This document shows positions 1-32,160 of a DNA stretch of 32,160 bases, piece after piece. Each line of letters opens with the position of its first letter. Position 1 is the stretch's first letter. The notes under the pieces are model-generated. The model was not told the DNA's origin and did no database searches. It worked only from the letters and a program-made list of their open reading frames with translations. Both the position numbers and the translations under genes were made by a program. Source of the DNA: Ruminococcus sp. (lineage in GTDB: Bacteria > Bacillota > Clostridia > Oscillospirales > Ruminococcaceae); contig JAFXVT010000044.1 of NCBI GenBank assembly GCA_017534835.1, forward strand, positions 1-32,160. The letters run 5' to 3'.

Positions 1-92
1 ACCCCTCAAAGACTATGAGGTTGATAGGTGCAAGGTGTAAGCGTGGTGACGCGTTCAGCCAGCGCATACTAATCGGTCGAGGGCTTTTCCTT
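1..92 (+). rRNA. rrl: 23S ribosomal RNA, 3' end (partial)
   Basis: The first ~92 bases match the conserved 3' end of bacterial 23S rRNA: a GATAGGTGCAAGGTGTAAGC stretch, then GTTCAGCC and the near-terminal ACTAATCGGTCGAGGGCTT. The gene starts outside the window. The exact mature 3' end is approximate. It is followed by 5S and a tRNA on the same strand, the usual end of an rRNA operon. Confidence 0.95.
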
Positions 93-150
93 TTGATTCA
101 TGTGTGAGAGCTCTCTCAGGAGCGTTATGAAGCTTGTTCAGTTTTTAAGA

Positions 151-266
151 GTCGGTGCATATTGCGGTGAGGTCACACCCGTTCCCATTCCGAACACGGC
201 AGTTAAGCTCACCCGCGTCGATGATACTCGGCTGGCGACGGCCCGGGAAAGTAGATCTGTGCCGGC
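151..266 (+). rRNA. rrf: 5S ribosomal RNA
   Basis: About 116 nt carrying the 5S signature CCCATTCCGAACACGG and a closing helix in which GTCGGTGC (151-158) pairs with GTGCCGGC (259-266), including G-U pairs. It lies 58 bases after the 23S end, as expected in an rRNA operon. A 9-bp hairpin (ACGGAAGTC / GACTTCCGT, about 279-300) follows. It lacks a real T tract and is more likely a processing or spacer hairpin than a terminator. Confidence 0.95.
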
Positions 267-311
267 ACTAAAGAACAAACGGAAGTCGATGACTTCCGTT
301 TAGTTGTATAA

Positions 312-388
312 GGGCCAATAGCTCAGTTGGTCAGAGCATCCGGCTCATAACCGGACGGTCCGGGGTTCGAGTCCCTGTTGGCCCACCA
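312..388 (+). tRNA. tRNA with CAU anticodon (elongator Met; Ile2 possible)
   Basis: A complete 77-nt cloverleaf. The acceptor stem pairs GGGCCAA with TTGGCCC, the D arm is GCTCAGTTGGTCAGAGC, the anticodon stem is TCCGG/CCGGA around loop CTCATAA (anticodon CAT), the T arm contains GGTTCGAGTCC, and CCA is encoded. Position 1-72 is a G-C pair, so it is not an initiator tRNA-fMet. A CAU anticodon can be elongator Met or lysidine-modified Ile2. The sequence resembles the clostridial rRNA-linked tRNA annotated as Met, but the identity elements cannot be settled by eye. Confidence 0.93.
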
Positions 389-410
389 CGCGCCCAACGG
401 CGCACACACT

Positions 411-443
411 TCGCGGTTCAGTTTTTCTGAGCCGCGATTTTTT
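411..443 (+). terminator. Intrinsic terminator of the rRNA-tRNA operon
   Basis: An 11-bp stem (TCGCGGTTCAG 411-421 with CTGAGCCGCGA 427-437, one G-T pair) with a five-T loop is followed directly by six Ts. It lies 22 bases after the tRNA CCA end. Confidence 0.9.
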
Positions 444-483
444 CGCTTTCCTTAGTTTTTCTTAACTGCTTCCTATGAGGAAC

Positions 484-514
484 AAAAAACGGACAACAGG
501 AATCCTGCTGTCCG
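484..514 (-). terminator. Intrinsic terminator of the comEA-like operon (possibly bidirectional)
   Basis: An 11-bp stem, CGGACAACAGG (490-500) with CCTGCTGTCCG (504-514). Its only imperfect pair is G-U when read on the minus strand. On that strand it is followed by six Ts (484-489), seven bases after the stop codon at 521. Seven Ts on the plus strand (516-522) could also let it stop readthrough from the rRNA side. Confidence 0.85.
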
Positions 515-520
515 GTTTTT

Positions 521-1291
521 TTATTCGTTGTTTTCGGCTTGCTCTTCTACAAATACGTATTCAGCTATCTCGCTTACTTCCTTCTGAGTCAGCTTATCAA
601 CGTATAGCAGCTCATAGATGCTCTTGTATTCTCCGAGCTGCTCACGCAGCGCAAGTATCGCTGAGGCTGCTTCTTCATCGACATTCGGGAGCAGCATAAG
701 CGTTTCAAGGTCGGCTGTGTTGAGGTCAATAGGTGCGACGTCCCCGAGCGTTACGGTATACGTCGGCTCCTCGGACTCAATATATTGCTCTGGTTCCGTT
801 ACGACATATTGCTCTGGTTCCGTTACGACCGGAACAGCTTCCGTTGTCGCCGGCTCATAGACCGGGTCGATGACATAGATATGGCTGCTTATGTCGTTGA
901 ATGTAGCCTCGCCTATACCTGAGACGTTCATTATCTCCTCGATATTTTTGAATCCGCCGCTGCTGATGCGGTATTTGACGATCTCCGCGGCAATGTGCTC
1001 GCCTATGCCCTTCAGCTGAGTAAGCTCCTCCGCTGTTGCAGCGTTTATATCAAGCAGCAGGAACGCCGGTTCTGTCGATCTTTCGAGGACTGCCGTTGTA
1101 CGTGGGGGAACTGTTTTGGTGGTCGAGACAGCGGCAGTTTCGATTTTTGCGCGTGAGATCTCACTCACTTCCCTTCCGGGCTCGTCGAAGAGGTCGCTTA
1201 TCTTATATGCCGCCGCGCCTAATAGCATTAAGCCCGAGAACAGTATCAGATTTGCATCTGAGATCAATTCCTTTGCGATAACTGCCACCAC
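521..1291 (-). CDS. ComEA-like membrane-anchored double helix-hairpin-helix protein
   Basis: 256 residues. One N-terminal membrane segment (about 13-29, ILFSGLMLLGAAAY) is followed by a low-complexity Ser/Thr/Pro linker. The first ComEA-type HhH domain (about 81-140) contains DINAATAEEL, LKGIGEHIAAEIV and VSGIGEATF. A second, more divergent one (about 188-250) contains IDLNTADLETLMLLPNVD. Known ComEA proteins bind incoming DNA at the cell surface during transformation, so a surface DNA-binding role is inferred. The linker between the domains carries a tandem TEPEQY repeat, visible as a 24-bp DNA duplication near 782-829. It is the second gene of a minus-strand operon, 46 bases after the metallo-beta-lactamase gene. 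The start is uncertain: GTG at 1291 abuts a GGAAAGG sequence, so an in-frame GTG or TTG a few codons later may be used. No comEC was seen here. Confidence 0.8.
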   Translation of the reverse strand: MVAVIAKELISDANLILFSGLMLLGAAAYKISDLFDEPGREVSEISRAKIETAAVSTTKTVPPRTTAVLERSTEPAFLLLDINAATAEELTQLKGIGEHIAAEIVKYRISSGGFKNIEEIMNVSGIGEATFNDISSHIYVIDPVYEPATTEAVPVVTEPEQYVVTEPEQYIESEEPTYTVTLGDVAPIDLNTADLETLMLLPNVDEEAASAILALREQLGEYKSIYELLYVDKLTQKEVSEIAEYVFVEEQAENNE

Positions 1292-1337
1292 CTTTCCGTT
1301 TTGTATTCAGCTTCCGAGTGCCAGCGGTGTCAGAAAT

Positions 1338-2933
1338 TCATATCTCCCATTCGTCGCACAGCCTGTTGATAGCTTCGGTAAGCTTGCGCATATCTGCGTT
1401 GGCTCTGCCGTCCGAGAGCTTGATAAGACGTGAAAGACGGTCTGAAGCGGAGATGAGGTCGCTGTATACGATGTTGACATTGCCCTGATGCTCCTTGCGC
1501 GGAATCGGCATAGGCTCGGCATCAACTGTTACGATACCGGCTGCGATGTCGAACTCCGCACCGCTGTAGGGAGCATAAACGTCTGCTCCGAGCTCTTCGC
1601 GCAGGTGCTCGGCAAAGCTTTCGGCTGAAGCAGCGTCACCGTGGTTGATGAAGAATTTCTTTACGCCGCCGATAGCCTTTGCCCATTCTGTGAGACCGTT
1701 CATATCTGCGTGTCCGCTTACGCCGGGGAGCTGCTTTATCTCGGCTGCGACTTTTACCGTTTCGCCGAAGAGCTTGACATTCTTTGCTCCCTCGACAAGC
1801 GCGCGTCCGAGTGTATTCGTAGCCTGATAGCCCACGAAAAGTATCGTATTCTCGGGCTTCCAGAGATTGTGCTTGAGGTGGTGCTTGATACGTCCTGCCT
1901 CGCACATTCCGCTTGCGGAGATGATGACCTTCGGACGGGTATCATTGTTGATAGCGCGTGAATCGTCGCTTGAGAGAGTGCGGATAAGTCCGTCGAATGT
2001 GATAGGGTTGATACCGCGGCGCACGAATGAGAGCGCCTCTTCGTCATAGCAGCTTTCACGGTTGTTGATATATATGTCAGTTGCTTCGTTTGCGAGCGGA
2101 CTGTCGACGTATACGGGGAAGTCGTCGTGACCGGAAATCAGGCTGTCGTGCTTTATCTGACGGATAAAATACAGCATTTCCTGAGTTCTGCCGACTGCGA
2201 AGGACGGAATGATAACGCTTCCTCCGCGGTCGAATGTGGTCTGGAGCACCTTTGCAAGCGCTGTCACGTAGTCTGTCGGACGGTTGTGGATACGGTTTCC
2301 GTATGTGGACTCCATAACGACATAGTCGGCGGAGGTGATATACTTCGGATCGCGTATGAGCGGCTGGCGGACGTTGCCGATGTCGCCGGAGAAGACGACA
2401 GTGCGCGTTTCACCGTCCTCGGTGAGGGTGAGGACAATACTCGACGAGCCGAGCAGATGACCGGCATCGCGGAAGAATACGCTGATACCCTCGGATATTT
2501 CAACGGTAGTTTCATATTCATGCGGCACGAACAGTTCGATCGCACCGATAGCATCGTCCATCGTGTACAGCGGCTCATAGTCATCCTCGCCGCGGCGCTT
2601 TGCCTTTCTGCTGCGCCATTCAGCTTCAAATTCCTGAATGTGTGCGCTGTCGCGGAGCATAACGCTGCACAGATTTGCAGTTGCTGTGGTGGAGTGTATC
2701 TCTCCGCTGAATCCGCCGGCGAAGAGGAGCGGCAGAAGTCCCGAGTGGTCGATATGTGCGTGTGTGAGAAGTACGAAGTCGATGTCGCCGGGAGCAACAG
2801 GTATCTGGACGTTCTTGAAGATGTCCTCGCCCTGTTCCATACCGAAATCAACGAGGAATTTCTTTCCGCAGGCTTCGAGATACGTGCAGCTTCCGGTGAC
2901 CTCATGGGTCGCACCTATAAACATCATTTTCAT
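1338..2933 (-). CDS. MBL-fold beta-CASP RNase-like metallohydrolase
   Basis: 531 residues. The N-terminal metallo-beta-lactamase core has the zinc motif H58-x-H60-x-D62-H63 (THAHIDHSG), then GHLLGSSS and SGDIGN. A beta-CASP region (VVMESTYGNR, then PSFAVGRTQEML and ISASGMCEAGRI) and an RMMBL-like C-terminal region (SGHADMNGL, INHGDAASA) follow. This layout is typical of prokaryotic CPSF73/Ysh1-like nucleases (COG1236 type), which cut RNA with two zinc ions in the cytoplasm. About 70 C-terminal residues beyond the RMMBL motif are not recognised. The ATG at 2933 has AGGAGG eight bases upstream and a good promoter at 2965-2993. RNA substrates cannot be predicted. A generic MBL hydrolase is less likely, given the complete beta-CASP signature. 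Confidence 0.88.
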   Translation of the reverse strand: MKMMFIGATHEVTGSCTYLEACGKKFLVDFGMEQGEDIFKNVQIPVAPGDIDFVLLTHAHIDHSGLLPLLFAGGFSGEIHSTTATANLCSVMLRDSAHIQEFEAEWRSRKAKRRGEDDYEPLYTMDDAIGAIELFVPHEYETTVEISEGISVFFRDAGHLLGSSSIVLTLTEDGETRTVVFSGDIGNVRQPLIRDPKYITSADYVVMESTYGNRIHNRPTDYVTALAKVLQTTFDRGGSVIIPSFAVGRTQEMLYFIRQIKHDSLISGHDDFPVYVDSPLANEATDIYINNRESCYDEEALSFVRRGINPITFDGLIRTLSSDDSRAINNDTRPKVIISASGMCEAGRIKHHLKHNLWKPENTILFVGYQATNTLGRALVEGAKNVKLFGETVKVAAEIKQLPGVSGHADMNGLTEWAKAIGGVKKFFINHGDAASAESFAEHLREELGADVYAPYSGAEFDIAAGIVTVDAEPMPIPRKEHQGNVNIVYSDLISASDRLSRLIKLSDGRANADMRKLTEAINRLCDEWEI

Positions 2934-2964
2934 AGATAATGCCTCCTGAAATTCTATTTAGCTA

Positions 2965-2993
2965 ATTATAACATATTGCGGGCAAAAAGTCTA
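2965..2993 (-). promoter_or_regulatory. Sigma-A promoter for the MBL-comEA operon
   Basis: Read on the minus strand: TAGACT (-35), a 17-base spacer and TATAAT (-10) with an extended TG one base upstream. It ends about 30 bases before the ATG at 2933. Confidence 0.7.
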
Positions 2994-3018
2994 TAGCATT
3001 TTGTGAATTTCTTTTGGC

Positions 3019-3440
3019 GGCGTGTCGCCGCTGCCTGTTTTCGCGGCATACGAAATAGAAGGCGTAGTCTGTTGCCGCGTCTTTTAGTGTTTCGGAAACG
3101 GTGAAATACTGAAAATGGCGTGTCGCCGCCTCCTGTTTTCGCGGCATACGAAATAGAAGGCGTAGTCTGCTGCCGCGTCTTTTAGTGTCTCGGAAACGGT
3201 GAAATACTGAAAACGGCGTGTCGCCGCTGCCTGTTTTCGCGGCAGAGTGAAATTGAAAGTGTGGTCTGTCGCCGCGTCTTTTAGTGTCTCGGAAACGGTG
3301 AAATACTGAAAATGGCGTGTCGCTGCTGCCTGTTTTCGTGGCATACGAAATAGAAGGCGTAGTCTGTTGCCGCGTCTTTTAGTGTCTCGGAAACGGAGAA
3401 ATACTGAAAATGGCGTGTCGCCGCCTCCTGTTTTCGCGCC
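3019..3440. repeat. 98-bp tandem repeat, four full copies plus a partial fifth
   Basis: Units start at 3019, 3117, 3215, 3314 and 3412 (98, 98, 99 and 98 bases apart). The last is cut at about 3440. Each starts with the small hairpin GGCG-TGT-CGCC (slightly altered in copy 4), followed by a TTTTCGCGGC-like stretch, CCGCGTCTTTTAGTGT and TTTCGGAAACGG. Copies differ at scattered positions. Because 98 is not a multiple of three, the frame changes at each copy, so the short peptides translatable from it are not credible genes. There are no unique spacers, so this is not a CRISPR array. The rest of the gap, 2994-3018 and 3441-3534, holds no gene; a GGCGGAA/TTCCGCC hairpin lies at 3511-3532. Confidence 0.95.
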
Positions 3441-3534
3441 TTAAATGTACAGCGAGGAAGCTTACCGCCGCGACTATCGGTTTTGCTGAAACGGTATCGT
3501 GTTCTTTCAGGGCGGAAGTTTTTTGTTCCGCCGC

Positions 3535-3563
3535 TTGCTATTTTTCAGAGATTATGCTATAAT
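3535..3563 (+). promoter_or_regulatory. Sigma-A promoter for the GNAT-DUF4317 operon
   Basis: TTGCTA (3535-3540), a 17-base spacer and TATAAT (3558-3563), with an extended TGC just before the -10. It leaves a leader of about 95 bases before the ATG at 3667. The leader is GC-rich and I recognise no riboswitch in it. Confidence 0.75.
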
Positions 3564-3666
3564 TTAATGTGAATCTGCTCTCGGGCAGGCACCGACCGAC
3601 AAGCGATGCGGACAGTCTGGCGGGCGTGTATCCGCCTTAAAACAGCCGCCGCGGAAAGGAGAGGGA

Positions 3667-4143
3667 ATGGACGGACTTACGATAAGACCGCTTCGGGACG
3701 ATGAATACTCCGAGCTCGACAGCTTTCTCTATGAAGCCATCTTTATCCCCGAGGGCATCGAGCCTCCGCCGAGGGAGATAATCCTTCAGCCGGAATTGCA
3801 GGTGTATGTTGCGGATTTCGGCAGCAGACACGGCGACATCGCCGTTGCCGCTGAAGCGGGCGGAAGGATAGTCGGTGCGGCGTGGAGCCGTATTATGAAC
3901 GATTACGGTCACATCGACGATGAAACGCCCTCGCTCGCGATCTCGCTCTTCCGCAGCTTCCGGGGACGCGGTATCGGAACGGCGCTGATGAAGGCTCTGC
4001 TCGCAGAGCTGAAAGATGCAGGCTTCCGGCAGGTATCGCTTTCGGTGCAGAAGGCGAACCGCGCAGTCGGGCTCTACCGCAAGACCGGCTTCGTCACAGT
4101 AGACGAGAACGATGAAGAGTACATAATGCTGTGTACTCTATGA
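3667..4143 (+). CDS. GNAT family N-acetyltransferase
   Basis: 158 residues, a single GNAT domain over nearly the full length. It begins with the usual LTIRPLRDDEY strand and helix. The acetyl-CoA pyrophosphate loop is in FRSFRGRGIGTALM (about 95-108, R/Q-x-x-G-x-G/A type). A later SLSVQKANRAVGLYRKTGF stretch (about 125-143) is the conserved motif B region that closes such folds. These cytosolic enzymes move an acetyl group from acetyl-CoA to an amine on a small molecule or protein; the substrate cannot be read from sequence. The start has GGAGAGGG directly upstream. It is the first gene of a two-gene unit with the DUF4317 gene, 34 bases apart. Confidence 0.9.
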   Translation: MDGLTIRPLRDDEYSELDSFLYEAIFIPEGIEPPPREIILQPELQVYVADFGSRHGDIAVAAEAGGRIVGAAWSRIMNDYGHIDDETPSLAISLFRSFRGRGIGTALMKALLAELKDAGFRQVSLSVQKANRAVGLYRKTGFVTVDENDEEYIMLCTL

Positions 4144-4177
4144 ACAGAATGATAAATCAGAAGAAAGGAACATAAAA

Positions 4178-5308
4178 ATGAACAAGAAAGAAACAGCTGA
4201 GATCAAAAAGAATTTTTCCGACAAGAGCGGATTTTTCATTATGGAGCGTATCCTCACAGGCTTCGTGGACGCGGAGAAGAATGTCCGCTATTCCAAGACC
4301 AACGCCTGCGTTACCATGTCCGTTGAGGAGCACGATGTCTACGACGAGACGCTCAAGAAGGTGCTCAACACAAACGTCGGCAAGAACTTCTGCGAGTACG
4401 AGTTCCCGAATGAGGCATACGAGGAGGGCAAGCCGCAGGAGATACTCTATTCGCTGCTCCGCTCCGAGATGAAGGACGAGGTCATCTGCGAGAACTTTAT
4501 GAACCATATCGCGAACAATATCACATATACGGGTCCTTTCGCCGTCATCACAGCGTACTGCGTGTACACTATCCGCAAGAAGGACAAGAACGACGAATTC
4601 GCTGAGGGCGATGACGAGGTATACCGCTATCTGCTCACGGCTATCTGCCCTGTCAATACGAGCAGCGACGGCTTCATTTTCGACAGCTTCAACAACGAGA
4701 TAACAAAGAAGCTCAACACCGAGCTCATCATCAGCAAGGCTCCGTCAGACGGCTTCCTCTATCCCGTTTTCAGCAACAGGAGCAGCGATATAAACCACGT
4801 TATGTATTACGCAAAGTCCGCTTCAAAGCCGAATACATCTATCATTGAGGACGTTCTCGGGTGCAGCTTCGTTATGTCTGCGGACAACGAGAAGACAAGC
4901 TTTCAGAGCATTCTCAAGACCGTTGTCGGCGATGACCTCGATTATATGGTGATCAAGACCGTGAACGAGAAGCTTCAGGAGGTCGCGGAGGAGAGCAAGG
5001 ACGAGACCGACAGAGTCGTTATCGACAACACGAAGCTCAAGGGTATCCTCACTGACATCGGCGTTCCGCAGGAGCGCGTGGAAATGACTGACCCTGTATT
5101 TGAGCGCGTCTGCGGAAATACACCGCTCACAGTCTCAAACCTCATCGACAAGAAGACTGTTCTGACCTCGCCGGGCATCACCGTCAACATCAAGCCCGAT
5201 GCTGCGGATAAGGTCCGCACGAGCGTTGTTGACGGCAGAAGATGTCTGCTGATAGATATTGACGACCCGACGATAGAGATAAACGGTCTGCCTGTCACCC
5301 TCAGCTGA
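4178..5308 (+). CDS. DUF4317 family protein, function unknown
   Basis: 376 residues. The MNKKETAEIKKNF opening, the acidic middle and the C-terminal region ending in TIEINGLPVTL match my memory of DUF4317, a family of clostridial cytosolic proteins without known function. There is no signal peptide, membrane segment or catalytic motif I recognise. The start at 4178 is preceded by AGAAAGGA with good spacing. It sits 34 bases after the GNAT gene, probably in the same transcript. The C-terminal part has regular beta-strand-like stretches (KTVLTSPGITVNIKPD). The family name is recognition without a search, so it carries moderate confidence. Confidence 0.75.
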   Translation: MNKKETAEIKKNFSDKSGFFIMERILTGFVDAEKNVRYSKTNACVTMSVEEHDVYDETLKKVLNTNVGKNFCEYEFPNEAYEEGKPQEILYSLLRSEMKDEVICENFMNHIANNITYTGPFAVITAYCVYTIRKKDKNDEFAEGDDEVYRYLLTAICPVNTSSDGFIFDSFNNEITKKLNTELIISKAPSDGFLYPVFSNRSSDINHVMYYAKSASKPNTSIIEDVLGCSFVMSADNEKTSFQSILKTVVGDDLDYMVIKTVNEKLQEVAEESKDETDRVVIDNTKLKGILTDIGVPQERVEMTDPVFERVCGNTPLTVSNLIDKKTVLTSPGITVNIKPDAADKVRTSVVDGRRCLLIDIDDPTIEINGLPVTLS

Positions 5309-5386
5309 GGCTCGCGTCATATACCGTGCCGCGGCAGCGAATGCACTGAGCTCCGCGTAATTCAGGGCGTTCCGGCGAAATTATCA

Positions 5387-5415
5387 TTGACATAGTATCC
5401 ACTCTATATTATAAT
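5387..5415 (+). promoter_or_regulatory. Consensus sigma-A promoter for the GH26-ispDF operon
   Basis: A perfect TTGACA (5387-5392), exactly 17 bases and a perfect TATAAT (5410-5415). The leader to the ATG at 5446 is only about 23-25 bases and contains ACGGAGGAG, so expression should be strong with little room for leader regulation. Confidence 0.9.
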
Positions 5416-5445
5416 ATATCTATATTATGCAACGGAGGAGCGAAA

Positions 5446-6888
5446 ATGGAGAAGCTTTACAAGATACATATGGGCAGGGCGAAATGCGCTGTCGATCTCG
5501 GAGACGGAAGCGAGCGCGGCGAATACGTCGGTCAGGACTATATCCTCAGCCGTCTCGGACGTCCGCACCGCAGCATAAGCCTGATGTATTGCTATTATCC
5601 CTTCGATGAACAGTGGCCCTCACGCATATCAGAGGCGATGAAGGACGCAGATGTGTCATTTCAGTGGGATTACCCCTATGATGATTACTTCCCCTACGGC
5701 GGCGGTATCGGCGGAAGCCGCGATAACGAGCCGTTTCAGCAGATGAGAGACGTCCGCCGTCACGGTCAGGACGTAACACTCACTATCACGATGGACCCTC
5801 ACGTGACAGATGAGCAGCTCGCGGCGATAGGCGATGACCTGCGCAGCTTCGGAAGGCTGTTCCTTCGCATAAATCACGAGGCTACCGGAAACTGGTTCTC
5901 GTTCACGAAGCGTGCGACATATCAGGAGATAGCCGATTTCTACTGCCGCGCATCACGTATCATCAAGGAGCACGCTCCGAATGTTCAGACTGTACTCTGT
6001 ATCGGCGGCATCGAGGACATAAACTCCGAAGAGATAGTTATGGAGAAGGAGTTCGCACAGGCTGTCCGCGAGACGGATATATGGTCCGTTGACAAGTATA
6101 TGGCGCTGCACTGGGGCTGGCCCTACGATGTGGCTGAGCCGGGCGGAAATTCACACGCAAGAAGTGCCGTGCGCGACATCTATGCTCTCACGAAGGCGAG
6201 CTATGAGCGCTATAAGCACATCTGCGGCGGCATAGAAAAACCGATGGTGATGTCCGAGTTCAACGCTGACGGCGATGTTACAGGCGCGTATGAGCAGGCG
6301 GAAATGGTGAAGCTGTTCTGTGATATTCTCCGTGAGGAGCAGGCAGACTGGTTCTCCGGCTTCACGTTCTATCAGTTCCGCGACAGGGGAAGGCTCGGGC
6401 TCGAGATAGAAGACCCGAACGCTCCCGAGGTCGGCATCGAGCAGCCGGTGATGAAGACGTACAGGGAGCTGATAAGCGATGAATGGTTCCTGCCGGAAAT
6501 GACGGAGCAGGGCGGGCTCTCACTTCCTGTGACGCTGCGCTGGGGCAGCTCTGAGGACGCTGAGGGTATCGCGGTACCGCTTCATTTCGACGGCGACCCG
6601 CACTTCTGCGAGCTTGTTTTCGATGACGATTCAAACCTGATGATAGAGATAAACGGACGCTGGTTCTACAAGTCTCCTAAGGCAAGAACTATCGACCTTA
6701 TGCCTGCATTCTATGAGGACAGGCTGAGCGGTCCGGCTGATATGACACTGAAGATATTCGCTCCCCCTGCAACAGGTGAGAATGACCTTTCGGCAGAGGA
6801 CGGCGTTTTCAACTACTACTACACAATTGCAAAGCTCCCGGAGATACGTATTCTCACTTCTCCCGTCGAGCCGAGCAGAGACAGATAA
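5446..6888 (+). CDS. GH26-like glycoside hydrolase, apparently cytosolic
   Basis: 480 residues. The TIM-barrel-like N-terminal 340 residues contain RINHEATGNWFSF with E145, matching the GH26 acid/base motif (R-x-x-HE-x-x-G-x-WF), and VMSEFNADG with E271 as the likely nucleophile. GH26 retaining enzymes include beta-mannanases, lichenases and xylanases; the specificity here is not predictable. Residues from about 350 to the end look like a separate beta-rich domain (EINGRWFYKS, GPADMTLKIF). There is no signal peptide, dockerin or wall anchor, unusual for a polysaccharidase, so it may act on imported oligosaccharides or an internal glycan. The start is well supported: GGAGG eight to nine bases upstream and a consensus promoter. 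It heads an operon with the gene at 6898, ispD and ispF. GH39- or GH5-like enzymes are alternatives. Confidence 0.72.
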   Translation: MEKLYKIHMGRAKCAVDLGDGSERGEYVGQDYILSRLGRPHRSISLMYCYYPFDEQWPSRISEAMKDADVSFQWDYPYDDYFPYGGGIGGSRDNEPFQQMRDVRRHGQDVTLTITMDPHVTDEQLAAIGDDLRSFGRLFLRINHEATGNWFSFTKRATYQEIADFYCRASRIIKEHAPNVQTVLCIGGIEDINSEEIVMEKEFAQAVRETDIWSVDKYMALHWGWPYDVAEPGGNSHARSAVRDIYALTKASYERYKHICGGIEKPMVMSEFNADGDVTGAYEQAEMVKLFCDILREEQADWFSGFTFYQFRDRGRLGLEIEDPNAPEVGIEQPVMKTYRELISDEWFLPEMTEQGGLSLPVTLRWGSSEDAEGIAVPLHFDGDPHFCELVFDDDSNLMIEINGRWFYKSPKARTIDLMPAFYEDRLSGPADMTLKIFAPPATGENDLSAEDGVFNYYYTIAKLPEIRILTSPVEPSRDR

Positions 6889-6897
6889 GAAAGGCGA

Positions 6898-7554
6898 ATG
6901 GGGAAAATGGAAAGAAAGCTCAATACGAAAAGAGTCATCATCGCAGCAGGCATCGCTGCTTTAGTCCTGCTTGTCGGCGCTTGCATAGCGGTATTCGCTC
7001 TGCGCGGCGGAAAGAAGACAGCAGAGCAGCCGCTTCTCTGCGAGGAGCCGGCATTCCCGGAGACGCTCAAGGCTGCCGGCGGAGAGTATACACGCAAGCT
7101 CTCGACCTACTGGTGGGTGAAGGACGTCAAGAACGGCAAGGTGATAATCGAGGACGTGAACCGCTTCAAGGGCGGCAAGGACCCCGAAGACGATCTCGGT
7201 GTCGTTGACCTTCAGGGAAGAGTTATGATAACCTGTGACAACCGCGATGTTCATTTCACCAAGAACGGCTACATCAGCACTTTGCACGTAGACAAGTCAA
7301 AGAACAAGAGCACCTATAACTTCTACAATATGGGCGGAAACTGCCTCGCAACGATGGAGACAGTGACTCCCGAGGCAAAGGAGAAGTATGAGGGCGAGGG
7401 CGAGCTGAAGCCGCAGGAATCCGCTAAAATTTCTGATAATATCGACGCTGCAGTGACTTATTACGGCAAGTATGCGGTCGTAAGTCAGTACGAAAAGCAG
7501 GACAAGGTGAAGAAGCTCAACACCTGTATTTACGAGTTCAAGTCAGCAACATAA
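6898..7554 (+). CDS. Membrane-anchored protein of unknown function
   Basis: 218 residues. A short basic N-terminus is followed by one hydrophobic segment (about 13-36, VIIAAGIAALVLLVGACIAVF), so it is likely a signal anchor with the rest outside. The embedded Cys does not form a clean lipobox. The extracellular part is rich in Lys, Asp and beta-type stretches such as DLGVVDLQGRVMI and YNFYNMGGNCLA, which vaguely resemble WG-type beta repeats; I do not assign a family. It starts 9 bases after the glycosidase stop and ends 16 bases before ispD, so it is in the operon. ATG at 6907 is an alternative start, since the ribosome site before 6898 is weak. Confidence 0.7.
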   Translation: MGKMERKLNTKRVIIAAGIAALVLLVGACIAVFALRGGKKTAEQPLLCEEPAFPETLKAAGGEYTRKLSTYWWVKDVKNGKVIIEDVNRFKGGKDPEDDLGVVDLQGRVMITCDNRDVHFTKNGYISTLHVDKSKNKSTYNFYNMGGNCLATMETVTPEAKEKYEGEGELKPQESAKISDNIDAAVTYYGKYAVVSQYEKQDKVKKLNTCIYEFKSAT

Positions 7555-7570
7555 AACGGAGGAAACGGAA

Positions 7571-8245
7571 ATGGACACATCTGTAGTGATAGTCTGCGCC
7601 GGAAATTCAACGAGAATGGGCGGCGTAAACAAGATACTCCTTCCGCTCGGAGACAGGCTCGTTATCGGCGTTACGATGCTTGCATTCGAGAAATGCGAGA
7701 GCGTGAGGGAGATAGTGATAGTCGCAAGAGAGTCTGACATCCCGCCTATAAAGGCTGAGGCAGAGGCTGCCGGTATCACGAAGCTCCGCGCCTGCACGAC
7801 AGGCGGCGCTACCCGTCAGGAGAGCGTCATCAACGGCGTTAAGCAGATATCGAAGGATACGAAGCTCGTTGCGATACACGACGGTGCGCGTCCGCTCGTC
7901 AAGCCGGAGTACATTGAGAAAGTAGTGAAGGACGCTTCGGTTTTCGGCGGAGCTACGCTCGGTGTTCCGGTGAAGGATACGATAAAGACTGTCGACGGCG
8001 GTCTCATCGTTGATACGCCGCCGCGGAAGTCGCTGTATATCACGCAGACTCCGCAGATATTCAAGCGCGAGCTCTACTTCGAGGGCATAGATTTTGCACT
8101 TGAGCACGGTCTCGATTTCACGGACGACTGTCAGCTCGTCGAGGCTATCGGCGGAAAGGTAGCGATGACGGTCGGCGACTATACAAACATCAAGATAACG
8201 ACTCCGGAGGATATAAAGCTCGCGGAGGTACTGCTGAATTACTGA
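7571..8245 (+). CDS. ispD: 2-C-methyl-D-erythritol 4-phosphate cytidylyltransferase
   Basis: 224 residues, the usual IspD length. This enzyme joins CTP and methylerythritol phosphate to make CDP-methylerythritol, the third step of the MEP isoprenoid pathway, in the cytosol. The N-terminal nucleotide loop is CAGNSTRMGGVNK (Arg and Lys kept; CAGNS replaces the more common AAGxG). IHDGARPLV (about 99-107), GVPVKDTIK and TDDCQLVE (about 184-191) are the other family landmarks. The ATG has GGAGG nine bases upstream. It is followed after 12 bases by ispF, a common bacterial pairing. Confidence 0.93.
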   Translation: MDTSVVIVCAGNSTRMGGVNKILLPLGDRLVIGVTMLAFEKCESVREIVIVARESDIPPIKAEAEAAGITKLRACTTGGATRQESVINGVKQISKDTKLVAIHDGARPLVKPEYIEKVVKDASVFGGATLGVPVKDTIKTVDGGLIVDTPPRKSLYITQTPQIFKRELYFEGIDFALEHGLDFTDDCQLVEAIGGKVAMTVGDYTNIKITTPEDIKLAEVLLNY

Positions 8246-8257
8246 GGGAGGAAGAAT

Positions 8258-8734
8258 ATGTTCAGGATAGGTCACGGATATGACGTTCACAGGCTCGTAG
8301 AGGGAAGAAAGCTCATTCTCGGCGGAGTTGACGTTCCGCATACAGTCGGACTTCTCGGGCACTCCGATGCTGATGTTCTTGCACACGCGGTGATGGACGC
8401 GATGCTCGGAGCTCTTGCGCTCGGAGATATAGGGCATCTTTTCCCTGATACAGCCGATGAATTCGAGGGCGCGGACAGTATGGAGCTTATGGCAGAGGTC
8501 GTGAGAGTCTGCCGCGAGAACGGATATAAGATAGGAAATATCGACGCGACTGTTATCGCACAGGCTCCGAAGCTTGCACCGCATATTGAGGCGATGAGGG
8601 AGAATATCGCGAAGGTGTGCGGCTGTGATGTGTCGCAGATAAGCGTCAAGGCGACTACGGAGGAGAAGCTCGGCTTCACAGGAGAGAAGCTCGGTATCTC
8701 CGCACACGCAGTGGCTCTGATGGAGAGTATATGA
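8258..8734 (+). CDS. ispF: 2-C-methyl-D-erythritol 2,4-cyclodiphosphate synthase
   Basis: 158 residues, typical for IspF. The enzyme cyclises 4-diphosphocytidyl-methylerythritol 2-phosphate and releases CMP in the MEP pathway; the active form is a zinc-dependent trimer. The signature [11 protein letters not shown] (D9 and H11 as zinc ligands), [16 protein letters not shown] and [11 protein letters not shown] are all present. The C-terminus has the [11 protein letters not shown] and EGI-like ([13 protein letters not shown]) stretches. It starts behind GGGAGGAAG, 12 bases after ispD, and ends three bases before a strong terminator, making it the last gene of the operon. Confidence 0.97.
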
Positions 8735-8737
8735 GTG

Positions 8738-8766
8738 AAAAAGGACGGTTATACCGTCCTTTTTGA
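8738..8766 (+). terminator. Intrinsic terminator after ispF
   Basis: A perfect 12-bp palindrome (AAAAAGGACGGT / ACCGTCCTTTTT with a TAT loop) ends in Ts. It is symmetric enough to act in both directions, though no minus-strand gene needs it. Confidence 0.92.
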
Positions 8767-8783
8767 TTTTCCGGAATGGGGCA

Positions 8784-9602
8784 GGCGCGGCAGCGTGTCG
8801 CTGCACCCAATTTCGCGCTGATGATTTGTATGAGACGGAAGTTTCTCTCCGCGAGCGATACAACATATGGAAACGTAACAAAAACTATGCCATTACTCCA
8901 ATCAGACCCAGCCGTCGAAGGACGGCGGCGCGGTGTCCGCGCAGCCGGCTTCGCGCTGATGATTTGTCTGAGACGGAAGTATTTCTCCGCGAACGTTACG
9001 AAATTGGGATACGCTATACAAAACTATCCCAACTCGCGTATCAAACCCAGCCGTCGAAGGACGGCGGAGAAGGGTCAAAAATCGGCAAAGGGAAGGAGGA
9101 AGAGGGAGAGGAAAAGGAGAGTGCAGAGAGGAAAAACGTAGGGAGAAGGAGGGAGGGGAATGCCGATTTTTGTGCCAGTTTAGTTGTCCCCTCCCTCCTT
9201 TTCCCGAAGTTTGTCCTCTTTGCTATTCCGGAACAACTAACAATTGCGAACATTTAGGGATAGAACGGCAAATTTATCGTTTCATTTCCCATTTTCTCTG
9301 AATTGATAGATTTCCGCGGAAAGCGAGGGGGAAACTTCGGTCAGGGGGAAAGAAAAAAACTGGAACAAAAGTCGGCACTCTCCCCCTGCCTACGTTTCCC
9401 CCTCGCGCTCCCCCTTCCTCTCCTACCCCCTCTCGCCGACTTTTGCCACTTCTTCGCCGTCCTTCGACGGCTGGGTCTGATTGGAGCAATGGCATAGTTT
9501 TTGTTACGTTTCCGGATATTGTATCGGTCGCGGAGAGGTTCTTCCGCTTCAGAAAAAACTATCAGCGCGAAATTGGGTGCAGCGACACGCTGCCGCGCCG
9601 CC
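8784..9602. repeat. Composite noncoding inverted-repeat element with hairpin-bounded units
   Basis: Fills the gap between ispF and lon. Unit A (8784-8927, plus) and unit B (8928-9066, plus) each begin with a TGT-loop hairpin (8790-8804; 8929-8941) and end with GCCGTC-GAAG-GACGGC (8911-8926; 9050-9065). Unit C (9455-9602) is the same in reverse orientation and closely resembles A. After B comes AAAAATCGGCA, a nearly pure purine tract with an internal AAACGTAGG, then TGCCGATTTTTGTGCCAGTTT (to about 9180). The mirror version, with AAAAGTCGGC...GCCGACTTTT and a pyrimidine tract, precedes C (about 9350-9447). The central 9184-9345 is single copy. Translations are low complexity and change between copies, so no gene is called. 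Confidence 0.9.
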
Positions 9603-9604
9603 AC

Positions 9605-9633
9605 TTGCTTTTTTTCTTCTTTTATGTTATAAT
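9605..9633 (+). promoter_or_regulatory. Sigma-A promoter for lon
   Basis: TTGCTT (9605-9610), a 17-base spacer and TATAAT (9628-9633) with extended TGT. The -35 begins within three bases of the end of the inverted-repeat element. No CIRCE (GCACTC-N9-GAGTGC) or obvious CtsR heptad repeat is visible, so heat-shock control is not evident. Confidence 0.8.
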
Positions 9634-9712
9634 ATTATGAATCGCTGTACGTGCAGCCGCACGAAGGCGTAACACAGGCAACTACCTATGACCCGAGGGA
9701 TATGGTGAAATT

Positions 9713-12103
9713 ATGGAACAGACCAGAAAAAGTGATAAAAATACAGATAACGGCAACATTTTTTACGCCGTTGCCATGCGCGGACTCGTTGCATTTCCGA
9801 AAATGGTCATGCATTTCGATGTCGCACGCCAGAAATCAGTGAATGCTATCGAAAAGGCGCTCAAGGAGAGCGGAAAGCTCTTCCTCGTCACCCAGCACGA
9901 GACCTATGTTGAAAACCCTAAGGCGACCGACGTTTACAAGGTCGGCGTTGTCGTGGAGATAAAGCAGGTGCTCAAGCTCCCGGACAACGTGATGAAGGTG
10001 CTCGTTGAGGGCGTATACAAGGCGAATATGATCCGCCTCATCGACGACGGCGACGCTCTCAAGGCTGAGGTCAAGCGCGTTTCAACTTATTCAAGGGCGA
10101 AGATCGACGAGGTAGAGGCGGAAGCTCTCGTCCGCTCCGTAAAGGACGTTTTCGAGCGCTATTCCGCATTCTTCCCGAAGATGCCGAAGGAACTCCTCGC
10201 CTCAGTAATGACTCAGGACGACCCCTTCAAGCTCTTTGAGACAGTGACCTTCAACTGCAACCTCAATTACCGCGATAAACAGACCCTTCTCGAGGAGACC
10301 AACATTCTCAACAAGCTGTCGGTGCTTTTCGCGTGCCTTTCGTCTGAGGTGGAGATACTCGAGCTCGAGAACCTCATCAACGAACAGACTAAAAACAGCA
10401 TCGACAAGGGTCAGAAGGAGTATTACCTCCGCGAGCAGATGAGGATAATACAGGAGCAGCTCGGCGAGGACGACGGCGAGGACGTATTCGAGTACGTCAA
10501 CAAGATATACGACCTCAAGCTCGACAAGAAAAATACCGAAAAGCTGCTGAAGGAAGCCGATAAGCTCGGCAAGCTCCCGCCTGCTTCACAGGAGGCATTC
10601 GTCATCAAGAACTACCTCGACACCGTTCTCGACCTTCCGTGGAACAAGTTCACAAAGGCGAAGATTTCGATGGAAAAGGCTCACGACATTCTTGAAAAGG
10701 ACCACTACGGACTCAAAAAGGTCAAGGAGCGCATACTCGAGTTCCTCGCAGTACATATGCTCAATCCCGATATAAAGGGACAGATAATCTGCCTTGCAGG
10801 CCCTCCCGGTATCGGAAAGACCTCCATCGCGAAGTCCGTTGCAAAGGCTATGGGACGCAACTATGCGAGAGTTTCGCTCGGCGGCGTCCGCGATGAGGCT
10901 GATATAAGAGGTCACAGAAAGACCTACGTCGGCGCTATGCCGGGACGTATCATTACTGCGCTCCAGCAGGCAGGCTCGGCGAATCCGCTCATCCTCTTCG
11001 ATGAGATAGACAAGCTTTGCAGCGACATAAAGGGCGACCCTGCCTCCGCTATGCTCGAGGTGCTCGACAGCGAGCAGAACAACGCCTTCCGCGACCACTT
11101 CATCGAAGTGCCGTTCGACCTCAGCAAGTGCGTATTCATCACGACCGCTAATAACGTTTCGGCGATACCTGCACCGCTGCTCGACCGTATGGAGCTCATA
11201 GAGCTGCCGAGCTACACTGCCGAGGAGAAGTTCCACATCGCGAAGGAGCATCTCGTCCCCAAGCAGCTCAAGGAGCACGGACTCAAAGGGACTCAGCTGA
11301 AAATAGAGGACAAAGCTATACACGAGATGATCCAGTTCTACACAAAGGAAGCCGGCGTGCGAAGCCTTGAAAGGTCTATCGCGTCGCTTTGCAGAAAGGC
11401 TGCGAAGAAGATAGCTTCCGGCGAGGCGAAGCGCGTCACCGTCAAGGCTGCGGAGCTTCAGAACTGGCTCGGCGTGAAGAAGTACCTGCCCGACATCTAC
11501 TCGAAGAAGGATCAGGTCGGTGTAGTCAACGGGCTCGCGTGGACGAGCGTCGGCGGCGTGCTTATGCCGCTTGAGGTCATCGTGCTCGAGGGTACCGGCA
11601 AGATAGAGGTCACAGGCTCGCTCGGCGACGTTATGAAGGAGAGTGCCCGCATCGCCGTGAGCTACGTCAGGAGCGTTGCCGGAAAATACGGCATAGACCC
11701 CGATTTCTACAAGAACAAGGACCTTCACATACACGCTCCCGAGGGTGCTGTACCGAAGGACGGTCCGTCGGCTGGCGTAACTATGACAACTGCGCTCGTT
11801 TCGGCGCTTTCGGGCATTCCGGTGAGAGCCGATGTGGCTATGACGGGCGAGATAACCCTCCACGGAAGAGTACTCCCGATAGGCGGTCTGCGTGAGAAGA
11901 CCATGGCTGCCTACAAGGCTGAGATCGCGACGGTAATTATCCCGTCCGCAAACAAGCCTGACCTCGAGGAGGTCGATGACGTTGTCAAGAACGCGATAGG
12001 CTTCGTATACGCAGACGAGCTCTCAACTGTGCTCGATACGGCACTTGTGAAGCCGAAGAAAAAGCGCGGCAGACCGGCAAAAAAGGCTGCTGCCGAAAAC
12101 TGA
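9713..12103 (+). CDS. lon: Lon ATP-dependent protease
   Basis: 796 residues, full-length LonA. In order: an N-terminal substrate-binding LAN domain (about 15-210), a coiled-coil helical linker (about 210-310), an AAA+ module with Walker A GPPGIGKT (363-370) and Walker B LILFDEID, a sensor/small domain, and the protease domain with catalytic S686 (PKDGPSAGV) and K729 (GLREKT). It degrades misfolded and regulatory proteins in the cytosol as an ATP-driven hexamer. The C-terminal tail ends in [17 protein letters not shown], an AT-hook-like basic motif (RGRP) beyond the standard fold. GAGGGA lies 12 bases before the ATG, somewhat far. A promoter at 9605 gives an ~75-base leader. It is followed by engB after 19 bases, a common lon-engB pairing in Firmicutes. 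Confidence 0.97.
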
Positions 12104-12122
12104 CGGAAAAAGGAGGATGACC

Positions 12123-12713
12123 GTGAAGCTGAATTACAACAATGCGGAATTTACTGCCGCATACGGAAAATTCTCCCAGATACCGGCTCCCGAGCGTATG
12201 GAGATAGCGTTCGCCGGCCACTCGAATGTCGGCAAATCCACGCTGATAAACAAGCTCTTCAACCGCAAGAACCTTGCGAGGGTGAGCTCGGTCCCGGGAA
12301 AAACGGCAACGATAAATTTCTACGGGCTGGAGAATATCTACTTCGTCGACCTGCCCGGCTACGGCTACGCAAAGGTCGCAAAATCTGAGAAGGAGCGCTG
12401 GTCGGGGCTCATCGAGGGCTACCTCAGCTCTGACCGTGATATACGGCTGGTATTCATGCTCGTCGATATGCGCCACGCTCCGACCAAGGACGATGTGGAT
12501 ATGATAAACTACCTCATAGATACGGAAATGCCGTTCGTGATAGTTCTCACGAAGGCGGACAAGCTCAAAAAGACCGAGCGCGAGAAGCGTATGGAGGCTT
12601 TCCGCAGCGAAATACCGTGCTTTGATGACATACACGTCATACCGTTCTCTTCAATGACCTTTGAGGGCGTTGAGGAGCTCAGACAGATAGTCGAGGACGT
12701 GACAGAAGAATAA
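12123..12713 (+). CDS. engB: Ribosome biogenesis GTP-binding protein EngB/YsxC
   Basis: 196 residues from the GTG start. This TRAFAC GTPase is needed for late assembly of the large ribosomal subunit. The G1 loop is GHSNVGKST, G3 is DLPGYGYA, G4 is TKAD and G5 lies near PFSSM; the fold ends with a short helix. I prefer GTG at 12123 to the ATG at 12117: AGGAGG (12111-12116) touches that ATG, leaving no spacing, but sits six bases before the GTG. It lies directly behind lon, as in Bacillus and many clostridia. Confidence 0.95.
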   Translation: MKLNYNNAEFTAAYGKFSQIPAPERMEIAFAGHSNVGKSTLINKLFNRKNLARVSSVPGKTATINFYGLENIYFVDLPGYGYAKVAKSEKERWSGLIEGYLSSDRDIRLVFMLVDMRHAPTKDDVDMINYLIDTEMPFVIVLTKADKLKKTEREKRMEAFRSEIPCFDDIHVIPFSSMTFEGVEELRQIVEDVTEE

Positions 12714-12774
12714 ATCTGCGGCTGGATGTGCAGAACTCCGCCGCGAACCAGAATCTGCGAAAGGAATGATAAAG

Positions 12775-14073
12775 ATGTTCGTATCTGAAGATCTCGCCGT
12801 AAATGAGCAGGGACACCTGACCATCGGCGGTGCTGACACAATAGAGCTTGCGGAACGTTTCGGAACTCCGCTTTATGTAATGGACGAGGACCTCATCCGC
12901 AGGAATCTCCGCCGTTTCCACGACAGTATGAATAAGTTCTACGACGGAATGGGAGAGGTACACTTCGCGAGCAAGGCATTCTCCTGTATGGAGATGTGCC
13001 GCATAGTTGCGAGCGAGGGCGACGGACTTGACGCCGTTTCTATCGGCGAGCTTTACACAGCTGTGAAGGCTGGCTTCCCGATGGAGAAGGTCGGCTTCCA
13101 CGGCAATAACAAGACAGATGAAGAGCTTGAATATGCTCTTGAGGTCGGCGTAGGACACATCATCGTCGACAATATCCCCGAGCTTCACAGACTTGAGGCT
13201 ATCGCAAAGGCAAAGGGCAAAAAGCCCATTATAATGTTCCGTATCAAGCCCGGTATCGAGGCTCACACCCACGAAAAGGTGCTCACCGGTCAGATAGACA
13301 GCAAATTCGGCTTCGCTCTCGAGACCGGAGAGGCTTTCGAGGCTGTGAAGGAGGCTATCTCCTGCGAGAATGTCGAGTTCTACGGCGTTCACTGCCATAT
13401 CGGCTCGCAGATATTCGACATCGAGCCGTTTGAGGCTGCTGCAAAGACTATGCTCGGATTTATCGGCAAGGTAAAGAACGAGCTCGGCTACGAGATAAAG
13501 GGGCTCAACCTCGGCGGCGGATTCGGTATCAAGTACCTCACAGAGCACGACCCTGCGCCGTTTGAAAGCTTCCTCGAGCGCGTTTCCGCAGTTGTAAAGG
13601 CGGAGTGCGCGAAGCTCGGCATAACTCAGCCGAGAATGTACATCGAGCCCGGCAGGTCTATCGTCGGTCCGGCAGGCATCACGCTCTACAAGGTAGGTGC
13701 GCGCAAGGAGATACCCGGTATCCGCACATACGTCTCGATAGACGGCGGAATGCCCGATAATCCGCGCTATATCCTCTATCAGTCGGAGTATGAGGCAGTC
13801 GTTGCGAACAAGGCAGATGAGCCGCGTAGCGAGAAGGTAACTATCGCCGGAAGATGCTGCGAGAGCGGCGACCTCATCGGCGAGAATATGGCTCTCCAGC
13901 ACGCTGAATCAGGCGATATTCTGGCGGTTCTCGCAACAGGCGCTTACAATTTCTCAATGGCGATGACATATAACAGGCTTCAGCGTCCGGCAGTCGTTTT
14001 CGTCAAGGACGGCGAGGCTCGTATCGGCGTAAGACGCGAATCCCTTGACGACATCATCAGGAATGATGTCTGA
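12775..14073 (+). CDS. lysA: Diaminopimelate decarboxylase
   Basis: 432 residues from ATG 12775. This PLP enzyme of fold type III converts meso-diaminopimelate to L-lysine in the cytosol. Landmarks: HFASKAFS with the PLP lysine (K67 in this numbering), HCHIGSQI, LNLGGGFGIKY, YIEPGRSIVGPAG and the C-terminal GRCCESGDLI with the substrate-contacting Cys-Glu. I choose 12775 over the ATG at 12766 because AAGGA ends at 12765, directly against the first ATG but nine bases from the second. It is 61 bases after engB and overlaps the next gene. Related carboxynorspermidine or arginine decarboxylases are less likely, given the GRCCESGD and HIGSQ motifs. Confidence 0.95.
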   Translation: MFVSEDLAVNEQGHLTIGGADTIELAERFGTPLYVMDEDLIRRNLRRFHDSMNKFYDGMGEVHFASKAFSCMEMCRIVASEGDGLDAVSIGELYTAVKAGFPMEKVGFHGNNKTDEELEYALEVGVGHIIVDNIPELHRLEAIAKAKGKKPIIMFRIKPGIEAHTHEKVLTGQIDSKFGFALETGEAFEAVKEAISCENVEFYGVHCHIGSQIFDIEPFEAAAKTMLGFIGKVKNELGYEIKGLNLGGGFGIKYLTEHDPAPFESFLERVSAVVKAECAKLGITQPRMYIEPGRSIVGPAGITLYKVGARKEIPGIRTYVSIDGGMPDNPRYILYQSEYEAVVANKADEPRSEKVTIAGRCCESGDLIGENMALQHAESGDILAVLATGAYNFSMAMTYNRLQRPAVVFVKDGEARIGVRRESLDDIIRNDV

Positions 14074-14338
14074 GTATCTCGACATACTGCTCGCATTTGC
14101 GATAGCTGCTCTTCTTGGCTTTCTGATGTACAGAATGTATAAGTTCGACAGACATATGGACGCTGTCAGGGAGAACGGGCAGTTCGCTCCGCTCGTGTTC
14201 ACACGAGAGACGCCGCGGCGTGAGTTCAGGCGACAGCAGCGCAGACTCAGCAAGTACGCTTCTATCGCCGGCATAATCGTTGCACTGATAGTGTATTCTG
14301 TCCTGCGGCTGAACGGAACGATAGGCAGTTTGTTCTGA
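14063..14338 (+). CDS. Small two-helix membrane protein, unknown
   Basis: About 91 residues (90 if the second ATG at 14066 is used). Two hydrophobic segments, LDILLAFAIAALLGFLMY near the N-terminus and ASIAGIIVALIVYSVL near the C-terminus, flank a basic, Arg-rich loop (RREFRRQQRRLSKY), so the loop is probably cytoplasmic. Its start overlaps the lysA stop codon (ATGATGTCTGA), which suggests translational coupling. A longer reading from 14045 is possible but would sit further inside lysA. I recognise no family. Confidence 0.6.
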   Translation: MMSEYLDILLAFAIAALLGFLMYRMYKFDRHMDAVRENGQFAPLVFTRETPRREFRRQQRRLSKYASIAGIIVALIVYSVLRLNGTIGSLF

Positions 14339-14442
14339 TATTACTGAGCGGAAACTTTTGCCTCAGCCGGTCACGTTCGCCAGCGGACATTGAACACGGG
14401 TCTACAGAATTGCAGTCAACTGATCTTATGGATCAGGCAGCA

Positions 14443-14488
14443 AGCCGCTGAAAGGTTGTTATGTTTTTCTAACGATCTTTCAGCGGCT
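14443..14488 (+). terminator. Long 19-bp hairpin, probable terminator of the lon-lysA operon
   Basis: AGCCGCTGAAAGGTTGTTA (14443-14461) pairs with TAACGATCTTTCAGCGGCT (14470-14488), with two G-T pairs and an eight-base loop. The downstream ACTTGTTTAATT is only mildly T-rich, so a terminator is likely but not certain. The hairpin could also be part of a small RNA, since 14339-14440 carries other short stems (for example CTGATC/GATCAG at 14420-14436) and no gene. Confidence 0.5.
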
Positions 14489-14501
14489 ACTTGTTTAATT
14501 C

Positions 14502-14530
14502 TTGACAAACTTTGTGAAAAGTAGTACAAT
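14502..14530 (+). promoter_or_regulatory. Strong sigma-A promoter for aconitase
   Basis: A perfect TTGACA (14502-14507), 17 bases and TACAAT (14525-14530). The leader before the ATG at 14563 is only about 25 bases and includes GAAAGGA, so control must act mainly at the promoter itself. Confidence 0.88.
14512..14529 (+). promoter_or_regulatory. Candidate Rex operator over the aconitase promoter
   Basis: TTGTGAA-AAGT-AGTACAA, an imperfect 7-4-7 palindrome; 11 of 14 half-site positions match TTGTGAA-N4-TTCACAA. It fills the spacer and covers most of the -10 box, where a repressor would block RNA polymerase. The right half is degenerate, so binding is inferred. Confidence 0.45.
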
Positions 14531-14562
14531 ATTATATATATGTATTGAAAGGACTGATCTCT

Positions 14563-16500
14563 ATGGGTTCAACACTTACTGAAAAGATCTTAAAGGCACA
14601 CCTCGTTGACGGTGAATACGTCAAGGGACAGGAAATCGGTATCCGTATCGACCAGACTCTCACTCAGGACGCTACAGGTACTATGGCTTACCTCGAATTC
14701 GAGGCTATGGGCGTTCCGAGAGTAAAGACCGAGCGCTCTGTCGCTTACATCGACCACAATACTCTCCAGAGCGGCTTCGAGAATGCCGACGACCACCGCT
14801 TCATCGGCAGCGTTGCCAAGAAGCACGGCATCTATTTCTCGCGTCCCGGCAACGGCATCTGCCACCAGGTACACCTTGAAAGATTCGGTATTCCCGGTAA
14901 GACCCTCATCGGCTCTGACAGCCACACTCCCACAGGCGGCGGTATCGGTATGATCGCTATCGGTGCAGGCGGTCTTGATGTTGCTGTAGCTATGGGCGGC
15001 GGCGCTTACTACATCACCTGCCCGAAGGTTGTTAAGGTGAACCTCACAGGCAAGCTCAGTCCGTGGGTATCCGCAAAGGATGTTATCCTTGAGGTGCTCA
15101 GAAGAATGTCCGTAAAGGGCGGCGTAGGCAAGGTCATCGAGTACGTCGGCGAGGGCGTCAAGACTCTCTCGGTTCCCGAGCGTGCAACTATCACTAATAT
15201 GGGCGCTGAGCTCGGCGCGACTACATCTATCTTCCCCTCTGACGAAGTCACAAAGCAGTTCCTCAAGGCTCAGAAGCGCGAAGAGGTGTGGACTCCTCTT
15301 GCTGCCGATCCTGACGCAGTTTACGACGAGGAGCTCGATATAGACCTCAGCAAGCTCGTTCCGCTCGCTGCTTGTCCTCACTCTCCCGACAACGTTAAGA
15401 GCGTTGAGGAGATCGGCAAGCTCAAGATAGATCAGGTCTGCATAGGTTCATGTACGAATTCATCGCTCCTTGATATGCTCAAGGTAGCTCATATACTCAA
15501 GGGCAAGACCGTTCACCCCGATGTTTCGCTCGCTATAGCACCCGGCTCAAAGCAGGTGCTCAATATGATGGCTCAGAACGGTGCGCTCTCGATCCTCATC
15601 GACGCAGGTGCGCGTATCCTCGAATCTGCCTGCGGTCCCTGCATCGGTATGGGTCAGTCGCCTAATTCAAAGGGTATCTCGCTGCGTACCTTCAACAGAA
15701 ACTTTGAGGGACGCTCAGGAACAAAGGACGGTCAGATCTATCTCGTATCGCCCGAAATGGCTGCTGCTTCCGCTATAAGCGGCTACCTCACCGACCCCCG
15801 CGAGCTCGGCGATATGCCTGAGTTCAAGCTCCCCGAGGAGTTCACTATCAACGACAATATGGTAGTTCCTCCGGCTCCTGTTGAGGAAATGGACAGCGTT
15901 GAGATCCTCCGCGGACCCAACATCAAGCCCTATCCCGATACGACTCCGCTCCTTGAGACTATCGATGCTCCCGTATCTCTCAAGGTCGGCGACAATATCA
16001 CTACCGACCACATCATGCCGGCAGGTGCGAAGATACTTCCCCTCCGCTCAAATATACCGAAGATCAGCCAGTTCTGCTTTGCTGTATGCGATGAGAGCTT
16101 CCCGAAGAGGGCAGAGCTCCTCGGCAAGAGCATCATCGTCGGCGGCTCTAACTACGGTCAGGGCTCTTCGCGTGAGCACGCTGCTCTCGCTCCGCTCTAC
16201 CTCGGCGTAAAGGCTGTTCTCGTCAAGTCGTTCGCACGTATCCACCGTGCAAACCTCATCAATGCAGGTATCCTTCCGCTCACTTTCGTGAACGAGGCTG
16301 ACTACGACAAGATAGCTGAAGGCGACCACCTTCTTCTTGCTGATGTGAGAAAGGCTGTTGCTGAGGGCAGGTCCGAGCTCACAGTCGTAAACAAGACAAA
16401 CGGCGCTGAGATACCTGTTCTCTGCGAGCTCTCCGGACGTACAAAGGATATTATGCTCGCCGGCGGACTCCTCGACTTCACAAGAGAGTCAATGAAGTAA
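14563..16500 (+). CDS. Aconitate hydratase (Aquifex-type)
   Basis: 645 residues from ATG 14563. It interconverts citrate and isocitrate through a 4Fe-4S cluster held by C297 (GSCTNSS), C357 and C360 (ACGPCIGMG). The catalytic swivel domain at the C-terminus contains GSSREHAALAPLYLG. Length and motif order fit the shorter Aquifex-type aconitase, not the ~850-900-residue AcnA or AcnB. TTDHIMPAGAKILPLRSN marks the swivel-domain start. An upstream in-frame TTG at 14545 exists, but GAAAGGA nine bases before 14563 favours the ATG. It has its own strong promoter with a Rex-like site. With the isocitrate dehydrogenase downstream it supplies 2-oxoglutarate for glutamate synthesis. A homoaconitase or isopropylmalate isomerase is unlikely at this length. 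Confidence 0.93.
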   Translation: MGSTLTEKILKAHLVDGEYVKGQEIGIRIDQTLTQDATGTMAYLEFEAMGVPRVKTERSVAYIDHNTLQSGFENADDHRFIGSVAKKHGIYFSRPGNGICHQVHLERFGIPGKTLIGSDSHTPTGGGIGMIAIGAGGLDVAVAMGGGAYYITCPKVVKVNLTGKLSPWVSAKDVILEVLRRMSVKGGVGKVIEYVGEGVKTLSVPERATITNMGAELGATTSIFPSDEVTKQFLKAQKREEVWTPLAADPDAVYDEELDIDLSKLVPLAACPHSPDNVKSVEEIGKLKIDQVCIGSCTNSSLLDMLKVAHILKGKTVHPDVSLAIAPGSKQVLNMMAQNGALSILIDAGARILESACGPCIGMGQSPNSKGISLRTFNRNFEGRSGTKDGQIYLVSPEMAAASAISGYLTDPRELGDMPEFKLPEEFTINDNMVVPPAPVEEMDSVEILRGPNIKPYPDTTPLLETIDAPVSLKVGDNITTDHIMPAGAKILPLRSNIPKISQFCFAVCDESFPKRAELLGKSIIVGGSNYGQGSSREHAALAPLYLGVKAVLVKSFARIHRANLINAGILPLTFVNEADYDKIAEGDHLLLADVRKAVAEGRSELTVVNKTNGAEIPVLCELSGRTKDIMLAGGLLDFTRESMK

Positions 16501-17249
16501 TGGACGGAGCTGTTGCTGCTCCGGCAGAAAAGAAAAAATTCGGCATCACAGCCTCGGAGCTGAAATATATCGCGATACTCGCGATGCTGTGCGACCATAT
16601 AGCCTATCTCTTTGTACCGTCAGATTCGGTCTTATACGGAGTTATGCGCTGTATCGGACGCACGACCGCTCCGATAATGTGCTTCTTCATCTCAGAGGGC
16701 TTCCACCACACACATAACCTGAAAAAATACTTCCTGAGACTTGGCATATTCGCCTTCGTATCGCATTTTGCCTTCAACTTCGCTTTCGGAGACGGATTGC
16801 TCGCCTTCGGGAAGGAAAGCGTCATTGCAACGCTTATGCTCTCGCTGCTCGCTGTGTATATCTACAATGCCGAGAAGGTCAAAATGGCGTTCAAGCTGCC
16901 GATACTGCTTCTGCTGATGTATCTGGCGGAATGGTGCGACTGGGGCACAGATGCGATACTCTTCACGCTCGCGTTTGAATTTGCGCGCGGGAACAGAGAG
17001 AATCAGGCGCTCGCATACGGACTTGTGGTCTTTGTAAGAAGACTGCTCCCTCTGCTGCGTACAGCACTTCATTCTCCGGATGTACTGGAACTCAACTGGT
17101 GGAAATTCGGAGTGCTCATACCTGTTGCGCTCATCCTTCTCTACAACGGCGAAAAGGGCGGAAGCAAGTACACAAAATGGGTGTTTTACATTTTCTATCC
17201 GGGACATCTTTTCCTGCTCGGATACCTGAACTGGAGATACTTCCGGTGA
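16500..17249 (+). CDS. TraX family membrane protein
   Basis: 249 residues, mostly hydrophobic, with about seven membrane segments. The N-terminal region has the TraX pattern (LKYIAILAMLCDHIA, then MRCIGRTTAPIMCFFISEGFHHT) and continues with LRLGIFAFVSHFAFNF. TraX was first described in F-plasmid pilin N-acetylation, but chromosomal clostridial members are common and have no proven role; a membrane acetyltransferase activity is only an inference. The ATG overlaps the aconitase stop by one base (TAATG), so translation is coupled to aconitase even though no metabolic link is obvious. Confidence 0.85.
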   Translation: MDGAVAAPAEKKKFGITASELKYIAILAMLCDHIAYLFVPSDSVLYGVMRCIGRTTAPIMCFFISEGFHHTHNLKKYFLRLGIFAFVSHFAFNFAFGDGLLAFGKESVIATLMLSLLAVYIYNAEKVKMAFKLPILLLLMYLAEWCDWGTDAILFTLAFEFARGNRENQALAYGLVVFVRRLLPLLRTALHSPDVLELNWWKFGVLIPVALILLYNGEKGGSKYTKWVFYIFYPGHLFLLGYLNWRYFR

Positions 17250-17274
17250 GCATTATTTTTCGGGAGGCAGCGAT

Positions 17275-17457
17275 ATGAGAGGAATGATAGTATTCCTGAT
17301 ATTTCTCGTAGCTCTGATGTTCATTGCGTGGTGCCTGAACACCTACCGGCATATCCGTGCCGGCGGCTGGAAGGGCTTTGCTGCTGCGGTGGACATCATC
17401 GGCGCTGTGCTGCTTGCCGGAATGGCTGTGCTGCTCGCGTTGCCGCTTCTGAAGTGA
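17275..17457 (+). CDS. 60-residue two-helix membrane protein, unknown
   Basis: Two hydrophobic segments (GMIVFLIFLVALMFIAWC and AVDIIGAVLLAGMAVLLAL) are separated by a short basic loop (YRHIRAGGWKG). GGGAGG seven bases before the ATG supports translation. It lies 25 bases after the TraX-like gene and one base before the next gene. I recognise no family. Confidence 0.6.
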   Translation: MRGMIVFLIFLVALMFIAWCLNTYRHIRAGGWKGFAAAVDIIGAVLLAGMAVLLALPLLK

Positions 17458-17458
17458 T

Positions 17459-17797
17459 ATGATGACACGTTTCAAGGGCGCCGTAAGGTATTCTCCGGGC
17501 TGTATATACGGTTTTGCTCTGGCTTTCCCGGTGATGCTGGCAATACTTGCATTGACCGGCGAAGCGATAATGGAAAATGAAGTTATAGGTCTTGTGCTGT
17601 ATGTCGCAGTGTGCACTTTGCTGTATTTTCTCGGCTTCATTGCCGGCAGGAAGATATACGGCTTCACAGAGCGGAAATTCTCCGAAACGCCTTTTTTCTG
17701 CGAGCGTGTGGGAATGTGGGCGGTGCTGACTGAATCAGCCGTGTCCGGTGCGGTATTTATGCTGACGCTGTGTATCACGGCGCTGTTATTACTCTGA
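17459..17797 (+). CDS. 112-residue three-helix membrane protein, unknown
   Basis: Three hydrophobic segments (about 14-34, 43-63 and 90-112) are separated by a basic loop containing GRKIYGFTERKFSETPF. It starts one base after the preceding stop (TGATATGATG, with two candidate ATGs), so it is likely coupled to it. I recognise no family; it may form a membrane assembly with its tiny neighbours, but nothing in the sequence proves that. Confidence 0.6.
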   Translation: MMTRFKGAVRYSPGCIYGFALAFPVMLAILALTGEAIMENEVIGLVLYVAVCTLLYFLGFIAGRKIYGFTERKFSETPFFCERVGMWAVLTESAVSGAVFMLTLCITALLLL

Positions 17798-17813
17798 CGA
17801 AAGGGGAGCAGCT

Positions 17814-18017
17814 GTGAACGTAATGCCGCAATATTGTAAATACCGTGCACATCTGGAGGGAAAGGACTATGTTATAGTTCTCGTTTCGGTGGTGCTTCTC
17901 TGCGCACTAAGACTCGGTCTGCCGAAGCTTTTCAAGGAGGCGGACGAGCGTGTGCTCAATGCCGCTTCGTGGGTCATCACGACGCTGTTTATGCTTGCTC
18001 TTATGTTTCTGACATAA
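17814..18017 (+). CDS. 67-residue two-helix membrane protein, unknown
   Basis: GTG start with AAAGGGGAG six bases upstream. Two hydrophobic segments (DYVIVLVSVVLLCALRLGL and WVITTLFMLALMFL) flank an acidic/basic loop (KLFKEADERVLN). Fourth in a run of membrane genes starting at the TraX-like gene. An in-frame ATG at codon 4 is an alternative start. I recognise no family. The following 61 bases to icd contain a CGCCG/CGGCG mini-hairpin and no convincing promoter, so icd may be read through from upstream. Confidence 0.55.
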   Translation: MNVMPQYCKYRAHLEGKDYVIVLVSVVLLCALRLGLPKLFKEADERVLNAASWVITTLFMLALMFLT

Positions 18018-18078
18018 ATAATTATGCGATATTTCCGCCGTTACGGCGATAATCAAATCTATCAGGAGGTCTGAACCA

Positions 18079-19290
18079 ATGGCAAAAATCACTATGAAAA
18101 CTCCGCTCGTCGAAATGGACGGCGACGAGATGACAAGAATACTCTGGCAGTGGATAAAGGAAACTCTCCTTGAACCATATGTCGAGCTCAACACCGAGTA
18201 TTACGACCTCGGTCTCAAGCACCGCGAGGAGACAAAGGATCAGGTGACTATCGACTCCGCAGAGGCTACAAAGAAGTACGGCGTTGCTGTAAAGTGCGCT
18301 ACTATCACTCCCAATGCGGCAAGGATGCCCGAATACAATCTCACACAGATGTGGAAGTCGCCCAACGGCACTATCAGAGCTGCTCTCGACGGCACTGTTT
18401 TCAGGACTCCTATCATCGTCAAGGGCATCGAGCCCTATATCCCCACATGGACAAAGCCTATCACTATCGCCCGTCACGCTTACGGCGATGTTTACAAGAA
18501 CACCGAGATGCGCGTATCAAAGGGCAGCAAGGCTGAGCTCGTTGTGACCGATGAAAACGGCAACGAGACACGCGAGCTCATCCACGATTTCAGCAAGTGT
18601 GACGGCATCATACAGGGACTTCACAACCTCGATGATTCTATTGCCGGCTTCGCAAGAGCCTGCCTCAACTATGGCCTCGACCTCAAGCAGGACGTTTGGT
18701 TCGCTTCCAAGGACACTATCTCAAAGAAGTATGACCACCGCTTCAAGGACATCTTCCAGGAGATATTCGACAAGGAGTACAAGGAGAAGTATGAGGCAGC
18801 AGGCATCGAATACTTCTACACCCTCATCGACGATGCCGTGGCTCGTGTTATCCGCTCGAACGGCGGCTACATCTGGGCTTGCAAGAACTATGACGGCGAC
18901 GTTATGTCCGATATGGTATCGACTGCTTACGGCAGCCTTGCTATGATGACCTCCGTTCTCGTTTCACCCGACGGTATCTATGAGTATGAGGCTGCTCACG
19001 GCACTGTTCAGCGTCATTACTACAAGTACCTCAAGGGCGAGGAGACCTCTACCAACTCTGTTGCTACTATCTTCGCATGGAGCGGCGCTCTCCGCAAGAG
19101 AGGCGAGCTCGACGCTACTCCCGAGCTCTGCGAGTTCGCGGACAAGCTTGAGAAGGCTACTATCCAGACGATCGAGGACGGCGTTATGACAGGTGACCTC
19201 TACCTCATATCCAAGCTTGAGAACAAGCGCAAGGTAGATTCTAAGACATTCCTTGACGAGATCAAGACGAGACTTGACAGACTTATGTGA
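18079..19290 (+). CDS. icd: NADP-dependent isocitrate dehydrogenase (eukaryote-type)
   Basis: 403 residues. It decarboxylates isocitrate to 2-oxoglutarate, making NADPH in the cytosol. Length and sequence fit the homodimeric type II (eukaryote-like) class: [18 protein letters not shown] at the N-terminus, [16 protein letters not shown], the metal-binding [18 protein letters not shown] and the cofactor-loop [14 protein letters not shown] followed by [11 protein letters not shown]. The ATG has AGGAGG nine bases upstream. It lies between the small membrane genes and rex. NADP preference is inferred from the family; NAD-dependent bacterial Icd proteins belong to other subfamilies. Confidence 0.96.
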
Positions 19291-19332
19291 TAAAGCGGAA
19301 ATATCCGCACAGATAGTGAGGCTTATACTAAA

Positions 19333-19965
19333 ATGTCAAAGAATCCAATATCAAATTCAGTCATAAGACGCCTTCCGAGGTATTACCGCTTTCTCGGCGA
19401 TCTTGAAGCGAACGGCTATGTCCGCATCTCTTCGAGAGAGCTTGCAGAGAAAATGGGACTCACTGCCTCGCAGATACGCCAGGATTTCAACTGCTTCGGC
19501 GAATTCGGTCAGCAGGGCTACGGCTATAACGTTACCGGGCTCAAGGCTGAGATAGGCAAGATACTCGGTCTCGACAAGCAGACTCCGATGATACTTCTCG
19601 GAGCGGGAAATCTCGGCAGAGCTCTCGCTTCGCACATAGATTTCCGCAACAGAGGCTTCGACCTTATCGGTATATTCGATGCGAATCCGGAGCTCGTCGG
19701 CAAAAAGATCGGCGAACTGACTGTTATGGACATCACTGAGCTTGAGGGATACTGCAAGGAAAACAAGCCGGAAGCAGCTATCCTCTGCATTCCGAGAGAG
19801 GCTGCGGAGAAGGAGGTCGAGCGCCTTATCAGCTATGGCATACGCGCATTCTGGAATTTCACGCATTATGACCTCCGCGTTACCCATAAGGACGTTGCAG
19901 TCGAGAACGTACATCTTGGCGACAGCCTTACTACGCTCTCATACTGCATAAATACGTCAGACTGA
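19333..19965 (+). CDS. rex: Redox-sensing transcriptional repressor Rex
   Basis: 210 residues. Rex represses fermentation and reductive genes and leaves DNA when NADH rises. The winged-helix N-terminus has RLPRYYRFLGDLEANGYVRISSRELAE and the recognition helix region TASQIRQDFNCFG followed by GYGYNV. The Rossmann domain begins with LLGAGNLGRAL (G90-x-G92-x-x-G95). The C-terminal domain-swap helix includes GIRAFWNFTHYDL. It is 42 bases after icd and probably cotranscribed, though the ribosome site (GTGAGG) is weak and distant. Its position between icd and fumC, together with Rex-like sites at 14512, 20025 and 20308, suggests a local regulon. Confidence 0.96.
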   Translation: MSKNPISNSVIRRLPRYYRFLGDLEANGYVRISSRELAEKMGLTASQIRQDFNCFGEFGQQGYGYNVTGLKAEIGKILGLDKQTPMILLGAGNLGRALASHIDFRNRGFDLIGIFDANPELVGKKIGELTVMDITELEGYCKENKPEAAILCIPREAAEKEVERLISYGIRAFWNFTHYDLRVTHKDVAVENVHLGDSLTTLSYCINTSD

Positions 19966-20024
19966 GAATATATCCGGGTGCAGGGGTCAAACCCTGCATT
20001 CTGCGTTATGGTAATACACGGAAA

Positions 20025-20042
20025 ATGTGAATAATTTGTCAA
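20025..20042 (+). promoter_or_regulatory. Candidate Rex operator downstream of rex
   Basis: ATGTGAA-TAAT-TTGTCAA: 11 of 14 half-site positions match TTGTGAA-N4-TTCACAA. The centre TAAT is identical to the site at 20308. No good promoter lies beside it, so its role is unclear. Confidence 0.4.
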
Positions 20043-20307
20043 TCTTATAAGTGCAATATATCAAATCTGATATATGCATATGCGTATCGAGTATAGCTGA
20101 TAAAGCTGAGCTGACGGTCTTGCGATCCGGGAAATGAGAGCCTTTGTCTATCATTTTTTCCTTATCCTACCGGAAATGTATGTGCAGTCCGCACTGAACG
20201 CCACAGCTTTGACGAAATAATATATGCATTTTTTTCGCCGAAAGTGATACGCTGTAGCATATGTCAACATATATGCTGCTATAGAAGACTGACACGGCAG
20301 ATGAACT

Positions 20308-20325
20308 TTGTTAATAATATATCAA
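20308..20325 (+). promoter_or_regulatory. Candidate Rex operator upstream of fumC
   Basis: TTGTTAA-TAAT-ATATCAA: 12 of 14 half-site positions match TTGTTAA-N4-TTAACAA. It lies about 30 bases before the -35 of the main fumC promoter. A weaker alternative promoter (CTGACA 20289-20294, 18-base spacer, AATAAT 20313-20318) overlaps the site. Confidence 0.55.
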
Positions 20326-20355
20326 TTGCAGTATATCGCTATGCCGGATAGACTC

Positions 20356-20384
20356 TTGAAAAAAGGCTGCTCCGCTGATATACT
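20356..20384 (+). promoter_or_regulatory. Sigma-A promoter for fumC
   Basis: TTGAAA (20356-20361), 17 bases and TATACT (20379-20384) with extended TGA. It gives a ~55-base leader containing a GGAGC/GCTCC hairpin and GGAGAGG eight bases before the ATG at 20446. Confidence 0.75.
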
Positions 20385-20445
20385 ATTATTGAGCAATTAT
20401 GCAATAACAGGAGCTTTCGCTCCGGAAACGGGAGAGGTTTTGAAT

Positions 20446-21822
20446 ATGGATTATCGTATCGAACACGACTCAATGGGCGAGGTAAAGGTGCCTGCCGACA
20501 AGTACTGGGCAGCCCAGACCGAGAGAAGCCACGAGAATTTCCTTATCGGCGTAGGTATCGAGACTATGCCGAGAGAGATAACTCACGCCTTCGGTATCCT
20601 CAAAAAGGCTGCGGCTATCGCAAACCACGCTGTAAAGCCGGAGAAAATGACCGACGAGAAGCTTTCGGCTATCTCGCAGGCTTGCGATGAGGTCATCAGC
20701 GGCGCTCTCAACGAGCATTTCCCGCTCGTTGTATGGCAGACCGGAAGCGGCACACAGTCGAATATGAACGCCAACGAGGTCATCGCCAACAGAGGCAACG
20801 AGATAGCCGGTGCTAAGCTCCTCCACCCGAACGATGATATAAATATGAGCCAGTCCTCGAACGATACCTTCCCGACAGCTATGCATATCGCGGCTGTTAT
20901 CGCTCTTGAGGACAAGGTGATACCCGCCGTCGACACTCTCGTTGAGACCTTCAGACGCCTTGAGGAAGAGAACGAAGGCATCGTAAAGAGCGGACGCACT
21001 CACCTTCAGGACGCTACTCCCATCAAGTTCTCGCAGGAGATAAGCGGATGGAGAGCTTCACTCGAAAAGGACAGAAAGATGATCCTTTCCTCCTGTGAGG
21101 AGCTCAAGGAGCTCGCACTCGGCGGAACTGCCGTTGGTACGGGTCTCAACGCTCCTGCCGGATTTGCTGAGAAGTCCGCCGAGGCTATCAGCGAGCTCAC
21201 TGGAAAGAAGTTCGTGACAGCCCCCAACAAGTTCCACTCGCTCACATCGAAGGACGAGATAGTTTTCGCACACGGCGCTCTCAAGGCTCTTGCGGCTGAT
21301 ATGATGAAGATCGCGAATGATGTACGCTGGCTCGCTTCCGGACCGCGTGACGGTCTCGGTGAGATATTCATCCCAGAGAATGAGCCCGGCTCGTCGATAA
21401 TGCCCGGCAAGGTGAATCCCACACAGTGCGAGCAGGTAACAATGGTCGCTGTACAGGTAATGGGCAACGATGTCGCAGTCGGTATGGCAGCTTCACAGGG
21501 CAACTTCGAGCTGAACGTATTTATGCCAGTGTGTGCTTACAACTTCCTCCAGTCGGCAAGACTTCTTGCAGAGTCGATACTCAGCTTCAACAAGAACTGT
21601 GCAGTCGGCATCAGGGCTAACAAGGAGAAGATGCACCACAACCTCCACAACTCGCTTATGCTCGTAACAGCGCTCAATCCCTACATCGGATATGAGAATG
21701 CCGCAAAGACAGCGAAGAAGGCGTTCAAGGACAACATCTCACTCAGGGAAGCCTGCGTTGAGCTCGGATTCCTCACGGAGGAGAAGTTCGACGAGGTATT
21801 CCACCCCGAGCAGATGGTCTGA
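20446..21822 (+). CDS. fumC: Class II fumarate hydratase
   Basis: 458 residues from ATG 20446, the normal FumC length. It interconverts malate and fumarate as an iron-free homotetramer in the cytosol. The opening YRIEHDSMGEVKVPADKYWAAQTERS is the class II start, followed by TGSGTQSNMNANEVIANR, QSSNDTFPTAMHIA, GRTHLQDATPI and the superfamily signature GSSIMPGKVNPTQCE. The start is chosen by the ribosome site GGAGAGG and by the promoter 62 bases upstream. It should supply fumarate to the reductase encoded downstream. Aspartase or argininosuccinate lyase is unlikely, given the SSNDTFPTAMH and GTGLNAP stretches. Confidence 0.96.
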   Translation: MDYRIEHDSMGEVKVPADKYWAAQTERSHENFLIGVGIETMPREITHAFGILKKAAAIANHAVKPEKMTDEKLSAISQACDEVISGALNEHFPLVVWQTGSGTQSNMNANEVIANRGNEIAGAKLLHPNDDINMSQSSNDTFPTAMHIAAVIALEDKVIPAVDTLVETFRRLEEENEGIVKSGRTHLQDATPIKFSQEISGWRASLEKDRKMILSSCEELKELALGGTAVGTGLNAPAGFAEKSAEAISELTGKKFVTAPNKFHSLTSKDEIVFAHGALKALAADMMKIANDVRWLASGPRDGLGEIFIPENEPGSSIMPGKVNPTQCEQVTMVAVQVMGNDVAVGMAASQGNFELNVFMPVCAYNFLQSARLLAESILSFNKNCAVGIRANKEKMHHNLHNSLMLVTALNPYIGYENAAKTAKKAFKDNISLREACVELGFLTEEKFDEVFHPEQMV

Positions 21823-21874
21823 ACCGAGCCCGCACCCGGACACAGGTGAACTGACGCATTCGTTGATAAACCGA

Positions 21875-21897
21875 GGGCGGACCTCTGCGGTCCGCTC
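21875..21897 (+). promoter_or_regulatory. Hairpin between fumC and hdrB
   Basis: GGGCGGACC pairs with GGTCCGCTC around a five-base loop in the 108-base gap. There is no T tract, so it is more likely a leader or mRNA-stability hairpin than a terminator. I see no good promoter in the gap, which leaves cotranscription with fumC possible. Confidence 0.45.
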
Positions 21898-21930
21898 AGT
21901 ACAACAGCTTTTCAGTGAAAGGATACTGTT

Positions 21931-22728
21931 ATGGAAACATTTACATATTACCCCGGCTGTACGCTGAGGACCAAGGCGAAGGACCTCGACACATATGCGA
22001 GAGTTTCCGCTGAGGCGCTCGGTATAAAGCTTGAAGAGCCTGCCGACTGGCAGTGCTGCGGAGGCGCTTACACGACCGCAAAGGACGAGATAGCTACCAA
22101 GCTCTCGGCTGTGAGAGTGCTCAATTCCGCGAAGGAGGCGGAAACTCCGCTCATCACGGTCTGTTCTGCGTGCCACAACGTCATAAAGCAGACCGAATAC
22201 GATATTTCCCGCGATGAGGAAATGGCTTCAAAGGTCAACAATTACCTCGGTCTGAGCGAGCCGTATACCGGCGGAACAAAGGTGTACCACTACCTTGAGA
22301 TGCTCCGCGACGTTGTCGGATTCGACAAGCTGAAGGAGAAGGTGGTAAATCCCTTCACCGGCAGGAAGATTGCTGCATATTACGGCTGCCTGCTGCTCCG
22401 TCCTGCAAAGGCACTCGCTATGGACGACCCCGAGAATCCCACGATAATCGAGGACTTCATCAGAGCGATAGGCGGAACTCCCGTTATCTACGCCCAGCGC
22501 AACGAGTGCTGCGGCGGATACATCACAATGGAGGACAAGGCTCAGGCTCAGAAGAGAAGCGGAGCTGTTATGGGCTCAGCAAAGGATATGGGCGCGGAAA
22601 TGGTCATCACAGCCTGTCCGCTGTGCCTTTACAACCTCAAAAAGAATTCGGGCTCAGACCTGCCCGTCTACTACTTTACCGAGCTTCTCGCCGAGGCTCT
22701 CGGCTTAAAGGAGGCAAGCAATGAATAA
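21931..22728 (+). CDS. hdrB: HdrB-like CCG-domain subunit
   Basis: 265 residues with two complete cysteine-rich CCG domains: C10, C42-C43-G, C78-x-x-C81 and C153, C193-C194-G, C229-x-x-C232. In HdrB each pair of CCG motifs holds a noncubane 4Fe-4S cluster that cleaves a disulfide or otherwise passes electrons. This is the first gene of a tightly packed operon, and its last eight bases overlap hdrC. The family includes heterodisulfide reductase B and the C-terminal domain of thiol:fumarate reductase TfrB. With no coenzyme M/B made in bacteria, the partner is unlikely to be CoM-S-S-CoB; the fumarate reductase genes in the same operon are the best clue. Confidence 0.93.
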   Translation: METFTYYPGCTLRTKAKDLDTYARVSAEALGIKLEEPADWQCCGGAYTTAKDEIATKLSAVRVLNSAKEAETPLITVCSACHNVIKQTEYDISRDEEMASKVNNYLGLSEPYTGGTKVYHYLEMLRDVVGFDKLKEKVVNPFTGRKIAAYYGCLLLRPAKALAMDDPENPTIIEDFIRAIGGTPVIYAQRNECCGGYITMEDKAQAQKRSGAVMGSAKDMGAEMVITACPLCLYNLKKNSGSDLPVYYFTELLAEALGLKEASNE

Positions 22729-23104
22729 GAATCTAAAGGAACAGGTGCTCCGTTCGGGCGGAGTGAACGTGCTAAAATGTATGCGCTGCGGAAAATGCTC
22801 CGGCACCTGCCCCTCCTACGGTGAAATGGAATATCACCCTCACCAGTTCGTGTATATGGTGGAAAAGGGCGATATTGAGACCCTGATGAAGTCAGAGTCG
22901 ATATACAAGTGCCTGACCTGCTTTGCCTGTGTTGACAGATGCCCGAGAGGCGTCGAGCCGGCAAAGGTCGTAGAGGCTGTACGTCTCGCGGCAGTCCGTC
23001 AGCAGGGCAATAACCACCTTGAGCCCTCTGAGATACCTGCACTGCTCGACGAGGACCTGCCTCAGCAGGCTATCGTGACGGCTATGAGAAAGTACGCTAA
23101 GTAA
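22721..23104 (+). CDS. hdrC: HdrC-like dicluster ferredoxin subunit
   Basis: 127 residues with two 4Fe-4S motifs, CMRCGKCSGTCP (20-31) and CLTCFACVDRCP (64-75), separated by a helical stretch with PHQFVYMVEKGD typical of HdrC. It carries electrons between HdrA and HdrB in soluble heterodisulfide-reductase-type complexes. Length is slightly below that of archaeal HdrC, with no membrane segment. It overlaps hdrB by eight bases and precedes hdrA by 15, so the order is B-C-A. Confidence 0.93.
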   Translation: MNKNLKEQVLRSGGVNVLKCMRCGKCSGTCPSYGEMEYHPHQFVYMVEKGDIETLMKSESIYKCLTCFACVDRCPRGVEPAKVVEAVRLAAVRQQGNNHLEPSEIPALLDEDLPQQAIVTAMRKYAK

Positions 23105-23119
23105 GGAGGAGACTATACT

Positions 23120-25111
23120 ATGCAGAGAATAGGTGTTTTTGTCTGTCACTGCGGTACGAATATCGCCGCAACGGTAGACGTTAAGGCTGTTGCAGAGGCG
23201 CTCGGTCACGAGCCCGGTGTAGTCATCTCTCAGGACTACCAGTATATGTGCTCGGAGTCGGGACAGGAGCTCGTGAAGAGCGCCATAAGGGAGCAGAAGC
23301 TCACAGGCGTTGTCATCTGCTCATGCTCGCCCCGTATGCACGAGAATACGTTCAGAAAGGCGGCAGCTTCTGCCGGTCTGAACCCGTATCTCGTCGAGAT
23401 AGCGAATATCCGTGAGCAGTGCTCGTGGATACACAAGGACATTGCAACTGCTACGGATAAGGCTATAATCCTCGGCAAGGCAGCAGTTGCCAAGGTGCAT
23501 CTCAACACGCCGCTCAGCTCAATGGAGAGTCCCGTTGTCAAGCGTGCGCTCGTTATCGGCGGAGGTATCGCCGGAATACAGACTGCCCTCGACATCGCTG
23601 AGGCTGGCTTTGATGTTGATATTGTTGAAAAGCAGCCGACAATCGGCGGAAAAATGGCTCAGATAGACAAGACCTTCCCGACACTCGACTGTGCCGCTTG
23701 TATCCTCACGCCGAAAATGGTAGAGGCTTCACAGAATGAGCACATCACGATCCATTCGTTCAGCGAGGTCGCCGATGTTAAGGGATTTGTCGGCAACTTC
23801 ACAGTCAAGATAAAGAAGAAGGCACGCTACGTCGACGAGACAAAGTGTACCGGCTGCGGACTGTGCACCGAAAAGTGCCCGATGAAGAAGGTACCGAATG
23901 AGTTCAATATGGGGCTCGACAACCGCTCGGCTGTATATATTCCCTTCGCACAGGCAGTTCCGAAGGTCGCAACTATCGACCCGAACTACTGTATGATGCT
24001 CAGGAGCGGCAAGTGCGGCGTGTGCTCGAAGGTCTGCTCGGCAGGCGCTATCGACTATAAGCAGCAGGATACCTTCATTGAGCAGAAGTACGGCGCTATC
24101 GTCGTAGCTACCGGCTTCAACCCGATAAACCTCGATAAATACGATGAATTCGCATATAATCAGTGCCCCGACGTTGTCACCTCGCTCGAACTTGAGCGAC
24201 TTATGAACGCCGCAGGTCCCAACGGCGGAACGCTCCTGCGTCCGTCCGACAAGAGCCACCCCCACACTATCGTTTTCGTTCAGTGTGTGGGAAGCCGCTG
24301 TGACGACGAGAAGGGCAAGCCCTACTGCTCGAAGATATGCTGTATGTATACGGCTAAGCACGCAATGCTGATACGCGAGAAGTACCCCGATACCGAGGTA
24401 TACGTGTTCTATATCGACGTCCGCACGCCCGGCAAGAACTTCGATGAGTTCTACCGCCGCGCTGTTGAGCAGTACAATGTACACTACATCAAGGGTATGG
24501 TAGGTAAGGTCACACCCAAGTCTGACGGAAAGATAGACGTCCAGGCTTCCGACCTGCTTGCGAATGAGCAGCTCCACATCGACGCTGATATGGTAGTCCT
24601 CGCGGCTGCTATCGAGCCGGACAAGACAGCACGTCCGCTCGCGACGATGCTCACGACCCAGATGGACACCAACGACTTCTTCACAGAAGCTCACCCCAAG
24701 CTCCGTCCTGTAGAGAGCGCAACGGCTGGCATCTTCCTCTCCGGCGCTTGTCAGGGACCGAAGGATATACCTGAGACCGTTGCTCAGGGAAGTGCCGCAG
24801 CTGCAAAGGCTATCGGTCTCCTCTGCAAGAACAGCATCACCTGCAACCCCTGCGTTGCTCATTCTGATGAGCTTATGTGCAACGGCTGCTCGTCCTGCGA
24901 AAAGGTTTGTCCCTACGGAGCTATCACATACATCGACAAGGAATTCAGAATGCCCGACCGTACCACGAAGGTGCGCAGAGTCGCAAGCGTCAACCCGGCT
25001 GTATGCCAGGGCTGCGGAGCTTGTACAGTTGCCTGTCCTTCGGGAGCTATGGACCTGAGCGGATTCTCTAACAGTCAGATAATGGCGGAGGTAGACGCGA
25101 TATGCAAGTAA
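23120..25111 (+). CDS. hdrA: HdrA-like flavin electron-bifurcating subunit
   Basis: 663 residues, full-length HdrA. The N-terminal domain has FVCHCG and ICSCSPRMHENTFRKA. The FAD-binding Rossmann begins with GGGIAG (147-152) and is followed by IGGKMAQIDKTFPTLDCAACILTPKM (C191, C194). An inserted ferredoxin has CTGCGLCTEKCP (243-254) and a further cluster set at 291-306. VQCVGSRCD and YCSKICC are HdrA landmarks, and a C-terminal pair of clusters sits near 587 (CNGCSSCEKVCP) and 629 (CQGCGACTVACP). In studied complexes this FAD splits electron pairs to a high- and a low-potential acceptor (ferredoxin). The ATG follows AAGGAGGAG. This is the central protein of the proposed complex. Confidence 0.95.
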   Translation: MQRIGVFVCHCGTNIAATVDVKAVAEALGHEPGVVISQDYQYMCSESGQELVKSAIREQKLTGVVICSCSPRMHENTFRKAAASAGLNPYLVEIANIREQCSWIHKDIATATDKAIILGKAAVAKVHLNTPLSSMESPVVKRALVIGGGIAGIQTALDIAEAGFDVDIVEKQPTIGGKMAQIDKTFPTLDCAACILTPKMVEASQNEHITIHSFSEVADVKGFVGNFTVKIKKKARYVDETKCTGCGLCTEKCPMKKVPNEFNMGLDNRSAVYIPFAQAVPKVATIDPNYCMMLRSGKCGVCSKVCSAGAIDYKQQDTFIEQKYGAIVVATGFNPINLDKYDEFAYNQCPDVVTSLELERLMNAAGPNGGTLLRPSDKSHPHTIVFVQCVGSRCDDEKGKPYCSKICCMYTAKHAMLIREKYPDTEVYVFYIDVRTPGKNFDEFYRRAVEQYNVHYIKGMVGKVTPKSDGKIDVQASDLLANEQLHIDADMVVLAAAIEPDKTARPLATMLTTQMDTNDFFTEAHPKLRPVESATAGIFLSGACQGPKDIPETVAQGSAAAAKAIGLLCKNSITCNPCVAHSDELMCNGCSSCEKVCPYGAITYIDKEFRMPDRTTKVRRVASVNPAVCQGCGACTVACPSGAMDLSGFSNSQIMAEVDAICK

Positions 25112-25542
25112 ATGAAAATTTTGAGCCTGTTATAGTCGCTTTCTGCTGCAACTGGTGTTCGTATGCAGGAGCCGACCTCTCAGGCACCAACAGACTGAAT
25201 TACCCCACAAACGTTAAGATAATCAGAGTTCCCTGCTCTTGCAGAGTAAACCCGATGTTCATTCTCAGAGCCTTCCAGAAGGGCGCGGACGGTGTCATCA
25301 TCTGCGGCTGTCACCCCGGCGACTGCCATTACACCTCCGGAAACTACTTCACACGCCGCCGTATAACGCTGCTCTACAGTATGCTCGACTTCCTCGGTAT
25401 CGAGCGCAACAGGACCCGTCTTGAGTGGGTATCCGCTGCTGAGGGCGCAAAGTTTGCTGCAACTATGGAGCAGTTCACCGCGGACGTAAAAGCTCTCGGA
25501 CCTAACAGGAGATTGGAGGACTTACGATGCAGGAAGCAATGA
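25102..25542 (+). CDS. MvhD/FlxD-like 2Fe-2S linker subunit
   Basis: 146 residues, the normal MvhD length. Cysteines fall in the family pattern: FCCNWC (C15, C16, C19), VPCSC (C45, C47) and CGCHPGDCHY (C68, C70, C75). MvhD or FlxD transfers electrons from a hydrogenase, formate dehydrogenase or NADH module into HdrA. It overlaps hdrA by 10 bases and the next gene by 16. No hydrogenase large subunit (no RxCGxC / DPCxxC) follows; the donor module is FlxABC-like, pointing to NAD(P)H as donor. Confidence 0.93.
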   Translation: MQVNENFEPVIVAFCCNWCSYAGADLSGTNRLNYPTNVKIIRVPCSCRVNPMFILRAFQKGADGVIICGCHPGDCHYTSGNYFTRRRITLLYSMLDFLGIERNRTRLEWVSAAEGAKFAATMEQFTADVKALGPNRRLEDLRCRKQ

Positions 25543-26498
25543 TAAAAAGAGCGAAGGAGCTCCTCGCAGACGGCAGCGTTGACCGCGTTATCGGCTGGAA
25601 GAGGGGAGAATTCGCATACGATATAACTCCGGCTGTGTTCACTTCCGCGGAGGAGCTTGAGCACGATTTCGTGTTTGATGACTTCACTGCTGCGAATGTG
25701 TCGAAGTACCTCGTCAAGGAGACTGCGAAGGAAGGAAAGATACTCGCCTTCCTCAAGCCCTGCGACACCTACAGCTTCAACCAGCTCATCAAGGAGCACC
25801 GCATCGACCGCGAAAAGGTCTATGTTGTGGGGATACCCGGAGGTCCCAAGCTCGACATCGAAAAGATAAAGGCTAAGGGCATCACAGGCGTTCTCAGCGT
25901 GAAAAATGAGGACTACACCCTGAAAATAGAGACTCTCTACGGCGAGGAGACTATGCCGTTCAGCGAGGCTGTGCTCGATAAGTGCGCTTCGTGCAAGAGC
26001 AAGAAGCACGTCGCTTATGACGAGCTCATCGGTGAGGACGGCGATGTCCTCGAGTCAAACCGCTTCGATATGGTAGAGAAGCTCGAGAATATGACCGCTC
26101 AGGAGCGTTTCGATTTCTGGCGCGGACAGCTCTCAAAGTGCATACGCTGCAATGCGTGCAGAAATGTATGTCCTGCCTGCACCTGCGAGAACTGCGTTTT
26201 CGACAACCCCAAGTCGGGTATCGACAACAAGGCGGCTGCCGACAGCTTCGAGGAGAATATGTTCCACATAATCCGTGCGTTCCACGTTGCCGGAAGATGT
26301 ACCGACTGCGGCGAATGCTCGCGCGTATGTCCCCAGCATATACCGCTCCACCTGCTCAACCGCAAGTTCATCAAGGACATCAACGAGCTTTACGGCGAGT
26401 ATCAGGCAGGTGCGGATACAACTTCAAGAGCGCCGCTCACCGACTATACAAAGGACGACTGCGAGCCGTCTGTAGTACACGAAAGGGGAGTTGAGTAA
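25527..26498 (+). CDS. FlxB/FlxC-like iron-sulfur subunit
   Basis: 323 residues. The N-terminal ~190 residues have ILAFLKPCDTYSFNQLIKEHRID and a Cys pair at DKCASCKSKKH (C153), a pattern shared with F420-hydrogenase beta (FrhB-like) proteins. Two 4Fe-4S motifs follow: CIRCNACRNVCP with an extra CTCENC (from C205) and CTDCGECSRVCP (from C258). In FlxABCD-HdrABC systems two such Fe-S subunits link the NAD(P)H flavoprotein to MvhD/HdrA. It sits between mvhD and a second dicluster gene, overlapping both. Which of the two is FlxB and which FlxC I cannot settle. Confidence 0.8.
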   Translation: MQEAMIKRAKELLADGSVDRVIGWKRGEFAYDITPAVFTSAEELEHDFVFDDFTAANVSKYLVKETAKEGKILAFLKPCDTYSFNQLIKEHRIDREKVYVVGIPGGPKLDIEKIKAKGITGVLSVKNEDYTLKIETLYGEETMPFSEAVLDKCASCKSKKHVAYDELIGEDGDVLESNRFDMVEKLENMTAQERFDFWRGQLSKCIRCNACRNVCPACTCENCVFDNPKSGIDNKAAADSFEENMFHIIRAFHVAGRCTDCGECSRVCPQHIPLHLLNRKFIKDINELYGEYQAGADTTSRAPLTDYTKDDCEPSVVHERGVE

Positions 26499-27517
26499 TG
26501 CTGAAAATATCTAAGTCAAGACTCGGCGAGCTGTTCGACGCTGTCGCAGCAAAGCAGACCCTCTATATCCCCACCGACCGCGAGCCCGGTGCTGCTGAGT
26601 ATAAGAAGTACGAGAGCGGTATGGAGCTGACAAAGGAGCTCAACACAGTCCGCAGCGCAAAGGATTTCTTCTTCCCGCAGACCGAGAACCTTGCTGATTT
26701 CAGGATCGATGGCAAGAATATCGAGGTCAGGGACATACGTGAGGAGTGCGGGGATTTCGTAGTTTTCGGCGTCCGCGCGTGTGATGCGAGAAGCTTCACT
26801 ATCCTCGATAAGGTGTTCCTCTGCGAGCCCGTGGACAGCTTCTACAAGAACCGCCGCGACCACGGAACTGTCGTTACAATGGCGTGCAGCCGTCCTGCCG
26901 AGACCTGCTTCTGTCAGACCTTCGGCATCGACCCGACCTCTCCCGAGGGCGATGCTGCCTGCTTCGATGACGGCGAGAGCATCTTCTTTAAGGCTAATAC
27001 CGAAAAGGGTCAGGCTTTCATTGATTCGATAGCTTCTCTCCTTGAGGAGGGCGACACTGCGAAGCTCGACGAGGTAAACGCAAAGACAAAGGAAATAATG
27101 GCAAAGCTTCCGCTCGCCAAGCTCTCGACCGGGAACTTCGGCGGCGATAAGCTGAACGAATACTTCAACTCTGACAAGTGGGCGGAGCTCTCTGAGGCTT
27201 GCCTCGGCTGCGGCACCTGCACATTCGTATGTCCCACCTGTCAGTGCTACGATATAAGGGACTTCAACACCGGTCACGGCATCAAGCGCTTCCGCTGCTG
27301 GGATTCGTGTATGTATTCCGACTTCACAAAAATGGCGCACGGCAATCCGAGACTTACTCAGCTCGAGCGCTTCCGTCAGCGCTTTATGCACAAGCTGGTG
27401 TACTTCCCGGCAAACAATAACGGCGAATTCGGCTGCGTGGGCTGCGGAAGATGTCTTGCAAAGTGCCCTATCTCGATGAATATCGTCAAAGTAATGAAAG
27501 CATTGGAGGAAAAGTGA
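26498..27517 (+). CDS. FlxC/AsrA-like dicluster iron-sulfur subunit
   Basis: 339 residues. VFGVRACDARSFTILDKVFL and AETCFCQTFGIDPTSPEGD match the sulfhydrogenase beta / anaerobic sulfite reductase A (HydB/AsrA) family, whose members carry two C-terminal 4Fe-4S motifs. Here these are CLGCGTCTFVCP (from C235) and CVGCGRCLAKCP (from C313), with CWDSCMYSDF in between. The ATG overlaps the previous stop by one base and the gene ends in the one-base overlap TGATG with flxA. In HydBG- and AsrAB-type pairs this subunit always sits beside a FAD/NAD partner, exactly as here. Confidence 0.85.
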   Translation: MLKISKSRLGELFDAVAAKQTLYIPTDREPGAAEYKKYESGMELTKELNTVRSAKDFFFPQTENLADFRIDGKNIEVRDIREECGDFVVFGVRACDARSFTILDKVFLCEPVDSFYKNRRDHGTVVTMACSRPAETCFCQTFGIDPTSPEGDAACFDDGESIFFKANTEKGQAFIDSIASLLEEGDTAKLDEVNAKTKEIMAKLPLAKLSTGNFGGDKLNEYFNSDKWAELSEACLGCGTCTFVCPTCQCYDIRDFNTGHGIKRFRCWDSCMYSDFTKMAHGNPRLTQLERFRQRFMHKLVYFPANNNGEFGCVGCGRCLAKCPISMNIVKVMKALEEK

Positions 27518-28344
27518 TGAACAACGATACATTGATACCAAAGATCGGCGTAGTCACTGATATTCGTCAGGATACCCCCGATGTAAAGACATTCAGAGTA
27601 GTAGCTCCCGAGGGCGGCAAGGTCTTCGAGCATATGCCCGGACAGTGCGCGATGCTCTCGATGCCCGGCGTAGGTGAGGCAATGTTCTCTATCACGTCCT
27701 CTCCCACGAACAAGGAGTTTATGGAGTTCAGCATCAAGAAGTGCGGCTGCCTCACAGAATGGCTGCACGCTATGGAGGTGGGTCAGCAGATAACTATCCG
27801 CGGACCTTACGGCAACGCATTCCCCGTTGAGGGCGACCTCAAGGGCAAGGACCTGCTCTTCATCGCCGGCGGTATCGGACTTGCGCCGCTCCGCTCAGTT
27901 ATCAACTACGTCCGCGATAACCGCGCGAATTACGGTGATGTTCAGGTCATCTACGGCTCACGCTCGAAGGACGACCTCGTTGATTACAAGGAGATAATCG
28001 ACGAGTGGATGGCTGACCCGAATATCAGGGTAGACCTCACCATCGACAATCCGCAGGAGGGCTGGGACGGCCATGTCGGCTTCGTGCCCAATTACGTTAA
28101 GGAGCTCGCTCCGTCTACGAGCAAGACTGTTCTCGTCTGCGGACCTCCGATAATGATAAAGTTCACGCTTGCAGGTCTCAAGGAGCTCGGCTTCACCGAG
28201 ACTCAGGTGTATACAACTATGGAGCTCCGTATGAAGTGCGGAGTGGGCAAGTGCGGACGCTGCAATATCGGCAACAAGTATGTCTGCAAGGACGGACCGG
28301 TATTCCGCTTCGACCAGCTCGGCGAGCTGCCGGACGAGTATTGA
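27517..28344 (+). CDS. FlxA-like FAD/NAD(P)H oxidoreductase subunit
   Basis: 275 residues from ATG 27517. It has a ferredoxin-reductase layout: FAD domain with FSITSSP (the RxYS/T-like motif) and GPYGNAFP, NAD-binding domain with IAGGIGLAPLRSVI, VIYGSRSKDDL and VLVCGPPIMI. The C-terminal 2Fe-2S site uses C241, C246, C249 and C257. This is the family of PyrK, HydG-gamma, AsrB and FlxA, which pull electrons from NAD(P)H. NADH versus NADPH is not readable with confidence. GGAGG lies seven bases before the start. It is the expected electron entry point of the complex. Confidence 0.93.
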   Translation: MNNDTLIPKIGVVTDIRQDTPDVKTFRVVAPEGGKVFEHMPGQCAMLSMPGVGEAMFSITSSPTNKEFMEFSIKKCGCLTEWLHAMEVGQQITIRGPYGNAFPVEGDLKGKDLLFIAGGIGLAPLRSVINYVRDNRANYGDVQVIYGSRSKDDLVDYKEIIDEWMADPNIRVDLTIDNPQEGWDGHVGFVPNYVKELAPSTSKTVLVCGPPIMIKFTLAGLKELGFTETQVYTTMELRMKCGVGKCGRCNIGNKYVCKDGPVFRFDQLGELPDEY

Positions 28345-28359
28345 TAAGGAGAGCTATAA

Positions 28360-29043
28360 ATGGGAAATATGCTTAATGTTTACCTGTTCGGCAAGAAGTA
28401 TGAAGTGCCGGCAGGACTTACGATAATGACAGCTATGGAATATGCAGGCTACGAGCTCGTAAGAGGCTGCGGATGCAGAAACGGATTCTGCGGCGCCTGC
28501 GCTACTATCTACAGGATAAAGGGCGAATCCGGTCTTCACGGATGTCTCGCCTGTCAGACAGAGGTACAGGAGGGGATGTACGTTGCGACTCTGCCCTTCT
28601 TCCCGCTCGAAAAGAAGGTATACAACATCGAGGAGATAAAGCCAGACCAGCAGATAATGATGCAGCTCTATCCCGAGATATACAGCTGTATCGGCTGTAA
28701 TGCCTGCACCAAGGCTTGTACTCAGGAGCTCAACGTTATGCAGTATATCGCATACGCTCAGCGCGGCGAGTATGAGAAGTGCGCCGAGGAGAGCTTCGAC
28801 TGCGTTATGTGCGGAGTCTGCTCATCACGCTGTCCGGCAGGTATCTCGCATCCTCAGGTCGCTATGCTCGCAAGACGTCTCAACGGCAAGTACATCGCTC
28901 CCGAGTGCGGTCACCTCAGCGACCGTGTGAACGAGATAAACGAGGGCATCTTCAACGACAAGATAGCCGAGCTTATGTCAAAGGCTGTCACAAACGTTGA
29001 CGAGCTCAAGGATATGTACAACCACCGCGATATAGAGAAGTAA
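28360..29043 (+). CDS. Fumarate reductase iron-sulfur subunit (TfrB N-terminal-like)
   Basis: 227 residues. A plant-type 2Fe-2S domain at the N-terminus (C37, C39, C44, C47, C62) is followed by two 4Fe-4S motifs, CIGCNACTKACTQ (C111-C121) and CVMCGVCSSRCP (C149-C159). SdhB/FrdB proteins share this order, but the spacing and the second motif look closer to the N-terminal part of thiol:fumarate reductase TfrB than to quinone-linked FrdB. The TfrB C-terminal CCG domain is absent here and is instead a separate gene (hdrB) at the operon start. The ATG has AAGGAGA eight bases upstream. It should carry electrons to the FrdA-like flavoprotein, 12 bases downstream. Confidence 0.85.
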   Translation: MGNMLNVYLFGKKYEVPAGLTIMTAMEYAGYELVRGCGCRNGFCGACATIYRIKGESGLHGCLACQTEVQEGMYVATLPFFPLEKKVYNIEEIKPDQQIMMQLYPEIYSCIGCNACTKACTQELNVMQYIAYAQRGEYEKCAEESFDCVMCGVCSSRCPAGISHPQVAMLARRLNGKYIAPECGHLSDRVNEINEGIFNDKIAELMSKAVTNVDELKDMYNHRDIEK

Positions 29044-29055
29044 GGGGGAGCAGAG

Positions 29056-30660
29056 ATGTATAAGGTTGAAAAGCTCAATGAGCTTGCAAAAGTAGTTGCA
29101 GAAAAGAGAGCCGAAAACGCTGCTCTCGAGCCGAGACGTATGACTGCGGAGGAGAAGGACGAGCTCCTCGCTCACTTCCACCCCGATTACAAGCAGGAGG
29201 AGTTCACTGTCCTCGCTGCCGGCGTAAACAAGGGCGATAAGGTGCCCACTCAGCTCGCCGAGCTCTTACAGGGAAAGAGCCGTATCAGCGCATCTGACGT
29301 TGACCTCACAGCTCCCGATTATGACACGGATGTGCTCATCATCGGCGGCGGCGGAGCAGGCGCTTCTGCTGCGATAGAGGCTGACGAGGCTGGTGTTAAG
29401 GCTATGATAGTCACAAAGCTCCGTATCGGCGACGCTAACACAATGATGGCAGAGGGCGGGATACAGGCTGCTGACAAGCCAAACGATTCGCCTGCTATCC
29501 ACTTCCTCGATGCATTCGGCGGCGGTCACTTTGCTGCAAAGCCCGAGCTCGTTGCAAAGCTCGTAACAAAGGCTCCTGAGGCTATCCAGTGGCTCAACAA
29601 GCTCGGTGTAGAGTTCGACAAGGAGCCGGACGGCACTATGGTCACGACTCACGGCGGCGGTACCTCGCGCAAGCGTATGCACGCTGCGAAGGACTACTCC
29701 GGCGCTGAGATAATGCGTACTCTCCGCGATGAGGTCATCAACAGAGGTATCCCCGTTGTGGATTTCACTGCGGCAGTTGAGATAATCCTCGACGAAAACG
29801 GCAGAGCAGCAGGTGCTGTTCTGATGAATATGGAGACAAAGGAGCTCCTCGTTGCACGTGCAAAGACTGTCATCATCGCAACAGGCGGTGCAGGACGTCT
29901 CCACTATCAGGGCTTCCCGACCTCCAACCACTACGGCGCGACCGCTGACGGTCTTATCCTCGGCTACAGAGTCGGCGCAAGTCTGCTCTATGCTGATACT
30001 CTCCAGTATCACCCGACAGGTACGGGCTATCCCGAGCAGATATTCGGCGCCCTCGTTACCGAGAAGGTGCGTTCGCTCGGCGCTAAGCTCGTGAACATCG
30101 ACGGCGATGTATTCATGCATCCCCTTGAGACTCGCGACGTAACTGCGGCTTCCATTATCCGTGAGTGTACAGAGCGCGGCAAGGGCATCGAAACGAACCT
30201 CGGCAAGGCTGTATGGCTCGACACTCCTATGATAGAGTACAAGAACGGCGAGGGCACTATCGAGAAGCGTATCCCTGCAATGATGCGTATGTTCGGCAAG
30301 TACGGCATCGACATCCGCAAGGAGCCTATCCTCGTTTACCCGACCCTCCACTATCAGAACGGCGGACTCAATATCTCAGAGGACTGCGGAACTGACGTTG
30401 AGAACCTCTTTGCTGCCGGTGAGGTAGCAGGCGGTATCCACGGCAGAAACAGACTTATGGGCAATTCGCTGCTCGATGTCATCGTATTCGGCAGAAATGC
30501 AGGTATGTGCGCAGCTGCAAAGGCTAAGAGCACAGAGACTCCTTCAAAGCTCACTCTTGAGCACATCGAGAAGTTCAACAAGGAGCTCGAGGCAGCAGGT
30601 GCAGCAAGCGGCGCTCAGTCACCGATGCTCCTGCCGCACTATGCAAGAAAGTCAAAGTAA
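29056..30660 (+). CDS. Soluble fumarate reductase flavoprotein (FrdA/TfrA-like)
   Basis: 534 residues. After an unusual ~90-residue N-terminal extension comes the FAD motif IGGGGAGASAA (97-102), then MMAEGGIQAA, HPTGTG (H319), TEKVRSLGA (R339) and IHGRNRLMGNSLLDV (R466, the family's active-site Arg). These are the substrate-binding and proton-donor positions of fumarate reductase/succinate dehydrogenase. The His that attaches FAD in quinone-linked enzymes (SHT context) is replaced by NTM, so FAD is probably noncovalent, as in soluble enzymes. There is no signal peptide and no membrane anchor gene (FrdC/D or SdhC/D) nearby. Direction is inferred as fumarate to succinate. L-aspartate oxidase (NadB) is the main alternative, but the RNRLMGNSLL tail, the partner Fe-S gene and operon context favour fumarate reductase. 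Confidence 0.88.
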   Translation: MYKVEKLNELAKVVAEKRAENAALEPRRMTAEEKDELLAHFHPDYKQEEFTVLAAGVNKGDKVPTQLAELLQGKSRISASDVDLTAPDYDTDVLIIGGGGAGASAAIEADEAGVKAMIVTKLRIGDANTMMAEGGIQAADKPNDSPAIHFLDAFGGGHFAAKPELVAKLVTKAPEAIQWLNKLGVEFDKEPDGTMVTTHGGGTSRKRMHAAKDYSGAEIMRTLRDEVINRGIPVVDFTAAVEIILDENGRAAGAVLMNMETKELLVARAKTVIIATGGAGRLHYQGFPTSNHYGATADGLILGYRVGASLLYADTLQYHPTGTGYPEQIFGALVTEKVRSLGAKLVNIDGDVFMHPLETRDVTAASIIRECTERGKGIETNLGKAVWLDTPMIEYKNGEGTIEKRIPAMMRMFGKYGIDIRKEPILVYPTLHYQNGGLNISEDCGTDVENLFAAGEVAGGIHGRNRLMGNSLLDVIVFGRNAGMCAAAKAKSTETPSKLTLEHIEKFNKELEAAGAASGAQSPMLLPHYARKSK

Positions 30661-30694
30661 GCAGAGGCTCGTTCTCTCCGCGAAAAATAAGCAT

Positions 30695-30720
30695 TTCGGG
30701 ACACATAGATGTGTCCCGAA
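30695..30720 (+). promoter_or_regulatory. Hairpin between frdA and the permease gene
   Basis: TTCGGGACACA pairs with TGTCCCGAA (about 9-10 bp, loop TAGATG) in the 88-base gap. No T tract follows, so it is more likely an mRNA processing or attenuation hairpin. I see no good promoter for the permease. Confidence 0.45.
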
Positions 30721-30748
30721 GCTATGTGAATAGAAAGAAAGTGTAAAA

Positions 30749-31996
30749 ATGGAATTTTTTGACGGTCTCTTAACCGTAAAAAGCGTCGGATTTCTGATGT
30801 TCTCGGTGCTGCTCATCGCGGCGCTCGGCTATGTCCTCGGACGCATCACCATCAAGGGCATCTCACTCGGTACAGCAGGCGTATTCATAGTAGCGCTCGC
30901 TTACGGTATGCTCTTCCATGAACAGCTCACAACTCAGCTCGTCGTAAGTCAGAAGGACGCGTCAGGAACAGTCCTTGCTGATATATCCTTCGTAGATTCA
31001 GCACTGAAGATAGTCGACAACCTCGGACTGATACTGTTCGTTTCGGCAGTCGGCTTCATCGCCGGACCGAATTTCTTTGCAAACTTCAAGAAGAACTTCA
31101 AATCCTACGTGCTCCTCGCGCTCATAATAATCCTTAGCGGCGGACTCGCCTGCGCAGGCTGCATTATGATAGGCAGGAACTTCACCGACCTTGACACCGG
31201 CGAATTTACAGCTCTTATGTCAGGACTTCTCTCAGGTGCGCTCACAAGTACGCCCGGCTTCTCGGCAGCAAAGGACGCTGCCGGAGCAGAGCTCGAGCCT
31301 GTAGTAAGTGTCGGCTATGGTATCGCCTATATCTTCGGTGTTCTCGGCGTTGTTCTCTTCGTCCAGCTCGTACCGAAAATGCTCGGTGCTGATATGGCAA
31401 AGGAGCGTGAGCTCCTCGTCGGCAAGGAGGCAAAGGCGAAGAAGATGAAGTCCGACAAGAAGCTGATCCAGATGGACGATTTTGGCATTATGCCCTTTGC
31501 ACTCGCAGCTGTTCTCGGTATCATCATCGGCTCGATAAAGTTCAGGAACTTCTCGCTCTCCACAACAGGCGGCTGCCTGCTCGTTGCGCTCCTCTTCGGT
31601 CACTTCGGACGCATCGGCAGCATCAGCATAATGCCCAAGGATACGACGCTCAAGGTTTTCCGCGAGCTCGGACTGATGTTCTTCCTCATCGGTGCAGGCG
31701 TATCCGGCGGAGCTAAATTCGCAGAGTACTTCCAGGCAGTTTACTTCCTCTATGGTATCATAATGACGATAGTACCGATGATAATCGGCTTCCTGTTCGC
31801 AAAGTTCGTACTGAAGCTCAACCTGCTCAACAACCTCGGCTCCATCACAGGCGGTATGACCTCGACACCTGCGCTCGGCACGCTCATCAGCACAGCCGGC
31901 ACAGAGGACGTTGCATCTGCATACGCGGCAACATATCCCGTTGCCCTCATATCGGTAGTTCTCGTCGAGCAGTTCATAATCATACTCTTCAAGTAA
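30749..31996 (+). CDS. AspT/YidE-family permease, candidate dicarboxylate exporter
   Basis: 415 residues with about 10 hydrophobic segments arranged as two repeats. Each repeat carries the family signature: SGALTSTPGFSAA near residue 165 and GGMTSTPALGTL near 370. AspT, YidE and YbjL share this duplication. AspT swaps aspartate for alanine, and Actinobacillus and E. coli relatives have been linked to succinate export. The two TrkA-C domains common in the family's middle loop are replaced by a short lysine-rich linker (KEAKAKKMKSDKK). It follows frdA by 88 bases; succinate export is an inference from context, not from residues. Ten bases upstream is AGAAAGAAAG, a weak ribosome site. Confidence 0.75.
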   Translation: MEFFDGLLTVKSVGFLMFSVLLIAALGYVLGRITIKGISLGTAGVFIVALAYGMLFHEQLTTQLVVSQKDASGTVLADISFVDSALKIVDNLGLILFVSAVGFIAGPNFFANFKKNFKSYVLLALIIILSGGLACAGCIMIGRNFTDLDTGEFTALMSGLLSGALTSTPGFSAAKDAAGAELEPVVSVGYGIAYIFGVLGVVLFVQLVPKMLGADMAKERELLVGKEAKAKKMKSDKKLIQMDDFGIMPFALAAVLGIIIGSIKFRNFSLSTTGGCLLVALLFGHFGRIGSISIMPKDTTLKVFRELGLMFFLIGAGVSGGAKFAEYFQAVYFLYGIIMTIVPMIIGFLFAKFVLKLNLLNNLGSITGGMTSTPALGTLISTAGTEDVASAYAATYPVALISVVLVEQFIIILFK

Positions 31997-32024
31997 AAAA
32001 ACACTCCGCTAAGGGCTTTTGAAA

Positions 32025-32160
32025 TGCTCCCCTTTTGTTAGACAATGTGGTATAATAGAGATATACCAATTTGAAATCTAACGAAAGGGGGCATTTTTAT
32101 GCCTAAAGGAAAGCCGAACAAGAGATACACACCTGAATTTAAGATTATGGTCGTGGAGAC
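32025..32160 (+). mobile_element. Left end of an IS3-like insertion sequence (truncated by the window)
   Basis: Begins around TGCTCCCCTTTTGTTAGAC (32025-32043), a TG-starting end as in IS3-family inverted repeats. The complement of this end recurs as TCTAACGAAAGGGGGCA (32077-32093) just before the transposase start, so the IS leader can fold back on itself. A TATAAT lies at 32051-32056. The right end and any target-site duplication are outside the window. Confidence 0.7.
32099..32160 (+). CDS. IS3-family transposase OrfA, N-terminal fragment
   Basis: The reading frame from ATG 32099 gives MPKGKPNKRYTPEFKIMVVE, the standard start of IS3/IS150-type OrfA helix-turn-helix proteins (KRYTPEFK). 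GAAAGGGGG lies seven to eight bases upstream. The gene is cut by the window end, so intactness and the OrfB frameshift partner cannot be assessed. Confidence 0.8.
   Translation, partial: MPKGKPNKRYTPEFKIMVVE

Follow-up and report, generated by a model that had tools for sequence, protein, structure and literature searches.

A nine-gene operon from a gut-dwelling bacterium of the Ruminococcus flavefaciens group probably encodes the succinate-forming enzyme of its host, a cytosolic NADH:fumarate reductase in which fumarate and ferredoxin both receive electrons bifurcated by an Flx-Hdr module. The window, i.e. the whole stretch of DNA analyzed, comprises 32,160 nucleotides (Ruminococcus sp., assembly GCA_017534835.1, contig JAFXVT010000044.1), and its closest named relatives are R. 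flavefaciens. A soluble, quinone-independent NADH:fumarate reductase composed of Flx-Hdr and FrdBA, as proposed in the preliminary description of this DNA, is well supported by gene order, conserved residues, fold and host genes. The coupled reduction of ferredoxin by bifurcation, the second half of that proposal, may soundly be deduced from the intact HdrA/HdrBC/FlxD set, the end-to-end homology of HdrA and the energetics. The following features were considered:

19333..19965, plus strand: rex, NADH/NAD+-sensing repressor (NF003990, 288 bits, cut-off 233)
20308..20325, plus strand: Rex-like operator, 2 mismatches, overlapping a -10-like hexamer
20446..21822, plus strand: fumC, class II fumarase (TIGR00979, 707 bits, cut-off 664.75)
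21931..22728, plus strand: hdrB, two CCG domains with ten Cys as ligands of two noncubane [4Fe-4S] clusters
22721..23104, plus strand: hdrC, dicluster [4Fe-4S] electron-transfer subunit
23120..25111, plus strand: hdrA, FAD/Fe-S subunit with the presumed bifurcating flavin (NF040770, 803 bits, cut-off 1100)
25102..25542, plus strand: flxD/mvhD, [2Fe-2S] link of HdrA to the NADH module (PF02662 FlpD, 183 bits)
25527..26498, plus strand: flxC-like Fe-S subunit (matches 9t1s_M, 7bkb_E and 8rvu_E)
26498..27517, plus strand: flxB-like Fe-S subunit, sulfhydrogenase beta/AsrA-like (NF040829, 170 bits, cut-off 690; 9nez_B)
27517..28344, plus strand: flxA, FAD/NAD(P)H oxidoreductase (PF00175, PF00970, PF10418; 9nez_C)
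28360..29043, plus strand: frdB-like, [2Fe-2S] domain and HdrC-like two-[4Fe-4S] domain
29056..30660, plus strand: frdA-like, non-covalent FAD fumarate reductase flavoprotein (TfrA, NF004900, 350 bits, cut-off 718)
30749..31996, plus strand: AspT/YidE-family transporter (PF06826, 201 bits; TIGR01625 above cut-off)

The nine open reading frames at 21931-30660 (hdrB-hdrC-hdrA-flxD-flxC-flxB-flxA-frdB-frdA) all lie on the plus strand with ATG starts and Shine-Dalgarno-like sequences, and the gaps of -16 to +15 bases between them indicate an operon. The tightly spaced HdrBCA-FlxD-Fe-S-FlxA-FrdBA set described before was thereby confirmed, including its family assignments. Since none of the nine genes reaches its NCBIfam cut-off among the matches listed, all gene names are to be read as '-like' only. 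Translation of flxA might also begin at an upstream ATG (27451). The exact nine-gene order was found in 63/63 named loci with more than 7.3 kb upstream of frdA (80 named loci in total), Treponema sp. Marseille-Q4130 among them. It also occurs in 18 of 19 stretches from same-genus or same-order genomes, some of which are the same genomes as the named loci; the remaining stretch is cut by a contig end. The arrangement is not due to chance. The gene fumC, the presumed start of the operon, is located 108 bases upstream of the nine genes and was found upstream in 58/61 named loci with enough sequence. The transporter gene follows 88 bases downstream of frdA and was within reach in 51/68 such loci; its product probably serves succinate export. 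The preliminary description had stopped short of both neighbors.

Seven of the genes have the composition of FlxABCD-HdrABC, with HdrA, HdrB, HdrC, an MvhD-like FlxD, two Fe-S subunits and an FAD/NAD subunit, i.e. the same NADH dehydrogenase/heterodisulfide reductase module as in Desulfovibrio vulgaris. Ramos et al. reportedly described a role of this module in ethanol metabolism in 2015, and DsrC is said to be the proposed thiol partner of the Desulfovibrio type, a feature of that host and not of all members. In contrast to D. vulgaris, frdBA is joined to the module here, and DsrC (PF04358) was found in 0/10 genomes of a panel searched by profile matches for host gene content. All eight Cys of HdrC were present in 43/43 aligned rows, FlxA carries a DHODB-type Fe-S domain, and the FlxC-like subunit is similar to the FdhB found in F420 formate dehydrogenase-Hdr complexes.

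HdrA, the sole full-length HdrA match in the own genome, aligns over residues 3-660 to HdrA of 5odc (5odc_A, 702.8 bits) and carries internal (about 237-322) as well as C-terminal Fer4 motifs. Both properties argue against a physical Flx-Hdr-Frd complex without bifurcation, in which NADH electrons would pass only to fumarate, or gating would keep ferredoxin reduction small; moreover, a simple NADH:fumarate reductase would need no Hdr module. We regard this reading as rather improbable, even though fumarate reduction by NADH is strongly downhill on its own and bifurcation is deduced from homology only. It also draws on the HdrCBA-MvhD-MetVF methylene-THF reductase of Sporomusa ovata, where, in the passages available, pull-downs showed contact and not bifurcation, and the HdrA has no inserted ferredoxin domain (PMC9430772). 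According to the same passages, that system is partly membrane-bound and no tight complex was purified; its Hdr/MvhD module likewise serves a non-disulfide catalytic subunit, although the catalytic module and the domain make-up of HdrA differ (PMC9430772).

FrdB (227 amino acids) consists of Fer2 and Fer4 domains only, without the fused CCG domain of TfrB, and its dicluster domain has an HdrC-like fold. The FrdB of complex II carries a [3Fe-4S] cluster beside the quinone site; here, two full CxxCxxCxxxC motifs, read as [4Fe-4S] by motif, are present instead in 51/51 rows. In FrdA, H319, E336, R360, H432 and R466 are conserved in 54/54 rows and T335 is replaced by Ser in one of the 54, so that the His, Arg and Thr/Glu which we take to be catalytic in the complex II flavoprotein are present. 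N128 aligns to a His of 7d6v_A that presumably carries covalent FAD in complex II; this His is missing, Asn being found in 54/54 rows. At the position of the NadB active-site Glu, which we take to be Glu121 of E. coli NadB, FrdA has Gly in 52 of 54 rows and Ala in the other two, whereas the own NadB-like protein of the genome has Glu. The retained catalytic residues, the absence of the aspartate-oxidase Glu and the upstream fumC point to fumarate as substrate.

The top NCBIfam match of FrdA is the methanogen TfrA, while the TfrB model is weakly matched in different parts by FrdB, HdrC and HdrB. Compared with TfrAB, the CCG part is the separate HdrB, an Flx-HdrA input is present, and scores remain far below the cut-offs. 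FrdA is also below the cut-offs of the SdhA/FrdA (282 bits) and NadB (272 bits) models, a point counted in favor of a quinol:fumarate reductase or L-aspartate oxidase merely adjoining an Hdr operon. To this reading we give hardly any credence, in view of the NadB position, the two full [4Fe-4S] motifs of FrdB and a separate NadB-like protein of the own genome, which is encoded with nadC and keeps the active-site Glu. The scarcity of quinone genes in the hosts speaks against it, too. The Sdh_cyt anchor (PF01127, the one anchor family searched) was found neither in the operon nor in any of the 10 panel genomes, in agreement with the earlier statement that a quinone anchor is missing. An MqnA-type quinone gene was found in 0/10 and MenD above cut-off in 1/10 (G002; a second genome, G025, reached 185 of 244 bits), so that there appears to be little sign of a quinone route in the panel. 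This also distinguishes the operon from the quinone-linked 8-methylmenaquinol:fumarate reductase SdhABE: SdhE, a membrane anchor by its model name, is the best NCBIfam match of HdrB (146.9 bits, cut-off 500), but most panel genomes have neither kind of quinone gene searched.

Enzymes in which Asn replaces the FAD-binding His as a rule reduce fumarate and hardly oxidize succinate. Together with FumC, the [FeFe]-hydrogenase and the succinate fermentation of R. flavefaciens, this Asn makes it very improbable that the enzyme runs in reverse in some hosts, oxidizing succinate with electron confurcation (reduced ferredoxin and succinate to NADH), although in other Bacillota inspection by eye showed FrdBA with sucCD-like or kor-like neighbors (L070, L056), as would suit a TCA cycle that is oxidative or reversible.

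The ten Cys of the two noncubane clusters of HdrB were all kept in 47/47 aligned rows, as in true heterodisulfide reductases. Such intact CCG clusters are compatible with a relay but no less with a disulfide substrate, and thus count against the preferred reading. They would suit two enzymes in one operon, Flx-Hdr bifurcating with a disulfide (protein or small thiol) and a separate FrdBA oxidizing the thiol formed or another donor, with metabolic and not physical coupling. The CCG domain of TfrB is held to oxidize thiols; without it, FrdB has no evident means to do so, and with DsrC absent from the panel we consider this arrangement unlikely. Gene linkage bears on it in both directions. Three gene orders on separate branches join a full Hdr-Flx set to frdBA: that of the window (hdrBCA-flxDCBA-frdBA), frdBA-hdrBCA-flxDCBA in 4 genomes and hdrCBA-flxDCBA-frdBA in 1 genome. 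Linkage changes three times on both the FrdA and the HdrA tree, gain and loss being indistinguishable, and a single clade of linked loci was rejected (FrdA, p 2e-5; HdrA, p 1.4e-5). On the other hand, 16 of 29 genomes sampled from other families showed frdBA without an adjacent hdr gene. In all 13 genomes with HdrA but no hdr beside frdBA, an HdrA adjoins flx genes elsewhere, which was counted for the preferred reading; Flx-Hdr being reportedly widespread in anaerobes, this unlinked co-occurrence is an uncontrolled count. An HdrA match was absent in 4 of 27 genomes of the FrdA family (two families), two of which were placed in the FrdA tree, both long-branched. FrdBA can therefore use another donor, which argues against strict dependence.

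More generally, we see an even chance that FrdBA is a plug-in terminal-acceptor module whose HdrC-like FrdB domain docks on HdrB, fumarate replacing the heterodisulfide; in Bacillota, its joining to Flx-Hdr, and to HdrA assemblies of other kinds, would have happened several times, it would occur in Spirochaetota as well, and the R. flavefaciens group would ferment to succinate by a fumarate respiration that is linked to Rnf and needs no quinone.

For the bifurcating fumarate reductase, we infer the physical complex, electron path, bifurcation and direction as follows. FlxA would accept hydride from NADH, and FlxB, FlxC and FlxD would carry electrons to the HdrA flavin, from which one electron would reach ferredoxin and the other pass via HdrC and HdrB. 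On the HdrB side, the dicluster domain of FrdB would pick up electrons, and its [2Fe-2S] center would relay them to FrdA, at whose non-covalent FAD the fumarate from FumC would be reduced. The net reaction would be 2 NADH + fumarate + Fdox -> 2 NAD+ + succinate + Fdred2-. By the potentials assumed, the free energy is -18 to -49 kJ per fumarate; the energetics thus permit bifurcation, as had been argued before. Reduced ferredoxin may feed Rnf to build an ion gradient, or [FeFe]-hydrogenase to form H2. An RnfD/NqrB-type match above 380 bits was found in 8/10 and an [FeFe]-hydrogenase above cut-off in 9/10 panel genomes; the own genome encodes RnfC/D/E/A and also a group A6 hydrogenase that is NADH-dependent and has NuoF/NuoE-like partners. 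Energy conservation 'without a membrane', as first claimed, is therefore only half right: the enzyme would be soluble, but reduced ferredoxin would probably be used at the membrane. This outlet is not uniform, since G002 and G025 have no strong RnfD-type match and G002, the genome with MenD, has no [FeFe]-hydrogenase above cut-off. ATP-PEPCK, looked for as the enzyme of the carboxylation step, was found in 0/10 panel genomes, which was counted against the preferred reading.

R. flavefaciens degrades cellulose in the rumen and produces succinate, a product that draws on the same reducing power as H2 and hence methane. With a methanogen, the species is described as forming less succinate relative to acetate (PMC7174568, PMC4649033), as expected of an NADH sink, which favors the preferred reading. 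A fumarate-linked Flx-Hdr system is not a new idea, and the earlier remark that no complex of this make-up had been described is out of date. In the available passages on Pseudoclostridium thermosuccinogenes, a thermophile of another genus, a 'succinate operon' comprises fumarate hydratase, Flx-Hdr, two fumarate reductase genes and a putative succinate transporter in the same order by locus tag, with seven Flx-Hdr genes if tags step by five, a likeness by description and not by sequence alignment (PMC7282089). Ferredoxin-linked fumarate reduction is assumed there, citing a 2019 preprint (Koendjbiharie and van Kranenburg, 10.20944/preprints201912.0288.v1). For tfrAB-korABCD-flxABCD-hdrABC of tubeworm symbionts and Thioflavicoccus mobilis, likewise compared by description, a direct complex was proposed (PMC6315080); fumarate reductase genes are interspersed with Flx-Hdr as in the window, but the enzyme is termed thiol:fumarate reductase, and the cluster includes 2-oxoglutarate:ferredoxin oxidoreductase and serves the reductive TCA cycle. 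In the symbionts, the Hdr-Flx cluster is described as sharing one expression pattern from which its tfrAB deviates (PMC11636981), which was counted against the preferred reading. The literature passages retrieved contained no biochemical test of the gene set.

If the operon encodes the fumarate reductase of R. flavefaciens, succinate formation from oxaloacetate would cost three NADH instead of two, one at malate dehydrogenase and two at the bifurcating enzyme, with reduced ferredoxin returned, and ATP and H2 yields in rumen fermentation models would change. Flavin-based bifurcation would gain fumarate as a further proven acceptor, and finding hdr genes in a gut metagenome would no longer point to methanogens alone.

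Expression is probably adjusted to NADH by Rex. The predicted Rex-like operator starts 138 bases before fumC, and a match of at least 11/14 was found in 20 of 21 rows with an FrdA at least 84% identical.

The nine consecutive, tightly packed genes of the preliminary description proved real. Along the window, hdrB, hdrC, hdrA, flxD, flxC, flxB, flxA, frdB and frdA follow one another with gaps of -8, 15, -10, -16, -1, -1, 15 and 12 bases. Upstream of this operon, fumC lies at a distance of 108 bases and is preceded by rex, icd and the aconitase gene; on the downstream side, 88 bases separate the operon from a gene for an AspT-family transporter. Relevant features of the window are:

21931-30660, forward strand: nine-gene operon
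14545-19965: aconitase, isocitrate dehydrogenase and rex genes, upstream of the operon
14491-14508: second Rex-like site, before the aconitase gene

Both arms of a split TCA cycle are adjacent in the window, with aconitase, isocitrate dehydrogenase and rex beside the operon. The window represents one entire contig (C66) of a 2.56 Mb genome, and a chimeric contig was set aside because the same gene order occurs in close relatives, despite an assembly contamination of 4.89%.

A search for the nine-gene order in other anaerobes had been suggested, and the order was indeed found conserved. Among the best 80 of 509 relatives, in which records of the own genome are possibly absent, it was exact in all 63 loci whose contig reaches beyond 7.3 kb upstream of frdA; in this set, fumC was found upstream in 58 of 61 loci and the transporter downstream, within reach, in 51 of 68. 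R. flavefaciens FD-1, whose FrdA is 92% identical, and MAGs of Ruminococcus are among the nearest of these 80. By record title their hosts are mainly gut Clostridia, the non-Clostridia being Treponema sp. Marseille-Q4130 and three Treponema/Spirochaetaceae MAGs, in one of which (locus L144) the contig start leaves an upstream view to hdrA only. Among 59 genomes of the same genus, all 35 with a rounded completeness of at least 90% had an FrdA-family match, including genome G005 with a contig-end fragment. Seven genomes, all less than 90% complete, had a NadB-like match alone, and G003, also below 90%, only a 58-residue FrdA-family fragment.

For gene content, a panel picked by hand (own genome, FD-1 and eight others of the genus; contamination at most 5% in nine) was analyzed. 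A second Hdr was set aside, since each of the ten genomes has a single full HdrA; additional HdrA matches were short ferredoxin-like stretches. A second fumarate reductase in the own genome was likewise set aside, the lone extra FrdA-like match (E ≤ 0.001) being NadB-like and adjoining nadC. Sdh/Frd B chains were absent among the 50 rows listed by VIA-align 2 for the FrdB model, which carries no weight. Sdh_cyt, MqnA-type proteins, DsrC and ATP-PEPCK were each found in 0 of the 10 panel genomes. MenD was above the cut-off in one of ten (G002), reached 185 of 244 bits in G025 and gave weak matches in the other eight. RnfD/NqrB-type matches above 380 bits were present in eight of ten genomes and [FeFe]-hydrogenases above the cut-off in nine of ten. 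In the own genome, cut-offs were exceeded by RnfC, D, E and A as well as by an [FeFe]-hydrogenase of the NADH-dependent group A6; the NuoF/NuoE-like neighbours of this hydrogenase remained below theirs.

Using E0' values of +33 mV for fumarate and -320 mV for NAD (PMC5861303), the bifurcating reaction was computed to yield -49 kJ per fumarate with ferredoxin at -420 mV or -33 kJ at -500 mV, and still -18 kJ with NAD at -280 mV and ferredoxin at -500 mV. The operon is real, well conserved and functionally coherent, and its product is probably a bifurcating NADH:fumarate reductase, as predicted. The preliminary description knew of no described complex of this exact make-up; however, the kind is already known as a hypothesis from PMC7282089, on Pseudoclostridium thermosuccinogenes, and PMC6315080, the latter proposing Flx-Hdr, tfrAB and korABCD as one complex, so that the operon had in principle been proposed before. 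In the open-licence PMC literature searched, no paper on the operon in Ruminococcus or on the biochemistry of such a complex was found. New here are the occurrence of the operon in the R. flavefaciens group and in further gut Clostridia, where it is highly conserved, the varying orders in which its modules are joined, the exceptional genomes that lack an HdrA match, the FrdBA signature of non-covalent FAD and two [4Fe-4S] clusters, a predicted fold of FrdB resembling HdrC, the apparent lack of quinone machinery and a likely Rex control.

The FrdA family, counted at E ≤ 1e-120, occurs in 39 of 398 genomes of an even phylum sample (own genome included), and the frdBA surroundings were viewed at 30 loci from 29 of these genomes, plus genome G186. 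At locus L073 a full hdrCBA-flxDCBA adjoins frdBA, and in G103, G150, G146 and G186 frdBA lies upstream of hdrBCA-flxDCBA. At L056, L059, L070, L079 and L082 (cut), hdrCBA, a large HdrA-like protein, mvhD and a further protein precede frdBA. The large HdrA-like protein comprises 1070 aa in L056 and 1489 aa in L070, and genes near this assembly were read by eye as kor-like (L056) and sucCD-like (L070); the 366-aa protein between mvhD and frdBA in L056 had no NCBIfam match at 1e-20. A minimal hdrC-hdrB-frdB-frdA, with hdrA not seen alongside, is present at L062, L066, L080 and L081, and their genomes contain 8-14 HdrA-like matched stretches elsewhere. No hdr genes were found in the stretch around frdBA in 16 of the 29 genomes, among them G314 and G216, whose contigs leave roughly 1.4 and 2.1 kb before frdB. 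Thirteen of these 16 have hdrA and flx genes at another site. The set of seven is complete in 10 of them, whereas flxA is cut off in G266 and hdrBC in G464; G216 has two incomplete hdr-flx copies away from frdBA.

Among 27 genomes searched, an HdrA match (E ≤ 1e-30) was absent in G439, G164 and G161, the remaining three of those 16, and in G366, the last belonging to the same genus as G439 and G164. FrdBA-family genes are present in all of them (loci L054, L055, L060), and the neighbour at L054 is a 1144-aa protein, pyruvate carboxylase-like by eye. The FrdA proteins of L054 and L060, the two rows from these genomes in the FrdA tree, have long branches (0.66 and 1.0). G182 carries two FrdA-family genes (L071, L072); frdB was not detected beside that of L072, which has a long branch (0.72) in the FrdA tree.

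Quick trees were calculated for FrdA (54 rows plus NadB, the window clade being 24 hand-picked rows of the 99 loci L032-L050 and L084-L163) and HdrA (44 rows; clean set 42). L061, L069 and L083, duplicate genomes of L193-L195, were dropped before trees and residue counts, and a length filter removed further rows including L055. The cut ORF of L082 was excluded from HdrA counts and the clean HdrA tree, and L189, a different HdrA type, from the latter. The state of a full Hdr-Flx beside frdBA required three changes on either tree. A single group of all linked rows was rejected (FrdA, p 2.05e-5; HdrA, 42 rows, p 1.4e-5), as was one group of the arrangements hdrBCA-flxDCBA-frdBA and frdBA-hdrBCA-flxDCBA (FrdA, p 1.5e-71; HdrA, 42 rows, p 0.0024, or 0.0001 with L082 and L189 kept). 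Because of the three changes and three different gene orders, we read this as frdBA and Hdr-Flx having probably been joined repeatedly; the change counts fit gain or loss alike.

With respect to regulation, a candidate Rex-like operator before fumC has 2 mismatches and overlaps a -10-like hexamer, and the window contains four Rex-like matches with up to 3 mismatches versus 0.68 expected. Of 76 usable regions upstream of fumC (L121 left out), 21 belong to rows with FrdA at least 84% identical to that of the window, two pairs of these rows probably stemming from the same genomes. All but one of the 21 (20 rows) contain a match scoring 11 or more of 14, as do 6 of the 55 remaining rows. In 14 of the 20 close rows the match is the same TTGTKAAK-type site at -122 to -156, and same-region shuffles attain the score in 0-14% of draws. 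Because of 20 of 21 close rows versus 6 of 55 others, Rex control of the operon is, judged from these motifs, likely for Ruminococcus and not for the whole clade. Elsewhere in the window, a beta-CASP metallohydrolase (1338-2933, reverse strand) reached 391 bits with the NCBIfam model of type VII CRISPR Cas14 (cut-off 800) and 270 bits with aCPSF1 (cut-off 580), and is likely an ordinary RNase.
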